NCBI RefSeq assembly: GCF_001646665.1
Contig: NZ_LWBU01000249.1
Span: 1 to 64,000 of the forward strand
Length of the DNA stretch: 64,000 nt
Source of the DNA: Streptomyces noursei
Lineage (GTDB): Bacteria; Actinomycetota; Actinomycetes; Streptomycetales; Streptomycetaceae
Direction: 5' to 3'
Shown: positions 1-64,000 of the stretch, piece by piece
Numbering within the stretch: the stretch's first letter is position 1
Layout of the letters: each line of letters starts with the position of its first letter
Made by a program: the position numbers and the translations under genes
Notes under the pieces: generated by a model
Databases searched by the model: none
Told to the model about the DNA's origin: nothing
The model's input: only the letters and a program-made list of their open reading frames with translations

Positions 1-89
1 GCGACCGACCCGACCTGGATCTTGCGACTGACACGGCGCTCGGCCAGCTTGGTCGGAACGGACGGGATACCGAGAGAAATCGCGGTCAT
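1..89 (-). CDS. ispG: 4-hydroxy-3-methylbut-2-enyl diphosphate synthase, N-terminal fragment cut by window edge
   Basis: Only the first 29 codons are present, running leftwards off the window. The visible peptide begins MTAISLGIPSVPTKLAERR and continues SRKIQVGSVA, which is the typical actinobacterial IspG (GcpE) N-terminus. IspG is the iron-sulfur enzyme that reduces MEcPP to HMBPP in the MEP isoprenoid pathway. It lies directly downstream of the M50 protease and dxr on the same strand, as in other streptomycetes, so two MEP-pathway genes are clustered here. The catalytic cysteines lie outside the window. Confidence 0.88.
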   Translation of the reverse strand, partial: MTAISLGIPSVPTKLAERRVSRKIQVGSV

Positions 90-167
90 CTGCTGTGCAA
101 CCCCAAGGTGTGGATCGAGGTCCCGAGATCGGCGGGCTCCGCTTCGAGATTACAGCCCCCGGGTGAC

Positions 168-197
168 ACGGCCGGACACCGCGGGGTGTCCGGCCGT
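168..197 (-). terminator. Hairpin terminator between the M50 protease and ispG
   Basis: A perfect 13-bp inverted repeat (ACGGCCGGACACC) surrounds a 4-nt loop, about 25 nt past the stop of the M50 protease gene. No T-run follows, which is usual for Streptomyces. It probably ends or attenuates the dxr-protease transcript before ispG. Confidence 0.7.
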
Positions 198-222
198 CGT
201 CAGTCACACGTACGTACGACGT

Positions 223-1524
223 CTAGGAGATCTTCACCGGGTTGACGATGTCCGCGACCAGCACGAGCAGCGTGAAGCAGATGAAGATCCCCGCCACCAC
301 GTAGGCGACCGGCATCAGCTTGGCGACGTCGAAGGGGCCCGGGTCGGGCCGGCGGAAGACCTTCGCCAGGTTGCGGCGCACCGACTCCCACAGCGCGCCC
401 GCGATGTGTCCGCCGTCGAGGGGCAGCAGGGGCAGCATGTTGAAGAGGAAGAGGGAGAGGTTGAAGCCGGCCAGCAGGGTCAGGAACGTCGCGATGATGT
501 TCTGCGTGGGGATGTCGAGGTTCATCACCTCACCGCTGATCCGGGCGGCGCCGACGACGCCCACCGGGGAGTCGGCCTTGCGCTCGCCGTCGCTGAAGGC
601 GGCGTTCCAGAGGTCCGGGACCTTGGAGGGCAGGGCGACGATGGACTCGGCACCGTTCTCGATCATGTCGCCCATGCGGTCCACGGACTGGCCGAGGCTG
701 AGCGGCAGGATCTCGGTTTTGGCGGCGAAGCCGAGGTAGCCGGCCTGGACGTACTTGTCGGCGATCACCTCGCCGTCGGAGTCCTTCTGGGGGACCTCGT
801 TCTCGATGAGCGTGGGGTGGAGGGTCAGCTCCTTGCCGTCGCGGAGGACGGTGAGGTCGGCGGGGCCGATGGTGTCGCGGATGCGCTGGGAGAGCGTGGC
901 CCAGTCGTCGACCGGCTTGCCGCCGAAGGCGACGATCCTGTCGCCGGGCTTCAGGCCGGCGGCGTGGGCGGGCGACACCGGGTCGCCCTTGGCGCAGGTG
1001 TCGCGTTTCTCGCTCTGCTCGATGACGCACTTCTGCACGCCCGCGACCTCGGTCGTCTGGGTCGCGAAGCCGAACGTCATGGCGACCCCGAGGAAGATCG
1101 CGACGGCGAGGACCAGGTTCATGAACGGTCCGGCGAACATCACGATGACGCGCTTCCACGGCTTGCGCGTGTAGAACAGCCGCGTCTCGTCGCCCGGCTG
1201 GAGCTCCTCGTACGCCGCCGACCGCGCGTCCTCGATCATGCCGCGGAACGGGGAGGTGGAACGGGCCTCTATGCGGCCGTCGTCGCCGGGCGGGAACATG
1301 CCGATCATGCGGATGTAGCCGCCGGCGGGGATGGCCTTGATGCCGTACTCCGTCTCGCCCTTCTTCCGCGACCAGATGGTGGGGCCGAAGCCCACCATGT
1401 ACTGGGGCACGCGGATGCCGAAGAGCTTGGCGGTGGACAGGTGGCCGAGCTCGTGCCAGGCGATGGAGAAGAGCAGCCCCACGCCGAACAGCGCGATGCC
1501 GAGGATCGTCAACAGAATCGTCAT
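223..1524 (-). CDS. M50 family site-2 zinc metalloprotease (RseP-like)
   Basis: The product is a 433-residue integral membrane protease of the site-2/RseP type, which cleaves substrates such as anti-sigma factors inside the membrane. The zinc motif HELGH lies in the first transmembrane helix (about residues 24-28). A central PDZ-like region (about 195-250) carries the [11 protein letters not shown] signature, and the C-terminal motif [12 protein letters not shown] supplies the third metal ligand. The ATG overlaps the stop of dxr in an ATGA arrangement, so translation is probably coupled. Gene order dxr, protease, ispG is conserved in actinomycetes. The substrate cannot be told from the sequence. 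Confidence 0.93.
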
Positions 1525-2771
1525 GCGCGAGCCTCCGCGGTCGCTTTCGCCGTCAGTTCACGGGCCCGGGCGCGTGCCCAGGTCTCCGCCTCCAGGACGT
1601 CCCGCATGGTGAGGGAGGTTCCGTCGGTGGGGGTGCCGTGCTCGGTGACGACCGCCGTGACGGTGTCCATGATGCCGTTGAAGGGGAGCCGGCCGCCGAG
1701 GAAGGCCTCGACGCACTCCTCGTTCGCGGCGTTGAACACGGCCGGGGCGGTGCCGCCGAGCTGTCCGACGTGCCGGGCGAGGCCGACGGACGGGAAGGCC
1801 TCGGTGTCGAGCGGGAAGAACTCCCACGTCGAGGCGGTGGACCAGTCGAAGGCCGGGGCGGCGTCCGGGACGCGTTCGGGCCAGCCGATGCCGATGGCGA
1901 TCGGCCCGCGCATGTCGGGCGGGGTGGCCTGGGCGAGGGTGGACCCGTCGGTGAACTCAACCATCGAGTGGACATACGACTGCGGGTGCACGACCACCTC
2001 AATGCGGTCGAAGGGAATGTCGTAGAGCAGGTGCGCCTCGATGACTTCCAGGCCCTTGTTGACGAGCGTCGCGCTGTTGACCGTGATCACCGGCCCCATG
2101 GCCCAGGTGGGGTGCGCGAGGGCGTCCTCGCGGGTGACGTGGGCCAGCTCCTCCCGCGTACGGCCGCGGAAGGGTCCGCCGGAGGCGGTGACGACGAGCT
2201 TTCGGACGTCTGCGCGGGTTCCGGCGGCCAGCGCCTGGAAGAGCGCGGCGTGCTCGGAGTCGACCGGGATGATCTGGCCCGGCTTGGCGACGGCCTTCAC
2301 CAGCGGGCCGCCGACGATCAGCGACTCCTTGTTGGCGAGGGCGAGGGTCCGGCCGGCTTCGAGGGCGGCGAGGGTCGGCGCGAGCCCGATGGAGCCGGTG
2401 ATGCCGTTGAGCACGGTGTGGCAGTCGGAGGCCGCGACCTGGGTGGCGGCGTCCGGTCCGGCGAGGATCTCGGGCAGCGGCTCGGAGCCGTACCTCTCCT
2501 TCAGCGCCTCCCGCAGCTCGGGCACCGCCTCCTCGCGCGCCACGGCCACCGTACGCACCCGGAGCCGGTGCGCCTGCTCGGCGAGGAGCCCGGCCCGGCC
2601 GCCGGCGGCGGAGAGGGCGGTGACGCGGAACCGGTCGGGGTTGCGCAGCACCAGGTCGATGGCCTGGGTGCCGATGGACCCGGTGGAGCCGAGGACGACG
2701 ACGTCCCGGCGGCCTTCGGCCGGATCGAAGGCGATGTGCGGGTCTGCGAGGGGGGCTGGGCTGTCGCTCAT
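1521..2771 (-). CDS. dxr: 1-deoxy-D-xylulose 5-phosphate reductoisomerase
   Basis: This 416-residue enzyme converts DXP to MEP with NADPH, the committed step of the MEP isoprenoid pathway. The NADPH loop GSTGSIGTQ sits near residues 28-36. Further signatures are [26 protein letters not shown] and HPTWAMG with the [12 protein letters not shown](V)NKGLE block, and the C-terminal [13 protein letters not shown] chose the ATG giving MSDSPAPL; a second ATG three codons upstream gives MGGMSDSP. The frame stays open upstream, but that extension is Arg/Pro-rich and unlike the family. The stop overlaps the start of the M50 protease by 4 nt. Confidence 0.96.
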
Positions 2772-2931
2772 GCCCCCCATTCTTGCCGCATCCGGGCCGT
2801 GCCCCGACCCGGCATCCCCCGCCCGAGCCTGTTCTCCGGCCCTGCCACCGCCGCGGGGCGAGGAGCGTCTTCCCGCGACGGACGGTTCCGCCCGCGTCAC
2901 AGCGGGGTGCCCGGCGCCGCGCGAGGGCAGC

Positions 2932-3342
2932 TCAGTCGGGCAGCGCGACGGTGAGGTCCACCTCGACCAGCTGCCCGGCGAAGCCCAGCTGCGCCACCCC
3001 CAGAAGCGTACTGGCGGACGTGAAGGCCGGCCCGAGGGCGGAAGCGGTGAGCCGGTGCCAGGCAAGGCCCAGGTCGTCCCTGTCGTCGCTGCGCACGTAG
3101 ATCACCGAACGCACCACGTGCCGCGGCTGTGCGTTCACCGCCGCAAGGGCGGCCAGGGCGTTCACGACGACCTGATCGACCTGCGCCTCGAGGGAGTCCG
3201 GGCCGACGAGGGAGCCGCCCTGGTCGAGGGGGCACTGCCCCGCCAGATGGGCCGTTCGGCCGGTCTCCACCACGGTGATGTGGTGGTAGCCCGGCGTCTC
3301 GTGCAACTGCTCGGGGTTGATGCGGCTGATCCTCGCTGTCAT
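2932..3342 (-). CDS. RidA/YjgF/UK114 family protein
   Basis: This 136-residue protein has the RidA trimer-family layout: an N-terminal NPEQL..TPGYHH segment, the central [10 protein letters not shown] block and the later R-x-V-x-Y-V-R segment (VVRSVIYVR). Canonical RidA enzymes hydrolyse reactive enamine/imine intermediates released by PLP enzymes. The catalytic arginine expected in the V-x-V-R or V-I-Y-V-R region is visible near residue 90. Start [12 protein letters not shown] was preferred over an upstream in-frame start that adds 12 Arg/Gly-rich residues. It lies between aroA-like and dxr on the same strand but with gaps, so it is probably its own unit. The exact substrate is unknown. Confidence 0.85.
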
Positions 3343-3420
3343 GCCGCGAGTCTGACCGGTCCGCCCCCCGGCACGCACCCGAATTCGCCCTGCCGCGCGA
3401 CCGTCCGGCGGGGCGCCGGG

Positions 3421-4662
3421 TCAGGGAGCGAGCCGAGCCGGGGAGGTGAACCTCTCCCAGTGGGCGTGGAAGTCCGGGAAGGTCTTGCGTACGCAGCCGG
3501 GGTCGTCGAAGGAGATGCCGGGGGTGCGCAGGCCGGTGACGGCGAACGACATGACGATGCGGTGGTCGCCGTACGTGGTGATGCCGGCGGCGCGGGGCGT
3601 GCCGGGCAGGATCTCGATCCGGTCGGGGCCGGTGGTGACGGTGATGCCGAGGCGGCGGAGGTTCTCGGCGCACGCCTCCAGCCGGTCGCATTCCTTGACC
3701 CGGGTGTTGGCGACGTCCTCGATGCGGACCGGGCCGTCGGCGTAGGGGGCGAGGGCGGCGAGGGTCGGCATGGTGTCGGAGATGTCCCGCATGTTGACGG
3801 TGAGGCCCCGGAGGCGGCCGGTGCCGCGCACGGTGGTGCTGTGGGCGTCGGTCCGGACGTCGGCGCCCATCCGGCGCAGGACCTCGACGAAGGCCAGGTC
3901 GCCCTGGAGGGCGCCGGTGCCGAGGCCCTCGACGGTGACCTCGCGGCCGGTGAGGGCGGCGGCGGCGAAGAAGTAGCTGGCGGTGGAGGCGTCGGGCTCC
4001 ACGGCGTAGGTGGTGGCCCGGTAGCCGGTGGGCGGGACGGTGAAGACGTCGCCGTCGCGGGTGGGCGCGGCGCCGAAGGCACGCATCATCGCGAGCGTGA
4101 TCTCGACGTACGGCTCCGAGACCAGGTCCGTGACGGTGATCGTCAGGCCCTCGGCGGTGAGCGGGCCGAGCATCAGCAGGGCGGTGAGGTACTGGGACGA
4201 CTGGCCCGCGTCCAGGGTGACGGCGCCGCCCTTGATGCCGGCGGCGGCGATCCGCAGCGGGTGGTGGCCCTCGGCCTCCTCGTGGCGGAGGTCGACGCCG
4301 AGGGCGCGCAGGGCCCCGGTGAGCGGGGCGAGGGGGCGGCGGCGCATCTGGGCGGAGGCGTCGAACCGGAAGTCGCCGTGCCCGGCGGCGGCGAGCGTGG
4401 GCAGGAAGCGGGCGGTGGTGGCGCCGTCGCGGCAGTGGACGTCGGCGGTGGCGGCGGCGGGCCCGGCGGGGCGGCCCTGGACGCGCCACTCGCCGGGGGC
4501 GCGCTCGACCTCGTACCCGAGGGCGGTGAGGCCCTCGGCGAACCCCTCGGTGTCGTCGGAGGCCAGGGGCCGGACGAGCGTGGAGGTGCCCTCGGCCGCG
4601 GCGGCGAGGAACAGGGCGCGGGCGGTGACGGACTTGGAGCCGGGGATGTCGATGACGGTCAC
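3421..4662 (-). CDS. aroA: EPSP synthase paralogue (3-phosphoshikimate 1-carboxyvinyltransferase family)
   Basis: This 413-residue protein belongs to the family that joins shikimate-3-phosphate and PEP in aromatic amino-acid synthesis. Key residues align with E. coli AroA: K10 (PGSKS), R15, R109 (equivalent to R124), the SSQYLTALL block, DISDTMPT carrying the catalytic Asp, KECDRLE, GDHR and CVRKTFPD. The glyphosate-site loop is altered: E. coli N94-A95-G96-T97-A98-M99-R100-P101 reads D79-G80-A81-T82-T83-A84-R85-F86. A81 therefore replaces the Gly whose change to Ala gives glyphosate insensitivity. It is divergent from an IclR regulator rather than in an aro operon, suggesting a second, regulated copy; a housekeeping aroA would be elsewhere. 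Confidence 0.9.
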   Translation of the reverse strand: MTVIDIPGSKSVTARALFLAAAAEGTSTLVRPLASDDTEGFAEGLTALGYEVERAPGEWRVQGRPAGPAAATADVHCRDGATTARFLPTLAAAGHGDFRFDASAQMRRRPLAPLTGALRALGVDLRHEEAEGHHPLRIAAAGIKGGAVTLDAGQSSQYLTALLMLGPLTAEGLTITVTDLVSEPYVEITLAMMRAFGAAPTRDGDVFTVPPTGYRATTYAVEPDASTASYFFAAAALTGREVTVEGLGTGALQGDLAFVEVLRRMGADVRTDAHSTTVRGTGRLRGLTVNMRDISDTMPTLAALAPYADGPVRIEDVANTRVKECDRLEACAENLRRLGITVTTGPDRIEILPGTPRAAGITTYGDHRIVMSFAVTGLRTPGISFDDPGCVRKTFPDFHAHWERFTSPARLAP

Positions 4663-4929
4663 GGGGCCATCCTGCCGTCCGGGGCGCGCCGGGCGCCGGG
4701 CGTCTCAGGTGGTGGTCGCCCCCCGGGGGGCGGGGGCTCCGGGGGCGGGCTCCCGGGGCTGCCGCGTGCGCGGGGCGCGCGGGGGTGTGCGCGGGTGTGT
4801 GCGGGGCGACACGTCACAACGGTTTCGCCCGGCGCGGTGGTCCGGGGAACATGGTGCGCGGAATCAAGGGCCGGGGCCGCGCGGTTCGTTCGGGGGACGC
4901 GGCCGGGTCCCGACATCCGGGGGGATGCG
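4663..4929. promoter_or_regulatory. Divergent aroA-like / iclR promoter region
   Basis: This 267-bp gap must hold promoters for both divergent genes. It is exceptionally G/C-rich and contains a perfect 16-bp palindrome, CGCCCCCCGGGGGGCG, at 4717-4732. It also has runs of GTGTGCGCGGG-type sequence around 4785-4800. No clear -10/-35 pair or IclR-type palindrome like the one at 5622-5638 was seen. Confidence 0.4.
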
Positions 4930-5604
4930 ATGGACACAGCCGTACGCGCGCGGACGACGGGCGGCGGGCGCGGGGTGCTGGAGGGGGCGTTCGCGCTGCT
5001 GGAAGCCCTGCGCCGGCACGGTGAGGAGGCGGGGGTGACGGAACTGGCGGTCGCGTGCGGGGTGCCGAAGAGCACCGCGCACCGGCTGCTGGAGCAGCTG
5101 GTGGCGCTCCAGGCCGTGGAGCGCCGTGGTCTGCGCTACCGGCTGGGCCCGCAGCTCTACCGGCTGGGTCAGGCCTGGCAGCCGCATCCGGGGCTGCGGG
5201 CCGCGGGGCGGCTGCCGCTGCACCGGCTGCGGGCCGCCACCGGGGGCAGTGTGGTGCTGGCGGTGCTGCGCGAGGAGCGGGCCCTGACGGTGTGTTCGGT
5301 GCCCGGCCGGGTGGAGCCGCTGGTGGCGGTGCGGGACGGCGAGGCGTTCTCGCTGGACACGGCGGTGGGCAAGGCGCTGCGGGGCCCGGTGCGCGGGGGT
5401 GCCGTGCTGGACCGGGAGGACGTGGTGGCGGGGGTGTGCTGCGCCGCGCTGCCGGTGCGGTCGCCGGCGGGGGCCGTGGTGGGGGCGGTGGCGGCGATGG
5501 TCGGCGCCGGTCAGCGGCTGGAGGTGGTGGCGGGCCGGGTCGCCGAGGCGGCCTGCGCGGTCACCCGTGCGCTGGCCCGGTCGGAGGTCGAGGTGGGTCC
5601 GTGA
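4930..5604 (+). CDS. IclR family transcriptional regulator
   Basis: This 224-residue regulator has an N-terminal winged helix-turn-helix (about residues 15-75: GVLEGAFALLEALRRH, GVTELAVACGVPKSTAHRLLEQL) typical of IclR proteins. A shortened ligand-binding domain follows (SVVLAVLRE..ALTVCSVPGR..LDTAVGKALR). At 224 residues it is somewhat shorter than the usual ~250. The ATG follows a GGGGGGATGCG Shine-Dalgarno-like stretch. It is divergent from the EPSP-synthase paralogue and upstream of a secreted-protein gene. A palindrome just behind its stop (5622-5638) looks like an IclR operator. The effector is unknown. Confidence 0.88.
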   Translation: MDTAVRARTTGGGRGVLEGAFALLEALRRHGEEAGVTELAVACGVPKSTAHRLLEQLVALQAVERRGLRYRLGPQLYRLGQAWQPHPGLRAAGRLPLHRLRAATGGSVVLAVLREERALTVCSVPGRVEPLVAVRDGEAFSLDTAVGKALRGPVRGGAVLDREDVVAGVCCAALPVRSPAGAVVGAVAAMVGAGQRLEVVAGRVAEAACAVTRALARSEVEVGP

Positions 5605-5621
5605 GGGCGTGGCCGGGCCGT

Positions 5622-5638
5622 GTTCCGCTGAGTGGAAC
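5622..5638. promoter_or_regulatory. IclR-type operator candidate
   Basis: A 17-bp palindrome, GTTCCGCTGAGTGGAAC, is symmetric about the central G with one mismatched pair. It has the GTTCC...GGAAC arms common for IclR-family sites. It lies 18 bp after the iclR stop and about 115 bp before the secreted-protein start, so it most likely serves that downstream promoter. Confidence 0.5.
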
Positions 5639-5752
5639 GCGCGTAGATGCGGTGGGCCGACGGCGGGCAGGGTGGTGGTGTGCCGAAGGGACGGCACGGG
5701 CCCCGGGGGGATCGTCACGGGGCCGCCACCACACCGTTCACAGGGGGAAATC

Positions 5753-6214
5753 ATGCGTGGAATCGCTCGGGTGGCCGCGGCCGCCCTGGTCTCGCTCGCC
5801 GGCGTCGCCGGGTTCGCCGGCAGCGCCCAGGCCGAGCCGATCGACTACGTCCGCATCGAGCTGCTGGAGCTGACCTGCCACCAGCAGAGCGAGGGCGATC
5901 ACGACGAGGCGTACCTGAAGGTCACCGACGCCAACGGCAACCCTGTGAAGGTGTGGCCGGGAAGCCTCAAGTACCAGACGATGGGCCCGGGTTACGTACG
6001 GTCGATGACGGACGGGAACGGCAACGCGGCGCTCGTCCTCGGCAAGCAGCAGGCGCGCACCATGACGCTGTGGGACGACGACACGACGAGCAGCGACGAC
6101 AAGCTGGGCGCGACGCTCGTCACCGGCAGCGAGGCGGGCGCCGAGGTGCAGTACCGCTCGCTGGAGGGGTCCGGCGGCGTCTACACGATCGCCTACCGGG
6201 TGATCGACATCTGA
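5753..6214 (+). CDS. Small secreted protein of unknown function
   Basis: The product is 153 residues with a classical signal peptide: MRGIARVAAAALVSLAG followed by VAGFAGSAQA and a likely cleavage after AQA (about residue 27). The mature part is acidic and beta-rich by eye, with an ELLELTCHQQSEGDHDEAYLK segment and a possible metal-coordinating run WDDDTTSSDD. The ATG is preceded by AGGGGGAAATC, a good ribosome binding site. I recognise no domain. It follows the iclR gene on the same strand with a candidate IclR operator between them, so its expression may be controlled by that regulator. Confidence 0.75.
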   Translation: MRGIARVAAAALVSLAGVAGFAGSAQAEPIDYVRIELLELTCHQQSEGDHDEAYLKVTDANGNPVKVWPGSLKYQTMGPGYVRSMTDGNGNAALVLGKQQARTMTLWDDDTTSSDDKLGATLVTGSEAGAEVQYRSLEGSGGVYTIAYRVIDI

Positions 6215-6269
6215 CGGTCGGGGTGCCCGTCTCCGACGGTCGGGTGCCCGACGGTCCGGGGCGCCGCGG

Positions 6270-6303
6270 GTGCCCGTCCCGCCGTGGGTGGCGGGACGGG
6301 CAC
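6270..6303. terminator. Bidirectional terminator hairpin
   Basis: A perfect 14-bp inverted repeat (GTGCCCGTCCCGCC) with a 6-nt loop lies between the convergent ends of the secreted-protein gene and the acyl-CoA dehydrogenase gene. It probably terminates both. Confidence 0.8.
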
Positions 6304-6336
6304 CGGGCGTCCGGGCGTCGGCGCGTCCGGGGAGCG

Positions 6337-8274
6337 TCAGCGGATGGGGCGGTGGACGTTCTCCCTGGCCGACGGGCCGGGGGTGGCGTCGGCGATCCAG
6401 GGGCCGTCGCCGCTGGGGTCGATGATGCCGTCCTCCAGCCAGGTGTACGTGCCGGACAGGACGCCCTTGACCACCTTGTGGTCGAGGTCGTCGGTGTTGG
6501 TCCACAGCCGCCCGAACAGCTCCTCCACGCGGATGCGCGACTGGCGGCAGAAGACGTCCGCCAGCTGGTACGCCTCCCGGCCGTGGTCGCCGGTGGAGCG
6601 CAGCAGCTCCGCGCGCACGCAGGCGGCGCTCATCGCGAACAGTTCGGCGCCGATGTCGACGATCCGGCCGAGGAAGCCCTGCTTGGTCTCCATGCGGCCC
6701 TGCCAGCGGGACATGGCGTAGAAGGTGGAGCGGGCCAGCTTGCGGGAAGTGCGCTCGACGTAGCGGAGGTGGGTGGAGAGGTCGGCGTGTCCCGTGGGGT
6801 GGAAGCTTCCGTACGCGCCGGGCAGCCGGCCCGGTCCGGCGACGAGCTTGGGCAGCCAGCGGGCGTAGAACACGCCGGCCTGGGCGCCGGCCTTCGCCTT
6901 GTCGCCGAGGGACTTGTCGGGGTCGATGATGTCGCCCGCGACCGCGAGGTGGGCGTCGACGGCCTCGCGCGCGATCAGCAGATGCATGATCTCGGTGGAG
7001 CCCTCGAAGATGCGGTTGATCCGCAGGTCGCGCAGGAGCTGTTCGGCGGGGACGCCCCGTTCGCCGCGGGCGGCGAGGGACTCGGCGGTCTCGTAGCCGC
7101 GGCCGCCGCGGATCTGGACGAGCTCGTCGGCGATGAGCCAGGCCATCTCGGAGCCGTAGAGCTTGGCGAGGGCGGCTTCGATGCGGATGTCGTTGCGGTC
7201 CTCGTCGGCCATCTGGCTGGAGAGGTCGACGACGGCTTCGAGGGCGAAGGTGGTGGCGGCGATGAAGGAGATCTTGGCGCCCACGGCTTCGTGGTGGGCG
7301 ACGGGCTTGCCCCACTGCTCGCGCACGGAGGTCCATTCGCGGGCGATCTTCAGACACCACTTGCCGGCGCCCACGCACATGGCGGGCAGGGAGAGGCGCC
7401 CGGTGTTGAGGGTGGTCAGCGCGATCTTGAGGCCGGCGCCCTCGGGGCCGATGCGGTTGGCGGCGGGGACACGGACCCGGTGGAAGCGGGTGACGCCGTT
7501 CTCCAGGCCGCGCAGGCCCATGAAGGCGTTGCGGTTCTCCACGGTGACGCCGTCCGAGCCGGCCTCGACGATGAAGGCGGTGATGCCTCCCTTGTGGCCC
7601 TCCGACTTCGGTACGCGGGCCATGACGACCATCAGGTCGGCGACGACGCCGTTGGTGGTCCACAGCTTGACGCCGTCGATGACGTACTCGTCGCCGTCGG
7701 GTACGGCGGTGGTGGCGAGGCGGGCCGGGTCGGAGCCGACGTCGGGCTCGGTGAGCAGGAAGGCGGAGATGTCCGTGCGGGCGAGGCGCGGGAGGTAGGT
7801 CTCCTTCTGTTCGGGGGTGCCGAACTGTTTGAGCGGCTGCGGTAGCCCGATCGACTGATGGGCGGAGAGCAGGGCGCCGACGGCGGGGCTGACCGAGCCG
7901 ACCAGGGCGAGGGCCTTGTTGTAGTACACCTGGGTGAGGCCGAGGCCGCCGTACTTGGTGTCGATCTTCATCCCGAGGGCGCCCAGCTCCTTGAGGCCGT
8001 CGATGACGGCGTCGGGGATGCGGGCCTCGCGCTCGATCAGGGCGCCGTCGATCTTCGTCTCGCAGAAGTCCCGCAGCTTGGCCAGGAACTCCTCGCCCCG
8101 CTGCGCCTGTTCCGTGGCGGGCATCGGGTGCGGGTGGATCAGGTCGAGCCGGAAGCGGCCGAGGAACAGTTCCTTGGCGAAACTGGGCTTGCGCCAGTCC
8201 TGTTCGCGGGCGGCCTCGGCGACCTGGCGGGCTTCACGCTCGGTGACTTTGGGCTGGTGCTGGGGGCCGGACAT
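6337..8274 (-). CDS. Acyl-CoA dehydrogenase family protein
   Basis: This 645-residue flavoenzyme should introduce the alpha-beta double bond in an acyl-CoA. The N-terminal helical domain (about 60-190) leads into the FAD-binding middle domain with LLTEPDVGSDPARLATTA and KLWTTNGVVADL. The C-terminal helical domain contains the family motif IFEGSTEIMHLLIAREAV, which carries the usual Glu position. The extra C-terminal ~200 residues make it longer than the common ~390-residue enzymes and resemble the very-long-chain/FadE type. It stands alone between two terminator hairpins, so it is probably monocistronic. Chain-length preference is not evident. Confidence 0.9.
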   Translation of the reverse strand: MSGPQHQPKVTEREARQVAEAAREQDWRKPSFAKELFLGRFRLDLIHPHPMPATEQAQRGEEFLAKLRDFCETKIDGALIEREARIPDAVIDGLKELGALGMKIDTKYGGLGLTQVYYNKALALVGSVSPAVGALLSAHQSIGLPQPLKQFGTPEQKETYLPRLARTDISAFLLTEPDVGSDPARLATTAVPDGDEYVIDGVKLWTTNGVVADLMVVMARVPKSEGHKGGITAFIVEAGSDGVTVENRNAFMGLRGLENGVTRFHRVRVPAANRIGPEGAGLKIALTTLNTGRLSLPAMCVGAGKWCLKIAREWTSVREQWGKPVAHHEAVGAKISFIAATTFALEAVVDLSSQMADEDRNDIRIEAALAKLYGSEMAWLIADELVQIRGGRGYETAESLAARGERGVPAEQLLRDLRINRIFEGSTEIMHLLIAREAVDAHLAVAGDIIDPDKSLGDKAKAGAQAGVFYARWLPKLVAGPGRLPGAYGSFHPTGHADLSTHLRYVERTSRKLARSTFYAMSRWQGRMETKQGFLGRIVDIGAELFAMSAACVRAELLRSTGDHGREAYQLADVFCRQSRIRVEELFGRLWTNTDDLDHKVVKGVLSGTYTWLEDGIIDPSGDGPWIADATPGPSARENVHRPIR

Positions 8275-8370
8275 GCAGGGCTCACCTCGCCGCGTTCGGG
8301 GGCGGCCGGCCGGTGGTCCTACCGACCGGTGCTACTCGACCGTATTACCCGATAACGGCGGGTACGAAAA

Positions 8371-8407
8371 GGCGGCCCGAACCCCCGCACAGTGGGTTCG
8401 GGCCGCC
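8371..8407 (-). terminator. Terminator of the aldehyde dehydrogenase gene
   Basis: A perfect 14-bp inverted repeat (GGCGGCCCGAACCC) with a 9-nt loop lies 28 bp past the stop of the minus-strand aldehyde dehydrogenase gene and upstream of the acyl-CoA dehydrogenase promoter. Confidence 0.8.
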
Positions 8408-8434
8408 GGTCTGGGCCGTACGAGTGGCGTGGCC

Positions 8435-9877
8435 CTACAGGGCGAGGCCGGTGAGGACCAGCACGCGCTCGTAGGTGTAGTCGTCCATCGCGTACCGGAC
8501 GCCCTCGCGGCCGACGCCGGACTGCTTGGCGCCGCCGTACGGCATCTGGTCGGCGCGGTAGGACGGGACGTCGCCTATGATCACGCCGCCGACCTCCAGG
8601 GCGCGGTGGGCGCGGAAGGCGGTCTGCAGGTCGTGGGTGAAGACGCCCGCCTGGAGGCCGAACTTGGAGTCGTTGACCTTGGCGAACGCCTCGGCCTCGC
8701 CGTCGACCTTGTGCAGGGTGAGGACCGGGCCGAAGACCTCCTCGCAGGCGAGGGTGGTGTCGGCGGGCAGGTTCTCCAGCACGGTGGGGGCGTAGGTGGC
8801 GCCGTCGCGCTTGCCGCCGGTGAGGAGCTTCGCGCCCGCGGCCACGGCCTCGTCGACCCAGGTCTCGACGCGCTTGGCGGCGTCCTCGCTGACCAGAGGG
8901 CCGACGTCGGTGGTGTCGTCGGACGGGTCACCGGTGCCCTGCGCCTCGACGGCGGCGGTGACCTTGGCGACCAGGCGGTCGTACACGGAGGCGTCGGCGA
9001 TCACGCGCTGCACGGAGATGCAGGACTGGCCGCCCTGGTAGTTGGAGAAGGTGGCGATGCGGGTCGCCGCCCAGTCCAGGTCCTCCTCGCTGGACCAGTC
9101 GCCGAGGACGACGGCGGCGGCGTTGCCGCCCAGCTCCAGGGTGCAGTGCTTGTGCGGCACGGACTCCTGGATGGCGTAGCCGACCTTGTCGGAACCGGTG
9201 AAGGAGATGACCGGCAGGCGCTCGTCCTTGACCAGGGCGGGCATGCGGTCGTTGGTGACCGGGAGGATCGACCAGGAACCGGCCGGCAGGTCGGTCTCGG
9301 CCAGCAGCTCGCCGAGGATCAGACCGGAGAGCGGCGTGGCCGGGGCGGGCTTGAGGATGATGGGGGCGCCGACGGCGATGGCCGGGGCGACCTTGTGGGC
9401 GCACAGGTTCAGCGGGAAGTTGAACGGCGCGATGCCGAGGACGACGCCCTTGGGGAAGCGGCGGGTCAGGCCGAGGCGGCCGGTGCCGCCGGCGTCGGTG
9501 TCGAGGCGCTGGGCCTCGCCGCCGTTGAAGCGGCGGGCCTCCTCGGCGGCGAAGCGGAAGACGGAGACGGCGCGGCCCACCTCGCCGCGGGCCCACTTGA
9601 TGGGCTTGCCGTTCTCGGCGGAGATCAGCTGGGCGATCTCCTCGGTCCGCTCGGCGAGCCGCTTCGACACGTGGTCGAGGGCGGCGGCGCGGACGTGGGC
9701 CGGGGTGGCGGCGAACTCGTCGACGACCGCATGGGCGGCGGCCACGGCCTCCTCGACCTGAGCCTCCGTGGGCACGCTCACCCGGCCGACCGTGCGGCCG
9801 TCCCAGGGGGAGGTGACGTCGAAGGTCGTCTCGCCGGTGGCCTGACGGCCGGCGAGCCAGAAGGCGGTGGCATTCAT
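8435..9877 (-). CDS. Aldehyde dehydrogenase family protein (succinate-semialdehyde or GAPN-like)
   Basis: This 480-residue NAD(P)-dependent dehydrogenase carries the catalytic Glu in LELGGNAAAVV and the nucleophilic Cys in YQGGQSCISVQR. The fold signatures are GIAPFNFPLNL, KPAPATPLSGL and VFGPVLTLHKV. The QSCIS context and the NFPLN segment place it nearer to non-phosphorylating glyceraldehyde-3-P/succinate-semialdehyde dehydrogenases than to the two GABAL-type enzymes elsewhere in this window. Together with gabT 5.5 kb away it could oxidise succinate semialdehyde, but that is inference from context. The upstream minus-strand sequence contains a GGACAAG element also seen in the gabT promoter. 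Confidence 0.88.
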   Translation of the reverse strand: MNATAFWLAGRQATGETTFDVTSPWDGRTVGRVSVPTEAQVEEAVAAAHAVVDEFAATPAHVRAAALDHVSKRLAERTEEIAQLISAENGKPIKWARGEVGRAVSVFRFAAEEARRFNGGEAQRLDTDAGGTGRLGLTRRFPKGVVLGIAPFNFPLNLCAHKVAPAIAVGAPIILKPAPATPLSGLILGELLAETDLPAGSWSILPVTNDRMPALVKDERLPVISFTGSDKVGYAIQESVPHKHCTLELGGNAAAVVLGDWSSEEDLDWAATRIATFSNYQGGQSCISVQRVIADASVYDRLVAKVTAAVEAQGTGDPSDDTTDVGPLVSEDAAKRVETWVDEAVAAGAKLLTGGKRDGATYAPTVLENLPADTTLACEEVFGPVLTLHKVDGEAEAFAKVNDSKFGLQAGVFTHDLQTAFRAHRALEVGGVIIGDVPSYRADQMPYGGAKQSGVGREGVRYAMDDYTYERVLVLTGLAL

Positions 9878-9986
9878 GAGTGGATCCGGCCCTTTCGAAG
9901 CTGTGCGGGGTGGGAGGTTCCTCTGCTCACACGGTAGGGCCGGGGCGGCGCGCGGTCGCTTGTCCTGGATGGAGTGGTGCGGGGTT

Positions 9987-10958
9987 TCAGTTTCGCCGTT
10001 CCGTACTGACGATCAGGCACACCCCGGCCACGACGACGGCCCCGCCCAGGGCGATCGGCCAGGTCACGGCTTCGCCGAGGATCAGCGCGCCGAGAGCGAC
10101 GGCGACCACGGGGTTGACGTAGGCGTAGGTGGCGACGAGGGAGAGCGGGGCGGTCTGCAGCAGCCAGGCGTACGCGGTGAAGGCGAGCAGCGAGCCGAAG
10201 AGGACGAGGTAGCCGAAGGCGGTCCAGGAACGGGCGGAGAAGCCGGTCAGGTCCAGGCCGTGGTGCTCGCCGCGGGCCAGTCCGACGAGGAGGCAGCCGA
10301 GGCCGCCGGCGACCATCTCGTACGCGCTGGCGGTGAAGGGGTTGGCGGGCATGGGGATGCGGGAGGCGGAGAACGACCCGGCCGACCACAGGAGGGACGC
10401 CACGACGACCGTCAGGACGCCGCCGATCCGCACCTCGCCGCTGAGACCGGGGAGGGTCAGGACGGCGAGCCCGGCGAGGCCGAGGAGGACTCCGGTGTAC
10501 GCGCGGGCTCCGGGGCGCTCCCCGAACGCGGTGCGCAGCAGGACGACCCAGGCGGGGACGACGGCGACGAGCAGGGCGGCGAGGCCGGAGGGGACGGAGG
10601 TCTCGGCGAGGACGACGAGCCCGTTGCCGCCGAGGAGCAGGAGCAGTCCGACGACGGCGGCGGAGGCGAGCTGCGGGCGGCCGACCTTGAGCACGCCGGG
10701 CCCCTTCCGCCAGGCCAGCAGGGCGGCGAGGAGCAGCCCGGCGACGACGAAGCGGGCCCCGGCGGAGAGGAACGGGGGCATCGTCTCGACGACGACGCGG
10801 ATGCCGAGGTACGTCGACCCCCACACCACGTACACGATCGCCAGGGCGGCCCACACCGCGCCGGTGATGCGGCGGGCGGTGGGTCCGCCGCGGGGCGGGC
10901 GCGGGGAGGTGGCGGGGGTGGAGGTGGTGGGTGCCGGATCTGCGGCGCGGCTTGTCAT
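9987..10958 (-). CDS. EamA/DMT family exporter
   Basis: The product is a 323-residue polytopic membrane protein with ten predicted hydrophobic helices arranged as two five-helix EamA repeats. The first starts near residue 35 (WAALAIVYVVWGSTYLGIRVVVE) and the second near 185. WGSTYLGIR is the hallmark of the YedA/RhaT-like drug/metabolite exporter family. A Pro/Thr-rich 30-residue cytoplasmic leader precedes helix 1. It may export an amino acid or related metabolite, but the substrate is not visible. Its promoter region holds an inverted repeat (11002-11017). It lies between the PucR regulator and an aldehyde dehydrogenase, all on the minus strand. Confidence 0.87.
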   Translation of the reverse strand: MTSRAADPAPTTSTPATSPRPPRGGPTARRITGAVWAALAIVYVVWGSTYLGIRVVVETMPPFLSAGARFVVAGLLLAALLAWRKGPGVLKVGRPQLASAAVVGLLLLLGGNGLVVLAETSVPSGLAALLVAVVPAWVVLLRTAFGERPGARAYTGVLLGLAGLAVLTLPGLSGEVRIGGVLTVVVASLLWSAGSFSASRIPMPANPFTASAYEMVAGGLGCLLVGLARGEHHGLDLTGFSARSWTAFGYLVLFGSLLAFTAYAWLLQTAPLSLVATYAYVNPVVAVALGALILGEAVTWPIALGGAVVVAGVCLIVSTERRN

Positions 10959-11001
10959 GCACCGGAGACTAGGGAGCGAACGGCGGTGACTTCAAGATTT
11001 T

Positions 11002-11017
11002 TGCCCGCTATCGGGCA
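11002..11017. promoter_or_regulatory. Inverted repeat in the EamA promoter region
   Basis: The element TGCCCGctatCGGGCA is a perfect 6-bp inverted repeat with a 4-bp spacer. It lies 44 bp upstream of the EamA start and 99 bp past the pucR stop. No T-run lies on the correct side for a terminator, so an operator is more likely. It is flanked by an AT-rich stretch (AAAAATCTTGAAG on the coding strand). Confidence 0.45.
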
Positions 11018-11115
11018 GGATCGGCGCGGTTGTCGGCAGTTTTGCGACGTGGTTGTTCGGGTGCGGGGGTGTGGCGCGGCCGGGGGCGGGTCCGTGGGGC
11101 GCGGAAGCGGCCCGG

Positions 11116-12678
11116 TCAGGTGGCGGGGGCGCCGCCTGTGGCTTTGAGGGCGAGCCACAGCTCCATCCGGACGTCCGGGTCGTCCAGGGAGCGGCCCAGG
11201 ATCTCCTCGACGCGGCGCATCCGGTAGCGCAGCGTGTGGCGGTGGACGCCCAGGTCCGCGGCCGCCGCGTCCCACTGGCCGTGGCGGGAGAGCCAGGCGC
11301 GCAGGGAGGCGACCAGGTCGCCGCGGCCGGTGGCGTCGTGCTCGTAGAGGGCCCGGAGCATGCCGTCGGCGAAGGCGCGCACCGCGTCGTCCGCGAGGAG
11401 GGGCAGGACGGAGCCGGCCGCCAGGTCCTCGTGCTCTACCAGGGCGCGGCCTCGGCGACGGGCCACCGACAGGGCCTGCTCGGCCTGCTTGTACGCGGCC
11501 CCCGCCGCTATCGGGCCGGTCGGCGCCGACAGTCCGATCACGACCCCGGCCTCCTCCGCCTCCTTCTCGGTGTACGCCTCGCAGGCGGCCGCGACCGCGC
11601 CTCCGTCGCCCGCCAGGACCAGCAGCCGTTCGTCGCCCTCCGGCACGGTCAGCACCGCCTCGGCGGCGCGCGCGGCCGCCGCTTCCAGGGCCTCGGCGAG
11701 CGCGGGCAGCGGCGCCTCGGCGGCCGGGTCGCGCTCGGCCGTGGCGGGCTCCGCGAGCAGCAGCCGGAACGGGGCGTCCAGCAGCCCCCCGTACAGGTCG
11801 CCCGCCACCGCCCTGGCGTGATCGGGCTGCCCGGCCAGCAGCATCCGCAGCACCGCCGCGCCGAGCCGCTGCTCGGCCGCCTGGAGGGAACGGGACCGCT
11901 CGGTGGTGAGCGTCAGCAGGGCGATGGCCGAGTGGACGGCGTAGCGTTCCGCCGTCCCCAGGGGCGCGCCGGTGCCGACCGCCAGGGCGCCGCGCACCCG
12001 CCGCCCGCTGCCGAGCGACTGGAGTTCGACCCGGTCGTCGGTGCCCCCGACCACCGTGCTGGCGGGCGCCGACCGCTCCCGCAGCCGCTGGACGTCCGGG
12101 GTGAGCCGCGCCGCGCGGCGGGCCGCCCACTCGGGTGCGGCGGCCAGCACGGCGCCGGAGGCGTCGTACAGCGCGGCCCAGCCGTTGACATGGGCCGCCA
12201 GCCGGGCGACCACGGCGGCCGGGCCCTCGGCGAGGGCCGCCCGCGTCATCTCCCGCTGGGCCTCGAACCCGGCCGTCACCGCCCGGTACTGGTCCGCCGC
12301 CATCGCCGCCGACACCGCCTTGGAGATGGCGAGGAACGGGGTGCGGCGCGGTACCTCCAGCAGCGGCAGGCCCTCGTCGCGGGCGGCGTCCACGAGCGCC
12401 TGCGGCACCTCGTCGTAGTTGACGCCGACGGCGAAGCCGAGTCCGACGACCCCGGCGTCGGACAGCCGTTTCACGTAGCGGCGCATGGCGTCGGGGTTCT
12501 CGGCGTCCAGCTTCATGGCGGTGACCATGAGCAGCTCGCCGCCCTCCATGTAGGGGACGGGGTCGGCGAGCTCACTGACGTGCGCCCAGCGGACGGGCGT
12601 GTCGAGGCGGTCCTCCCCGGCGCGGACCGTGAGCTTCAGCGCCGAATGCTGGACGAGCGAGGCGAGCGTGAGCGGCAT
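11116..12678 (-). CDS. PucR family transcriptional regulator
   Basis: With the ATG chosen, the protein has 520 residues. The N-terminal PucR domain (about 1-120) includes RWAHVSELADPVPYMEGGELLMVTAMKL. A central GGDEF-like sensor region lies around 270-400. The C-terminal HTH_30 domain reads HGQWDAAAADLGVHRHTLRYRMRRVEEIL. PucR-type regulators control purine or GABA catabolism; the C. glutamicum gabTDP activator GabR is of this type. With gabT 2.7 kb away and an aldehyde dehydrogenase nearby, a GabR-like role is a reasonable inference. The frame extends upstream to 12744, but those 22 codons are atypical and no start has a good ribosome binding site. Confidence 0.87.
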   Translation of the reverse strand: MPLTLASLVQHSALKLTVRAGEDRLDTPVRWAHVSELADPVPYMEGGELLMVTAMKLDAENPDAMRRYVKRLSDAGVVGLGFAVGVNYDEVPQALVDAARDEGLPLLEVPRRTPFLAISKAVSAAMAADQYRAVTAGFEAQREMTRAALAEGPAAVVARLAAHVNGWAALYDASGAVLAAAPEWAARRAARLTPDVQRLRERSAPASTVVGGTDDRVELQSLGSGRRVRGALAVGTGAPLGTAERYAVHSAIALLTLTTERSRSLQAAEQRLGAAVLRMLLAGQPDHARAVAGDLYGGLLDAPFRLLLAEPATAERDPAAEAPLPALAEALEAAAARAAEAVLTVPEGDERLLVLAGDGGAVAAACEAYTEKEAEEAGVVIGLSAPTGPIAAGAAYKQAEQALSVARRRGRALVEHEDLAAGSVLPLLADDAVRAFADGMLRALYEHDATGRGDLVASLRAWLSRHGQWDAAAADLGVHRHTLRYRMRRVEEILGRSLDDPDVRMELWLALKATGGAPAT

Positions 12679-12761
12679 GGCGGGGACCGTCGGACTTTCG
12701 GGAGGTGACACGGAAGGGTTTTCGCCGTCCCGTATGAACGACACCCATCAATTCTGCCAGG

Positions 12762-12777
12762 TTGTCATGTCTTGTCA
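12762..12777. repeat. Direct repeat TTGTCA upstream of pucR
   Basis: Two TTGTCA hexamers, one helical turn apart (12762-12767 and 12772-12777), lie upstream of pucR and overlap the stop codon of the preceding ATPase gene. On the coding strand they read TGACAAgacaTGACAA. They could be a regulator half-site pair or a promoter element. Functional meaning is unproven. Confidence 0.3.
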
Positions 12778-15138
12778 GGTCCGCAGATCGACCAGGAGCG
12801 GAGGGACATGCTCCCCCCTCACCCCGGTCAGGGACAGTACGGCATGCCCGGGGGGCACGGCGTGCGCGAGGTCGGAGGCGGACCAGCGCTGGCGCTCGAC
12901 CTCCCGCACGGTGACCGCCTCGGCCGTCGCGGCCTTGCCGGTGGCCAGGCGGCGCAGGAAGTGCAGCGCCTTGGTGAGCGGTTCGTCGGAGATGATCTGC
13001 CGGTTGGTGACGTCCCGGGTCTGCACCCACTCGGTGCCCCACGTCTCGGCGAACCGTCCGCCGTCCCAGGGCGCGATCCCGGCGAACGCCATCCTGCACC
13101 CCACCGCGCCCAGCAGCGGACCGCGCAGCGCCTCCGGCACGTCCTCCAGTGTCCGCAGCGCCAGGACGACGCCCGCGTGAGCCGAGCGCAGCCGCTGGAC
13201 GGCGCGCACGGAGTCGGCGGTGACCGTGTAGGTGGCGTCGTCGAGCACCAGGCAGGCGAAGAGGGACCGGTCCGCCCGGGCCAGCGCCGCCTCGGTGAAC
13301 TGCGCCAGCAGCAGCCGGGCGACGATCCGGGAGGCCTCGGCGTGCCCGCGCTCGGGCAGGTCGACCCGGACGCGCAGCGGGTGCTCGATGGCGCGCAGCG
13401 AGAAGCGGTGCCCCTCGCCGTCGGTGCGGAAGAAGCGCGCGAACGCGGGCCGGTCGAGGAACGCGATCCGCTCGGACAGCAGCACCCCGATGTCGTCGCC
13501 GCGCTCGGCCTGCCGCTCGCGCGCGTCCAGCTCGCGCAGCTGGGCGGGGTCGTCCGCCACGGCCGCGCGCAGCTCGGCCAGGGCCTTCGGCGCCCCGCCG
13601 AGCAGTTCGCGCAGCTCCGGTACGGCGGGGAAGTGGCCGTGCGCGGCGCGGTAGGGCCCGATGAGCTGGGCCAGCGCGGTGGCGGCGCGGCGGCTGTCGG
13701 GGACCAGGTCGCCGACGAGCGCTTCGGCGAGCATCCGGGCGGCCTCGTCGGGGTCGTCGGCGCCGCCGTACAGGTCGAGGTCGTGGCGGGAGTCGGGGCG
13801 GCCCACGGAGACGATGACGTCGAACGCCTCGTCCGGGGCGAGCGCGGTGCCATGGGCGGTCACCGCGACGACGGCGGCGCGGTTGGCCAGCGCCTGGAGG
13901 CACAGGGACTCGACGACCGGGCGGACCAGCCGGACCGTCTTGCCCGAGCCGGCGGGTCCGACGGCCAGCAGGGAGGTGCCGAGCACGGCGGGCTCCAGGG
14001 CGACCCCGGTCGTCCGGCGGGCGTAGGGGTTGCGGGGGTGGTCGGCCGCGGTGCCGATCCGCACCTGGGCGGTGGCCAGGTCGTGGGCGGCGGTGCGCAC
14101 GGGGAGGTCCCGCACGCCCGAGGGGTGCGCGCAGGCGGCCGGCCCGTGGGCGCGCACGGCGTCGGTGAACGCGGCGAGCCGGTCGGGGTGGGTCCGTACG
14201 CCCTGCCAGGCGCGGCGGATGCGGGCGTAGTCGACGTCGCGCAGCGCCCCGCTCCTGGTGGCCTCGGCCAGCCGGGCCGCCGCGTCGGTGAGCCCGGCGT
14301 CCCGCAGCTCGGGCCAGTCGACGGGATCGGCGTCCGGGGGCGGTGGTGGGGCGTCGCCTGCACTGGTGGTGCCAAGACGGCGCCGGACGGCGGGCCAGGC
14401 GCCGGCCCGGCCGACCGCCGCGACAAGGGCGGCGGCAAGGAGCACGTAGTAGAGGTTGGAAACCCACTCAAGCCACGCGACGGTGCGCGGCATCTCACGC
14501 CAGACGCCGGGCAGCAGGACGAAGAGTGGCCAGATGGGGACGCCGTACCGCTGCCACACGTCCCGCCAATTGCCGACGCGGCCGAATCCCACGGCAAGGA
14601 GGGTGAGGATGAGGGCGTACCAGAGGTAGGTGGCCGCCACGTACATCGGGAAGTAGGGGCTGGTGGGCAGATGCGAGTCGGCGGGCAGGATCCAGAGCAT
14701 GGGCAGCAGCCACCAGTCGTTGACGAAGATCCACCACCCCTCCAGGTATTCGTTCCACAGAAGCGACCAGAAGAGCCAACCGGCGAGGTAGGCGACGAAG
14801 GCGCCGGTGAGGAGCTGCCGGCCGGGCACGAGGTCCGGCTCCTGCTCGGGCCTCTCACGGTGGCCGAGCCTCCAGACGCCGGGCGCGGCCGCGGGACGCG
14901 GGATGCGGAGCCACTCGGCCACGCCGATGGCGGTGGGCGCGTGGGACGGCGGCGGCGGTACGCGCGGGGGTGCGGCCGCTCGCCGGCTCTCCGTGGCCTG
15001 GTCGGAGTACGGCGCCCGCCCGTCGTGCCGCGCCGGAGGGTGCTCGGGCGGGGGTACGGACGGCATGGGCGGACCGGCCGGGCGCGGGACCGCGCCTCCT
15101 CGGGACTCGCGTGCCTCGTACGTACCGTCGGTGTCCAT
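12775..15138 (-). CDS. Membrane-anchored TraG/VirD4-like ATPase (ATP/GTP-binding protein)
   Basis: The product has 787 residues. It starts with a Pro-rich cytoplasmic leader (~1-95), followed by four or five hydrophobic helices between about 110 and 250 (including LLTGAFVAYLAGWLFWSLLW and SNLYYVLLAAALVAAV). A soluble ATPase domain carries Walker A GPAGSGKT (K400) and a Walker B-like strand LFACLVLDD. This layout resembles coupling ATPases of conjugation/secretion systems, and such singletons are common in Streptomyces chromosomes. The ATG is supported by a CAGGGG ribosome site. No other transfer or secretion genes are nearby. It is 96 bp upstream of the chosen pucR start, possibly co-transcribed. 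Confidence 0.8.
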   Translation of the reverse strand: MDTDGTYEARESRGGAVPRPAGPPMPSVPPPEHPPARHDGRAPYSDQATESRRAAAPPRVPPPPSHAPTAIGVAEWLRIPRPAAAPGVWRLGHRERPEQEPDLVPGRQLLTGAFVAYLAGWLFWSLLWNEYLEGWWIFVNDWWLLPMLWILPADSHLPTSPYFPMYVAATYLWYALILTLLAVGFGRVGNWRDVWQRYGVPIWPLFVLLPGVWREMPRTVAWLEWVSNLYYVLLAAALVAAVGRAGAWPAVRRRLGTTSAGDAPPPPPDADPVDWPELRDAGLTDAAARLAEATRSGALRDVDYARIRRAWQGVRTHPDRLAAFTDAVRAHGPAACAHPSGVRDLPVRTAAHDLATAQVRIGTAADHPRNPYARRTTGVALEPAVLGTSLLAVGPAGSGKTVRLVRPVVESLCLQALANRAAVVAVTAHGTALAPDEAFDVIVSVGRPDSRHDLDLYGGADDPDEAARMLAEALVGDLVPDSRRAATALAQLIGPYRAAHGHFPAVPELRELLGGAPKALAELRAAVADDPAQLRELDARERQAERGDDIGVLLSERIAFLDRPAFARFFRTDGEGHRFSLRAIEHPLRVRVDLPERGHAEASRIVARLLLAQFTEAALARADRSLFACLVLDDATYTVTADSVRAVQRLRSAHAGVVLALRTLEDVPEALRGPLLGAVGCRMAFAGIAPWDGGRFAETWGTEWVQTRDVTNRQIISDEPLTKALHFLRRLATGKAATAEAVTVREVERQRWSASDLAHAVPPGHAVLSLTGVRGEHVPPLLVDLRT

Positions 15139-15271
15139 GAACCCCTGCCCCCTGACCAGCCAGGTCCCGCGCGTCTGTGCCCTGGTCAATCTAGCCGTCC
15201 GGGGCGGGCGGTTCACCGACCTGTGGACAACTGTGCGGCGGCGGGGCGCGCCCCGCCGACCGGGGTCGGTA

Positions 15272-15286
15272 TGTCCGTCCCGGACA
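15272..15286. promoter_or_regulatory. Inverted repeat in the gabT promoter region
   Basis: The element TGTCCGtccCGGACA is a perfect 6-bp inverted repeat with a 3-bp spacer, 113 bp upstream of gabT. It continues into AGGACA, giving a third half-site. A PucR-type or other catabolic regulator could bind here. Related GGACAAG sequence occurs on the minus strand in front of the aldehyde dehydrogenase at 8435-9877. Confidence 0.45.
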
Positions 15287-15398
15287 AGGACACGGCGCCG
15301 ACCACTCCCGAACGGAGCATGCCTCCCGCCGCCCACCCCGCCTAGCCTGCGGAAGAAAGAGAAGCAGCGTCCGAAAGACCCCACCCCAGGAGCCCCGC

Positions 15399-16733
15399 AT
15401 GACCGAAATCCCGCAGGAGCGCCGCGTCGTCACCGCCATCCCCGGCCCGAAGTCGCAGGAGCTTCAGGCCCGCCGTCTGTCCGCGGTCGCGGGCGGCGTG
15501 GGCTCGGTGCTGCCGGTCTTCACGACCCGCGCCGGCGGCGGTGTGATCGAGGACGTCGACGGCAACCGCCTGATCGACTTCGGTTCCGGTATCGCCGTGA
15601 CCTCCGTGGGCGCCTCCGCCGAGGCCGTCGTGCGCCGGGCGAGCGCCCAGCTGGAGCAGTTCACGCACACGTGTTTCATGGTCACGCCGTACGAGGGTTA
15701 CGTCGAGGTCTGCGAGGCGCTCGCCGAGCTCACCCCGGGTGACCACGCCAAGAAGTCCGCGCTGTTCAACAGCGGCGCCGAGGCCGTCGAGAACGCGGTC
15801 AAGATCGCCCGTTCGTACACCAAGCGCCAGGCCGTCGTCGTCTTCGACCACGGCTACCACGGCCGGACGAACCTGACGATGGCGCTGACCGCCAAGAACA
15901 TGCCGTACAAGCACGGCTTCGGTCCGTTCGCGCCCGAGGTCTACCGTGTGCCGGTGGCCTACGGCTACCGCTGGCCGACCGGCCCCGACAACTGCGGCCC
16001 CGAGGCCGCCGCGCAGGCCATCGACCAGATCAGCAAGCAGATCGGCGCCGAGAACGTCGCCGCCATCATCATCGAGCCGGTGCTGGGCGAGGGCGGCTTC
16101 ATCGAGCCCGCCAAGGGCTTCCTGCCCGAGATCGTGAAGTTCGCCAACGACAACGGCATCGTCTTCGTCGCCGACGAGATCCAGTCCGGCTTCTGCCGCA
16201 CCGGCCAGTGGTTCGCGTGCGAGGACGAGGGCGTCGTCCCGGACCTGATCACCACCGCCAAGGGCATCGCGGGCGGTCTGCCGCTCGCCGCCGTCACCGG
16301 CCGCGCCGAGATCATGGACTCCGTGCACGGCGGTGGCCTGGGCGGTACGTACGGCGGCAACCCGGTGGCCTGCGCGGGTGCGCTCGGCGCCATCGAGACG
16401 ATGAAGGAGCTGGACCTCAACGCGAAGGCCAAGCGCATCGAGGAGGTCATGAAGGGCCGCCTCGCCGCCATGCAGGAGAAGTACGAGATCATCGGCGACA
16501 TCCGCGGCCGCGGCGCCATGATCGCGATCGAGCTGGTGAAGGACCCGGCAACCAAGGAGCCGAACCCGGAGGCCGCCGGCGCGCTCGCGAAGGCCTGCCA
16601 CGCCGAGGGCGTCCTGGTGCTGACCTGCGGCACCTACGGCAACGTCCTGCGCTTCCTGCCGCCGCTGGTGATCGGCGAGGACCTGCTCAACGAGGGCCTC
16701 GACATCATCGAGAACGCGTTCGCGGGCGTGTGA
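15399..16733 (+). CDS. gabT: 4-aminobutyrate aminotransferase
   Basis: This 444-residue class III PLP enzyme transfers the amino group of GABA to 2-oxoglutarate, giving succinate semialdehyde and glutamate. Signatures are FNSGAEAVENAVKIAR (cofactor phosphate region), FDHGYHGRTNLTMALT, IIIEPVLGEGGF, FVADEIQSGFCRTG (PLP-pyridine Asp) and TTAKGIAGG with the Schiff-base K288. The C-terminal RFLPPLVI segment is typical of GabT. It is the plus-strand neighbour of the PucR/ATPase genes and completes the GABA step of the polyamine degradation route encoded at 20-27 and 37-41 kb. An inverted repeat upstream (15272-15286) may be the control site. Confidence 0.95.
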   Translation: MTEIPQERRVVTAIPGPKSQELQARRLSAVAGGVGSVLPVFTTRAGGGVIEDVDGNRLIDFGSGIAVTSVGASAEAVVRRASAQLEQFTHTCFMVTPYEGYVEVCEALAELTPGDHAKKSALFNSGAEAVENAVKIARSYTKRQAVVVFDHGYHGRTNLTMALTAKNMPYKHGFGPFAPEVYRVPVAYGYRWPTGPDNCGPEAAAQAIDQISKQIGAENVAAIIIEPVLGEGGFIEPAKGFLPEIVKFANDNGIVFVADEIQSGFCRTGQWFACEDEGVVPDLITTAKGIAGGLPLAAVTGRAEIMDSVHGGGLGGTYGGNPVACAGALGAIETMKELDLNAKAKRIEEVMKGRLAAMQEKYEIIGDIRGRGAMIAIELVKDPATKEPNPEAAGALAKACHAEGVLVLTCGTYGNVLRFLPPLVIGEDLLNEGLDIIENAFAGV

Positions 16734-16763
16734 CGCTCAGCGACCGGTTGTGAAGAAGCCGTG

Positions 16764-16803
16764 GGGGGCCGATGGCGGGATGGAGATCCGGCTGTCGGCC
16801 CCC
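16764..16803 (+). terminator. Probable gabT terminator
   Basis: A 9-bp perfect inverted repeat (GGGGGCCGA / TCGGCCCCC) with a 22-nt loop lies 30 bp after gabT. Confidence 0.5.
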
Positions 16804-16829
16804 GGTTCTCTGCCGTACGGTTTCTGCAG

Positions 16830-17606
16830 ATGAGAGGAACACCCCGTCCGCAGGGGACTGCGGACGGCTCCGGGACGGAGCCTCCCCAGCCTCGTCCTGG
16901 TCGTGCCTTCGCGCACAGCCCCGGAGCCTCCGGCTCCGGAACTCCTCACCGATCGGACAGTCGCCCGCCCCACACCCCCCGGGGCGCGCGGCACACCGGT
17001 CCAGGCGGCCGCCCCGGAACCACCCCCCCTGTTCCGGGGCGGCCGGCTCTTCTTCCCCTCCTCGCGCTGCTCCTGTTCGGCGCCGTCACCTGGCAGGTCG
17101 TGGCCCACGGCCCCGTCGCCCGGCTGGACGAGCGCGCCGGCCGCGCCCTGGCCGGCCGGGGGCCGCAGGCAGTCGCCGAGTTCTGTGCCGACCTGGGGAA
17201 CCTGCAGGTCGCCCTCCCCGTCCTGGCCGTCGCGATGGCGTACGCCGCGTGGCGCGGCCGCCGCGTCCAGGCCCTGTACGCGGGGCTCGCGATGGCCCTC
17301 GTGCCCGCCGTCGTCGTCCCGCTGAAGCTGCTCGTGGGCCGGGCAGGCCCGTTCACCACGGAGACGGGCTGGTACCCCTCCGGGCACACGGCGACCGCCC
17401 TGGTGGCCTACGGCGGCGCCGCGCTGCTGGTGCACCGGCGCCTGCTGCCCGTCGCCGTGCTGCTCACGGTGGCGACGGGCTTCGGCCTGGTGCTGCGGGG
17501 CTACCACTGGCCGCTGGACGTGGTGGCCAGCGCGTGCCTGTTCAGCCCCATCGGTATGCGTCGAAGTTCCTGGAGAACTCCCAGCCGCCGAACCGGTCCC
17601 AGTTGA
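16830..17606 (+). CDS. PAP2 superfamily phosphatase, C-terminally truncated
   Basis: The product is 258 residues if started at the ATG chosen; the N-terminal ~70 residues are Pro/Arg-rich and may be untranslated. Membrane helices begin at LPLLALLLFGAVTWQVV. PAP2 motifs are present: KLLVGRAGP (motif 1-like), YPSGHTATALVAYGG (SGH motif) and LRGYHWPLDVVAS (His/Asp motif). Such enzymes dephosphorylate lipid phosphates or undecaprenyl pyrophosphate. After ...VVASACL (about position 17540) the final helix is missing: the frame runs antisense into the 3' end of the chitinase gene for a basic, hydrophilic tail. This suggests a deletion scar, and activity is doubtful. Confidence 0.6.
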   Translation: MRGTPRPQGTADGSGTEPPQPRPGRAFAHSPGASGSGTPHRSDSRPPHTPRGARHTGPGGRPGTTPPVPGRPALLPLLALLLFGAVTWQVVAHGPVARLDERAGRALAGRGPQAVAEFCADLGNLQVALPVLAVAMAYAAWRGRRVQALYAGLAMALVPAVVVPLKLLVGRAGPFTTETGWYPSGHTATALVAYGGAALLVHRRLLPVAVLLTVATGFGLVLRGYHWPLDVVASACLFSPIGMRRSSWRTPSRRTGPS

Positions 17607-19344
17607 CCGACCACGTCATCAGGCCGCGCAGTCCCGGCCGGGCGCCGTGGGGGCGGTACGAGCCGCAGTTCACCGTCCGCGTGAGGCAGTCCAGCGCCTT
17701 GGTGACCTCCGCCGGGGGCGTGTGGCCGTTGCCGGCCTGCGGGGAGGCCGGCAGGCCGATGGCGACCTGCTCGGGGCGCAGGGGCGGGAAGAACCGCTCG
17801 GCGTTGCCCGCGACCGGGAAGCCGGTGAGGAGCATGTCCGTCATGGCCACGTGGAAGTCGGCGGTGCCCATGGAGTGGTACTGGTTGTCCAGGCCCATGA
17901 TCGGTCCCGAGTTGTAGTCCTGGACGTGCAGCAGGGTGATGTCGTCGCGCAGGGCGTGGATGACCGGCAGATAGGCGCCGGCGCGCGGGTCCTGGCCGCC
18001 CCAGGGGCCGGATCCGTAGTACTGGTACCCGAGCTGCACGAAGAAGGTCTCGGGGGCCATGGTGAGCACGAACCCGGGGCCGTACTTGGCCTTCAGGGTC
18101 TTCAGTGCCGAGATCAGATGGACGACGACCGGGCTGGTCGGGTTGCGGAAGTCGGTGTCGCCGGTGTTCAGGGACAGCGAGTGGCCCTCGAAGTCGATGT
18201 CGAGGCCGTCGAGGCCGTACTCGTCGATGATCCTGGAGACCGACGAGACGAAGGTGTCGCGGGCGGCCGTGGTGGAGAGCTGGACCTGGCCGTTCTGGCC
18301 GCCTATGGAGATCAGGACCTTCTTGCCGGCGGCCTGCTTGGCCTTGACGGCGGCCTTGAAGTCGGCGGCCGACTCGACGTTCGGGCACTCCGTGGCGGGG
18401 CACAGGCGGAAGCGGATGTCCCCCGAGGTCACGGAGGTGGGTTCGCCGAACGCGAGGTTGATGACGTCCCACGAGTCGGGGACGTCGGCCATCCGGGTGT
18501 ACCCCGAGCCGTTGGCGAAGCTGGCATGGAGGTAGCCCACGAGGGCGTGGGCGGGCAGTGTGCCGCCCGGTTCCCCGCCGCCGGGAAGCGTGGTGGCGGT
18601 CACGGTCGCCGATCGGGCGGACTCGCCGGCGGCGTTGGCGGCGGACACCTGGAAGCCGTACGAGGTGGCCGGCGTGAGCCCGGTGACGGTCGCCGAGGTG
18701 CCGGTCACCGTCAGGACCCGGGTGCCGCCGCGATGGACGTGGTACGAGGTGGCGCCGGCCACCGGGGACCAGGTGAGCGGCACGGTGGTCGAGGTGGCCG
18801 CGCCGGCGGTCAGCCCGGTCGGCACGGCCGGGATCTGCACGGGGTCGCCGCCCGGGCCCAGCAGGGAGATGTCGTCCGCGTAATAGGCGCCGGTGCCGTA
18901 CCAGCCGTGGGTGTGGAGGGTGACGGTCCGGGTGGCGGGGCCGGTGCGGAAGGTGGTGGTCAGGCGCTGCCAGTCGGGGGCCGACTGGGCCCAGGTGGAG
19001 ACGTCCGTCGTGCCGGTGCCGGTGGCGCCGAGGTGGACGTAGCTGCCGCGCACCCAGCCGCTCAGCGTGTACGTGGAGTCGGGCCGGACGGCGACGGTCT
19101 GGACGCACCTGGCGTTGTCGTTGCCCGCCGGGGTGGCCCGCAGGGCGCCGGTGCCGCCGTGCACGGGTGAGGTGACGATCGTCCCGCTGCCGGCGGAGCA
19201 GTTCCAGCCGTCCAGCCCGGCCTCGAAGCCGCCGTTGCGCGCGAGTTCGGCGTCCTCGGCGGCGTGCGCGGCGGAGGTGAGGCCGCCGAGGGTGAGCAGG
19301 GCCGCGACGGCGGCCGCGAGGGGTCTGAGGGAGGTGCGGTCCAC
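17542..19344 (-). CDS. Secreted GH18 chitinase with carbohydrate-binding and fibronectin III domains
   Basis: The product is 600 residues. A signal peptide (~1-29, ending SAAHA) is followed by a beta-rich carbohydrate-binding module (~30-170, NGGFEAGLDGWNCS...WYGTGAYYADDISLL). A fibronectin type III domain (~178-262) and a GH18 catalytic domain (~275-600) come next. The catalytic motif DGLDIDFEG is intact with the acid/base Glu at 386; SIGG and the YNSG motifs also fit. The GTG start is chosen because CGGAGG lies 5 nt upstream. It hydrolyses chitin outside the cell. A DasR-type operator lies 46 bp upstream, so induction by chitin-derived aminosugars is expected. Confidence 0.95.
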   Translation of the reverse strand: MDRTSLRPLAAAVAALLTLGGLTSAAHAAEDAELARNGGFEAGLDGWNCSAGSGTIVTSPVHGGTGALRATPAGNDNARCVQTVAVRPDSTYTLSGWVRGSYVHLGATGTGTTDVSTWAQSAPDWQRLTTTFRTGPATRTVTLHTHGWYGTGAYYADDISLLGPGGDPVQIPAVPTGLTAGAATSTTVPLTWSPVAGATSYHVHRGGTRVLTVTGTSATVTGLTPATSYGFQVSAANAAGESARSATVTATTLPGGGEPGGTLPAHALVGYLHASFANGSGYTRMADVPDSWDVINLAFGEPTSVTSGDIRFRLCPATECPNVESAADFKAAVKAKQAAGKKVLISIGGQNGQVQLSTTAARDTFVSSVSRIIDEYGLDGLDIDFEGHSLSLNTGDTDFRNPTSPVVVHLISALKTLKAKYGPGFVLTMAPETFFVQLGYQYYGSGPWGGQDPRAGAYLPVIHALRDDITLLHVQDYNSGPIMGLDNQYHSMGTADFHVAMTDMLLTGFPVAGNAERFFPPLRPEQVAIGLPASPQAGNGHTPPAEVTKALDCLTRTVNCGSYRPHGARPGLRGLMTWSVNWDRFGGWEFSRNFDAYRWG

Positions 19345-19389
19345 AACTGCCTCCGGGTGTGGGGGAATCGAGGTGGAGCGCCGCACAAC

Positions 19390-19403
19390 TTGGTCCAGAC
19401 CAA
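19390..19403. promoter_or_regulatory. DasR-responsive element in the chitinase promoter
   Basis: The palindrome TTGGTC-CA-GACCAA contains TGGTCCAGACCA, which fits the DasR site consensus (TGGTCTAGACCA-like) known for aminosugar and chitin genes. A second half-like copy, TTGTCAAGACCT (19409-19420), follows, resembling the classical 12-bp direct repeats of Streptomyces chitinase promoters. On the coding strand TTGACA at 19410-19415 is a possible -35 hexamer overlapping this copy. DasR represses in the absence of glucosamine phosphates. Confidence 0.85.
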
Positions 19404-19501
19404 TCCTGTTGTCAAGACCTCTGGCACGGCGCCGCCACCGCCCGCCCTCCTTCGGGCCGGCGGCCCGGCGACCGCCGCCCGCGCCCGCGCGGGAGGCGCC
19501 G

Positions 19502-19960
19502 TCACGGGTCCTGACGCCGTGCGAGCTGCGCCGCCGCCTCGTGCATGGCCATCTCCAGCAGCGCCGGGTCGTTGAGGGTGCCCCGGCCGTCGGGCAGCAC
19601 CAGCCAGCGCGCCCCTCCCGTCACCCGGCCCGGGTACGGGACGACGACCCAGGTGCCGCGGCCGGCGGCCCGGATCCCGGTGCCGACCCAGCGCGCGGCG
19701 GTGCCGGGCGGGACGAAGAAGCCCAGCCGCGCGTCGCCGAAGTCGGCGAGCACCGGGCCGGGCCGGCGGACGAGCCGGCACAGGACGTCCAGGGTGGAGT
19801 GGCCGAGTTCGGTGGGGGTGATGAGCACGTCCCAGCGCCGGCCGGCGGGCAGGAGCGCGACCCCGAGGGGGTTGCGCTCCCACTCCCACCGGCAGGCGTC
19901 GGGATCCGGCGCCACCGCCGCCAGCCACTCCACCGCGGCCCTGGCCCCCGTGTCAGTCAT
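19502..19960 (-). CDS. Hypothetical protein
   Basis: The product is a 152-residue soluble protein with no signal peptide. Its Trp-rich start (AVEWLAAVAPDPDACRWEWERNP) and the segments LLPAGRRWDVLITPTELG and ARWVGTGIRAAGRGTWVVVPYPG recur in short Streptomyces proteins. They vaguely recall the N-terminal part of bifunctional primase/polymerase proteins, but no catalytic triad is apparent. Codon usage and GC3 are typical of the genome. It sits between the divergent chitinase promoter and the polyamine operon and is probably transcribed alone. Function unknown. Confidence 0.65.
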   Translation of the reverse strand: MTDTGARAAVEWLAAVAPDPDACRWEWERNPLGVALLPAGRRWDVLITPTELGHSTLDVLCRLVRRPGPVLADFGDARLGFFVPPGTAARWVGTGIRAAGRGTWVVVPYPGRVTGGARWLVLPDGRGTLNDPALLEMAMHEAAAQLARRQDP

Positions 19961-20064
19961 CGCCCGCTGCCTCCAGCTCCGGGTCTGTCACTGCCCCGGT
20001 GGGCAGTGCGTTCACACGGAGAGAGGGGGGTCCGCGGGGATCATTACGCGGAGAGGGGACCGAC

Positions 20065-20217
20065 GTGGTGGTGAATCCGCGCGACGGGGGCGCGCACCCG
20101 GCGCAATCGGATCAGGACGAGGACCGGATCAGGACGTCGGCCGGTCAGGACGCCGGCCCGAGGACGACGACGGCCACCCAGGGCGAGGGCATCGGCCCCA
20201 GGCGGACGCCGGCCTGA
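20065..20217 (+). CDS. Possible 50-residue hydrophilic protein
   Basis: A short frame starts at a GTG that follows GGAGAGGGGACCGAC, a strong ribosome-site-like sequence. The peptide is polar, rich in Asp, Gly, Arg and Thr, with no membrane segment. About 92% of codons end in G or C, matching neighbouring genes. It stops 12 bp before the convergent end of the FAD oxidoreductase gene. There is no recognisable family, and chance openness in GC-rich DNA remains possible. Confidence 0.35.
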   Translation: MVVNPRDGGAHPAQSDQDEDRIRTSAGQDAGPRTTTATQGEGIGPRRTPA

Positions 20218-20229
20218 CGAGGACGACCG

Positions 20230-21648
20230 TCAGCTGTCGAAGCCGAGACCGAGCCGGTCCATGGCCTTGAGCCACACGTTCCGGCGTCCGCCGTTGGCGT
20301 CGGCCCGGGCGAGCGACCACTTGGTCAGCCCGATCCCCGCCCAGGCGATCGGTTCCGGGGGGAACGGCAGCGGCTTGGAGCGCACCATCTCCAGTTCCGT
20401 CCGCTCAGTGCGCTCCCCCGACAGCAGGTCGAGCATGACGTCCGCGCCGAAGCGCGTGGCGCCCACCCCGAGGCCGGTGAATCCGGCCGCGTAGGCGACC
20501 CGTCCCGCGTGGGCCGTGCCGAAGAACGCCGAGAAGCGGGAGCAGGTGTCGATCGCGCCGCCCCAGGCGTGGCTGAACCGCAGGCCCTCCAGCTGCGGGA
20601 AGCAGTCGAAGAAGTGTTCGGCGAGCTTGAGGTAGGTCTCGGGGCGGTGGTCCCGTTCGGCGCTCAGCCGTCCGCCGAAGGGGTAGACGGCGTCGTAACC
20701 GCCCCACAGGATGCGGTTGTCGGCGGAGAGCCGGAAGTAGTGGAACTGGTTGGCGCTGTCGCCGAGGCCCTGGCGGTTCTTCCAGCCGATGGACTCCAGC
20801 TGCGCGTCCGTGAGCGGTTCGGTCATCAGGGCGTAGTCGTAGACGGGGACCGTGTAGGCCCGCACCCGCTTGACCAGGGACGGGAAGACGTTGGTGCCGA
20901 GGGCGACCCGCCGGGCGAAGACCCGCCCGTAGGGCGTGCGTACGGCCATTCCCGATCCCGCGCGGGCGAGTTCCAGGCCGCGGGTGTTCTCGTACACGCG
21001 CACACCGAGGTCGGTGCAGGCCCGCTTGAGGCCCCAGGCCAGCCTGGCCGGGTTCAGCATGGCGACGCCGCGCCGGTCCCACAGGCCGCCCAGGAAGGTG
21101 GGCGAGTCGACCTCGGCGCGCACGGCGTCCCGGTCGAGGAGCTCCAGGTCGTCCGCGAGGCCGAGGCGGTCGGCCGCCTCGTACATGCCGGTCAGCTCGT
21201 CCATCTGGTGGGGCTCGGTGGCGACGTCGATCTCGCCGGTGCGCTCGAAGTCGCAGTCGATGCCGTGGGCGGAGACCGCCGCCTCGATGGCGTCGAGGTT
21301 CGCGAGCCCCAGCTCCTCCAGGGTGGCGAGTTCACCGGGCCAGCGGGCGAGGCCGTTGCCGAAGCCGTGGGTGAGGGAGGCGGCGCAGAAGCCGCCGTTG
21401 CGGCCGGAGGCGGCCCAGCCCGCCTCCCGGCCCTCGATGAGGACGACGTCCCGTGCGGGGTCGCGCTCCTTGGCGAGCAGCGCGGTCCACAGGCCGCTGT
21501 AGCCGCCGCCCACGACCAGCAGGTCGCAGTGCTCGGTGCCGGTGAGGGCGGGCAGCGGGGCGGGCTTGCCGGGGTCTTCCAGCCAGAAGGGGACGGGCTG
21601 GGCGTCGGAGAGTGATCGTGCAGCAGTACGCATGGCGGCTGGGGCCAT
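20230..21648 (-). CDS. FAD-dependent amine oxidoreductase (gamma-glutamylputrescine oxidase-like)
   Basis: This 472-residue protein of the DAO/PuuB type has the FAD Rossmann motif VVGGGYSGLWTALLAKE near residue 45 and the downstream EGREAGWAASGRNGGF segment typical of gamma-glutamylputrescine oxidase. The C-terminal FAD contact FTGLGVGATRFGADVMLDLLSGE is also present. It should oxidise putrescine or a gamma-glutamyl derivative to an aldehyde plus H2O2 and ammonia. The ATG at 21648 follows GAGGGAG; a TTG three codons upstream is less likely. It is the last gene of the polyamine operon, 22 bp after the permease gene, so uptake and oxidation are co-expressed. Confidence 0.9.
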   Translation of the reverse strand: MAPAAMRTAARSLSDAQPVPFWLEDPGKPAPLPALTGTEHCDLLVVGGGYSGLWTALLAKERDPARDVVLIEGREAGWAASGRNGGFCAASLTHGFGNGLARWPGELATLEELGLANLDAIEAAVSAHGIDCDFERTGEIDVATEPHQMDELTGMYEAADRLGLADDLELLDRDAVRAEVDSPTFLGGLWDRRGVAMLNPARLAWGLKRACTDLGVRVYENTRGLELARAGSGMAVRTPYGRVFARRVALGTNVFPSLVKRVRAYTVPVYDYALMTEPLTDAQLESIGWKNRQGLGDSANQFHYFRLSADNRILWGGYDAVYPFGGRLSAERDHRPETYLKLAEHFFDCFPQLEGLRFSHAWGGAIDTCSRFSAFFGTAHAGRVAYAAGFTGLGVGATRFGADVMLDLLSGERTERTELEMVRSKPLPFPPEPIAWAGIGLTKWSLARADANGGRRNVWLKAMDRLGLGFDS

Positions 21649-21670
21649 GGTTTCCAACTCCCTCAGGAAC

Positions 21671-22465
21671 TCATGAGACGTCTGTGCGCTTGCGCCGGCC
21701 GGCCGCGACCTGGCCGGCGACCACCACCAGGACCGCGATGACGAACATCGCCGTTCCGATGACGTTGATCTGTACGGGCGTGCCGCGCTGCGCCGAGCCC
21801 CACACGAACATGGGGAAGGTCACGGTCGAGCCCGCGTTGAAGTTGGTGATGATGAAGTCGTCGAAGGACAGCGCGAAGGCGAGCAGGGCGCCGGCCGCGA
21901 TGCCGGGTGCGGCGATGGGCAGGGTGACCCGCAGGAAGGTCTGCACGGGACCGGCGTACAGGTCCCTGGCGGCCTCCTCCAGGCGCGGGTCCATGGACAT
22001 CACGCGCGCCTTGACCGCGGTCACGACGAAGCTCAGGCAGAACATGATGTGGGCGATGAGGACCGTCCAGAAGCCCAGCTCCACACCCATGTTGAGGAAC
22101 AGGGTGAGCAGCGAGGCGGCCATGACGACCTCGGGCATCGCCATGGGCAGGAAGATCAGCGAGTTGATCGCGCCGCGGGCCCGGAAGCGGTAGCGGACGA
22201 GCGCGAAGGCGATCATCGTGCCGAGCGCGGTGGCGCCGAGCGTCGCCCAGGCGGCGATCTGGAGCGACAGCGCGAGCGAGCCGCACAGGTCGGCGACGCC
22301 GCAGGGGTCGCGCCAGGCGTCGGTGGAGAACTCCCGCCAGGCGTAGTTGAAGCGTCCCGCCGGGTCGTTGAAGGAGAACACCATCACGACGACGTTCGGC
22401 AGGATCATGTACGCGAGGGTCAGCAGACCCGCGATGACGACGAGGTTCTTGCGGAGCAGGCGCAT
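21671..22465 (-). CDS. potC: Polyamine ABC transporter permease (PotC-like)
   Basis: This 264-residue permease has six hydrophobic helices and the permease-ATPase coupling loop EEAARDLYAGPVQTFLRVTLPIAAPGI (EAA motif, about residues 163-190). It resembles the PotC subunit of spermidine/putrescine importers. Its ATG overlaps the stop of the upstream permease by one base (TGATG), which indicates translational coupling. It pairs with PotB as a heterodimer in the membrane. Confidence 0.93.
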   Translation of the reverse strand: MRLLRKNLVVIAGLLTLAYMILPNVVVMVFSFNDPAGRFNYAWREFSTDAWRDPCGVADLCGSLALSLQIAAWATLGATALGTMIAFALVRYRFRARGAINSLIFLPMAMPEVVMAASLLTLFLNMGVELGFWTVLIAHIMFCLSFVVTAVKARVMSMDPRLEEAARDLYAGPVQTFLRVTLPIAAPGIAAGALLAFALSFDDFIITNFNAGSTVTFPMFVWGSAQRGTPVQINVIGTAMFVIAVLVVVAGQVAAGRRKRTDVS

Positions 22466-23400
22466 CAGACCAGGTCCTCCGTTCCGGCCCGGCGGATGTA
22501 GACGGTGACCATGATCAGCACGATGGCCATCAGGATGAAGGACAGCGCGGCCGCGGTCGGGTAGTCCAGCACCCGGAGGAACTGCGACTGGATGACGTTG
22601 CCGACCATCTTGGTGTCGGTCGAGCCGAGCAGTTCGGCGTTGACGTAGTCGCCGCTCGCCGGGATGAACGTCAGGAGCGTGCCCGACACGACGCCCGGCA
22701 TGGACAGCGGGAAGGTCACCTTGCGGAAGGTGGTGGCGGGGGAGGCGTAGAGGTCCTTCGCCGCCTCGTGCAGCCGGCCGTCGATCCGCTCCAGGGAGGT
22801 GTAGAGCGGCAGGATCATGAAGGGCAGGAAGTTGTACGTGAGGCCGCACACCACCGCCATGGGGGTGGCCAGGACGCGGTCGCCCTGGGTCCAGCCCAGC
22901 CAGTTGGTGACGTCCAGGACGTGCAGGGCGTCCAGGGCGCCGACGACGGCGCCGCCGTCCGCGAGGATCGTCTTCCAGGCCAGGGTGCGGATCAGGAAGC
23001 TGGTGAAGAACGGGGCGATGACGAGGACCAGGAGGAGGTTGCGCCAGCGGCCCGCCTTGAAGGCGATGAGGTACGCGAGCGGGTAGCCGAGCAGCAGGCA
23101 CAGGGCGGTGGCGGTGCCCGCGTACACCAGGGAGCGGACGAACTGGGGCCAGTACTCGGCGAAGGCGTCCCAGTAGGTCGCGAAGTGCCAGGTGACCCGG
23201 AAGCCCTGCTCCAGGGTGCCGGTCTGCACGGAGGTGGAGGCCTGGTACACCATCGGCAGCGCGAAGAAGACGAGCAGCCAGAGGATGCCGGGCAGGAGCA
23301 GCCAGTAGGGGACGAGCCGCTTGCGCGCGGGGCTCTTGCGTACGGCGGCGGGTGGTGCCTCGGGCGCCTCGGGCGCCCGGGGGATGTCGGTGATCGTCAC
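22465..23400 (-). CDS. potB: Polyamine ABC transporter permease (PotB-like)
   Basis: This 311-residue permease has a Pro/Ala-rich cytoplasmic leader, six membrane helices and the EAA loop HEAAKDLYASPATTFRKVTFPLSMPGV (about 215-240). The GTG start lies within the GTGA overlap with the end of potA. It forms the second half of the putrescine/spermidine permease with the PotC-like protein. Confidence 0.93.
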   Translation of the reverse strand: MTITDIPRAPEAPEAPPAAVRKSPARKRLVPYWLLLPGILWLLVFFALPMVYQASTSVQTGTLEQGFRVTWHFATYWDAFAEYWPQFVRSLVYAGTATALCLLLGYPLAYLIAFKAGRWRNLLLVLVIAPFFTSFLIRTLAWKTILADGGAVVGALDALHVLDVTNWLGWTQGDRVLATPMAVVCGLTYNFLPFMILPLYTSLERIDGRLHEAAKDLYASPATTFRKVTFPLSMPGVVSGTLLTFIPASGDYVNAELLGSTDTKMVGNVIQSQFLRVLDYPTAAALSFILMAIVLIMVTVYIRRAGTEDLV

Positions 23401-24566
23401 GCGGCGTCCTCCACCGTTTCCACGCCCGCGTCGCTCACGGTGCCCGCCAGCATCGACTGGGCGGCGTCCAGCCCGAACGTGTGGGCCGGGTTCCAGTGCA
23501 GGACGACCTCGGCGCCGGGGGCGAGGCGGGAGTCGCGCTCGATGTTCTGCTCGTACACCTGGAGGGCGGTGCCGGCGGGGCTGTCGACGACGTACTGGGT
23601 GGAGACGCCGATGAAGGAGGTGTCGACGATCCGGCCGGTGACCCTGTTGCGCCCGTCGGCGATCGCGCCCGCGTCGTCGGCGTGGGCGAGCGTGATCTTC
23701 TCCGGGCGGATGCCGACGAGCAGCTTGCCGCCGGGGCGGGTGTCCGCGCCGCACCGGTCGGCGGGCAGCCGCAGCTTGCCGCCGCCGGCCGTGACGGTGA
23801 CGTCCGTGCCCGTCTCCACCACTTCGGCCTCGATGAGGTTGGAGGTGCCGAGGAAGTTGGCGACGAAGGTGGTGCGCGGGTTCTCGTAGAGGTCGGCGGG
23901 CGCGCCGAGCTGTTCGACCCGGCCGCCGTTCATCACCGCGACCGTGTCGGCCATGGTCATGGCCTCCTCCTGGTCGTGGGTGACGTGGACGAAGGTGATG
24001 CCGACCTCCGTCTGGATGCGCTTGAGCTCCAGCTGCATCTGGCGGCGCAGCTTGAGGTCGAGGGCGCCGAGGGGCTCGTCGAGGAGGAGCACCTGGGGGT
24101 GGTTGATGAGGGCGCGGGCGACGGCGACGCGCTGCTGCTGGCCGCCGGAGAGCTGGTGCGGTTTGTGGCCGGCCTTGTCGCCGAGCTGTACGAGGTCGAG
24201 CATGTCGCCGACCTGCTTCTTCACCGACTTGATGCCGCGCCGGCGCAGGCCGAAGGCAATGTTCTCGAAGATGTCCAGGTGCGGGAAGAGGGCGTAGGAC
24301 TGGAAGACGGTGTTGACGGGCCGCTTGTAGGGGGGCAGGTCGGTGACGTCCTTGTCGCCGAGGTGGACGGTGCCCGTGGTGGGGTCCTCCAGGCCGGCGA
24401 TCATGCGGAGCGTGGTGGTCTTGCCGCATCCGGAGGCGCCGAGCAGGGCGAAGAAGGAGCCCTGCGGGATGGTGAGGTCGAGCGGGTGGACGGCGGTGAA
24501 GGAGCCGTAGGTCTTGCTGATCCCGGAGAGGCGGACGTCGCCGCCGGTGTTCGTGCTGTCAGTCAT
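23397..24566 (-). CDS. potA: Polyamine ABC transporter ATP-binding protein (PotA-like)
   Basis: The product is a 389-residue ATPase. Walker [10 protein letters not shown] (near 45), Q-loop [13 protein letters not shown], signature [15 protein letters not shown], Walker [12 protein letters not shown] and the H-loop HVTHD are all intact. A C-terminal TOBE-type regulatory domain follows (about 265-370, with [13 protein letters not shown]). The [16 protein letters not shown] run is typical of PotA/PotG. The start ATG is at 24566. It lies between potD and potB in the same operon with a 59-bp gap after potD. Confidence 0.94.
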
Positions 24567-24625
24567 GGGTTCGCGATCCCAGGGGTGTGGTGGGGTGGAC
24601 GGCGGCGGCTCGGGCACCGATGGGT

Positions 24626-25873
24626 TCAGGCACCGATGAGCTTGGCGAACTTCTCCTCGTACGCCGTCTCCTCCGCGCTGGTGAGGGAGCGGAAGGCGCG
24701 GGACTTCGCGGCCATCGCCTTGTCCGGGAGGATCAGGGTGTTCGACGCGAGCGCGGGGTCGATCGCGGCGAGTTCGTCGCGTACGCCGTCGACCGGGCAG
24801 ACGTAGTTGATGTACGCGGCGAGCCGGGCGGCGTTGGGGAGCTCGTAGTAGTAGTCGATGAGCTTCTCCGCGTTGGTCTTGTGCCGTGCCTTGGCGGGGA
24901 CCAGGAGGTTGTCGCTGGAGGTGATGTAGCCGGCGGCCGGGATCGCGAACTGGATGTCGGGGTTGTCGGCCTGGAGCTGGATGACGTCGCCGGCCCACGC
25001 GAGGCAGGCGGCGAGGTCGCCCTTGGCGAGGTCGCCGGTGTAGTCGTTGCCGGTGAAGCGGCGGATCTGCTGGGTGTCGACGCCCTTCTGGAGGCGGCCG
25101 ACGGCCGCGTCGAAGTCGGCGTCGGTGAACTTGCCCGGGTCCTTGCCCATGTCGATGAGGGTCATGCCGACCGAGTCGCGCATCTCGGAGAGGAACGCGA
25201 CCCGTCCCTTGAGGCGGGGGTCGTCGAGGAGCTGGGTGACGGAGTCGACCTTGCGGCCGCCGGTGGCCTTCTTGTTGTACGCGATGACCGTGGAGATGCC
25301 GGTCCAGGGGTACGAGTAGGAGCGGCCGGGGTCCCAGTCGGGGCGGCGGAACTGGGAGGACAGGTTGGCGTAGGCGTTGGGGAGGTTCGCCGGGTCGAGC
25401 TTCTGCGCCCAGCCGAGGCGGATGATGCGGGCGGCGAGCCAGTCGGTGACGCAGATCAGGTCGCGGCCGGTGTCCTGGCCGGCGGCGAGCTGCGGCTTGA
25501 CCTTGCCGAAGAACTCGACGTTGTCGTTGATGTCCTCGGTGTACTTGACCGTGATCCCGGTGCGTGCGGTGAACGCCTCCAGGGAGGGGCGGGACTTCTC
25601 GTCGTCGCTGATGTCGATGTACTGGGTCCAGTTGGAGAAGCTGAGCCGTTTCTCCTGGGCCGAGAAGTCGGTGGAGGCCGGGCCGTCGCCCTCCCGCGCG
25701 GCCGGCGGGATCCCACAGGCGCCCAGACCGGCGACACCGCCGATCGTGAGCGCGCCGACGCCCGTGGCGCGCAGCAGGGAACGGCGGGTGAGGGCTGCCC
25801 TGCCGTTCGTCAGACTGCGCCGCATCGCGGCGACCTGGGCCGCGGACAGACTGTCGGGCTCGTACTGCTCCAT
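24626..25873 (-). CDS. potD: Polyamine ABC transporter substrate-binding lipoprotein (PotD-like)
   Basis: The 415-residue protein is a PotD/PotF-type binding protein. The leader contains a twin-arginine motif (TRRSLLRATG, residues 30-39) followed by a hydrophobic stretch and a lipobox ending LGAC with Cys 53. It is therefore probably a Tat-exported lipoprotein held on the outer face of the membrane. LSFSNWTQYIDISDDE and the WTGISTVIAYNKKAT segment are typical of putrescine/spermidine binders. It follows the aldehyde dehydrogenase gene by 55 bp and precedes potA. Confidence 0.93.
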   Translation of the reverse strand: MEQYEPDSLSAAQVAAMRRSLTNGRAALTRRSLLRATGVGALTIGGVAGLGACGIPPAAREGDGPASTDFSAQEKRLSFSNWTQYIDISDDEKSRPSLEAFTARTGITVKYTEDINDNVEFFGKVKPQLAAGQDTGRDLICVTDWLAARIIRLGWAQKLDPANLPNAYANLSSQFRRPDWDPGRSYSYPWTGISTVIAYNKKATGGRKVDSVTQLLDDPRLKGRVAFLSEMRDSVGMTLIDMGKDPGKFTDADFDAAVGRLQKGVDTQQIRRFTGNDYTGDLAKGDLAACLAWAGDVIQLQADNPDIQFAIPAAGYITSSDNLLVPAKARHKTNAEKLIDYYYELPNAARLAAYINYVCPVDGVRDELAAIDPALASNTLILPDKAMAAKSRAFRSLTSAEETAYEEKFAKLIGA

Positions 25874-25928
25874 GCGCTGTGCCTTTCGGATGGGGCGGCG
25901 GCCGCTGGTCGGGCGGCCCGCTCGTGGG

Positions 25929-27434
25929 CTATCGGTCCCCGAAGATCGTGCGGTGCCAGTCCTTCCGGGCGACCGCCGTGTTGTCGTACATCACGTGCTT
26001 GACCTGCGTGTACTCCTCGAAGGAGTAGGTTGACATGTCCTTTCCGAAGCCGGAGGCCTTGTAGCCGCCGTGCGGCATCTCGCTGATGATCGGGATGTGG
26101 TCGTTGATCCACACGCAGCCGGCCTTGATCTCTCGGGTGGCACGGCCGGCGCGGTAGACGTCACGGGTCCAGGCGGAGGCGGCGAGGCCGTAGGGCGTGT
26201 CGTTGGCCAGGGCCAGGCCCTCCTCGTCGCTGTCGAAGGGGAGCACGACGAGGACGGGACCGAAGATCTCCGCCTGGACGATCTCGCTGTCCTGGGCGGC
26301 GCCGGTGATCAGGGTGGGCCGGTAGTGAGCGCCGTCGCCGAGCGGTGCCGTGCCGCCGGTGACGACCGTGGCGTAGCCGCGGGCACGGTCGACGAACCCG
26401 GCGACGCGGTCCCGCTGGGCGTGGCTGATCAGCGGGCCGAGGTCGGTGTCCTCGTCGAACGGGTCGCCGGTGCGGACGGTCGCCATCAGGTCGGCGACCT
26501 GCTCCACGAAGGCGTCGTACAGCGGGCGCTGGACGTACGCGCGGGTGGCGGCGGTGCAGTCCTGGCCGGTGTTGATCAGGGCGCCGGCGACCGCGCCGTG
26601 CACCGCCGCCTCCAGGTCGGCGTCGTCGAAGACGACGAACGGTGCCTTGCCGCCCAGTTCGAGGTGGAGGCGCTTGACGGTGGAGGTGGCGATCTCGGCG
26701 ACGCGCCGGCCGACGGCGGTGGAGCCGGTGAACGAGGTCATGGCGACGTCGGGGTGCCCGACGAGGTGTTCGCCGGCGTCCCGGCCTGCGCCGGTGACGA
26801 TGTTGACGACGCCGTCGGGGATGCCCGCGTCGGTGGCGGCCTGCGCGAACATCAGCGAGGTGAGGGGCGTCAGCTCGGCGGGCTTGAGCACGATGGTGTT
26901 GCCCGCGGCGATGGCCGGGAGGATCTTCCAGGCGGCCATCTGCAGGGGGTAGTTCCAGGGCGCGATGGAGCCGACGACACCGACGGGTTCGCGGCGCACG
27001 TACGAGGTGTGGTCGCCGCTGTACTCGCCGGCCGACTGCCCCTGGAGGTGCCGGGCCGCCCCGGCGAAGAAGGCCGTGTTGTCGATCGTGCCGGGCACGT
27101 CGAACTCGCGCGTCAGCTTGATGGGCTTGCCGCACTGGAGGGACTCGGCGTGCGCGAGGTCCTCGGCGCGCTCGGCGAGCCGCGCGGCGAACCGGTGCAT
27201 CGCGTCCGAGCGCTCGCCCGGTGTGGCGCCCGCCCAGCCGGGCAGCGCGTCCCGGGCGGCGGCGACGGCGGCGTCCACGTCGGCGGTGGAGGCGAGGACG
27301 TAGTCGAGGACGTCCCGCCCGGTCGCGGGGTCGACGACGGTGTGGCGCCGGCCCGATGTGCCGGGCCGCAGCCGCCCGCCGATGTACTGCGCCCCGGCCG
27401 CGAAGCGGTCGAGTCCCTGGAAGGAGTTGCCCAT
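25929..27434 (-). CDS. Gamma-aminobutyraldehyde-type dehydrogenase
   Basis: The product has 501 residues. The catalytic Glu lies in LHLELGGKAPFVVF and the nucleophile in NTGQDCTAATR, the pattern of gamma-aminobutyraldehyde (PatD) and betaine-aldehyde dehydrogenases. The NAD site motifs APWNYPLQMA and KPAELTPLTSL are present. It should oxidise the aldehyde made by the FAD amine oxidase in the same operon, giving GABA or its gamma-glutamyl form. It is the first gene of the operon. Its promoter (27435-27609) carries a long palindrome and three phased CGGAATC elements. It is a paralogue of the dehydrogenase at 37582-39018. Confidence 0.93.
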   Translation of the reverse strand: MGNSFQGLDRFAAGAQYIGGRLRPGTSGRRHTVVDPATGRDVLDYVLASTADVDAAVAAARDALPGWAGATPGERSDAMHRFAARLAERAEDLAHAESLQCGKPIKLTREFDVPGTIDNTAFFAGAARHLQGQSAGEYSGDHTSYVRREPVGVVGSIAPWNYPLQMAAWKILPAIAAGNTIVLKPAELTPLTSLMFAQAATDAGIPDGVVNIVTGAGRDAGEHLVGHPDVAMTSFTGSTAVGRRVAEIATSTVKRLHLELGGKAPFVVFDDADLEAAVHGAVAGALINTGQDCTAATRAYVQRPLYDAFVEQVADLMATVRTGDPFDEDTDLGPLISHAQRDRVAGFVDRARGYATVVTGGTAPLGDGAHYRPTLITGAAQDSEIVQAEIFGPVLVVLPFDSDEEGLALANDTPYGLAASAWTRDVYRAGRATREIKAGCVWINDHIPIISEMPHGGYKASGFGKDMSTYSFEEYTQVKHVMYDNTAVARKDWHRTIFGDR

Positions 27435-27491
27435 GACGCTCTCCGTTGTCCCGGCTCGAATTGAGTGCCGATCCTGACAGAGGAGGTGCGG

Positions 27492-27569
27492 GGCAACAAG
27501 GGATTCCGTTGTTGCCTTTTGGTTACGCGACGGAATCGGTCGACCAAGTGTCGGGTGGCCGCCGGAATC
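27492..27569. promoter_or_regulatory. Control region of the polyamine operon
   Basis: A perfect inverted repeat, GGCAACAA-N9-TTGTTGCC, spans 27492-27516. The 7-mer CGGAATC (either strand) occurs at 27502-27508, 27531-27537 and 27563-27569, so copies are 29 and 32 bp apart, close to three helical turns. This phasing is what Lrp/AsnC octamers favour. The same kind of array precedes the AsnC/dehydrogenase pair near 39.1 kb. It lies between the dehydrogenase gene and the divergent NADAR gene. Confidence 0.5.
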
Positions 27570-27609
27570 TCCGTACGTTGTGTCAGTGGTGACTGCCAGA
27601 CTGGCGTGC

Positions 27610-28167
27610 ATGGAAAGGATCCACGAGCTGATCGGGCAGGTCAGCGCGGGTGCGCGCGTGAAATTCCTGCACTTCTGGGGGCACACCCCGAAGCGGGACG
27701 GGACGCTGGGGGCGAGCTGCCTGAGCCAGTGGTGGCCGTCGCCCTTCACGGTCGACGGCGTGGAGTACGCGACGGCCGAGCACTGGATGATGGCGTCCAA
27801 GGCCCGGCTCTTCGGCGACACCGACGCCGAGCGGCAGGCCGTCGAGGCGCCGAACCCGGCGCTCGCGAAGAAGGCGGGCCGGCTGGTGCGCGGCTTCGAG
27901 GAGACGGCATGGAAGCGGGAGCGCTTCGGGATCGTGGTCAGGGGCAGCGAACACAAGTTCGCCTCGGACCCGCAGTTGCGGGCGTTCCTGCTGTCGACGG
28001 GCGACCGCGTCCTGGTCGAGGCGAGCCCGGTGGACCGCGTGTGGGGCATCGGCCTGGCCGCCGACGACCCGCGCGCGCAGTCCCCGGCCCAGTGGCGGGG
28101 CCTGAACCTGCTGGGCTTCGCCCTGATGGACGCCCGCGACAGGCTCCGGGCGCAGACAGCCGGCTGA
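27610..28167 (+). CDS. NADAR family protein (YbiA-like N-glycosidase)
   Basis: With the ATG chosen the protein has 185 residues. It begins MERIHELIG and has the NADAR signatures FLHFWGHTP, the SQWWPSPFTVDGVEYATAEHWMMASKARLFGD block, and HKFASDPQLRAFLLSTGDRVLVEASPVDRVWGIGL near the end. Bacterial YbiA acts on riboflavin-pathway intermediates, and other NADAR proteins remove ADP-ribose from guanine in DNA. The window gives no evidence of a partner ADP-ribosyltransferase. Two in-frame GTG codons upstream (27580, 27589) are alternatives; none has a strong ribosome site. It is divergent from the polyamine operon. Confidence 0.85.
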   Translation: MERIHELIGQVSAGARVKFLHFWGHTPKRDGTLGASCLSQWWPSPFTVDGVEYATAEHWMMASKARLFGDTDAERQAVEAPNPALAKKAGRLVRGFEETAWKRERFGIVVRGSEHKFASDPQLRAFLLSTGDRVLVEASPVDRVWGIGLAADDPRAQSPAQWRGLNLLGFALMDARDRLRAQTAG

Positions 28168-28244
28168 CGGCGGCGGAGCCGGGGCGTGCACCGCCCTCCT
28201 CGCGGGAGGGCCCGACGCCGGGCCGTCCCCGCCGCCGCGCGGCG

Positions 28245-28916
28245 TCAGGACCGGGCGGGGACGACCAGGGACGTGTCGAAGGGGTCGCCGCCGGGCCCGT
28301 CCTGGTGGCCGGAGCCGCCCTCGGAGGTCGTGACCGCCCAGATCAGGAACGCCAGGAAGGCGCCGCTGACGACGATGCCCACCGCGCCCAGGATGATCCC
28401 GGCGAGCGCCACACCGTGGTTGTCCGCCTCGCCGCGCTGCACCTTCTTGCGGCCGAGGACACCGAAGACCAGCGCCAGGATGCCCGGGACGATCCCGAAG
28501 CCCCACATGCAGAAGAGCACCACCGAGACGATGCCGAGCACCAGCGCGGCGATGCCCATGCCGTTGGAGGGGGCCGGCTGCCAGCCGGGCTGCCCGTAGG
28601 CGCCGTAGCCGGGGTGACCGGGGTAGCCGTACGTCCCGGCCGGCGGGGTGGCCGCGGGGTAGCCGTAGGTCCCGCCGGGCGGGGTGGCGGCCGGGTAGCC
28701 GTACGGGCCGGGGACGGACGGCCCGGGACCGCCCGGGGCCGTCGGGGGCGGCGGCAGCTCACCGGTCCCGGCACCCGGGACGGAGGTCACCGTCGGCTGG
28801 TCATGGACGCCCGGCGGGCGCGCCGGCGGCTGGTACGTCGGCGGATCCACCCGGTCCTGGGGCGGCCTGCTCCCGGGCGGTGCCCACGGGTCGTTCGAGT
28901 CGCTCGTCTCCGGCAT
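28245..28916 (-). CDS. DUF4190 domain membrane protein with Pro/Gly/Tyr repeats
   Basis: The product has 223 residues. The N-terminal 140 residues are Pro/Gly-rich and include three YGYPAATPP-like or YGYPGHPG repeats, a low-complexity cytoplasmic or wall-interacting segment. Two hydrophobic helices follow (MGIAALVLGIVSVVLFCMWG and GVALAGIILGAVGIVVSGAFLAFLIW) separated by the LGRKKVQRGEAD loop, the usual DUF4190 hairpin. The ATG follows GGGGGAGGGCCC. It is convergent with the NADAR gene and divergent from the deaminase operon. Function unknown. Confidence 0.8.
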   Translation of the reverse strand: MPETSDSNDPWAPPGSRPPQDRVDPPTYQPPARPPGVHDQPTVTSVPGAGTGELPPPPTAPGGPGPSVPGPYGYPAATPPGGTYGYPAATPPAGTYGYPGHPGYGAYGQPGWQPAPSNGMGIAALVLGIVSVVLFCMWGFGIVPGILALVFGVLGRKKVQRGEADNHGVALAGIILGAVGIVVSGAFLAFLIWAVTTSEGGSGHQDGPGGDPFDTSLVVPARS

Positions 28917-29008
28917 GGGCCCTCCCCCGTCGTGTCCGGTCATGCTAACGGCCGCCCTACGATGATCCCTGACCAGCCCGGCGAGCGAACCGCACACGGA
29001 GGCCCCCG

Positions 29009-30034
29009 ATGACCGATCTGCACCCCTTCATCGCGGGGCTGCCCAAGGCCGAACTCCATGTCCACCACGTCGGTTCCGCCTCGCCCCGGATCGTCGCCGA
29101 ACTCGCCGCCCGGCACCCCGACTCCAGGGTCCCCACCGACCCCGAGGCGCTGGTCGACTACTTCACGTTCACCGACTTCGCCCACTTCATCGAGGTGTAC
29201 CTGTCGGTGGTCGACCTCGTCCGCACCCCGGAGGACGTCCGGCTGCTGACCTTCGAGGTCGCCCGCGACATGGCGCGGCAGAACATCCGGTACGCCGAGC
29301 TCACCATCACCCCGTTCAGCTCCACCCGGCGCGGCATCGACGAGAAGGCGTTCATGGCCGCCATCGAGGACGCCCGCCTCGCGGCCGAGAACGAGCTGGG
29401 CGTCATCCTGCGCTGGTGCTTCGACATCCCGGGCGAGGCCGGCCTGGAGGCGGCCGAGGAGACCGCGCGGCTCGCGGTGGACCTGCGGCCCGAGGGCCTG
29501 GTGTCGTTCGGGCTGGGCGGCCCCGAGATCGGCGTACCGCGCCCGCAGTTCAAGCCGTACTTCGACCGGGCCATCGCCGCGGGGCTGCACTCCGTCCCGC
29601 ACGCCGGGGAGACGACCGGCCCGGAGACCGTCTGGGACGCCCTGACCGCACTGCGCGCCGAGCGCATCGGCCACGGCACCAGCTCCACCCGCGACCCCGC
29701 GCTGCTGGCGCACCTCGCCGAGCACCGCATCGCCCTGGAGGTGTGCCCGACCTCCAACATCGCCACCCGCGCGGTCGCGCACCTCGACGAGCACCCCATC
29801 AAGGAGATGGTGAGCGCCGGAGTGCTGGTCACCATCAACTCCGACGACCCGCCGATGTTCGGCACCGACCTCAACCACGAGTACGGGGTCGCCGCCCGCC
29901 TCCTCGGCCTGGACGAGCGCGGGGTGGCCGCCCTCGCCAAGAACGCCGTCGAGGCGTCGTTCCTCGACCCGGCCGGCAAGGCCAGGATCGCCGCCGAGAT
30001 CGACAGCTACACCACCGAGTGGCTCCGCCGCTGA
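29009..30034 (+). CDS. Adenosine deaminase family protein, possibly aminodeoxyfutalosine deaminase
   Basis: This 341-residue zinc amidohydrolase carries ELHVHHVGSA (metal ligands H17, H19), SVPHAGETTGP, ERIGHGTS, EVCPTSNI and the metal-binding NSDDPPMFGT. The metal site is complete. The first motif reads HHVGSA where classical adenosine deaminases have HLDGS/HLEGA. From memory, close streptomycete relatives deaminate 6-amino-6-deoxyfutalosine in the futalosine menaquinone pathway, so that activity is a serious alternative to adenosine. The ATG follows ACGGAGG. It heads a five-gene operon in which each following start overlaps the previous stop. Confidence 0.9.
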   Translation: MTDLHPFIAGLPKAELHVHHVGSASPRIVAELAARHPDSRVPTDPEALVDYFTFTDFAHFIEVYLSVVDLVRTPEDVRLLTFEVARDMARQNIRYAELTITPFSSTRRGIDEKAFMAAIEDARLAAENELGVILRWCFDIPGEAGLEAAEETARLAVDLRPEGLVSFGLGGPEIGVPRPQFKPYFDRAIAAGLHSVPHAGETTGPETVWDALTALRAERIGHGTSSTRDPALLAHLAEHRIALEVCPTSNIATRAVAHLDEHPIKEMVSAGVLVTINSDDPPMFGTDLNHEYGVAARLLGLDERGVAALAKNAVEASFLDPAGKARIAAEIDSYTTEWLRR

Positions 30035-30738
30035 TGGGCCCGTCGACGCGCCCCGTCACCGCCGTCGCCCACCGGGGCGACCCGTACCGCGTCCGCGAGA
30101 ACACGCTCGCGTCGCTCCGCTCGGCCTTCGCGCGCGGCGCGGACGCGGCCGAGATCGACGTACGGCTCACCGAGGACGGCGTCCCGGTGCTCCTGCACGA
30201 CGACTCGCTGAAGCGGCTGTGGCGCGTCGACCGGCTGCTGGCGCGGGTGCCGCTCGACCGGCTGCGCGCCCTGACCGGCCCCGAGGGCGTCCCGACGCTG
30301 GCCGAGGCGCTGGACGCGGTCGGCGACCGGCGAGTGATGATCGACCTGCCGGGGGCCACCGAGCGGTCGGTGCGCGCCGTCGTCGGCACCGTCCGCGAGT
30401 GCGGCGCGGCCGACCGCGTGTACTACTGCTCCAGCGCCGCCGCCATGCTGCTGGTCCGGGCCGCCGACCCGGGCGCCGAGATCGCCCTGACGTGGACGAC
30501 GCTCGCCCCGCCGCGCCCGGTGCTGCTGGCGGCCGTGGCGCCGCGCTGGCTCAACTACCGTTTCGGGCTGGTCGGTCGGGCCCTGACGGACCGCGTCCAC
30601 CGCGACGGGATGCTGGTCTCCGCATGGACGGCCGACACCCGCAGGACCATGCGTAGGCTGATCGCCGACGGGGTGGACTCGATCACCACCAACCGCGTGG
30701 ACGCGCTGAGCGCCGTACTGAAGGGAAGCCGTACGTGA
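30034..30738 (+). CDS. Glycerophosphodiester phosphodiesterase family protein
   Basis: This 234-residue GDPD-fold enzyme is expected to hydrolyse glycerophosphodiesters to glycerol-3-phosphate and an alcohol. The conserved set is present: H13-R14 (AHRGD), E22 (REN), E40 and D42 (AEIDVRLT) and H55 (LLHDDSL). The C-terminal WTADTRRTMRRLIADGVDSITTNRVD segment matches the family end. No signal peptide is seen, so it is cytoplasmic. Its ATG overlaps the deaminase stop (TGATG), indicating coupled translation. Confidence 0.9.
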   Translation: MGPSTRPVTAVAHRGDPYRVRENTLASLRSAFARGADAAEIDVRLTEDGVPVLLHDDSLKRLWRVDRLLARVPLDRLRALTGPEGVPTLAEALDAVGDRRVMIDLPGATERSVRAVVGTVRECGAADRVYYCSSAAAMLLVRAADPGAEIALTWTTLAPPRPVLLAAVAPRWLNYRFGLVGRALTDRVHRDGMLVSAWTADTRRTMRRLIADGVDSITTNRVDALSAVLKGSRT

Positions 30739-31520
30739 CCCCGGACAGCACAGGCAGGATCCGCACCGACATCGCGCACAACGCCCGCGTCTGGAACTAC
30801 TGGCTCGGCGGCAAGGACAACTACCCGGTCGACAGGGAGGTCGGCGACCAGGTCGTCGCCATGTACCCGAGCATCGGCGAAGTCGCCCGTGCCGACCGGG
30901 CGTTCCTCGGCCGGGCCGTGGCGTACCTGGCGGGCGAGGCGGGCGTGCGGCAGTTCCTGGACATCGGCACGGGCCTGCCGACCGTCGACAACACCCACGA
31001 GGTCGCGCAGCGCATCGCGCCCGACGCCCGGGTGGTGTACGTCGACAACGACCCGATCGTCCTCACGCACGCCCGCGCCCTGCTGACCGGCTCGCCGGAG
31101 GGCGTGACGGAGTACGTCGACGCGGACGCCCACCGGCCGGACCTGATCCTGGAGGCCGTCCGGCCGGTCCTGGACCTCGGCCGGCCGGTCGCCGTGATGA
31201 TGCTCGGCATCCTCAACTTCGTCCTCGACACGGACGAGGCGCGGGCGATCGTCCGGAAGCTGATGGCGGCCGTGCCGTCCGGCAGTCACCTGGTGCTGAC
31301 CCACCCGACGCTGGAGCTGGGCGGGGAGGGCAACGCGGAGGCGATGGAGTTCTGGAACAAGAACGCCACGCCGCCCATCACGGCCCGCACCAGGGCCGAG
31401 TTCGCCTCGTTCCTGGACGGCCTGGAGGTGCTGGAGCCGGGCATCGTGTCGTGCGCGAGCTGGCGGTCGCAGGGGGCGGCGGAGGTGGCCCAGTTCGGCG
31501 CGGTGGCCCGCAAGCCGTGA
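30735..31520 (+). CDS. SAM-dependent methyltransferase, PF04672 (DUF574) type
   Basis: The product has 261 residues. Family hallmarks are the N-terminal IAHNARVWNYWLGGKDNYPVDREVGDQ and the SAM-binding FLDIGTGLPTVDNTHEVAQ followed by VVYVDNDPIVLTHARALL. These methyltransferases are very numerous in actinomycetes and mostly of unknown substrate. The GTG start lies in a GTGA overlap with the upstream phosphodiesterase gene. Position inside an operon with a two-component system is notable. Confidence 0.9.
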   Translation: MTPDSTGRIRTDIAHNARVWNYWLGGKDNYPVDREVGDQVVAMYPSIGEVARADRAFLGRAVAYLAGEAGVRQFLDIGTGLPTVDNTHEVAQRIAPDARVVYVDNDPIVLTHARALLTGSPEGVTEYVDADAHRPDLILEAVRPVLDLGRPVAVMMLGILNFVLDTDEARAIVRKLMAAVPSGSHLVLTHPTLELGGEGNAEAMEFWNKNATPPITARTRAEFASFLDGLEVLEPGIVSCASWRSQGAAEVAQFGAVARKP

Positions 31521-32668
31521 CGGCGGCGCCCGGCCGGTGGCCGACGGCCGTCGCCGACCGGTGGGCGGCGGCCCGGGCGCTCCACCCGCGGGTCGTGGAC
31601 CTCGCGGTGGCGCTGCTGGTGCAGGTGGCGGTGACCCTGCCGTTCGTCGTGCCGCGCGACCCGCGGCTGCCGGAGGCGGACTGGGCGGCGTACGGGCTGA
31701 CCACGCTGACCGTGCTGCCGCTGGTGTGGCGCCGCCGCGCGCCCGTGGCGGTGCTGCTCGCGATCCTCGGGACGAGCGCGCTGTACGAGCTGGCGCTGGA
31801 CGGGCCGGGGCAGCCGCTCCCGTACACCGGGCTGGTGATCGTCTACACGATCGCGGACCTCTCCCCGCCGCGCAGGCGGCTGGGCGTGCTGCTGATGCTG
31901 CCGGTCGTGGTGGCCGGATCGGTGTGGCTCAACACCCGGTCGGTGAGGGAGCTGACCTTCTCCCTGTTCGTCTTCGGCACGGCGTACGCCTTCGGGCGGC
32001 TCGCCGACACCCGCCGGCGGGCGAACCGCGTGGAGGCCGAGCAGGCGGCCGCGCGGGAACGGGCCCGGATCGCACGGGAGATGCACGACATCCTGTCGCA
32101 CGCGGTGAGCCTGATGGTCGTGCAGGCGGAGGCCGGCCCGGTGGCCGTCCGTACGGCGCCGGAGCGGGCGGAGGCCGCGTTCGACGCGATCTCCGAGACG
32201 GGCCGGGACGCGATGGCGCAGCTGCGGCGGATGCTGGGGGTCCTGCGGGAGGCGGACGACGCCCCGCGGTCGCCGCAGCCGGGCGCGGCTGACCTGCCGG
32301 GGCTGCTGGAGCGCGTACGGAGCAGCGGGCTGGACGTCGCGTACGAGGTGACGGGCACCGCGCGGCCGCTGCCGCCCGCCCTCGCGGCGACGGTGTACCG
32401 GGTGGTGCAGGAGGCGTTGACGAACACGGTCAGGCACGCGGCGGCCCGGGCGGCCACCGTGGAGCTGGCCTACGGGGAGGACCACGTGCGGATGTCGGTG
32501 ACGGACGACGGGCGCGGCCCCCGTGGGGCGGGCGGCGGCGGCCACGGGCTGATCGGGGTGCGGGAGCGGGCGGCGGCGCACGGCGGCGGCGCGGAGTACG
32601 GGCCGGGGCCGGGCGGGCGCGGGTTCCGGGTCGCGGTGACGCTGCCGCTGGGCGGGGAGGCGCGGTGA
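31517..32668 (+). CDS. Sensor histidine kinase, NarL/DesK-like
   Basis: The product has 383 residues starting at the GTG in a GTGA overlap with the methyltransferase. Four or so membrane helices lie between residues 28 and 160 with no large external sensor, so a membrane or cytoplasmic cue is likely. The HisKA_3 box REMHDILSHAVSLMVVQAE carries the phospho-acceptor H190. An ATP domain follows (VVQEALTNTVRHA, MSVTDDGRG, GHGLIGVRERA). The partner response regulator starts in the last bases of this gene. Confidence 0.9.
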   Translation: MTAAPGRWPTAVADRWAAARALHPRVVDLAVALLVQVAVTLPFVVPRDPRLPEADWAAYGLTTLTVLPLVWRRRAPVAVLLAILGTSALYELALDGPGQPLPYTGLVIVYTIADLSPPRRRLGVLLMLPVVVAGSVWLNTRSVRELTFSLFVFGTAYAFGRLADTRRRANRVEAEQAAARERARIAREMHDILSHAVSLMVVQAEAGPVAVRTAPERAEAAFDAISETGRDAMAQLRRMLGVLREADDAPRSPQPGAADLPGLLERVRSSGLDVAYEVTGTARPLPPALAATVYRVVQEALTNTVRHAAARAATVELAYGEDHVRMSVTDDGRGPRGAGGGGHGLIGVRERAAAHGGGAEYGPGPGGRGFRVAVTLPLGGEAR

Positions 32669-33348
32669 CGGTCCGGGTGGTGGTCGCCGACGACCAGGAA
32701 CTGGTGCGCAGCGGCTTCGCGATGATCCTGGACGCCCAGCCGGACATCGAGGTGGTCGCCGAGGTGGGCGACGGCGCCCGGGCGGTGGACGCGGTGCGCC
32801 GCCACGCCCCGGACGTGGCGCTGCTGGACGTGCGGATGCCGGTCATGGACGGCATCGAGGCGTGCCGCGCGATCGCCGCCGCCGGTTCCTGCCGGACGGT
32901 GATGCTGACGACCTTCGACTCGGACGCGTACGTGTACGAGGCGCTGCACGCGGGCGCGAGCGGGTTCCTGCTGAAGGACGTCCGCCGGGACGACCTGGTG
33001 CACGCGGTGCGGGTGGTGGCCCGGGGCGACGCGCTGCTGGCCCCGTCCGTGGCGCGACGCCTGGTCGAGGAGTACACGGCCCGGGGCGCCGGTCGGGTCG
33101 ACGGGGCGCCGCTGGAGGTGCTGACCGCCCGTGAGCGCGAGACGCTGCTCCTGCTGGGGCGGGGCCTGTCGAACGCGGAGATCGCCGCCGAGTTCACGGT
33201 GAGCGAGCACACGGTGAAGACGCACGTCGGCAACGTGCTGTCCAAGCTGGGCCTGCGGGACCGCGTCCAGGCGGTGATCTGCGCGTACGAGACGGGGCTG
33301 ATCGCCCCGGGCACTCCCCCGCACGGGGGAGCGGCCCGGGGCCGATGA
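32665..33348 (+). CDS. LuxR/NarL family response regulator
   Basis: The product has 227 residues. The receiver domain has the acidic pocket ADD (9-10), the phosphorylation site D55 (LLDVRMP) and the conserved T/K positions (MLTTFD, FLLKDV). The C-terminal LuxR-type HTH reads LTARERETLLLLGRGLSNAEIAAEF plus TVSEHTVKTHVGNVLSKLGLRDR. The GTG start overlaps the kinase stop (GTGA). It should be phosphorylated by the upstream kinase and regulate unknown targets. Confidence 0.93.
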   Translation: MTVRVVVADDQELVRSGFAMILDAQPDIEVVAEVGDGARAVDAVRRHAPDVALLDVRMPVMDGIEACRAIAAAGSCRTVMLTTFDSDAYVYEALHAGASGFLLKDVRRDDLVHAVRVVARGDALLAPSVARRLVEEYTARGAGRVDGAPLEVLTARERETLLLLGRGLSNAEIAAEFTVSEHTVKTHVGNVLSKLGLRDRVQAVICAYETGLIAPGTPPHGGAARGR

Positions 33349-33432
33349 TCCCTCGCTCCGGCGATCCGGCCGGGGCGCCAGGTCACCAGGATGGAAACGT
33401 CCGAACGACGGTCCCCAGCCAGGGAGTTGGCC

Positions 33433-34617
33433 ATGAACGCACGCACCCGTACCCTTCTCGCCGCCGCGCTCGTCCTCGGCACCGCGGCGGGCCCGCTCAC
33501 CTCACCGGCGGCCGCGCGGAGCCCCCTCCCCGCCGCCGCCCCGGTCTCCCCCACTTCCCCGGTGCCCCCGGCACCGGCCGGGCCGGACGCCGGCGCGCTG
33601 CGGGCCGCGCTCACCGGCCTGCCCGGCACGCACGCGACCGCGGCCCTCGTCCGGGTGGGCGGCACCGGCGGCTCCTGGCGCGGCAGCGCGGGGGTCCACG
33701 ACCTGCGCGGCGGGCGTCCGGCGGACCCGGACGCCCGGTTCCGCGCCGGCTCGGTGACGAAGGTGTTCACGGCGGCGGTGGTGCTCCAGCTCGCCGGCGA
33801 GGGCCGGGTGCGCCTCGACGGGTACGTCCGGGAGTACCTGCCGGACCTGATCCCGGCGGCGTACGGCCGGGTCACCGTGCGTCAGTTGCTCGACCACACG
33901 CACGGCATGCCGAACGCCGACGCGCCCGGCGGGGACGTCCACGACTGGTACGCCCGCCGCTTCGACGTCCACGACCCGCGCGCCGCCGTGGCGTCGGCGA
34001 CCGCCAAGGAGCGCGTCGCCCCGCCCGGCGAGGTGCAGCGGTACGGCAACATCGGCTACACCGTCGCCGGTCTGCTGATCGAGCGCGTCACCGGGGACAC
34101 GTACGAGAACCAGGTGACGCGCCGCGTCCTGCACCCGCTCGGCCTGCGCGGCACGTACCTCCCGGGGGCATCGCCGAGGATCCGGGGCCCGCACAACCAC
34201 GGCTACCAGGTGTTCCCGATGCCCGACGGCTCCACCGAACTGCGTGACGCCACGGTGTGGGGCGTCACGGACACCTGGGCGGCCGGCGCCCTGATCTCGA
34301 CCACCGCCGACCTGGAGCGGTTCATGCGGGCGCTCTTCCGGGGCGAGGTCGTGCGCGGGCCCCTGCTGGAGGAGATGTTCACCGTCCCCGCCGGTGTGCC
34401 CGGCGCGACGATGAGCGCGGGGCTCCAGCGGTACGAGGTGGGCGACGGCCGTGTGCTGTGGCTGAAGTCCGGTGCCCGCTGGGGCTACAGCACGATGATC
34501 GCGGCCACCCGGGACCTCTCCCGGACCCTGGTGTACTCGGTGAACTCCACCGACGCCAAGGGCAAGGAGGGGAACCCGGTGACCGAGCGGATCACACGGG
34601 CAGCGTTCGCGCGCTGA
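33433..34617 (+). CDS. Secreted serine hydrolase, beta-lactamase/DD-peptidase family
   Basis: The 394-residue protein starts at an ATG preceded by AGGGAG. It has a signal peptide (MNARTRTLLAAALVLGTAAG, to about residue 28) and a Pro/Ala linker. The class C-like active site has SVTK (S107, K110) and the Y-x-N element as YGN near residue 200. RQLLDHTHGMPN is the usual substrate-side segment. It could be a D-alanyl-D-alanine carboxypeptidase or an esterase. Its stop overlaps the convergent membrane-protein gene by 26 bp. It is separate from the preceding regulator operon (84-bp gap). Confidence 0.87.
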   Translation: MNARTRTLLAAALVLGTAAGPLTSPAAARSPLPAAAPVSPTSPVPPAPAGPDAGALRAALTGLPGTHATAALVRVGGTGGSWRGSAGVHDLRGGRPADPDARFRAGSVTKVFTAAVVLQLAGEGRVRLDGYVREYLPDLIPAAYGRVTVRQLLDHTHGMPNADAPGGDVHDWYARRFDVHDPRAAVASATAKERVAPPGEVQRYGNIGYTVAGLLIERVTGDTYENQVTRRVLHPLGLRGTYLPGASPRIRGPHNHGYQVFPMPDGSTELRDATVWGVTDTWAAGALISTTADLERFMRALFRGEVVRGPLLEEMFTVPAGVPGATMSAGLQRYEVGDGRVLWLKSGARWGYSTMIAATRDLSRTLVYSVNSTDAKGKEGNPVTERITRAAFAR

Positions 34618-35125
34618 GCACCGGCGCGGTCAGCGCCTCCAGCCGCTTGATCATGCGGTGCACGACGAGCAGCGGGATCACTCCGAAGACCCCGAAGGAC
34701 ATGTCGATCAGCGACCAGGAGAAGGGGATGCCCCGGATGGGCCCGCAGATCAGCGCGAGGGGGATGATCCCGGCGCAGGCGATCATGCCGAACTCGATCA
34801 CCCAGATGTTGCGCACCGGGTCGCGGTAGGGCCCGTAGAAGGCGACGGCGATGACGAGGTGCGCGAAGGCGAGCCAGTCGGTGCCGTAGAGGAGGAAGGG
34901 GTACTGCCGGTCGGCGGTGTCGACGCCGGCCCGGACGCGCGCGATCCACTCCCGCAGCTCCGGGAAGGCGTCGGCGACGGGGGACGCCCAGCCGTTCAGG
35001 GCGTCTTCGAGGAGGTGCAGTTCGGTGACGAGGGGGAAGGCCGTCGCCCCGCTCAGCACCAGGCAGACGATGAAGAACACCAACCACACGCGTATGCGCC
35101 GCAGCAGGGCGCCGGTCTCGCTCAT
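34592..35125 (-). CDS. Conserved membrane protein
   Basis: The product is a 177-residue protein with about four hydrophobic helices: VWLVFFIVCLVLSGATAF, WLAFAHLVIAVAFYG, VIEFGMIACAGIIPLALICG and SLIDMSFGVFGVIPLLVVHRMI. A periplasmic-side helical segment with LREWIARVRAGV lies between helix 1 and 2. I do not recognise a family with a known function. It is convergent with the serine hydrolase (26-bp overlap) and divergent from the Ser/Thr kinase. Confidence 0.75.
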   Translation of the reverse strand: MSETGALLRRIRVWLVFFIVCLVLSGATAFPLVTELHLLEDALNGWASPVADAFPELREWIARVRAGVDTADRQYPFLLYGTDWLAFAHLVIAVAFYGPYRDPVRNIWVIEFGMIACAGIIPLALICGPIRGIPFSWSLIDMSFGVFGVIPLLVVHRMIKRLEALTAPVLSARTLPV

Positions 35126-35230
35126 GTCCGCAGCGTACGCCGGGGTTTACACCGTTTTTACCGGGGGTCCCGGTACGGTCCGCCCGCCCTCCGCACCGGG
35201 CCGGCCCGCCGGCTGTGCGAAGATCCGAAC

Positions 35231-37159
35231 GTGCAACCGATCAGCGTGGAAGACCCTTCCTGGATAGGTCCGTACCGGCTCCTCGGCCGCCTGGGCGAGG
35301 GAGGGATGGGCCGCGTCTACCTCGCCCGCAGCGAGGGCGGCCGGACCGTCGCCGTGAAGCTGATCCTCGGTCAGCTCGCGCAGGACCAGGAGTTCCGGCG
35401 GCGCTTCGCCCAGGAGGTCTCCGCGGCGCGGCGGGTCGGCGGCCGGTGGACGGCACCGGTGCTGGACGCCGACACCGGGGCCACCGTGCCCTGGGTGGCG
35501 ACCGGTTACATCCCCGGACCGTCCCTGGCGGAGGTCGTCGGCGACGGCCACGGGCCGCTGCCCGAGACCTCGGTGCGCGCGCTGGCGAGCGGGCTGTCGC
35601 AGGCCCTGGAGTCCATCCACTCCGTGGGGCTGGTCCACCGGGACCTGAAGCCGTCCAACGTGCTGGTGACCGTGGACGGTCCGCGGGTGATCGACTTCGG
35701 GATCGCGCGGGCCATGGACGCGCAGGGCGTTACGGGTGACGTCCGGACCCGCACCGGCGCGGTCGTCGGTTCGCCCGGCTTCATGTCGCCGGAGCAGGTG
35801 CGCGGGGAGAGGATCACCCCGGCGTCGGACGTGTTCTGCCTCGGCGCGGTCCTGGCGTACGCCGCGACGGGACGCACGCCGTTCGGCGGCGCCGACAGCG
35901 GCGTGCACAGCCTGTTGTACCGGATCGTGCAGGAGGAACCGGACCTCGACGGAGTGCCGCGGGGGCTCGCCGGACTCGTCCGCGCCTGCCTGGTCAAGGA
36001 CCCGGCGGGGCGCCCCTCGGTCGCGGAGCTGATCGAGGCCACCCGGGACGCGGAACCCGCCGGGGCCTGGCTGCCGGGCGCGCTGCTCGCGCAGCTCGGT
36101 CAGCGGGCGGCGCGGCTCCTGGACGCCGAGCTGCCGGTGTCGGCGCGGCCACCGGCGCCCGCGCCCACTCCGGCACCGGCGCACCCCGACCCGCTGCCGT
36201 TGCCGGGGCCGGGGCCGCTGTACGCACAAACGGCGTTCCAGACGCCGCCCCCGTCGCCCCAGCCCCACGCGTACGCGTACGCCGTGCCGCACCCGGTGCC
36301 CCCGGGCCCGCCGGACACCTTCGCCGGCCGGTCGGGGGGAGGCGGCGGGGCGCGGGTGGCGCTGATCGTCCTGGGCGTCGTGGTCGGGCTGCCGGTGGTG
36401 ACCGTCGTGCTGCTCTTCCTGATCGGTCTGCTCACCGACAAGAAGGAGGAGACGCCCGCCCTCCACGAGATCGAGGGGGCCGTGCCGGACGCCTACCTCG
36501 GCGCCTGGGAGGGCGTGATGAAGCCGGGCACGGAGAACGAGGTGCTGGGGCGCTTCGACGTCGTCCAGGGCGAGAAGGACCAGGTGGTCGCCACGGTGAC
36601 GTACACCCTTCCGCACGCGCTCTGCCAGGACCGCGCCCCGCTGGTGTCCGCCGACGCCTCGAAGATCGTGCTGGGTGGGGGCACCAGGGCGAAGAGCGTG
36701 CCGGAGGGCACGAGGAGCTGTGCGCGGTCCTCGGCCCGGCAGACCCTCAAGGCGCAGCCGGACGGTTCCCTGCTGTGGGAGTCGGCGGGCGCCTCCACGA
36801 CGCTCCGGCCGGCCGAGACCAGCAAGGCGGCCGTCCATCCGAAGCTCCTCGGCACCTGGGACCTCCCGACCGAGCCCGCCGGTGACAGCCTCCGGCTGAC
36901 GATCGGGCAGGGGGCGGTCGGTGAGCAGGTCGTCACGGCGACCGGCGCCGGCGCGTTCAAGGAGTGCCGGTGGAAGGGGTTGCTCGCGGGCGCCCACACC
37001 GACCGGCTCGTCCTGGGGCCGCTCACCGCGGGCACGAGCTCCTGCCCGGTGCGCGGCTCGATGGTGCTCACCCCGGCGGGTGAGGGCACGCTCTACGCCG
37101 ACCGCGCCGACCGCCCGGTGGGCACGGGCCGGGAGCAGCTCAACCGCCGCACCCCCTGA
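35231..37159 (+). CDS. Membrane serine/threonine protein kinase (PknB-like)
   Basis: The product has 642 residues with a GTG start. The kinase domain (about 14-280) contains the glycine loop GEGGMGRVY, K43 (VAVKLI), HRDLKPSNV near 137, DFG (VIDFGIAR) and the GFMSPEQV activation segment. A Pro/Ala-rich juxtamembrane linker (~300-370) leads to one membrane helix (VALIVLGVVVGLPVVTVVLLF, ~376-400). An extracellular domain of about 230 residues follows, with paired cysteines. No PASTA repeats are present, so the external ligand differs from that of PknB. Probably monocistronic. Confidence 0.93.
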   Translation: MQPISVEDPSWIGPYRLLGRLGEGGMGRVYLARSEGGRTVAVKLILGQLAQDQEFRRRFAQEVSAARRVGGRWTAPVLDADTGATVPWVATGYIPGPSLAEVVGDGHGPLPETSVRALASGLSQALESIHSVGLVHRDLKPSNVLVTVDGPRVIDFGIARAMDAQGVTGDVRTRTGAVVGSPGFMSPEQVRGERITPASDVFCLGAVLAYAATGRTPFGGADSGVHSLLYRIVQEEPDLDGVPRGLAGLVRACLVKDPAGRPSVAELIEATRDAEPAGAWLPGALLAQLGQRAARLLDAELPVSARPPAPAPTPAPAHPDPLPLPGPGPLYAQTAFQTPPPSPQPHAYAYAVPHPVPPGPPDTFAGRSGGGGGARVALIVLGVVVGLPVVTVVLLFLIGLLTDKKEETPALHEIEGAVPDAYLGAWEGVMKPGTENEVLGRFDVVQGEKDQVVATVTYTLPHALCQDRAPLVSADASKIVLGGGTRAKSVPEGTRSCARSSARQTLKAQPDGSLLWESAGASTTLRPAETSKAAVHPKLLGTWDLPTEPAGDSLRLTIGQGAVGEQVVTATGAGAFKECRWKGLLAGAHTDRLVLGPLTAGTSSCPVRGSMVLTPAGEGTLYADRADRPVGTGREQLNRRTP

Positions 37160-37206
37160 TCCGCCGGGACGGCGCGGCCATGGGGCCGCCCGGCCGCGTG
37201 GTGCGG

Positions 37207-37280
37207 CGGGTGCGCGGCGCCGGGTGCGCGGCGGCCCCTGCGGGTGCGCGGCGGCCCGCTCGGGTGCGCGGCCCGGTGCG
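37207..37280. repeat. Tandem repeat with CGGGTGCGCGGC core
   Basis: The 12-mer CGGGTGCGCGGC occurs at 37207-37218, 37221-37232, 37241-37252 and 37261-37272. The last three are at an exact 20-bp period with spacer variants of GGCCCCTG/GGCCCGCT. It lies 48 bp after the kinase stop, outside any coding region. Confidence 0.75.
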
Positions 37281-37530
37281 GCGCCGCGCTGCGTGCCGGG
37301 CCGCACCCGTACCGGCGCCTCACCCTCCGGCGGGAGGCGCGCGCCGGTACCGGTGGTCACTGCCCGTGGGCGTCGTCCTCGTCGGCCTCCACTCCGTCGA
37401 GCGGTTCGCCCGCGCCCGTCCCCTCACCGGGGCGGTAGCCCTCGGCGGCGCTCGCCGTGCCGGGGACGGTGCGGCGGGCGGCCCGGCGGGCGGCGCCCGA
37501 GTGGGCGCCCGGACCGCGCCCGGGAAGGAC

Positions 37531-37568
37531 GACGGGCGGGCCGGGGGAGGAACCCCGGCCCGCCCGTC
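37531..37568 (-). terminator. Terminator of the aldehyde dehydrogenase gene
   Basis: A perfect 16-bp inverted repeat (GACGGGCGGGCCGGGG) with a 6-nt loop begins 14 bp beyond the dehydrogenase stop. It is one of the strongest hairpins in the window. Confidence 0.88.
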
Positions 37569-37581
37569 ACCGGTGCGGGGG

Positions 37582-39018
37582 TCAGCCCAGCGAGGTCATC
37601 ACGTGCTTGACGCGCGTGTAGTCCTCGAAGCCGTACGCCGAGAGGTCCTTGCCGTAGCCGGACTTCTTGAAGCCGCCGTGCGGCATCTCCGCGACCAGCG
37701 GGATGTGGGTGTTGATCCACACGCAGCCGAAGTCCAGGGCCTTGGACATCCGCATCGCGCGGGCGTGGTCCTTGGTCCAGACGGAGGAGGCCAGGGCGTA
37801 CTCGACGCCGTTGGCGTACTCCAGGGCCTGCTCCTCGTCGCGGAACGGCTGGACCGTGATGACGGGGCCGAAGACCTCGTTCTGGATGATCTCGTCGTCC
37901 TGCTTGAGGCCGGAGACGACGGTCGGGGCGTAGAAGTAGCCCTTGTCGCCGACCCGGTGGCCGCCCGCCTCGACCTTGGCGTGGGCGGGCAGGCGGTCGA
38001 TGAAGCCGCTGACCTGCGCCAGCTGGTTGGCGTTGTTCAGCGGGCCGTACAGCACGTCCTCGTCGTCCGGCAGGCCGGTCTTCGTCTCGGAGGCGGCCTT
38101 GGCGAGCGCCGAGACGAACTCGTCGTGGATCGACTCGTGGACCAGGACGCGGGTGGCCGCCGTACAGTCCTGGCCGGCGTTGAAGAAGCCCGCGACCGAG
38201 ATGTCCTCGACGGCCTTGGCGATGTCGGTGTCCTCGAAGACCACGACCGGCGCCTTGCCGCCCAGCTCCAGGTGGACGCGCTTGACGTCCTTGGCGGCGG
38301 ACTCGGCGACCTGCATGCCGGCGCGTACCGAACCGGTGATGGAGGCCATCGCGGGGGTGGGGTGCTCGACCATGGCGCGGCCGGTCTCGCGGTCGCCGCA
38401 GATGACGTTGAAGACGCCCTTGGGGACGATCGAGCCGATGATCTCGGCGATCAGCACGGTGGAGGCCGGGGTGGTGTCCGACGGCTTGAGCACGACGGTG
38501 TTGCCGGCGGCGAGCGCCGGGGCGAACTTCCACACGGCCATCATCATCGGGTAGTTCCACGGCGCCACCTGGGCGCAGACGCCGACCGGCTCACGGCGGA
38601 CGATGGAGGTCAGGCCCTCCATGTACTCGCCGGCGGACTTGCCCTCCAGCATCCGGGCGGCGCCGGCGAAGAACCGGATCTGGTCCACCATCGGGGGGAC
38701 CTCTTCGGTGCGGGTGAGCTCGATCGGCTTGCCGGTGTTCTCCGACTCGGCGGCGATCAGGTCCTCGGCCCGCTCCTCGAAGGCGTCGGCGATCTTCAGC
38801 AGCACCTTCTGGCGCTCGGCCGGCGTCGCGTCGCGCCAGGCGGGGAAGGCGGCCGCGGCGGCCTCCATGGCGGCGTCGACGTCTGCCTGGCCTGAGAGCG
38901 GAGAAGTGGCGTACACCTCGCCGGTGGCCGGGTTGACCACGTCGATGGTCCGTCCGTCGGCGGCGTCCCGGAACTCCCCGTTGATGTAGTTGCGCAGACG
39001 ACGCAGCTCGGTGGTCAC
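37582..39018 (-). CDS. Gamma-aminobutyraldehyde-type dehydrogenase, second copy
   Basis: The product is 478 residues from a GTG preceded by GGAGGGG. The catalytic Glu is in VHLELGGKAPVVVF and the Cys in NAGQDCTAATR, the gamma-aminobutyraldehyde dehydrogenase pattern. APWNYPMMMAVWKFAPALAAGN supports NAD binding. It is divergent from the AsnC regulator, which is followed by a class III aminotransferase, so aminotransferase and dehydrogenase probably act in sequence on a diamine. It is a paralogue of the dehydrogenase at 25929-27434 that works with the amine oxidase. Confidence 0.93.
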   Translation of the reverse strand: MTTELRRLRNYINGEFRDAADGRTIDVVNPATGEVYATSPLSGQADVDAAMEAAAAAFPAWRDATPAERQKVLLKIADAFEERAEDLIAAESENTGKPIELTRTEEVPPMVDQIRFFAGAARMLEGKSAGEYMEGLTSIVRREPVGVCAQVAPWNYPMMMAVWKFAPALAAGNTVVLKPSDTTPASTVLIAEIIGSIVPKGVFNVICGDRETGRAMVEHPTPAMASITGSVRAGMQVAESAAKDVKRVHLELGGKAPVVVFEDTDIAKAVEDISVAGFFNAGQDCTAATRVLVHESIHDEFVSALAKAASETKTGLPDDEDVLYGPLNNANQLAQVSGFIDRLPAHAKVEAGGHRVGDKGYFYAPTVVSGLKQDDEIIQNEVFGPVITVQPFRDEEQALEYANGVEYALASSVWTKDHARAMRMSKALDFGCVWINTHIPLVAEMPHGGFKKSGYGKDLSAYGFEDYTRVKHVMTSLG

Positions 39019-39102
39019 TTGCCACCCCTCCTGTCGGTCTCGTGGTGCTCGGTGCTCAGGTGTCCAATGGGTGGACAGCCCCACCCTAATCGCTGTGGCG
39101 AC

Positions 39103-39170
39103 GATTCCGACAGGGCCGACGCCCCACAACTTCGGATTCAGTGGGATCGGAACGCGAGAACAACGGATTT
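39103..39170. promoter_or_regulatory. Phased repeats between dehydrogenase and asnC
   Basis: Elements fitting CGGAWTY (either strand) occur at 39103-39109 (GATTCCG), 39133-39139 (CGGATTC) and 39164-39170 (CGGATTT), 30 and 31 bp apart. This is about three helical turns and would place all sites on one DNA face, as Lrp/AsnC proteins prefer. The third copy lies in ACAACGGATTTC, which resembles ACAAGGGATTCC in the polyamine-operon promoter. Confidence 0.5.
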
Positions 39171-39219
39171 CCTCGATCTGGGGTTGCGCGAGTGACGAGA
39201 CTCGGTGCAGAGTGAAGAC

Positions 39220-39711
39220 GTGGCCAGTCGAAGCGCAGACCCCAGGGGCGGAAACGGATCGTCGCCGACGATCGACGCCGTGTCCCTGGCGATCATCGAA
39301 CAGCTCCAGGAGGACGGTCGCCGTCCGTACGCCGCCATCGGCAAGGCCGTCGGCCTGTCCGAGGCGGCCGTGCGGCAGCGCGTCCAGAAGCTCCTCGATC
39401 AGGGCGTCATGCAGATCGTCGCCGTCACCGACCCCCTCACCGTCGGCTTCCGCCGTCAGGCGATGGTCGGCATCAACGTCGAGGGCGACGTGGAGCAGGT
39501 GGCGGACGCGGTGACGGCCATGGCCGAATGCGAGTACGTGGTGATGACCGCGGGCTCCTTCGACCTGATGGTGGAGATCGTCTGCGAGGACGACGACCAC
39601 CTCCTGGATGTGATCAACAAGCGCATCCGCACTCTCCCCGGCGTGCGCTCCACCGAGAGCTTCGTCTACCTCAAGCTCAAGAAGCAGACCTATATGTGGG
39701 GAACCCGATAG
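39220..39711 (+). CDS. Lrp/AsnC family transcriptional regulator
   Basis: The product is 163 residues from the GTG that gives VASRSADPRGG; a GTG five codons upstream is also possible. The N-terminal HTH (about 22-70) reads DAVSLAIIEQLQEDGRRPYAAIGKAVGLSEAAVRQRVQKLL. The C-terminal RAM/AsnC effector domain has GVRSTESFVYLKLKKQ. It is divergent from a dehydrogenase and 2 bp from the aminotransferase start, so it is very likely a local regulator of diamine catabolism. In S. coelicolor the corresponding region has, as I recall, been linked with polyamine use. Confidence 0.92.
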   Translation: MASRSADPRGGNGSSPTIDAVSLAIIEQLQEDGRRPYAAIGKAVGLSEAAVRQRVQKLLDQGVMQIVAVTDPLTVGFRRQAMVGINVEGDVEQVADAVTAMAECEYVVMTAGSFDLMVEIVCEDDDHLLDVINKRIRTLPGVRSTESFVYLKLKKQTYMWGTR

Positions 39712-39713
39712 CC

Positions 39714-41075
39714 GTGAGCAAGGACCTCTCCAAGACCGCCTACGACCACCTGTGGATGCACTTCACCCGCATGTCGTCGTACGAGAACAGCCCCGTCCCG
39801 ACCATCGTCCGCGGCGAGGGCACCTACATCTTCGACGACAAGGGCAAGCGCTACCTCGACGGCCTCGCCGGCCTGTTCGTGGTCCAGGCCGGACACGGCC
39901 GTACGGAGCTCGCCGAGACCGCCTACAAGCAGGCCCAGGAACTCGCCTTCTTCCCGGTGTGGTCCTACGCCCACCCGAAGGCGGTGGAGCTGGCCGAGCG
40001 CATCGCGCACCACGCTCCCGGCGACCTGAACAAGGTCTTCTTCACCACCGGCGGCGGCGAGGCGGTCGAGACCGCCTGGAAGCTGGCCAAGCAGTACTTC
40101 AAGCTGGTGGGCAAGCCCACCAAGCACAAGGTCATCTCCCGCGCGGTCGCCTACCACGGCACCCCGCAGGGCGCGCTGTCCATCACCGGCCTGCCGGGCC
40201 TGAAGGCCCCCTTCGAGCCCCTGGTGCCCGGCGCGCACAAGGTCCCGAACACCAACATCTACCGCGCCCCGCTCTTCGGCGACGACCCCGAGGCCTTCGG
40301 CCGCTGGTGCGCCGACCAGATCGAGCAGCAGATCCTCATGGAGGGCCCCGACACCGTCGCCGCCGTCTTCCTGGAGCCGGTGCAGAACGCCGGCGGCTGC
40401 TTCCCGCCGCCGCCCGGCTACTTCCAGCGCGTGCGCGAGATCTGCGACCAGTACGACGTGCTGCTCGTCTCCGACGAGGTCATCTGCGCCTTCGGCCGCC
40501 TCGGCACGATGTTCGCGTGCGACAAGTTCGGCTACGTACCGGACATGATCACCTGCGCCAAGGGCATGACCTCGGGCTACTCCCCCATCGGCGCGTGCAT
40601 CATCTCCGACCGCCTGGCCGAGCCGTTCTACAAGGGTGACAACACCTTCCTGCACGGCTACACCTTCGGCGGCCACCCGGTCTCCGCCGCGGTGGGCCTC
40701 GCCAACCTCGACATCTTCGAGCGCGAGAACCTCAACCAGCACGTCCTGGACAACGAGGGCGCTTTCCGGGCCACGCTGGAGAAGCTGCACGACCTGCCGA
40801 TCGTCGGCGACGTCCGCGGCAACGGCTACTTCTACGGCATCGAGCTCGTCAAGGACAAGGTCACCAAGGAGTCGTTCAACGACGAGGAGACCGAGCGCGT
40901 CCTGTACGGCTACCTCAGCAAGGCGCTGTTCGACAACGGCCTGTACTGCCGTGCCGACGACCGCGGCGACCCGGTCGTCCAGCTGGCGCCGCCGCTGATC
41001 TCCGACCAGTCCACGTTCGACGAGATCGAGCAGATCCTCCGGGCCACCCTCACCGAGGCCTGGACGAAGCTGTGA
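39714..41075 (+). CDS. Class III aminotransferase (putrescine/omega-amino acid type)
   Basis: The product is 453 residues from a GTG two bases after the asnC stop; a GTG six codons upstream overlaps asnC. Signatures are FFTTGGGEAVETAWKLAK, RAVAYHGTPQGALSITG, FLEPVQNAGG, LLVSDEVICAFGRLG and TCAKGMTSGYSP with the PLP lysine K283. The family includes putrescine-pyruvate and beta-alanine-pyruvate aminotransferases. Co-transcription with asnC and the divergent aldehyde dehydrogenase suggests transamination of putrescine or gamma-glutamylputrescine. A strong hairpin follows the gene. Confidence 0.92.
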   Translation: MSKDLSKTAYDHLWMHFTRMSSYENSPVPTIVRGEGTYIFDDKGKRYLDGLAGLFVVQAGHGRTELAETAYKQAQELAFFPVWSYAHPKAVELAERIAHHAPGDLNKVFFTTGGGEAVETAWKLAKQYFKLVGKPTKHKVISRAVAYHGTPQGALSITGLPGLKAPFEPLVPGAHKVPNTNIYRAPLFGDDPEAFGRWCADQIEQQILMEGPDTVAAVFLEPVQNAGGCFPPPPGYFQRVREICDQYDVLLVSDEVICAFGRLGTMFACDKFGYVPDMITCAKGMTSGYSPIGACIISDRLAEPFYKGDNTFLHGYTFGGHPVSAAVGLANLDIFERENLNQHVLDNEGAFRATLEKLHDLPIVGDVRGNGYFYGIELVKDKVTKESFNDEETERVLYGYLSKALFDNGLYCRADDRGDPVVQLAPPLISDQSTFDEIEQILRATLTEAWTKL

Positions 41076-41109
41076 CCCTCGGCGTGATCGTCCGATCGTA
41101 GGCTGAACG

Positions 41110-41156
41110 CGGCCCGGGTCCTGCCCCATCCGAGTGAGATGGGCGGGCCCGGGCCG
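41110..41156 (+). terminator. Terminator of the asnC-aminotransferase operon
   Basis: A long two-part hairpin: outer arms CGGCCCGGG / CCCGGGCCG and inner arms GCCCCATC / GATGGGC with a 7-nt loop. It lies 34 bp past the aminotransferase stop. Confidence 0.85.
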
Positions 41157-41220
41157 TGTGCTGTCCGGACAGCCCCCTCGCCAATACCTACGGTTCCTGT
41201 GACCGATCCGCCCTACCATC

Positions 41221-41255
41221 GTTCCGCCGTACGGGGGAACAACGTACGGGGAAAC
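41221..41255. repeat. Direct and inverted repeats in the ABC-transporter promoter
   Basis: GTACGGGGGAAC (41229-41240) and GTACGGGGAAAC (41244-41255) form a 15-bp-period direct repeat. GTTCC at 41221-41225 is also inverted relative to GGAAC at 41236-41240. The block ends 32 bp upstream of the ATP-binding protein start and may be an operator. Confidence 0.4.
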
Positions 41256-41287
41256 GACACATCAGAACCGATACCGAGGTGTACGCC

Positions 41288-42016
41288 ATGGTGGCCCCGC
41301 CGGACAACGACGTGCTCTGGGCACGCGCCCTGCACCACTCCCACAACGGCTCCCCCGCGCTGCAAGGCGTCTCCCTCGGCGTGCGCGAGGGCGAGATCCT
41401 GGCCGTGAGCGGGCCGCGGGGCAGCGGCAAGACGACGCTCCTGCGCTGCCTCTCCGGCCGGCTCGTCCCCCGCGAGGGCGAGGTCTGGTTCAACAGCGCC
41501 CCGGTGCACACCATGACCTCACTCCAGCGCGAACGGCTGCGCCGCGACCGGTTCGGCTGGGTCGGACCGCAGCCGGACCTGGTCCCCGAGCTGACCGCCT
41601 GGGAGAACACCGCCCTGCCGCTGATGCTGCGCGGCACCTCCCGCCGGGCCGCCAAGTCCGCCGCCCTCGACTGGCTGGAGCGGCTCGACGCCGGCGACTG
41701 CGCGCGCCTGCGGCCGCACGCCCTCCTCCAGGCCCAGCGCCAGCGCGTCGCCATCGCCCGCGCCCTGGTGACCATGCCGTCGCTGCTCTTCGCCGACGAA
41801 CCGACCGCGCCCCTGCACCGCGCCGACGGCGCCCAGGTGCTGCGCACCCTGACGGCCGCGGCCCGCTCCCACCGGATCACCGTCCTGCTCGCCACGCACG
41901 ACCCGGACGTCGCCGCCCTCGCCGACCGCACGGCGCACCTGCTCGACGGGCGGCGGGTCAACTCCGTGCACCTCAACGGAGCGGAGGGCCGCGACGCGTG
42001 CTCGCTCTCCGTCTAG
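41288..42016 (+). CDS. ABC transporter ATP-binding protein with degenerate signature motif
   Basis: This 242-residue ATPase is related to the FtsE/LolD/MacB branch. Walker A GPRGSGKTT (42-50), Q-loop (Q95), Walker B LLFADEPT (166-173) and the H-loop His (LATHD) are present. The ABC signature LSGGQ is replaced by LLQAQRQRVA (146-155), so the usual second-site ATP contact is lost. The ATG is preceded by GAGGTG; an in-frame GTG lies 9 bp earlier. It overlaps the permease gene and probably forms a transporter with it. Confidence 0.85.
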   Translation: MVAPPDNDVLWARALHHSHNGSPALQGVSLGVREGEILAVSGPRGSGKTTLLRCLSGRLVPREGEVWFNSAPVHTMTSLQRERLRRDRFGWVGPQPDLVPELTAWENTALPLMLRGTSRRAAKSAALDWLERLDAGDCARLRPHALLQAQRQRVAIARALVTMPSLLFADEPTAPLHRADGAQVLRTLTAAARSHRITVLLATHDPDVAALADRTAHLLDGRRVNSVHLNGAEGRDACSLSV

Positions 42017-43167
42017 CCCGCGGCGCCCACCCCCTGGTGCTCCTGCGCCGGCTGCTCGTCGCGGCCGCGTCGGCGGGGGTCGGCTTCCTGCTGCTGTGCA
42101 CCCTCGGGTACGCGGTCGGGCACCCCGGCGAGTCGCAGGCGGCGCTGACCCGCCTGGCCTGGTGCGTCCTGCCGCTCGCCGCCACCGTGCACTTCGCGGT
42201 CGCCGTCGCGCGTACCGACCCGGCGACCCGGCCGCGCCCCGGGCTGTCGGCGATCGGCCTGGGCCCGGCCCGGCTCGCCGCCGTCGCCGCCGCGTCGACC
42301 GCCGTGTCCTGCACGCTCGGCTCGATGGTCGCCCTGCTCGTCTTCCTGCACCTGCGCGGCGACCTCACGGGCCTGCCGTTCGACGGGGCCTCCGCCGAAC
42401 TGCTGGGCGCCGGCCGGCCGCTGCCCCTGGCGGCCGCCCTCACCCTGCTGGCGATCGTGCCGGTCGTCGCGTCCACCACCGCCGCCCTGACCCTGCGGCC
42501 GCGCCGCAAGGCGGTGCTGGACGACGACCCCGGCACCGCCGAACCCGCCCCGGCGGCCCCGCCGGGCGGGCTGCCCTGGGGCGTGGCCCTGGTCGCGCTG
42601 GGCGTGGCGGTCGAGACGTACGCCTCCCGGGGCGGTACCGGCGGCGCGGCGGCGCTGCCGCTGCCGGGCGGCCTCGGCGGCGGCCCGGTGGGCGTGCTGG
42701 CCGGCTGGGCGCTCACCGCGGTGGGCCTCGCCGTCGCGGGACCCGGCCTCACCCACCTGACCGGGCGGCTGCTCCAGGCCTTCCGGCCCGGCGTGACCCG
42801 GCTGCTGGCCGGACGGGCGCTGATGGACGAGGCGCGGCGCATCGGCCGCCCGCTGGGCGTGGCGTGCGCGGTGGCCTCGGCGACCATCGGGGCGACGACG
42901 CTGTACGGTCCGGGCGGCGCCCAGCCGTTCGGCCCGCTGACCGGGCTGGGCGCGGCTCTGGTCATGACGTGCACCACGGCGACGCTGCTGACCGCGGCGC
43001 TGGAGTCCCGGCAGACCCGCGTCACCACGAAGGACGCGCTGCTGCGGCTGGGCGCCTCGGCCTCCATGCTCCGGATGGCCGTGGGCGTGCGGGCGCTGGC
43101 GCTGCTGGCGGTGTTCGCGCCGCTGACGTGGGCGGTCGCCGAACTGGCGGCGCTGCCGCTGCGGTAG
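41998..43167 (+). CDS. ABC transporter permease-like membrane protein (FtsX-type)
   Basis: The 389-residue protein has about eight hydrophobic helices, with an Ala/Pro-rich cytoplasmic loop around residues 165-195. LLAGRALMDEARRIGRPL and the late segment VTTKDALLRLGASASMLRMAVGVRAL resemble the coupling region of FtsX/MacB-like permeases. The GTG start lies 18 bp inside the ATPase gene. Substrate unknown. Confidence 0.8.
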   Translation: MLALRLARGAHPLVLLRRLLVAAASAGVGFLLLCTLGYAVGHPGESQAALTRLAWCVLPLAATVHFAVAVARTDPATRPRPGLSAIGLGPARLAAVAAASTAVSCTLGSMVALLVFLHLRGDLTGLPFDGASAELLGAGRPLPLAAALTLLAIVPVVASTTAALTLRPRRKAVLDDDPGTAEPAPAAPPGGLPWGVALVALGVAVETYASRGGTGGAAALPLPGGLGGGPVGVLAGWALTAVGLAVAGPGLTHLTGRLLQAFRPGVTRLLAGRALMDEARRIGRPLGVACAVASATIGATTLYGPGGAQPFGPLTGLGAALVMTCTTATLLTAALESRQTRVTTKDALLRLGASASMLRMAVGVRALALLAVFAPLTWAVAELAALPLR

Positions 43168-43308
43168 GGCCGCGGGCCGCGATCGCCCGTGCCCTGGAGA
43201 ACCGTTACGCCCGGGCCCGCGCACCGGGCGGACCGGTCCGCCGGCGGGCCCGGCCCGGCGGCCGCACCGGGCCGCGGCGGCCCCCGGGCGGGTGGCTATC
43301 GTGGCGGC

Positions 43309-44424
43309 ATGGCGCACACACCCCGGCACGGCCACGACCGCGAGATCGAGACGCTCCAGGAGTTCGACGAGGTGGCCGCGCGCGGCAGCCTCGTCGGGTA
43401 CCGGCTTCAGTCCGTCGACCTGACGGACCGTTCGGGCGCGCTGCTCGCCCTCCCCTCGACGGGCGCGGTGTTCCTCGGCTGCCGCATGGAGCCCGACGCG
43501 GCGGCGAAGGTGCGGGCCGAGGGGGCGCTCGTCTTCCCGCCCCTGCCCGACCTGCCGTTCGACCCGTACCGGGGACTGCTGTACTCCCCCGACGAGCTGT
43601 TCGCCGGTCTCGCCGAGCACGGCTACGAGCGGACCCCGGACGCCCTCGCGTACGCCTGGTTCCAGCGGACGAAGGCGGACGGTGACGTCTTCGGGTCGAT
43701 GCTGCGGGCGGTGCACGACGACGCCGTCTCCGACGCGCTGGACGAGCACCTGGCCGGGGCGCGCGTGGTCGGCGTGATGGGCGGCCACGCCATGGCGCGC
43801 GGTACGGACGCGTACCAGGGCGCCGCCCGTCTCGGCCGGAGCCTCGCCCGGGCCGGGCTGACCGTCGCGACGGGCGGCGGGCCCGGCGCCATGGAGGCGG
43901 CCAACCTGGGCGCGTACACCGCTCCGCTGGACGACGCCGTACTGGAGGAGGCACTGCTGCTGCTCGGCAAGGAACCGTCGTTCGTGCCGTCCGTGGGCGA
44001 CTGGGCGCGGGCGGCCTTCGAGGTGCGGTCCCGCTGGCCGGAGGGCGGCGCGTCGGTGGGCATCCCGACCTGGTTCTACGGCCACGAGCCGCCGAACGCG
44101 TTCGCGTCCCACATCGCGAAGTACTTCGCCAACGCCACGCGGGAGGACGGCCTGCTGGCCCGCTGCAACGCGGGGGTCGTCTTCCTCCCGGGCGCGGCCG
44201 GCACCGTCCAGGAGATCTTCGACAACGCGACCCCCAACTACTACGAGTCGCGCGGCGAACCGACCCCCATGGTGCTGGTCGACCGCGCCCACTGGACCGA
44301 GCGCCTGCCCGCCTGGCCGCTGCTCCGGTCCCTCGCGGCGGGCCGCTCCATGGAGCCGCGCATCGCCCTCGTCGACAGTGTGGCCGAAGTTCCGGAGGCG
44401 CTGCGGCGGCTGGGCGCGCGGTAA
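43309..44424 (+). CDS. LOG/PpnN-like Rossmann nucleotide-binding protein
   Basis: The product has 371 residues, about twice the length of simple LOG cytokinin-activating proteins. The Rossmann part begins near residue 145 with VVGVMGGHAMARG, then TGGGPGAMEAANLGAY and, near 300, LPGAAGTVQEIFD. That last motif corresponds to PGGxGTxxE with the second Gly changed to Ala. The ~140-residue N-terminal part is conserved-looking but unassigned. Relatives such as E. coli PpnN hydrolyse nucleoside monophosphates to base and ribose phosphate. It stands alone with no partner gene. Confidence 0.83.
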   Translation: MAHTPRHGHDREIETLQEFDEVAARGSLVGYRLQSVDLTDRSGALLALPSTGAVFLGCRMEPDAAAKVRAEGALVFPPLPDLPFDPYRGLLYSPDELFAGLAEHGYERTPDALAYAWFQRTKADGDVFGSMLRAVHDDAVSDALDEHLAGARVVGVMGGHAMARGTDAYQGAARLGRSLARAGLTVATGGGPGAMEAANLGAYTAPLDDAVLEEALLLLGKEPSFVPSVGDWARAAFEVRSRWPEGGASVGIPTWFYGHEPPNAFASHIAKYFANATREDGLLARCNAGVVFLPGAAGTVQEIFDNATPNYYESRGEPTPMVLVDRAHWTERLPAWPLLRSLAAGRSMEPRIALVDSVAEVPEALRRLGAR

Positions 44425-44538
44425 CGGCTGAAGCCGAATGGCCCACCGGGCGGGCGCCGCCCCGGGGGGTCGCCGGATGCTGGGCCCTGAGCGACCCGGA
44501 ACGTACCGGGTGCGAGCTCCCCCAGGAGGTACACCGGT

Positions 44539-45729
44539 ATGCACGCAGCACCCACCCACCGCGGACTTCCCCTCCGCACCCGACTGCGACTGACCGCCGC
44601 CCTGGTCGCGGCCGGGGCCTGTGCCGCAGGCGTGATCGCCGGGCCGGCCCAGGCGGAGGGAAAGCCCCGTGACAGCCGCGACCGCGAGCTGCACAAGGCC
44701 CTGGAGGAACTGGTGGGGCCCCCGGACGGGCCGCCCGGGGCCATCGCCGTGCTGCAGCGGGGGCGGGACGTGAAGGTCTACCGGGCCGGTGTCGCCGACG
44801 CGGAAACCGGACGGCCGCCCCGCCCAGGCGACCACATGCGCGTGGCCAGCGTCGCCAAGGCGTACAGCGGGGCCGTCGCGCTGCAGCTCGTGGACCGGGG
44901 GAAGCTCCGGCTCGACGACACGATCGGCAAGCGACTGCCCCGTCTGCCGAAGGCGTGGCACAAGGTGAAACTGCGTCATCTGCTCCAGCACACCAGCGGC
45001 CTGCCGGACTTCACCCAGGACCCGGACTTCCTGCGGGCGGTGGCGGCCGACCCGCGCGGCGAAGTGGATCCGCACACCCTGCTGGACTTCGTCGCCGACC
45101 GGCCCCTCCTCTTCACGCCGGGCTCACGCTACCGGTACGACAACTCCGACAACATCGTGGTGGCCATGATGGCGGAGGCCGCCACGGGCCGTCCGTACGA
45201 GGAGCTGCTGCGCGGGCTCGTCATCCGGCCGCTGGGCCTGCGCGACACCAGCCTGCCCCGGGGCTACCTGCTCCCCCACCCCTATCTGCACGGCTACGAC
45301 TTCGAGCCGGAAGGGCCGCTGGAGGACGTCAGTACCGCCTTCAGCGCGTCGCTCTTCTGGGCCTCCGGCGGTGTCGTCTCGACCCCGAACGACCTGAACG
45401 CCTTCATGCGCGCCTACGGGAGCGGCCGGCTGCTGTCGAAGAAGACGTACGAGCAGCAGCGGAAGTGGATCAAGGGCTCCTCCGTGAACCCCGGTCCCGG
45501 CCGCAACGAGGCCGGCCTCGCACTGTTCCGGTACACGACCCGCTGTGGTGTGGTCCACGGCCACACGGGCACCATCCCGGGCTACACCCAGCTCGCCGTC
45601 ACCACCCCCGACGGCACCCGCTCCCTGACGTTCACCCTCACCAGTCAGGTGAGCGCGCAGACGCCCGAGCTCCTGGCCCGGATGCGCAAGGTCCAGGAGG
45701 ACTTCGTCTGCGAGCTGCTCCGTCACTGA
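44539..45729 (+). CDS. Secreted serine hydrolase, beta-lactamase/DD-carboxypeptidase family
   Basis: The product is 396 residues with a signal peptide (LRLTAALVAAGACAAGVIAGPAQA, cleavage near residue 39). The active-site elements are SVAK (S104, K107), YDN (about 200-202) and HTG (GHTGTIPGY, about 342), so the penicillin-recognising site is complete. Similar to D-alanyl-D-alanine carboxypeptidases of the R61 type. An AGGAGG ribosome site precedes the ATG. It is a distant paralogue of the hydrolase at 33433-34617. Its stop overlaps the convergent glycosyltransferase by 7 bp. Confidence 0.9.
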   Translation: MHAAPTHRGLPLRTRLRLTAALVAAGACAAGVIAGPAQAEGKPRDSRDRELHKALEELVGPPDGPPGAIAVLQRGRDVKVYRAGVADAETGRPPRPGDHMRVASVAKAYSGAVALQLVDRGKLRLDDTIGKRLPRLPKAWHKVKLRHLLQHTSGLPDFTQDPDFLRAVAADPRGEVDPHTLLDFVADRPLLFTPGSRYRYDNSDNIVVAMMAEAATGRPYEELLRGLVIRPLGLRDTSLPRGYLLPHPYLHGYDFEPEGPLEDVSTAFSASLFWASGGVVSTPNDLNAFMRAYGSGRLLSKKTYEQQRKWIKGSSVNPGPGRNEAGLALFRYTTRCGVVHGHTGTIPGYTQLAVTTPDGTRSLTFTLTSQVSAQTPELLARMRKVQEDFVCELLRH

Positions 45730-46862
45730 GACGGTCCGCCGCCTCCCAGCAGTCCGGCGAGGGTGTCGTACGTCCGGCCCCAGGTCCACTCGCGCAGGAC
45801 CCGGTCACGGCCCTTCTCTCCCATGAGCCGGGAGGCGTGGCGGTCCATCAGGAGCTCCACCAGCCGGTGGGCGACGGCCCCGGCGTCCTCGCCGTCGACG
45901 ACATGGCCGGTCCCGCCGTCCCGTACGGCGTCGGGCGCCCCGCCCGAGTCGCCCACCACCACCGGCAGACCGGCCGCGGCCGCCTCCAGGTACACGATGC
46001 CGAGGCCCTCCACCTCCAGCCCGCGCCGCCGGCTCCGGCAGGGCATCGCGAACACGTCGGCGGCCGCGTAGAACGACGGCAGTACGGCGTGCGCGTGGCC
46101 GCCCGCGAGGACCACGGCCCCCGTCACGCCGTGCGCGTCGGCCAGGCGCCGCAGCCGGCGTTCGTACGGGCCGGAACCGACGAGCAGCAGGCGGGTGCCC
46201 GGGACCCGGGCGCGGACCGCCGGCAGGGCGCGGATCAGGGTGTCCTGCCCCTTGCGGGCGACCAGACGGGCGGCGCACAGGACGACGGGCGCGTCGCCGA
46301 GCCCGTAGCGGCGGCGTACCGGGCCGGGGTCGCCGCCCGGCCGGAACACCCCGGTGTCCACGCCCGGAACGAGCCGTGCGAGCCGGGCGCCCGGGCCGAG
46401 CGCCGCACCGATGGGGGCGCGGGTGCTCGCGCCCAGGTAGGTGACGACGTCCGCCTCCGCACCGATGCGCCGCAGCAGGGTCCGGGCACCGGGCGTACGG
46501 GCCCACCACACCTCGTGGCCGTGCGTCGTGGCGACCAGCCGCCGCACGCCCGCCTCCCGCCGCAGCCGGCCGGCCATCAGCCCGAGCGGGGCGGCGGCCC
46601 CGAACCAGACGCTGCCGCAACCGTGCTCCCGGGCGAGCGCCACGGCCCGGGCGGTCGCCCTCGGCGTGGGCAGCAGCGTCCGGGCGCGGTCGCGGACGAC
46701 CCGGTAGGGCAGGGCGGCGTCGTGCGCGGCGGCGCCCGGCTCCGCCGAGGTGTACACGACGAGCCGGTCGGGCGGGAAGCGGTCCGCCATGGCCTTCACG
46801 AACGTCTCGATGCCGCCCTGCCGGGGCGGGAAGTCGTTGGTGACGACGAGCGTACGGTGCAC
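45723..46862 (-). CDS. GT4 family glycosyltransferase (PimB-like)
   Basis: The product is 379 residues from a GTG with GGGAG upstream. The start RTLVVTNDFPPRQGGIETFV matches actinobacterial phosphatidylinositol mannosyltransferase PimB'. The C-terminal GT-B half has LVARKGQDTLIRAL, LLLVGSGPYERRLRRLA and the donor-binding GLEVEGLGIVYLEAAAAGLPVVVGDSGGAPDAV (E-x7-E motif). It probably transfers mannose or another sugar from a nucleotide donor on the cytoplasmic membrane face. It overlaps the 3' end of the polytopic membrane-protein gene by 67 bp. Confidence 0.9.
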   Translation of the reverse strand: MHRTLVVTNDFPPRQGGIETFVKAMADRFPPDRLVVYTSAEPGAAAHDAALPYRVVRDRARTLLPTPRATARAVALAREHGCGSVWFGAAAPLGLMAGRLRREAGVRRLVATTHGHEVWWARTPGARTLLRRIGAEADVVTYLGASTRAPIGAALGPGARLARLVPGVDTGVFRPGGDPGPVRRRYGLGDAPVVLCAARLVARKGQDTLIRALPAVRARVPGTRLLLVGSGPYERRLRRLADAHGVTGAVVLAGGHAHAVLPSFYAAADVFAMPCRSRRRGLEVEGLGIVYLEAAAAGLPVVVGDSGGAPDAVRDGGTGHVVDGEDAGAVAHRLVELLMDRHASRLMGEKGRDRVLREWTWGRTYDTLAGLLGGGGPSQ

Positions 46863-47962
46863 GGGATCTCCCTGAGGCAGGTGAGCAGGACGAACGGGAC
46901 GACGAGGTAGCCGAACCGGCTCGCGGGCATGAACGCGATCGCGAGGGTCAGCCCGAGAGCCAGCCGCCGGGCCGCCGCGGGCACGGTCCGGGGCGGCCTG
47001 ACCAGCAGGGAAGCGGCAATGAACAGGGCGCTGCCCGCCAGCAGCACCCCGGCGACGACGGCGCCCCCGGGCACGTACGCGGCCAGCAGCCGCCCCGGGA
47101 AGGGACTGGCGGCGGGTGACTCGGTGCCGGTCAGGCCGAGGGGGAAGGCGACGACGTGCTCGTGGAAGGCACCGGGGTCCCCCAGCGCGACCGGCACGAC
47201 TCCCGCCCCCGCGACCCCGACCGCCACGGCCGCGCACCGGACCCATCCGCGGCTCCGCACCCGGCGCCCCACGCCCCTGCCGTTGCGGCTGCCGGTCCAC
47301 CGGCCGGCACCGCGCCCCGCCCCCGCCAGCAGAGCGACTGCCACCGGCAGCGCGGGCCAGGCCGTCCACTTCAGGGTCGCCGCGGCGCCCAGGGCGAGCC
47401 CGGCCCACCCGGCCCGGTCCCGTCCGGCGAGGGCGAGGCCCAGGCACACGAGGCCGGCGACCGGCAGGTCCACGCCGCCCACCGCCAGCGGCAGGGCGAC
47501 CAGGGGACACGCCACCATCCGGCCGGCCGGCCCGGCCGAGGGCCGTACCGCGGCCACCGACACGGCGAACACCGCACCCGTCCACCACCGGGGGTCCCCC
47601 GGCAGCGCCCCGAGGAGCGCCATCCCCGGCAGGTACGGGTTGTAGTCCGCGAGCCCGTCCGGCTCCGGCGCGTACGGGACGCCGGTCGCCGTCAGCAGCG
47701 CGCCGGACCGTTCGACGACGGCCACCTCCGACTGGCCCAGGCCGGTCGCCACGAGCAGCACGAGCGGCACCGCCACCGCCCCCAGCAGGGCCGCGCCGGC
47801 CGCGGCGCGCGGGCGGCCCGCGAGCAGCGCCGCCGCCCCGTAGCCGAGCGCCGCCGCCACGCCCCACACCCGGTGGGGCGTCAGGTCCGACACCGCGGCG
47901 AGACCACCGGCGACGGCGGCGCACCCCGCCCAGACCACGCTGCTCGCACTCCGCTCGATCAT
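46796..47962 (-). CDS. Polytopic membrane protein, GT87/DUF2029-like
   Basis: This 388-residue protein has roughly nine hydrophobic helices. DYNPYLPGMALLGALPG after the first helices and the VDLPVAGLVCLGLALAG, GAAATLKWTAWPALPVAVALLAG segments resemble polyprenyl-phosphate-dependent mannosyltransferases of the GT87 family. No catalytic Asp can be assigned securely. The last ~22 residues (PCTVRSSSPTT...) read through the start of the glycosyltransferase gene, a 67-bp overlap. Together they may build a membrane glycolipid, though this is inferred from position. Confidence 0.72.
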   Translation of the reverse strand: MIERSASSVVWAGCAAVAGGLAAVSDLTPHRVWGVAAALGYGAAALLAGRPRAAAGAALLGAVAVPLVLLVATGLGQSEVAVVERSGALLTATGVPYAPEPDGLADYNPYLPGMALLGALPGDPRWWTGAVFAVSVAAVRPSAGPAGRMVACPLVALPLAVGGVDLPVAGLVCLGLALAGRDRAGWAGLALGAAATLKWTAWPALPVAVALLAGAGRGAGRWTGSRNGRGVGRRVRSRGWVRCAAVAVGVAGAGVVPVALGDPGAFHEHVVAFPLGLTGTESPAASPFPGRLLAAYVPGGAVVAGVLLAGSALFIAASLLVRPPRTVPAAARRLALGLTLAIAFMPASRFGYLVVPFVLLTCLREIPCTVRSSSPTTSRPGRAASRRS

Positions 47963-48104
47963 GCGGTCGAGGCTAGGAACGCCCGAACTCCCCGGCGTCA
48001 CACGTCGATCCGGTCTTCCGGCTCCACCCGTGGCATGACGGCGGCCCCGCGGATCAACCCGTGCTCCGACGCGCGCCGCGACCGCGTCCCGCGACAATCG
48101 GGTC

Positions 48105-49277
48105 ATGCACGTGCTCGTCGGAAGTCCCGCATACCCCTGGGTCACCGGGGCGGCCCTCACGGGCTGCACGGTGGTGGAGCTGGCACTGGTGCCGGGCACG
48201 CCATGGGTGGCGGGGGCGGTCCTGATCTCCTCGGCGTCGCTGATGTGGCGCCGCGCCCGGCCGGAAGTGGCGCTGGTGACGGTCGCCGCCGCGTTCATCG
48301 GCTTCGGCGCCGACACGAGCCTGTACCTCGTGACGGTGGTCAGCGGTCTGACGGGCCTCTACACCCTGGGCCGTCACCGGGTGCAGCACCCGGCGGTGCT
48401 GGTCGGCGCGGGCGCCCTGGCGTCGCTGGGGGTGAACCTGGTGCACATCCGGAGGTGGGGCGACCTCGGCCCCGGTGCGAGTCCCTCCCTCATCGAGGGT
48501 CACCGGCTGGACCCGGGCCTGTACGCCGAGACGCTGCTGCTGACGGTGGTGGTCCTGGCCGCGGTGAGCGCGGGCGACGCCGTGCGCGCCCGCGAGGAGG
48601 CGCGCGACGAACGGGCCGCCGCGCAGGAGCGGTTGCTCGCGATGGAGCGGCGGCAGGCGGCGGAGGCGGAACGCGCGGCGATCGCGCGGGAGTTGCACGA
48701 CGTCGTCGCGCACTCGGTGTCGATGATCGCCGTGCAGGCCGAGAGCGCCACCTACACGACCCCGGGCCTGTCCCCCGAGGCGCGTGACGCGCTCCAGCAG
48801 ATCGCGGGCACCGCCCGCTCCTCGATGGCCGAACTGCGCCGTCTGCTGGGGGTGTTGCGCACCCGCCCCGACGACCGGGCGGCCACGGCTCCGCAGCCGA
48901 CGCTCGCGGGGCTGGACGACCTGGTGGAGCAGCACCGGGCCGTGGGCGGCCGCGCGGACCTGCGGGTGAGCGGCGAGCGGGTCGTGCTGCCGGCCGGGTG
49001 GGAGCTGTCCGCGTACCGCATCGTCCAGGAGGCGCTGACCAACGCGCGGAGGCACGCGCCGGGAGCCCATGCGGTGGTGGACGTGGTGTACGGGCCGGAC
49101 CGGCTGACGGTCCGGGTGGCGGACGACGGCCCGGGCCCGTCCCGGTCCCCGTCCCCGGCCGGGACGGGTCACGGCCTGACCGGCATGCGCGAGCGCGCCG
49201 CGCTGCTCGGGGGGAGCGTCACCACCGGCCCGGGACCGGACGGCGGCTTTCTGGTGGAGGCGGAACTCCCGTGGTGA
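48105..49277 (+). CDS. Sensor histidine kinase, NarL/DesK-like
   Basis: The product has 390 residues. Four to five membrane helices (about 12-155) precede a coiled stretch REEARDERAAAQERLLAMERRQAAEAER. HisKA_3 box ARELHDVVAHSVSMIAVQAES carries H198. ATPase motifs are VQEALTNARRHAPG, VRVADDGPGP and GHGLTGMRERAALLGGSV. The response regulator gene overlaps its stop (GTGA). Similar in layout to the kinase at 31517-32668, so this is a second copy of the same type of system. Confidence 0.92.
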   Translation: MHVLVGSPAYPWVTGAALTGCTVVELALVPGTPWVAGAVLISSASLMWRRARPEVALVTVAAAFIGFGADTSLYLVTVVSGLTGLYTLGRHRVQHPAVLVGAGALASLGVNLVHIRRWGDLGPGASPSLIEGHRLDPGLYAETLLLTVVVLAAVSAGDAVRAREEARDERAAAQERLLAMERRQAAEAERAAIARELHDVVAHSVSMIAVQAESATYTTPGLSPEARDALQQIAGTARSSMAELRRLLGVLRTRPDDRAATAPQPTLAGLDDLVEQHRAVGGRADLRVSGERVVLPAGWELSAYRIVQEALTNARRHAPGAHAVVDVVYGPDRLTVRVADDGPGPSRSPSPAGTGHGLTGMRERAALLGGSVTTGPGPDGGFLVEAELPW

Positions 49278-49948
49278 TCAGGGCGATCGTGGCCGACGAC
49301 CAGGCGGTGGTGCGCACCGGGTTCGTGAACCTCCTCGCGACCCAGGACGACATCCGGGTGGTCGGCGAGGCCGAGGACGGGGCGCAGGCGGTCCGGGTGG
49401 CGGCCGAGCAGCGGCCGGACCTGGCGCTCCTGGACATCCGGATGCCGCACATGGACGGCATCCAGGCGGCCCGCGAGATCCTCGCCGCGTCCGAAGGGGC
49501 GACCAGGGTGCTGATGCTGACCACGTTCGACCTGGACGAGTACGTGTACGACGCGCTGGCGGCGGGCGCGAGCGGGTTCCTGCTGAAGGACGCGACGTTC
49601 CCGGAGCTGCTGCACGCGGTGCGGGTGGTGGCGCGCGGCGACGCACTGCTGGCGCCGGCCGTGACGCGGCGGCTGGTCGCCGAGTTCGCCCGGCAGCGGG
49701 CGGGGGTGCTGCCGCCGCGTCCGGTCGACGGGCTGACCGCGCGGGAGGTGGAGGTGCTGGTGCTGATCGCCCGTGGCCTGTCGAACGCCGAGATAGCGGA
49801 CGCGCTCACCATCACGGACCACACCGTGAAGACCCACATCAACCGGCTCTTCGCGAAGAGGGGCCTCAGGGACCGGGCGCAGGCGGTGATCCTGGCGTAC
49901 GAGCTGGGCCTGGTGCTGCCCGGCCGCGACTCGGCCACACCTTCCTGA
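49274..49948 (+). CDS. LuxR/NarL family response regulator
   Basis: The product has 224 residues from the GTG in the GTGA overlap; a GTG one codon upstream is equally in frame. Receiver: ADD (8-9), D54 (LLDIRMP), MLTTFD and FLLKDA. LuxR HTH: LTAREVEVLVLIARGLSNAEIADAL plus TITDHTVKTHINRLFAKRGLRDR. It is presumably phosphorylated by the adjacent kinase; targets are unknown. Confidence 0.93.
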   Translation: MIRAIVADDQAVVRTGFVNLLATQDDIRVVGEAEDGAQAVRVAAEQRPDLALLDIRMPHMDGIQAAREILAASEGATRVLMLTTFDLDEYVYDALAAGASGFLLKDATFPELLHAVRVVARGDALLAPAVTRRLVAEFARQRAGVLPPRPVDGLTAREVEVLVLIARGLSNAEIADALTITDHTVKTHINRLFAKRGLRDRAQAVILAYELGLVLPGRDSATPS

Positions 49949-50019
49949 CCGAGGCAACGCCCCGGCCCGTTCTCCCGTCTGGCAGACGTAAGTCACCCGA
50001 CCGATGAACGGAGCCGGAC

Positions 50020-50934
50020 GTGCTCATAGGACTGCTGACGGCCGTCGTGGCCTCGATCTGCTACGGCACGGGCTCGGTCCTGCAAGCCGTCGGCTCCCGC
50101 AAGTCCGCGCGCCGGGAGGCCGCGGCGGGGCTCACCACGCAGCACGGCGGGCCGTCCCTGTCCTCGACCGCCAAGGCGGCCATGACGTGGGAGTTCATCG
50201 TCGGCACGGTCCTGGACTTCGTCGGCTTCGGGCTCGGCGCGCTGGCCGCCCGCATGCTGCCGCTGTTCCTGTCCCAGACGGTGATCAGCGCGAACCTGGT
50301 CGTCACCGCCGTACTGAGCGTGCGGATGCTCGGCATCCGGCTGACGCGGGCCGAGTGGACCTCGATCGGCGTGGTCTGCTCGGCGCTGGTGCTGCTGGCG
50401 ACGGCCGCCGGCGCGGAGGGCAGCGGGCACACGCCGATCGCCACGCACTGGTGGCTGCTCGCGGTGTCGCTGCTGCTGATGGTGGGCGGCACGGTGGTCG
50501 TACGGCTGCTGGGCGCGCGGGCGGCGATCCTGGCCGGTCTGCTGTCCGGGCTCGGCTTCGGGGCCCTCGGCGTCGGCGTGCGCGTCCTCAACGGCGTCGA
50601 CCCCTTCGACCCGGGCGCGCTGCTCACGGACCCGGCGCTGTACGCGGTCCTCGTCGCCGGCGTGGGCGGGATGTACCTGCACACGGTCGCGCTCCAGATC
50701 GGCTCGGTGAACGGGGCGACGGCGGCACTGGTGGTCGGTGAGACGGTGCTGCCGGGCATGATCGGTGTGCTGTGGCTGGGGGACGCGTCCCGCCCGGGGT
50801 TCGCCTGGCTGGCGGTCGTGGGGTTCGTGCTGGCGGTGGCGGGCGCCGTCGCGGTGGCGTGGTTCGGGGAGCCGGAGGGCGGGCCGTCGCCCGCGGTGGC
50901 GCACGAGCCCGGGGAACTCGCCCGTATCGGCTGA
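50020..50934 (+). CDS. DMT-superfamily-like membrane protein
   Basis: This 304-residue protein has nine or ten hydrophobic helices. The start MLIGLLTAVVASICYGTGSVLQAVGSRKSARRE is typical of DMT/EamA or NIPA-like carriers in Streptomyces. VGETVLPGMIGVLWLGDASRPGFAWLAVVGFVLAVAGAV forms the last two helices. The GTG follows GGAGCCGGAC. Substrate is unknown; it is convergent with the thiamine-type operon. Confidence 0.82.
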   Translation: MLIGLLTAVVASICYGTGSVLQAVGSRKSARREAAAGLTTQHGGPSLSSTAKAAMTWEFIVGTVLDFVGFGLGALAARMLPLFLSQTVISANLVVTAVLSVRMLGIRLTRAEWTSIGVVCSALVLLATAAGAEGSGHTPIATHWWLLAVSLLLMVGGTVVVRLLGARAAILAGLLSGLGFGALGVGVRVLNGVDPFDPGALLTDPALYAVLVAGVGGMYLHTVALQIGSVNGATAALVVGETVLPGMIGVLWLGDASRPGFAWLAVVGFVLAVAGAVAVAWFGEPEGGPSPAVAHEPGELARIG

Positions 50935-50963
50935 GCGGCCCCCTCGCGGCGGGCCGGGCCCGG

Positions 50964-50988
50964 GGGCGCGATGTTCCGGGCCGCGCCC
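50964..50988. terminator. Possible bidirectional terminator
   Basis: A 7-bp inverted repeat (GGGCGCG / CGCGCCC) with an 11-nt loop lies between the convergent ends of the DMT-like gene and the ABC ATPase gene, just touching the stop of the latter. Confidence 0.4.
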
Positions 50989-52004
50989 TAGCCGAGGACC
51001 ACGACCTCGTCCGCCGCGAAGGTCACCCCCACCACCGCCCCTTCCCCGGGCGCGTCCCGCAGCGGGCACGCCGCCTCCAGGACGGGGCCGGACTCGGGGC
51101 GGAGCCGCACCGCCACGTGGTGGCCCCGGAACGTCCGCCCCTCGACCGTGCAGCGCAGCCCGTCGGCCGGGTCGCCGAGCCGGACGCCCGCGGGCCGCAC
51201 CAGCAGCCGGGCGGCCCCCTGCGCGGTCCCCGCGGGCACCGGGACCTTGCCCCACACGGTGTCGGCCACCGCGCCGGTCACCGTCGCCGCCACCACGTTG
51301 TCGAAGCCCAGGAACCGGGCGACGAACTCGGAGGCCGGCCGCCGCCACACCTGAAGCGGCGTACCGCTCTGGGCGATGCGCCCGTCGCGCATGACGACCA
51401 CCCGGTCGGCGAGCGCGAACGCCTCGCCCTGGTCGTGCGTGACGGCCAGCACGGTGGTGCCGAGCCGCCCGAACAGCTGCCGCAGCTCCACCACCAGGCG
51501 CTCGCGCAGCCCCCGGTCGAGCTGGCCGAGCGGTTCGTCGAGCATCAGCAGCCGGGGGCCGGGGGCCAGCGCCCGGGCGAGCGCGACGCGCTGCTGCTCG
51601 CCGCCGGACAGCGCGGCGACGGCCCGCCCCCCGGCGCCCGGCAGGCCGACGAGGTCCAGCAGCTCCGCCACCCGGGCGGCCTGCTCCTTGCGGGAGGCGC
51701 CGCGCACGCGCAGCCCGAACGCGACGTTCCCGGCGACGTCCCGCTGCGGGAAGAGCTGGTGGTCCTGGAACATCAGGCCGACGCCCCGCCGGTGCACGGG
51801 CACGCCGGCCTGGTCGGCGCCGTCCAGCAGCACCCGGCCGGCGTCCACCGGCTTGAGCCCGGCCACCACCCGCAGCAGGGTCGACTTGCCGCTGCCGCTC
51901 GGCCCGAGCACGCACACGATCTCGTGGTCGGCGACCTCCAGCGACACCGCGTCCACGGCGGCGCGTGCTCCGAAGCGTACGGTCACGTCCTCAAGGACCA
52001 GCAT
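50988..52004 (-). CDS. Thiamine-type ABC transporter ATP-binding protein
   Basis: The product is 338 residues. Walker A GPSGSGKST, Q-loop MFQDHQLFPQRDV, signature LSGGEQQRVALARAL, Walker B LLMLDEPLGQLD and H-loop VTHDQ are intact. A C-terminal TOBE-like domain follows (about 230-335). The ATG at 52004 has GGGGAG eight bases upstream; a GTG two codons earlier overlaps the permease stop. It is the last gene of a riboswitch-controlled operon, so it should energise uptake of thiamine or a thiamine precursor. Confidence 0.9.
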   Translation of the reverse strand: MLVLEDVTVRFGARAAVDAVSLEVADHEIVCVLGPSGSGKSTLLRVVAGLKPVDAGRVLLDGADQAGVPVHRRGVGLMFQDHQLFPQRDVAGNVAFGLRVRGASRKEQAARVAELLDLVGLPGAGGRAVAALSGGEQQRVALARALAPGPRLLMLDEPLGQLDRGLRERLVVELRQLFGRLGTTVLAVTHDQGEAFALADRVVVMRDGRIAQSGTPLQVWRRPASEFVARFLGFDNVVAATVTGAVADTVWGKVPVPAGTAQGAARLLVRPAGVRLGDPADGLRCTVEGRTFRGHHVAVRLRPESGPVLEAACPLRDAPGEGAVVGVTFAADEVVVLG

Positions 52005-52006
52005 GG

Positions 52007-53698
52007 TCACAGCTCCCCGGAGCGGTCGGCACGGATACGTTCGAGCAGCAGCAGGGCCACCGCGCACACCACCATCAGGATCGTCGAGAGGGCCATGGCC
52101 TGGCCGTAGTTCAGTTCGCCGGGCCGGCCCAGGAGGCGGGCGACGGCGACCGGCAGGGTCGGGTTGTCGGGGCGGGCGATGAAGACCGTCGCCCCGAACT
52201 CGCCCAGCGACACGGCGAACGCGAACCCCGCCGCCACCGCGAGCGCCCGCCCCACCAGCGGCAGGTCCACCTCGCGCCACACCCGCCACGGCGACGCGCC
52301 CAGCACGGCCGCGGCCTCCCGCAGCCGCGCGTCCACCGCGCGCAGCACGGGCAGCATGGTGCGTACGACGAAGGGCACTCCGACCAGGGCCTGGGCGAGC
52401 GGCACCAGGAGCCATGAGGAGCGCAGGTCCAGCGGCGGCTCGTCGAGGGTGATCAGGAACCCGAACCCCACGGTCACCGCGGACACCCCGAGCGGCAGCA
52501 TCAGCAGCGCGTCGAAGCCGCGCACGAGCCGGCCCGCCCTGCGGGTCAGCGCGGCGGCGGCGAGCCCGCCGACGAGCACCGCGATCGCGGTCGCCGCCGC
52601 GGCGTACTCCAGCGAGTTCCCGATGGCCTCGACCGGCGGTACGAGGAACGTCCCGCCGCCCGCGTCGACGTGCTGGAGCGCCCGGTAGTAGCCGAGGCCC
52701 CCGTCGAAGGACCGCTCGACGAGCACCCCCAGCGGGAGCAGGAGCAGCAGGAGCACCGTGAGCAGCACCCCGCCGAGGAGCGCCCACTGCCCCGGTCCGC
52801 GCGGCCGCCGGGCGGTCGAGCGCGGGTCCACCAGCTTCAGCGCGGTCTCCCGCCGGCGTACCGTCCGGGCGTGCACGGCGAGGATCGCGCCGACGGCGGC
52901 GAACTGCACGAGCGTGAGCACCGCCGCCGCCCGCAGGTCGAGCAGCTGCGCGGTCTGCCGGTAGATCTCTGCCTCCAGCGTCCGGTACGCGGGCCCGCCG
53001 AGGATCTGCACGATGCCGAAGGAGGTGTACGTGAAGAGGAACACCATCAGCGCGGCGGCGGCCACGGCGGGCGCGAGCGCGGGCAGCGTCACCCGCCGCC
53101 ACGCGCCGAGGCGGGACGCCCCCAGCACCCGCGCCGCCTCCTCCTGGCGCGGGTCGAGCTGCGCCCACAGGCCGCCGACCGTCCGGACGACGACGGCGTA
53201 GTTGAAGAACACGTGGGCGAGGAGGACGGCCCACACGGTGGTGTCGAGCCGTACGCCCCACATCTCGTCCAGGAGCCCGCCCCGGCCGAGGAGCGCGAGG
53301 AACGCGGTGCCGACGACGACGGTCGGCAGGACGAACGGCACGGTGACGACCGCCCGCAGCAGCGCCTTGCCGGGGAAGTCGAAGCGTGCGAGGACGTACG
53401 CGCCGGGCAGGGCGACCAGCAGGGTGAGCGCGGTCGAGGCGAGCGCCTGCCAGGTGGTGAACCAGAGCACGCCGGCGATGTCCGGGCGGCCCAGGACGTC
53501 GACGAGCCGCCCGGCCTGCCAGGCGCCGTCCTCGGTCCGCAGGCCGCGGCCGACGATCGCGGCGACGGGGAGGGCGAAGAAGACGGCGAAGAACGCCACG
53601 GGCAGGGCCATCAGCCCCGCCCGCAGCGCCCCCGCCCGCAGCGCCGCGCGCCTGCGGGTGGCTACTTCAGGACGAGCGAGGACCACGTCTGGATCCAC
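52007..53698 (-). CDS. Thiamine-type ABC transporter permease, two fused halves (ThiP-like)
   Basis: This 563-residue protein has about twelve helices. It carries two permease EAA loops, EEAARVLGASRLGAWRRVTLPAL near residue 205 and REAAAVLGASPWRVWREVDLPL near 480. Such fused permeases are typical of ThiP and iron(III) FbpB/CysTW-like importers. The riboswitch upstream favours thiamine. The GTG start gives a 37-bp overlap with the binding-protein gene; GTG four codons later is an alternative. Neither has a strong ribosome site. Confidence 0.9.
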   Translation of the reverse strand: MDPDVVLARPEVATRRRAALRAGALRAGLMALPVAFFAVFFALPVAAIVGRGLRTEDGAWQAGRLVDVLGRPDIAGVLWFTTWQALASTALTLLVALPGAYVLARFDFPGKALLRAVVTVPFVLPTVVVGTAFLALLGRGGLLDEMWGVRLDTTVWAVLLAHVFFNYAVVVRTVGGLWAQLDPRQEEAARVLGASRLGAWRRVTLPALAPAVAAAALMVFLFTYTSFGIVQILGGPAYRTLEAEIYRQTAQLLDLRAAAVLTLVQFAAVGAILAVHARTVRRRETALKLVDPRSTARRPRGPGQWALLGGVLLTVLLLLLLPLGVLVERSFDGGLGYYRALQHVDAGGGTFLVPPVEAIGNSLEYAAAATAIAVLVGGLAAAALTRRAGRLVRGFDALLMLPLGVSAVTVGFGFLITLDEPPLDLRSSWLLVPLAQALVGVPFVVRTMLPVLRAVDARLREAAAVLGASPWRVWREVDLPLVGRALAVAAGFAFAVSLGEFGATVFIARPDNPTLPVAVARLLGRPGELNYGQAMALSTILMVVCAVALLLLERIRADRSGEL

Positions 53699-54753
53699 CC
53701 GTCACGCTTCTCGGCGATCTTCTCCGGGGCGACGGTGTACGGCTCGGCGACCTCGGCGCCGTGCTTCGTGAACAGCTCCGGCAGCTTGGCGTCCTTCACC
53801 ACCGGGTTCACGAACATCTGGAGCGGCATGTCCTCCTGGAACGTCTTGCCGATCAGGAAGTCGATGAGCGCCTTGCCGCCCTCGGCGTTCTTCGCCCCCG
53901 TCAGCAGGCCGGCGAACTCGGTCTGCTGGAAGCACGTCCCGGTGGAGACGCCGGTCGGCGCCTCGGCCGGCTGCGGCTCGGAGTACAGCACCTCGACGGG
54001 CGGGCTGGAGGCGTAGGACACGACGAGGGGCCGGTCGCCCTTGGCCTTCCTGCCGCCGGCGGAGCCGGAGAACTCCTGGTTGTAGGCGAGCTCCCAGCTG
54101 TCGACGACCTTGACGCCGTTGGCCTTCAGCTTCTTCCAGTAGTCCTGCCAGCCGTCGTCGCCGTACTTGGCCGCCGTACCGAGCAGGAAGCCCAGGCCCG
54201 GCGAGGAGCGCTCGGGGTTCTCGACGACGAGGAGGTCCTTGTACGCGGGCTTCGCGAGGTCGTCGAAGGTCTGCGGCGGCGCCAGCTTCTTGTCGGCGAA
54301 GTACTTCTTGTCGTAGTTGACGCAGATCTCGCCGGTGTCGACGGGCGTCACGCGGTGCTTGTCCTTGTCGAGCCGGACGGTGTCGGGGACCCGGTCCAGG
54401 CCCTTGGCCTCGTACGGCTCGAAGAGGCCGTTGTCGAGGGCGCGGGACAGCAGGGTGTTGTCGACGCCGAAGAAGACGTCGCCCTGCGGGGCGCCCTTGG
54501 TGAGGATCGCCTTGTTGACGGCCTCGCCGGCGTCGCCGCTCTTGAGGACCTTGACGGTGTAGCCGGTCCGCTTGGTGAACTCCTTCAGGACCGCCGGGGA
54601 GGCGTTGAAGGAGTCGTGGCTGACGAGCGTCACGGTCTTCGACCCCGTACCGCTGTCGGACGCCTTGTCCGACCCGCCGCCGCAGGCGGTGAGCGTCGTG
54701 ACGCCCAGCGCGGCGGCGAGGGTGCCGACCGCGATCTTCTTGGTGGTGCTCAC
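53662..54753 (-). CDS. Thiamine-type ABC transporter substrate-binding lipoprotein (ThiB-like)
   Basis: The product is 363 residues. A lipoprotein signal ends TTLTAC with Cys 24. The mature protein has VTLVSHDSFNASPAVLKEFTKRTGYTVKVL and the GDVFFGVDNTLLSRAL segment, which is characteristic of ThiB-type binding proteins. DTGEICVNYDKKYF also fits. The GTG follows AGGAGGAATCTCA. It is the first gene after the TPP riboswitch and attenuator, so it is repressed when thiamine pyrophosphate is plentiful. Confidence 0.93.
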   Translation of the reverse strand: MSTTKKIAVGTLAAALGVTTLTACGGGSDKASDSGTGSKTVTLVSHDSFNASPAVLKEFTKRTGYTVKVLKSGDAGEAVNKAILTKGAPQGDVFFGVDNTLLSRALDNGLFEPYEAKGLDRVPDTVRLDKDKHRVTPVDTGEICVNYDKKYFADKKLAPPQTFDDLAKPAYKDLLVVENPERSSPGLGFLLGTAAKYGDDGWQDYWKKLKANGVKVVDSWELAYNQEFSGSAGGRKAKGDRPLVVSYASSPPVEVLYSEPQPAEAPTGVSTGTCFQQTEFAGLLTGAKNAEGGKALIDFLIGKTFQEDMPLQMFVNPVVKDAKLPELFTKHGAEVAEPYTVAPEKIAEKRDGWIQTWSSLVLK

Positions 54754-54790
54754 TGAGATTCCTCCTGGGTGTGACCAGGAAGAGACGCGG

Positions 54791-54822
54791 CCCTGCCCGC
54801 CGGAACCGTCCGGCGGGCAGGG
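54791..54822 (-). terminator. Riboswitch-linked attenuator hairpin
   Basis: A perfect 13-bp inverted repeat (CCCTGCCCGCCGG) with a 6-nt loop lies between the TPP aptamer and the thiB-like start. It is well placed to stop transcription when the aptamer is ligand-bound. The first arm does not obviously pair with the aptamer, so the anti-terminator is not identified. Confidence 0.75.
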
Positions 54823-54842
54823 CGCAACAGCTCGAGTAACGA

Positions 54843-54951
54843 CCGAACTTCCTACCCAGAATGACCTGGGCGAGGTTCAGAGGGTCTGCGGCCGCCGCGT
54901 CGGATGAAAAGCGTGTGCCGCACTCTCAGCGCTGTGGCGCTCCCCTGTCGG
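54843..54951 (-). ncRNA. TPP riboswitch (THI element)
   Basis: On the minus strand the sequence shows the conserved THI-box blocks in order: GACAGGGGAGC (P1/P2 entry), GCTGAGAGTGCGG, ACCCTCTGAACCT and CAGGTCATTCTGGGTAGGAAG. CCGA and TCGG at the ends can close P1. GCTGAGA and CTGAACCT are the pyrimidine- and diphosphate-sensing cores. It precedes the three-gene ABC operon, identifying it as thiamine-responsive. Confidence 0.93.
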
Positions 54952-54985
54952 AATATGCAGGTGTGTTCGAGCTCAGACTACAAGC

Positions 54986-56098
54986 TCACCGCTCGGCGGC
55001 CGCGAGCTGTCCACAGGCACCGTCGATCTCCTGTCCGCGGGTGTCACGGACGGTGACGGGCACGCCGTGGGCGGCGATCGCCTCGACGAACGCCTTCTCG
55101 TCCTCGGGCCGCGACGCGGTCCACTTCGACCCCGGCGTCGGGTTGAGCGGGATGAGGTTGACGTGCACGCGCTTGCCCTTGAGCAGCCGCCCCAGCAGGT
55201 CGCCCCGCCACGCCTGGTCGTTGATGTCGCGGATGAGGGCGTACTCGATGGAGACACGGCGGCCGGACTTCTCCGCGTACTCCCAGGCGGCGTCCAGCAC
55301 CTCCCGGACCTTCCAGCGGGTGTTCACCGGCACGAGGGTGTCGCGCAGCTCGTCGTCGGGGGCGTGCAGCGACACCGCGAGGCGGCACTTGAAGCCCTCG
55401 TCGGCGAACCGGAGCATCGCGGGGACGAGACCGACGGTGGAGACGGTGATGCCTCGCTGCGACAGCCCGAGCCCGTCCGGTTCGGGGTCGGTGAGGCGGC
55501 GGATGGCGCCGACGACGCGGTTGTAGTTGGCGAGCGGCTCGCCCATGCCCATGAAGACGACGTTGGACAGCCGTGCCGGTCCTCCGGGCACCTCGCCGTC
55601 CCGGAGCGCCCGCATGCCGTCGACGATCTGGTGCACGATCTCGGCGGTGGACAGGTTCCGGTCGAGGCCGGCCTGGCCGGTGGCGCAGAACGGACAGTTC
55701 ATGCCGCAGCCGGCCTGGGAGGAGATGCACATGGTGACGCGGTCGGGGTAGCGCATCAGGACGGACTCCACGAGGGTGCCGTCATGCAGCCGCCACAGCG
55801 TCTTGCGGGTGGTGTCGTCGTCGCACGAGATGTGCCGGACGACCGACATCAGGTCGGGCAGCAGCTCCGCGGCGAGCTTCTCGCGGGAGGCGGCGGGGAT
55901 GTCCGTCCACTCGGCCGGGTCGTGCGCGTAGCGCGCGAAGTAGTGCTGGGACAGCTGCTTGGCGCGGAACGGCTTCTCGCCGATCGCGGCGACGGCCTCC
56001 TTGCGCTCGGCGGGCGAGAGGTCGGCGAGGTGCCGCGGTGGCTTCTTGGCTCCGCGCGGGGCGACGAAGGTGAGCTCTCCCGGTGCGGGGCGTGGCAT
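54986..56098 (-). CDS. rlmN: Dual-specificity 23S rRNA/tRNA adenine C2-methyltransferase
   Basis: This 370-residue radical-SAM enzyme methylates A2503 of 23S rRNA and A37 of some tRNAs. The iron-sulfur motif CGMNCPFC has C131, C135 and C138. The [10 protein letters not shown] segment, the [11 protein letters not shown] block and the C-terminal GACGQL Cys (about 362) used in methyl transfer are all present. The ATG follows GAGGAG. The frame is open far upstream, but that part overlaps cdsA antisense-like sequence and is not coding. Confidence 0.96.
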
Positions 56099-56238
56099 GA
56101 CCTGGTACTCCTCAGGAAAGACGAGGCCGCGGTACGTGAGCCGGGTGACCTCACCGGATGATCCCCGCGCGGGCCGCGGGGCCGAAAGGGCCCGCCGCGA
56201 CCGTGCGACGAGCCCTTCCAGGGTAACCGGCTCGCGGT

Positions 56239-57429
56239 TCAGCCTGTTCCGACGAAGATCACCAGCAGCAGCCACACCACCGGGGCGGTCGGCAGGAGCG
56301 AGTCGAGGCGGTCCATGATGCCGCCGTGACCGGGCAGGAGCGTGCCCATGTCCTTGATGCCGAGGTCCCGCTTGATCATCGACTCGCCGAGGTCGCCCAG
56401 CGTCGCGCTGGCGGCGACGGCGAGGCCCAGCAGCAGCCCCTGCCACCAGGTGCCGCCGTCGATGGCGAACTCCATGCACAGCGCACCGGCGGCCATCGCG
56501 AACGCCACCGCGCCGAGGAGCCCCTCGCGGGTCTTGCCGGGGCTGATGCGCGGCGCCAGCTTGTGCTTCCCGAACCGCCAGCCGACGGCGTACGCGCCGG
56601 TGTCGCTGACCACCGTCAGGAGCAGGAAGGTCAGCACCCGCCACGCACCGTCGTCGGCGGTGAGCATCAGCGCCACGAACGTCGCCAGGAACGGCACGTA
56701 GAACGCGGCGAACACCCCGGCCGTGACGTCCTTCAGATAGCCCTCGGGGGGCTCGGTCATCCGCCACACGAGCACGGCGAGCGCCGTGAGCGCCATGGCC
56801 ACCCAGGCGCCCTCGGGCCCGCGCACGTACCCGGCCACGACCATGGCCGCGCCGCCGACGGCGAGCGGCACGAGCGGGGCCTTGATGGACTTGCGCTCCT
56901 GAAGGCGGGAGGTCAGCTCCCACAGCCCGACCACCACGGCGACGGCTATCACGCCGACGAACACGGCCTTGACGACGAAGAGCGACGCGACGATCACCGC
57001 GCCGAGACCGACACCCACCCCTATGGCGGCCCGCAGGTCGCGGCCGGCCCGCTTCTTCTGCTTCCGGTGCGGAGGCTGCGGGGCTCCCGCCTGCGAGCTG
57101 GGCATGGGCTCCTGCGGATTCTCCGGCTGCGGCTGCGGCGCGTACGGCTGCTGCGGGCCGTACGGCGCCTGGTCCGGCTGCGGCATCTCGTCACGGAACG
57201 GGGGACCGCTCAGCGGAGCGGTCCCCCGGTCGCGGTCGTCCTGGTCTCCGCCGGAGTCTCCACCGGCGGGAACGTCGGGCACGATGGGCATGGGCCGAGT
57301 CTGCTGCGCCTCATGCCCGTCGTAGGCGGGACCCGCCGGGGCTGCCGGAGCGAACCCCGGGTGGTACCCCTGGTCGGGCGGACCCCATTGACCGCCTCTC
57401 GGCGGGGCCCCCCAGGAAGAGTCGTTCAT
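56239..57429 (-). CDS. cdsA: Phosphatidate cytidylyltransferase
   Basis: The product is 396 residues and makes CDP-diacylglycerol for phospholipid synthesis. The N-terminal ~130 residues are a Pro/Gln-rich cytoplasmic extension typical of Streptomyces CdsA. Eight or so membrane helices follow. The family signature is intact: [30 protein letters not shown] and [18 protein letters not shown]...[14 protein letters not shown]. The ATG overlaps the frr stop by one base (TGATG), so it is translationally coupled to frr. Confidence 0.95.
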
Positions 57430-57986
57430 CAGACCTCGAGCAGCTCGGCTTCCTTGTGCTTGAGCAGCTCGTCCACCTGCGCGACGTACTTCGCGGTGGT
57501 GTCGTCGAGCTCCTTCTCCGCGCGGCGGCCCTCGTCCTCGCCGACCTCGCCGTCCTTGACGAACTTGTCGATCGTCTCCTTGGACTTGCGGCGGACCGAG
57601 CGGATCGAGATCTTGGCGTCCTCGGCCTTGCCCTTGGCGACCTTGATGTACTCGCGGCGGCGCTCCTCGGTCAGCTCGGGGAACACCACTCGGATGATGT
57701 TGCCGTCGTTGCTCGGGTTGACGCCGAGGTCCGAGTCGCGGATGGCCTGCTCGATGTTGCGCAGCGCGCTCTTGTCGAACGGGGTCACCACGGCCATGCG
57801 GGGCTCCGGCACGGAGAACGACGCCAGCTGGTTGATCGGCGTGGTGGCACCGTAGTAGTCGGCCACGATCTTGTTGAACATGGCCGGGTGCGCACGCCCG
57901 GTACGGATCGCGGCGAAGTCCTCCTTGGCGACCAGGACGGCCTTCTCCATCTTCTCCTCTGCTTCGAGGAGGGTCTCTTCGATCAC
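57429..57986 (-). CDS. frr: Ribosome recycling factor
   Basis: The product is 185 residues, the normal RRF length. It carries the typical [22 protein letters not shown] start, the [16 protein letters not shown] middle and the [29 protein letters not shown] region. With EF-G it splits the post-termination ribosome. The GTG start follows AGGAGCAAGTG; a GTG one codon earlier is possible. It lies between pyrH and cdsA in the conserved rpsB-tsf-pyrH-frr-cdsA order. Confidence 0.97.
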
Positions 57987-58131
57987 CACTTGCTCCTGCG
58001 TGTCTGTGAGTAGGCCCGGCGTACAAAGGGCTGCGGAACCTGCGTCGCGTCTGTTCCCTGCACGGTGTCCGACCGGCAGGGCTTTGTCCATCCCCTCGCG
58101 GGGCACCCGGGTAGGCCCCCGGGGACCCGGA

Positions 58132-58896
58132 TCAGGTCCTGGTGCCCTGGTCGCTCACGAGAGTGCCGATCTTCTCACCCTTCACCGCACGCGCGATATT
58201 GCCCGCCGCGAGCAGCTCGAAGACGAGGATCGGGAGGTTGTTGTCGCGGCAGAGGGTGATGGCGGTGGCGTCGGCGACCTTGAGGTCGCGGGAGAGCACC
58301 TCGCCGTACTCCAGCGCGTCGAACTTCACCGCGTCGGGGTTGGCCTTGGGGTCGGAGTCGTAGACCCCGTCCACCCCGTTCTTGCCCATGAGGAGGGCTT
58401 CCGCGTCGATCTCCAGGGCGCGCTGGGCCGCGGTGGTGTCGGTGGAGAAGTAGGGCATGCCCATGCCCGCGCCGAAGATCACGACACGGCCCTTCTCCAG
58501 GTGCCGCACCGCCCGCAGCGGGATGTACGGTTCCGCGACCTGCCCCATGGTGATGGCGGTCTGGACCCGGGAGTCGATGCCCTCCTTCTCCAGGAAGTCC
58601 TGGAGGGCGAGGCAGTTCATGACCGTACCGAGCATGCCCATGTAGTCGGAGCGGGCCCGGTCCATGCCGCGTACCTGAAGCTCCGCCCCGCGGAAGAAGT
58701 TGCCGCCGCCGATCACGACCGCGATCTCCGCGCCGTCGCGGACGACCGCGGCGATCTCGCGTGCGATGGCGTGTACGACGTCGGGATCGACGCCGAGGCC
58801 ACCACCGCCGGCGAACGCCTCGCCGGACAGCTTCAGCATGAAGCGGCCGGCCTTGTTACCGGTGTTGTCGTCGCCCTGTGCGGCGCCCTGGTTCAT
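58132..58896 (-). CDS. pyrH: Uridylate kinase
   Basis: The product is 254 residues. UMP kinase signatures are [46 protein letters not shown] and [13 protein letters not shown], of the amino-acid-kinase fold. It phosphorylates UMP to UDP in pyrimidine nucleotide synthesis. The ATG (MNQGAAQ) follows GAGGAGATCTCC. It is upstream of frr with a 145-bp gap and is separated from tsf by a terminator hairpin. Confidence 0.97.
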
Positions 58897-58923
58897 GGAG
58901 ATCTCCTCGTGCACATACGAAGA

Positions 58924-58966
58924 AGGCCATTGCCGGTGGGTGCTGTTGTCCCTACGGCAATGGCCT
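58924..58966 (-). terminator. Terminator after tsf
   Basis: A perfect 12-bp inverted repeat (AGGCCATTGCCG / CGGCAATGGCCT) with a 19-nt loop lies 90 bp beyond tsf and just before pyrH. Confidence 0.8.
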
Positions 58967-59055
58967 CCTCGTCAGATCTGTGGCCGCCGGCGCTGACGCG
59001 ACCGACCGTCCACTGGGAAAACCCTAGCGGGATCCCGTGTCGAGCGCGTACCGGC

Positions 59056-59892
59056 TCAGATGCCGACCTTGATGCGGCTGAAGCGCTTCAGGGTGACACC
59101 GGCCTCGTCCAGGACCTTCTGGACGGACTTCTTGTTGTCGAGCGCGTACGGCTGACCCAGGAGGGTGGCGTCCTTGAAGAAGCCGTTGAGGCGACCCTCG
59201 ACGATCTTCGGGAGCGCGGCCTCGGGCTTGCCCTCGGCGCGGGTGGTCTCCTCGGCGACGCGGCGCTCGGCCTCGACGACCTCGGCCGGGACGTCGTCCT
59301 TGGAGAGGTACTTCGGGGCGAAGGCGGCGATGTGCTGCGCGATGCCCTTGGCGACCTCGGCGTTCTCCTTGTCGAGCTCGACGAGGACACCGATCTGCGG
59401 GGGAAGGTCGGGCATCGTGCGGTGCATGTAGGCCGCGACGTAACCACCGGAGAACTGCGCGAAGCGGTCGAGGACGATCTTCTCGCCGAGGTTGGCGTTG
59501 GCCTCGTCGACGTACGCCTGGACGGTCTTGCCGGCCTCGATCTCGGACGCGAGCAGCGCCTCGATGTCGGCGGGGGACGTCTTGGCGACGTGCTCGGCCA
59601 GGGCCTTGGCGACGCTCTGGAACTTCTCGCCCTTGGCGACGAAGTCCGTCTCGCACTTCAGCTCGACGATGACACCGGAGGTGTTGTCGTCGGCGATCAC
59701 GGAGACGACGGCGCCGTTCTCGGCGGAGCGGCCCTCGCGCTTGGCGACGCCCTTCTGGCCCTTGATGCGCAGCGCCTCGACGGCCTTGTCGACGTTGCCC
59801 TCGGACTCGTCGAGCGCCTTCTTGCAGTCCATCATGCCGGCGCCGGTGAGCTCGCGGAGCTTCTTGACGTCAGCGGCGGTGTAGTTCGCCAT
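59056..59892 (-). CDS. tsf: Elongation factor Ts
   Basis: The product is 278 residues. The N-terminal domain has MANYTAADVKKLRELTGAGM followed by MDCKKALDES, and the core has KCETDFVAKGEKF, both hallmarks of EF-Ts. It acts as guanine-nucleotide exchange factor for EF-Tu. It is downstream of rpsB, as is usual, with a hairpin in the 99-bp gap that could reduce its level relative to S2. Confidence 0.98.
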   Translation of the reverse strand: MANYTAADVKKLRELTGAGMMDCKKALDESEGNVDKAVEALRIKGQKGVAKREGRSAENGAVVSVIADDNTSGVIVELKCETDFVAKGEKFQSVAKALAEHVAKTSPADIEALLASEIEAGKTVQAYVDEANANLGEKIVLDRFAQFSGGYVAAYMHRTMPDLPPQIGVLVELDKENAEVAKGIAQHIAAFAPKYLSKDDVPAEVVEAERRVAEETTRAEGKPEAALPKIVEGRLNGFFKDATLLGQPYALDNKKSVQKVLDEAGVTLKRFSRIKVGI

Positions 59893-59943
59893 GATCTGTA
59901 AGTCTCTTTCGAAGTCTGGAAGATCTACGAAGATCTACGGGTG

Positions 59944-59974
59944 GACGGCGGGGGCCACGCGTGCCCCCGCCGTC
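59944..59974 (-). terminator. Attenuator/terminator between rpsB and tsf
   Basis: A perfect 12-bp inverted repeat (GACGGCGGGGGC) with a 7-nt loop lies 18 bp past the rpsB stop. It may adjust the ratio of S2 to EF-Ts. Confidence 0.75.
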
Positions 59975-59991
59975 GATCCGAACCCTGAGGG

Positions 59992-60906
59992 TCAGGCCTG
60001 CTCGGCGTCCGCGGCCGGAGCCTCGTCGGCCGGAGCGGCCTCGGCGGCGGGGGCCTCGGCCTCGGCCGGAGCCTCGGCGGCGGCCTCGGCCGGCTTCTCG
60101 GCGGCCTCGTCGGAGTCAGCCTTCTTCTCGCCGCCCTCGAGCAGGTCGCGCTCCCACTCGGCCAGCGGCTCGCCGGCGGCCTTCTCGCCCGGCTTCTGGT
60201 CGCCGGTCGCGGCGCCGGAGCGGGCGATGAGGCCCTCGGCGACGGCGTCGGCGATCACGCGGGTGAGCAGGGTGACGGAGCGGATCGCGTCGTCGTTGCC
60301 CGGGATCTTGTAGTCGACCTCGTCGGGGTCGCAGTTGGTGTCGAGGATCGCGACGACCGGGATGTGGAGCTTGCGCGCCTCACCGACGGCGATGTGCTCC
60401 TTCTTGGTGTCGACGATCCAGACGGCGCTCGGCACCTTCTGCATCTCGCGGATACCACCGAGGGTCTTCTCCAGCTTGGCCTTCTCGCGCGAGAGGACCA
60501 GGAGCTCCTTCTTGGTGAGACCCGAGGCCGCGACGTCCTCGAAGTCGATCGCCTCGAGCTCCTTCAGGCGCTGGAGGCGCTTGTAGACGGTCGAGAAGTT
60601 GGTGAGCATGCCGCCCAGCCAGCGCTGGTTGACGTAGGGCATGCCGACGCGGGTCGCCTGCTCGGCGATCGCCTCCTGCGCCTGCTTCTTGGTGCCGACG
60701 AACATGATGGAGCCGCCGTGGGCGACGGTCTCCTTGACGAACTCGTAGGCGCGGTCGATGTACGACAGCGACTGGAGCAGGTCGATGATGTAGATGCCGT
60801 TGCGCTCGGTGAAGATGAAGCGCTTCATCTTCGGGTTCCAGCGACGGGTCTGGTGACCGAAGTGGACGCCGCTCTCCAGCAGCTCCCGCATCGTGACGAC
60901 GGCCAT
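59992..60906 (-). CDS. rpsB: 30S ribosomal protein S2 with acidic C-terminal extension
   Basis: The product is 304 residues. The canonical S2 core [63 protein letters not shown] and [20 protein letters not shown] is complete by about residue 235. The remaining ~65 residues are an Ala/Glu/Pro repeat tail ([22 protein letters not shown]), common in streptomycetes. The ATG follows AAGGAGATAC. A possible -10 (TACACT on the coding strand, 61047-61052) lies about 140 bp upstream. Confidence 0.98.
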
Positions 60907-61159
60907 GGCCGTATCTCCTTGGTTCTCGGTTATGTCCTGACGCCCCGACGCGCCGTGCCACGAGTGGACCGAAGGGCGCTGCCACGACTTTTGAGGGTGG
61001 TGGCGGGGCGTGCGAAGTCGACCCGGTGGCCCGGGTCGCCAGAAGAAGTGTACGGGACCACGGCACCGCCGGGTGACGGCGCTGTCCACAACCGGCCGGT
61101 GGTCCACAGGCACGGTCCATGATCAGCGGGCCCGCGTGCGTCTGCGCCACATTCGGCGC

Positions 61160-61825
61160 ATGCACTCCACCGTGATCGCCCTGGTCCTGTCCGTCCTGGC
61201 CGCCGTCCCCGGCGCGGCGCCACCCGCCGCGGCGGGATCCGCGGGGGCTGCGTCGGTGAGGGCGGCGTCCGTGGGGGCGGGGTCCGCGGGGGCGGGGTCC
61301 GCCGGGAAGCCGGCCGCGGGGGTCGGGGCGCCGGTCCCGGTGGCCGTCCCGGGGCCCGGGCCCGTGGCCGTGCGGCCGGTGGGCGTGTGGCCGGTGGGCC
61401 CGCCGCGTCCGGCGGTCGTGCGCGGCTGGGAGCCGCCCGCCTCGGCGTACGGTCCGGGCCACCGCGGCGTGGACCTGTCCGCCGCGCCGGGCACCGAGGT
61501 CCGCGCGGCGGCGGCCGGCCGGGTGTCGTTCGCGGGCCCGGTGGCGGGCCGCGGCGTCCTGTCGATCACGCTCACGGCCACGGGCGCCCCGCCGCTGCGC
61601 ACCACCTACGAGCCGGTCCGGCCCCGGGTGCGTCCGGGCGCCGACGTCACGGCGGGGCAGGTGGTGGCCGTCGTGGCCCCGGGTGCGGGCGCCCACTGCG
61701 CGCCGGCGTGCCTCCACTGGGGCCTGCGCAGGGGCGACACGTACCTCGACCCCCTGTCGCTGCTGCCCACGGCGCTGCTGCGCCGCCCGCCCTCGCGCCT
61801 GCTGCCCCTCCACGAGCCGGGCTGA
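61160..61825 (+). CDS. M23-family (peptidase-like) secreted protein with altered active site
   Basis: The product is 221 residues from the ATG chosen; a GTG eight codons earlier would add basic residues before the signal peptide. Signal peptide ~1-25, then an Ala/Gly/Ser/Val/Pro-rich linker to about 85. The M23 domain has GHRGVDLSAAPGTEVRAAAAGRV with zinc ligands H101 and D105. The second motif, normally H-x-H, reads C184-L-H186: the zinc-binding second His remains but the first catalytic His is Cys. It may bind rather than cut peptidoglycan, or activate an amidase. Confidence 0.82.
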   Translation: MHSTVIALVLSVLAAVPGAAPPAAAGSAGAASVRAASVGAGSAGAGSAGKPAAGVGAPVPVAVPGPGPVAVRPVGVWPVGPPRPAVVRGWEPPASAYGPGHRGVDLSAAPGTEVRAAAAGRVSFAGPVAGRGVLSITLTATGAPPLRTTYEPVRPRVRPGADVTAGQVVAVVAPGAGAHCAPACLHWGLRRGDTYLDPLSLLPTALLRRPPSRLLPLHEPG

Positions 61826-61867
61826 CCGCCGCCGGGGCGGCGCCGTGCAGGGGGAAGGATGCGGCGG

Positions 61868-62452
61868 CTACGCGCCCCGTACGCCTCGCAGCGCCATCGA
61901 GACGGCCGTCTCGGCGATGGCGGCGGGGTCCTCGGCCGCGCCGAGCTCGATACGGCGCACCGCCGCGTCGACCACGCCCTGGAGCAGCATCGCGGCCAGC
62001 CGCGGCTGCTGCTGGCCGAGGTCCGCCAGGGCCTCGACGATGATGGCGACCAGTCCGCCGTGCGCCGCGCGGATCTTCTCCCTCGCCCCGTCGTCCAGTT
62101 CGCTGGCCGAGATCGCGACGACCGCCCGGTGGCGCCGGTCGCCGACGAGGTCGAGCTGGGTGCGGACGTACGCCTCGACCTTGCCCTCGGGGGTGTCAGC
62201 CCGCGCCATGGCGGCCTCCACCTCCGCCGCCCACACGGGGAAGTCGACCGCGCACAGCTCTTCGACGACGGCGGCGCGCGAGCGGAAGTACTCGTACACG
62301 GAGGACCGGGCCAGGCCGGTGCGCTCGGCGAGGGCGGGGAAGGTCAGCGCCTCCGTACCGCCTTCGGACAGCAGGGAACGCGCGGCGTCCAGCAGGGCGC
62401 CGCGCTGCATGGTCCGGTGCTCGGCCACGGAGGCCGCTCGAATCCTGGGCAC
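61868..62452 (-). CDS. TetR family transcriptional regulator
   Basis: The product is 194 residues from a GTG. The N-terminal HTH is RGALLDAARSLLSEGGTEALTFPALAERTGLARSSVYEYFRSRAAVVEEL. The ligand-binding part is all-helical with no recognised family. It lies between whiG and the M23 gene; it starts 30 bp beyond whiG's stop and may be co-transcribed with it. The ligand is unknown. Confidence 0.88.
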   Translation of the reverse strand: MPRIRAASVAEHRTMQRGALLDAARSLLSEGGTEALTFPALAERTGLARSSVYEYFRSRAAVVEELCAVDFPVWAAEVEAAMARADTPEGKVEAYVRTQLDLVGDRRHRAVVAISASELDDGAREKIRAAHGGLVAIIVEALADLGQQQPRLAAMLLQGVVDAAVRRIELGAAEDPAAIAETAVSMALRGVRGA

Positions 62453-62481
62453 GGCTCCACTTTACGGCCGCACCCCGTCCG

Positions 62482-63318
62482 TCAGCGCCCCACATCGGCC
62501 AGCTTGGCCCTCAGCTGGAGCACCGACTTGGTGTGGATCTGGCTGACACGGCTCTCGGTGACGCCCAGCACGTTGCCGATCTCGGCCAGCGTCAGCCCCT
62601 CGTAGTAGTAGAGGGTGACGACGGTCTTCTCCCGCTCCGGGAGCGTGTTGATGGCACGGGCCAGCAGCCGTCGCAGCTCACGGTCCTCGGCGACCTCGAC
62701 GGGGTCGTCGGCGGCCGTGTCCTCCAGGGTGTCCATCAGGCTCAGCCGGTCGCCGCCCTCGCCGCCCACGTGCAGCAGCTCCTCCAGGGCCACCACGTTC
62801 GCGAGCGACAACTGGCTGAAAACAGCGTGCAGTTCCTCCAGGGCGATGCCCATCTCCGCGGCGACCTCGCCCTCCGAGGGAGTACGCCGCAGCTGGGCCT
62901 CCAGGGTGGCGTACGCGCGCTCCACGGCCCGCGCCTTCTGCCGCACGGACCGCGGGATCCAGTCCAGGGCCCGCAGTTCGTCGATCATCGCGCCGCGGAT
63001 GCGGGTGATGGCGTACGTCTCGAACTTGATCGACCGCCCGATGTCGAACTTCTCGATCGCGTCGATGAGCCCGAAGACCCCGGACGACACGAAGTCCGCC
63101 TGTTCCACGTTGGACGGCAGCCCGACGCTCACCCGGCCCGCGACGTACTTCACCAGCGGCGAGTAGTGCAGGATCAGCTGCTCCCGCAGCCGCTCGTCAC
63201 CCGTGTCCTTGTACGACTGCCACAACTCGTCGAGCGACGAGGGCGCGGACGGGCGGACGGTACCCCGGGCAGCGGGGGGCACCGCTGCGCGGTCGGACCC
63301 GGAGGTGTGCTGGGGCAT
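62482..63318 (-). CDS. whiG: RNA polymerase sigma factor WhiG (sporulation, FliA-like)
   Basis: The product is 278 residues, close to the known WhiG length. Region 2 has [33 protein letters not shown] and [39 protein letters not shown]. Region 4 has [41 protein letters not shown]. WhiG directs the start of sporulation in aerial hyphae and is a FliA-type sigma. The ATG giving MPQHTSGSD follows AAGGCGACGC. Its neighbours (TetR, rpsB-tsf downstream and dprA upstream) match the Streptomyces arrangement. Confidence 0.97.
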
Positions 63319-63581
63319 GCGTCGCCTTGAGCCGTTCTGCTGGGTGCGAGAGGGGACGGGGGGAGGGGGCGGTATGCGGAGGCGGTAATTCTGGTGAGCG
63401 TAGCGTGACTGCGGTGTCGCAGTGAGCGAAGGTCCCTGGATGGTGACTCCACGAGTGCACGCCATCGGCCGCATCTTCGAATGGGACCCACCGGGCCGAC
63501 CGCGGGCAGGTCGGCCCTCCGGGCGTCACCGAGGCGGCTGCGGAGGTCATCGGCAACACCTTTTCACCCGAATGCTGCGGG

Positions 63582-64000
63582 TCAAGCACCGCCTCGCCGG
63601 GCGTTCGGGCGACGTACCGCCTGGGCGGTCAACTGCCAGCCGTCGCCGAGGCGTTCGACGAATCCCAGGGCGTGCAGTTCGTACAGCCTGCCGAGCGCCT
63701 CGTCAACCGTGGTCGCCGCGTCACGCGCGATGTCACCCGCCGTGGCGGCCGTCCCGCGCGCGGGCAGCGCCTCCAGCACCCGTGCGCCGGCCGGGTCGAG
63801 GAGATCACGGGGCAGGACCGGCCCGCGCCGGGGCGGCGCGAGCTCGCCGATGTCCCCCACCAGCTCCGCGACCTCCGCGGCGTCGGTGACCAGCTCCGCC
63901 TCGCCGCGCAGCAGCTCGTGCACGCCCGCGGAGAGGCCGCTGGTCGCCGGGCCGGGGACGCCCATGGTGAACCGGCCCAGCCGCTGGGCGGCCCGGGCGG
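63582..64000 (-). CDS. dprA: DNA processing protein DprA, C-terminal part
   Basis: The gene enters from beyond the right edge; about 139 codons are visible. RAAQRLGRFTMGVPGPATSGLSAGVHELLRGEAELVTDAAEV is the end of the DprA Rossmann domain. The C-terminal winged-helix domain follows (AARVLEALPARGTAATAGDIARDAATTVDEALGRLYELHALGFVERLGDGWQL). DprA loads RecA on incoming single-stranded DNA; in Streptomyces, which lacks natural transformation, its role is unclear. It ends 264 bp before whiG, a gap that must contain the whiG promoter. Confidence 0.9.
   Translation of the reverse strand, partial: ARAAQRLGRFTMGVPGPATSGLSAGVHELLRGEAELVTDAAEVAELVGDIGELAPPRRGPVLPRDLLDPAGARVLEALPARGTAATAGDIARDAATTVDEALGRLYELHALGFVERLGDGWQLTAQAVRRPNARRGGA

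Follow-up and report, generated by a model that had tools for sequence, protein, structure and literature searches.

A candidate paired-site Lrp/AsnC-type operator shared by a polyamine catabolic operon and an asnC regulator gene in Streptomyces

Introduction

The Streptomyces noursei DNA studied here carries two aminobutyraldehyde dehydrogenase genes, one of them (ALDH1) at the head of an operon with polyamine transporter genes and the other (ALDH2) beside a gene for an Lrp/AsnC-family regulator (asnC). In these bacteria the breakdown of polyamines supplies nitrogen metabolism. An earlier note on this DNA had seen a recurring heptamer and a large palindrome in front of the ALDH1 operon, and predicted that one AsnC protein controls both dehydrogenase genes and the transporter. 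We ask whether the region upstream of ALDH1 is an operator, and whether the asnC-encoded protein is the regulator that would bind it. The window is the whole stretch of DNA analysed, 64,000 nucleotides long (positions 1-64000 of contig 249); its source genome comprises 7.64 Mb in 413 contigs.

The counterparts of this neighbourhood in S. coelicolor, as given in the accessible text of two reports, are SCO5655, SCO5656 (Lrp/AsnC, EpuRII), SCO5657 and SCO5666 (dehydrogenases) and SCO5667-5671 (PMC9397018, PMC5403932). The expression data reported there have SCO5666 and SCO5657 strongly induced and SCO5667-70 weakly inducible by polyamines (PMC5403932). By EMSA, as described in the accessible part of the report, EpuRII binds its own promoter region, its targets being glnA3, sco5676, sco5977, sco6960 and four epuR genes including its own, and EpuRI, not EpuRII, is reported on the sco5657 promoter region (PMC8998196).

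Materials and Methods

Homologues of ALDH1 (E<=1e-60) were found in 51, and homologues of the asnC regulator (E<=1e-40) in 59, of 61 genomes of the genus. To make up the two sets of 50 upstream regions, we added 20 regions on each side, from 21 remaining ALDH1 genomes and 29 remaining asnC genomes. Left out were, on the ALDH1 side, the region of G047 and a second, weaker match in G007 and, on the asnC side, the regions of G008, G018, G021, G031, G035, G045, G048, G050 and G055, in both cases from the lower-scoring half. One asnC region (L134, from G047), whose 31-bp pair scores 27.0, was removed from the AsnC site set because both its sites are offset from the anchor; the matrix for the AsnC sites and the counts of palindromes therefore rest on 49 regions.

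The pooled profile (R1) was built from 52 sequences of both promoters, and whole 46-bp profiles were built from the AsnC regions (R2) and the ALDH1 regions (R3). Out of 78 distinct 46-mers, 52 went into A1; A2 took in 29 of 29 and A3 48 of 49. Promoters and transcription starts were predicted, those of asnC and ALDH2 being picked by eye.

Results

Gene layout

The ALDH1 operon is read on the minus strand in the order ALDH1, substrate-binding protein (SBP), PotA, PotB and PotC homologues, and FAD oxidoreductase (Table 1). The asnC/ALDH2 region lies ~12 kb away; the overlap of asnC with the aminotransferase gene indicates that both are probably co-transcribed. A PucR-type regulator gene is found in the same window, and its product may, by analogy, control GABA use. 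Divergent from ALDH1 is a NADAR-domain gene, which matches a riboflavin-intermediate N-glycosidase model and adjoins ALDH1 in 28 of the 29 loci checked. In the window 37 bp separate the listed start of its coding sequence from the upstream operator site (s1), so that the gene may be co-regulated and may use the operator region jointly with ALDH1.

Table 1. Genes, candidate operator sites and predicted promoter boxes in the window.
Feature	Position	Strand	Evidence or remark
PucR-type regulator gene	11116-12744		flanked by gabT (15399-16733) and by an aldehyde dehydrogenase gene (8435-9877)
FAD-dependent oxidoreductase, SCO5671-like by position, operon end	20230..21657	-	FAD oxidoreductase models matched under cut-off
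PotC-like permease, ends approximate	21671..22466	-	position and translation; homologues 3' of PotB in G018, G051
PotB-like permease, start approximate	22465..23415	-	NCBIfam PotB model 3e-59, under model cut-off
PotA-like ATPase, start approximate	23397..24575	-	TIGR01187 364 bits, cut-off 355.6
PotD/PotF-like polyamine substrate-binding protein (SBP)	24626..25873	-	NCBIfam PotD model 1e-24, under model cut-off
ALDH1, aminobutyraldehyde dehydrogenase (SCO5666-like), first gene of operon	25929..27434	-	NCBIfam NF010000 742 bits, cut-off 615
Predicted -10 box CAGGAT, ALDH1 operon	27471..27476	-	CAGGAT in 47/50
Predicted -35 box TTGTTG, ALDH1 operon, overlaps end of s2	27494..27499	-	TTGTTG in 44/50
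Candidate operator site s2 of ALDH1, CAACGGAATCCCTTG (read towards ALDH1), 15-bp Lrp-type palindrome	27497..27511	-	centre 27504, -40; PWM and 50-genome alignment
Candidate operator site s1 of ALDH1, CGACGGAATCGGTCG, 15-bp palindrome	27528..27542	+	centre 27535, -71; alignment and PWM
Third CGGAATC copy, probably not a site	27560..27574	+	own score 4.6 in window
NADAR-domain gene, divergent from ALDH1	27580..28167	+	PF08719 3.6e-51
ALDH2, second aminobutyraldehyde dehydrogenase (SCO5657-like), divergent from asnC	37582..39021	-	NCBIfam NF010000 715 bits, cut-off 615
Candidate operator site s1 of asnC/ALDH2, CTTCGGATTCAGTGG	39130..39144	+	centre 39137; -61 for ALDH2, -83 for asnC (predicted starts)
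Candidate operator site s2 of asnC/ALDH2, CAACGGATTTCCTCG	39161..39175	+	centre 39168; -92 for ALDH2, -52 for asnC (predicted starts)
Lrp/AsnC-family regulator gene asnC (EpuRII/SCO5656-like)	39220..39711	+	PF13404 HTH 4e-15, PF01037 ligand-binding domain 4e-17
Class III aminotransferase (SCO5655/PatA-like)	39696..41075	+	16-bp overlap with asnC

Two 15-bp palindromes 31 bp apart precede the ALDH1 operon

The heptamer CGGAATC, which the earlier note had placed at three positions in front of the operon, was found by string check at 27502 (-), 27531 (+) and 27563 (+). No such triple within 70 bp occurred in 60 Markov-1 simulations of the window, against one observed. With the degenerate form CGGAWTY, 0.017 triples are expected per 64 kb and two were observed, one at the ALDH1 promoter and one at the asnC/ALDH2 promoters. 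Since the heptamer was chosen after the data had been seen, conservation is the stronger argument than this null model.

The copies had been described as phased at 29 and 32 bp. The symmetric unit is a 15-bp palindrome of Lrp type around GAATC/GATTC, present twice with centres 31 bp apart (s1 and s2); the figure of 29 bp comes from reading the heptamer on one strand. Of the three copies, two correspond to conserved sites, but the third (27563) scores above 0 in only 3 of 50 genomes, compared with ~2% of background windows, and was rejected as a site. The large palindrome, GGCAACAA-N9-TTGTTGCC at 27492-27516, is perfect and has one exact copy in the 7.64-Mb genome. It consists of s2 and part of the -35 box, and its outer arms are lineage-specific: perfect 8-bp outer arms were seen in 2 of 50 genomes, and the 25-bp palindrome was discarded as the functional unit. 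A pair of 15-bp palindromes describes the element better than three phased copies or one large palindrome.

The predicted -35 and -10 boxes of the operon are separated by exactly 17 bp in 50/50 genomes, and the -10 box would place the transcription start near 27464.

The ALDH1 operator is conserved in the genus

In the alignment of 50 ALDH1 upstream regions a near-invariant block, made up of CGACaGATTCCGTCG, an GCGTAAcCAAAAGGCAA-like stretch and CAACGGAATCaCTTG, overlaps the -35 box. The CAA/TTG ends of s2 are kept in 48/50 genomes and CAACAA-N9-TTGTTG is found in 38/50. Six of the seven base pairs of s1 are symmetric in 38/50 genomes, and five or six of seven in s2 in 48/50. A degenerate 25-mer, with up to 3 mismatches, matched once each in 199 of 295 Streptomyces genomes (places checked among the matches listed), and its reversed control matched in 1 genome.

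Conservation near the level of the operator was also apparent downstream of it: CTCTGTCAGGATCGGCACTCAAwTCGAGC (27435-27476), which takes in the -10 box together with the predicted 5' leader, is present in most of the 50 genomes, seemingly beyond the needs of a promoter alone. On the other side of the operator, at 27541-27553, a conserved CGACACnTGGTCG half-palindrome lies beyond s1 and shares two bases with it, the two centres being 12 bp apart. This half-palindrome could belong either to the operator or to a NADAR promoter.

The same paired sites lie between asnC and ALDH2

The sites between asnC and ALDH2 are likewise 31 bp apart, and ACAAGGGATTCC and ACAACGGATTTC (at 39160) are identical at 10 of 12 positions, exactly as had been claimed from the letters. 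When the window was scanned with a position weight matrix (PWM) from the ALDH1 sites alone, ranks 1 and 2 were these sites themselves and ranks 3 and 4 were 39161 and 39130. With this matrix the asnC/ALDH2 pair scores 28.9 at 31 bp, whereas no background pair from 650 kb of this genome exceeds 17.1. In the reciprocal test with the asnC-site PWM, the ALDH1 pair scores 32.1 and the background reaches at most 19.8. None of 300 column-shuffled matrices in either direction beat the background at the other promoter. An occurrence of the arrays at random sites with equal frequency, which the earlier note had named as fatal to its proposal, was looked for in 650 kb of the source genome and not seen. 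Measured from the predicted promoters, the centres of all six sites deviate by no more than 0.14 turn from a single face of the DNA.

When the spacing was left free at 15-60 bp, 31 bp was best in all 50 AsnC upstream regions fetched. The scores exceeded 14.2 (the maximum of 3,222 200-bp background windows) in 42/50 regions and 17.1 (the 650-kb maximum) in 33/50, an indication of weaker and more variable sites on the AsnC side. The symmetry of these sites is also less regular, with at least 4 of 7 pairs symmetric in 34/49 (s1) and 49/49 (s2). The whole-46-bp profiles R2 and R3 left the respective other promoter unmatched at E<=1 in 16 genomes. Judged by sequence, the part common to both promoters is only the two 15-bp sites. 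The third heptamer copy beside asnC, at 39103 and overlapping the predicted -35 box of ALDH2, was likewise rejected as a site, since only 2/49 genomes score above 0 there. The predicted -10 box of asnC, CAGAGT (39208-39222), places the start at the GTG codon, suggesting that the asnC message is possibly leaderless.

Matches to the paired operator lie mostly at the two promoters

In the source genome, where 150 out of 757 first-look candidates were scored, R1 matched the two promoters and no third place at E<=10. As R1 was trained on both promoters, its matches to them are expected; what is informative is the lack of any other. Within the 61-genome set R1, trained on 52 of these sequences, matched upstream of ALDH1 in 51/51 ALDH1-bearing genomes and upstream of asnC in 54/59 asnC-bearing genomes. 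The five genomes with no R1 match beside asnC were G018, G045, G047, G050 and G055; on direct reading a 31-bp pair is present in G047 and G055 despite this. Ten of the 115 R1 matches lie at neither promoter: four are copies of the operator (G008, G018, G051, G060) and six are weak matches in six different genomes (E 0.018 to 0.33), of which one was examined (G012).

A further set of 80 regulator loci (1.53 Mb), which partly overlaps the genomes of the other counts, gave an AsnC pair with a score above 12 in 77 loci and a second pair above 30 inside the fetched flank in 37. All 114 pairs have the 31-bp spacing, and no other pair between 17.1 and 30 was detected in this set. A search of the genome for single sites, with CRACGRAATCNNTYG and up to 1 mismatch, returned 17 matches, compared with 2 for the control. 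Of the exact matches, the third (C53) falls in a coding frame, and for the 14 matches outside both promoters inspection of 60 flanking bases by eye showed no obvious second site 31 bp off.

Of 147 genomes drawn at the level of the order, 122 matched at E<=0.001, and all of these belong to Streptomyces. There was no match in 10 listed genomes of other genera, and 5 more unmatched genomes are unlisted; this absence outside the genus is weak evidence, because the profile was trained on the genus, the filters were stricter and few other genera were covered. One record, titled Microtetraspora glauca NRRL B-3735 (L277), has a 91% identical regulator and the same paired sites, and is possibly a mislabelled Streptomyces.

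The operator stays with the transporter operon

In G018 (L216, 7489-7734) and G051 (L340, 2240-2511) the operon lacks ALDH1 and the SBP gene, and its operator is found in front of potA. In G008 (L217) ALDH1 is truncated at its front and the operator is kept. In G060 (L339, 2388-2420) an extra s2 with its promoter lies between ALDH1 and the SBP gene and s1 is missing there; at the ALDH1 promoter of the same genome the sequence between the palindromes is altered and the palindromes are retained. These arrangements indicate that the operator is linked to the transporter operon rather than to the reading frame of the dehydrogenase.

The asnC product is probably an EpuRII orthologue

The regulator scores 55.8 bits with PF13404 (cut-off 27) and 62.5 bits with PF01037 (cut-off 25), which places it in the Lrp/AsnC (FFRP) family; its solved relatives are PH1519, LrpA, AsnC and Lrp. 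It is 99% identical to a protein of Streptomyces sp. CB03234, and its closest named relatives are from Streptomyces. S. violaceoruber NRRL S-981, one of the strains in the set of 80 loci, is a close relative of S. coelicolor; its regulator is 84% identical and adjoined by the aminotransferase and ALDH2 genes, and it carries both operators (L295). On the strength of family, neighbours and the S. violaceoruber protein, the regulator is probably the orthologue of EpuRII (SCO5656), which has the same neighbours, the SCO5655 aminotransferase and the SCO5657 dehydrogenase, in the accessible account (PMC9397018).

Two of the published targets of EpuRII were compared here. Its own promoter carries the operator, whereas the region upstream of gabT (sco5676-like) has none, its best pair scoring -4.3; the wider EpuRII network is thus not explained by the motif in this genome. 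The main text of PMC8998196 contains no mention of SCO5666, nor of SCO5658, SCO5667 or SCO5668. As far as its accessible text goes, it gives no EpuRII binding motif, the single use of the word "motif" concerning GlnR (PMC8998196).

Discussion

The region upstream of ALDH1 has the features of Lrp/AsnC-type operators: 15-bp semi-palindromes, a regular spacing and a counterpart in the control region of the regulator's own gene (39130-39175). These data (i) a conserved operator at both promoters, (ii) the same 31-bp spacing, (iii) reciprocal recognition by the two matrices and (iv) no third match of the pooled profile among the candidates scored, support a common AsnC-type regulator. We put at roughly 85% the reading that the operator is shared and that the protein encoded at 39220-39711 would act through it on the ALDH1 operon and the asnC/ALDH2 region. 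The earlier proposal, that a single AsnC protein governs the two dehydrogenase genes and the transporter, has come through most of the sequence tests, the 46-bp one-promoter profiles speaking against it. From work on S. coelicolor, the strong induction of SCO5666 and SCO5657 and the reported EMSA of EpuRII with its own promoter region were counted in favour of a shared regulator; the weaker AsnC sites, the five genomes with no R1 match beside asnC, the weak induction of SCO5667-70, the published EpuRII targets that lack a visible counterpart and the reported binding of EpuRI at sco5657 were counted against it.

As we propose it, two dimers of one higher-order Lrp oligomer would bind the 15-bp palindromes, three helical turns apart, both between asnC and ALDH2 and before the ALDH1-SBP-potABC-FAD-oxidoreductase operon. 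In the presence of a polyamine or a breakdown product, the regulator would switch on ALDH1, ALDH2 and the transporter, and it would also control its own gene and the co-transcribed aminotransferase gene. The identity of the binding protein, the oligomeric form, the ligand and activation rather than repression are all inferred.

Another regulator, either the PucR-type protein or an Lrp paralogue, might own the ALDH1 operator, the likeness to the asnC sites then being due to chance or to cross-talk between paralogues. The PucR gene does lie in the same catabolic region, the one-promoter profiles do miss the other promoter, and the accessible S. coelicolor EMSA data suggest overlapping promoter sets for EpuRI and EpuRII (PMC8998196). 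We nevertheless consider such an assignment improbable: chance or a paralogue sits poorly with the reciprocal matrix test and its shuffled controls, the identical spacing and the 15-bp Lrp-type symmetry, and the only other place in the source genome matched by the pooled profile, among the candidates scored, is the promoter of the regulator itself. The region upstream of gabT, on the PucR side of the window, is without such a site. GabR of Corynebacterium glutamicum, a PucR-type actinobacterial regulator of GABA use in the accessible description (PMC7652997), resembles the present case in function, but belongs to another regulator family. Least probable of all, to a degree that makes it nearly negligible, is that the palindrome functions only in RNA, as a hairpin or a terminator, or that a promoter is conserved here and no operator. 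Part of the conservation is indeed that of the predicted promoter (-35, 17 bp, -10), but s1 and s2 persist where the intervening sequence has changed (the ALDH1 copy of G060, G018 and G051); the palindromes lie upstream of the predicted transcription start, and no Rfam family reached its gathering score in 27000-28200.

If the asnC-encoded protein is the regulator, the sign of its action has to be considered separately. The ALDH1 sites, centred at -40 and -71 beside the -35 box, occupy the usual place of an activator, for which reason activation is expected, and we favour it, with some reserve, for ALDH1. The same regulator might instead repress the operon, a polyamine or its product relieving the repression. 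Since s2 touches the -35 box, steric repression would be possible, and BarR of Acidianus, according to the accessible account, represses its own gene while activating a divergent one (PMC10201364). Repression strikes us as the unlikelier sign, although one that deserves attention: the centres on one face at ALDH1 fit activation better, and the sites at ALDH2 are upstream of its predicted promoter.

For the proposed control by the asnC product through paired sites, a close parallel is offered by BarR, a beta-alanine-responsive Lrp-type regulator of Sulfolobales. In the accessible text, BarR has 15-bp semi-palindromic sites, a divergent aminotransferase gene, regulation of its own gene and, in S. 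tokodaii, an adjoining semialdehyde dehydrogenase gene; its DNA is apparently wrapped on an octamer (PMC10201364). The spacers of the Sulfolobus homologues are 15-17 bp, compared with 16 bp in the Streptomyces operator, but four to five sites are predicted there, whereas the Streptomyces promoters have two each (PMC10201364). BarR also differs in being archaeal and distant, with another motif and a known ligand (PMC10201364).

The element is best read, from its sequence, as a paired-site Lrp/AsnC operator of a local regulon, a well-defined and otherwise ordinary gene switch. With about even confidence we extend this to a Streptomyces-wide local EpuRII-type regulon: one paired-palindrome operator would stand, as a rule, at exactly two places per genome and serve three transcription units from the same DNA face, and it would remain at the transporter genes in genomes that have lost the dehydrogenase gene. 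The wider S. coelicolor network based on EMSA would then reflect other sequences or unspecific binding. The operator also calls part of the published EpuRII target list into question. For a Streptomyces polyamine regulator, EpuRII/SCO5656, for which we found no binding site described in the accessible open-licence literature, a precise candidate operator is now supplied, and the SCO5666-5671-like operon, unnamed in the accessible text of the EMSA target report (PMC8998196), is predicted to be a direct target.
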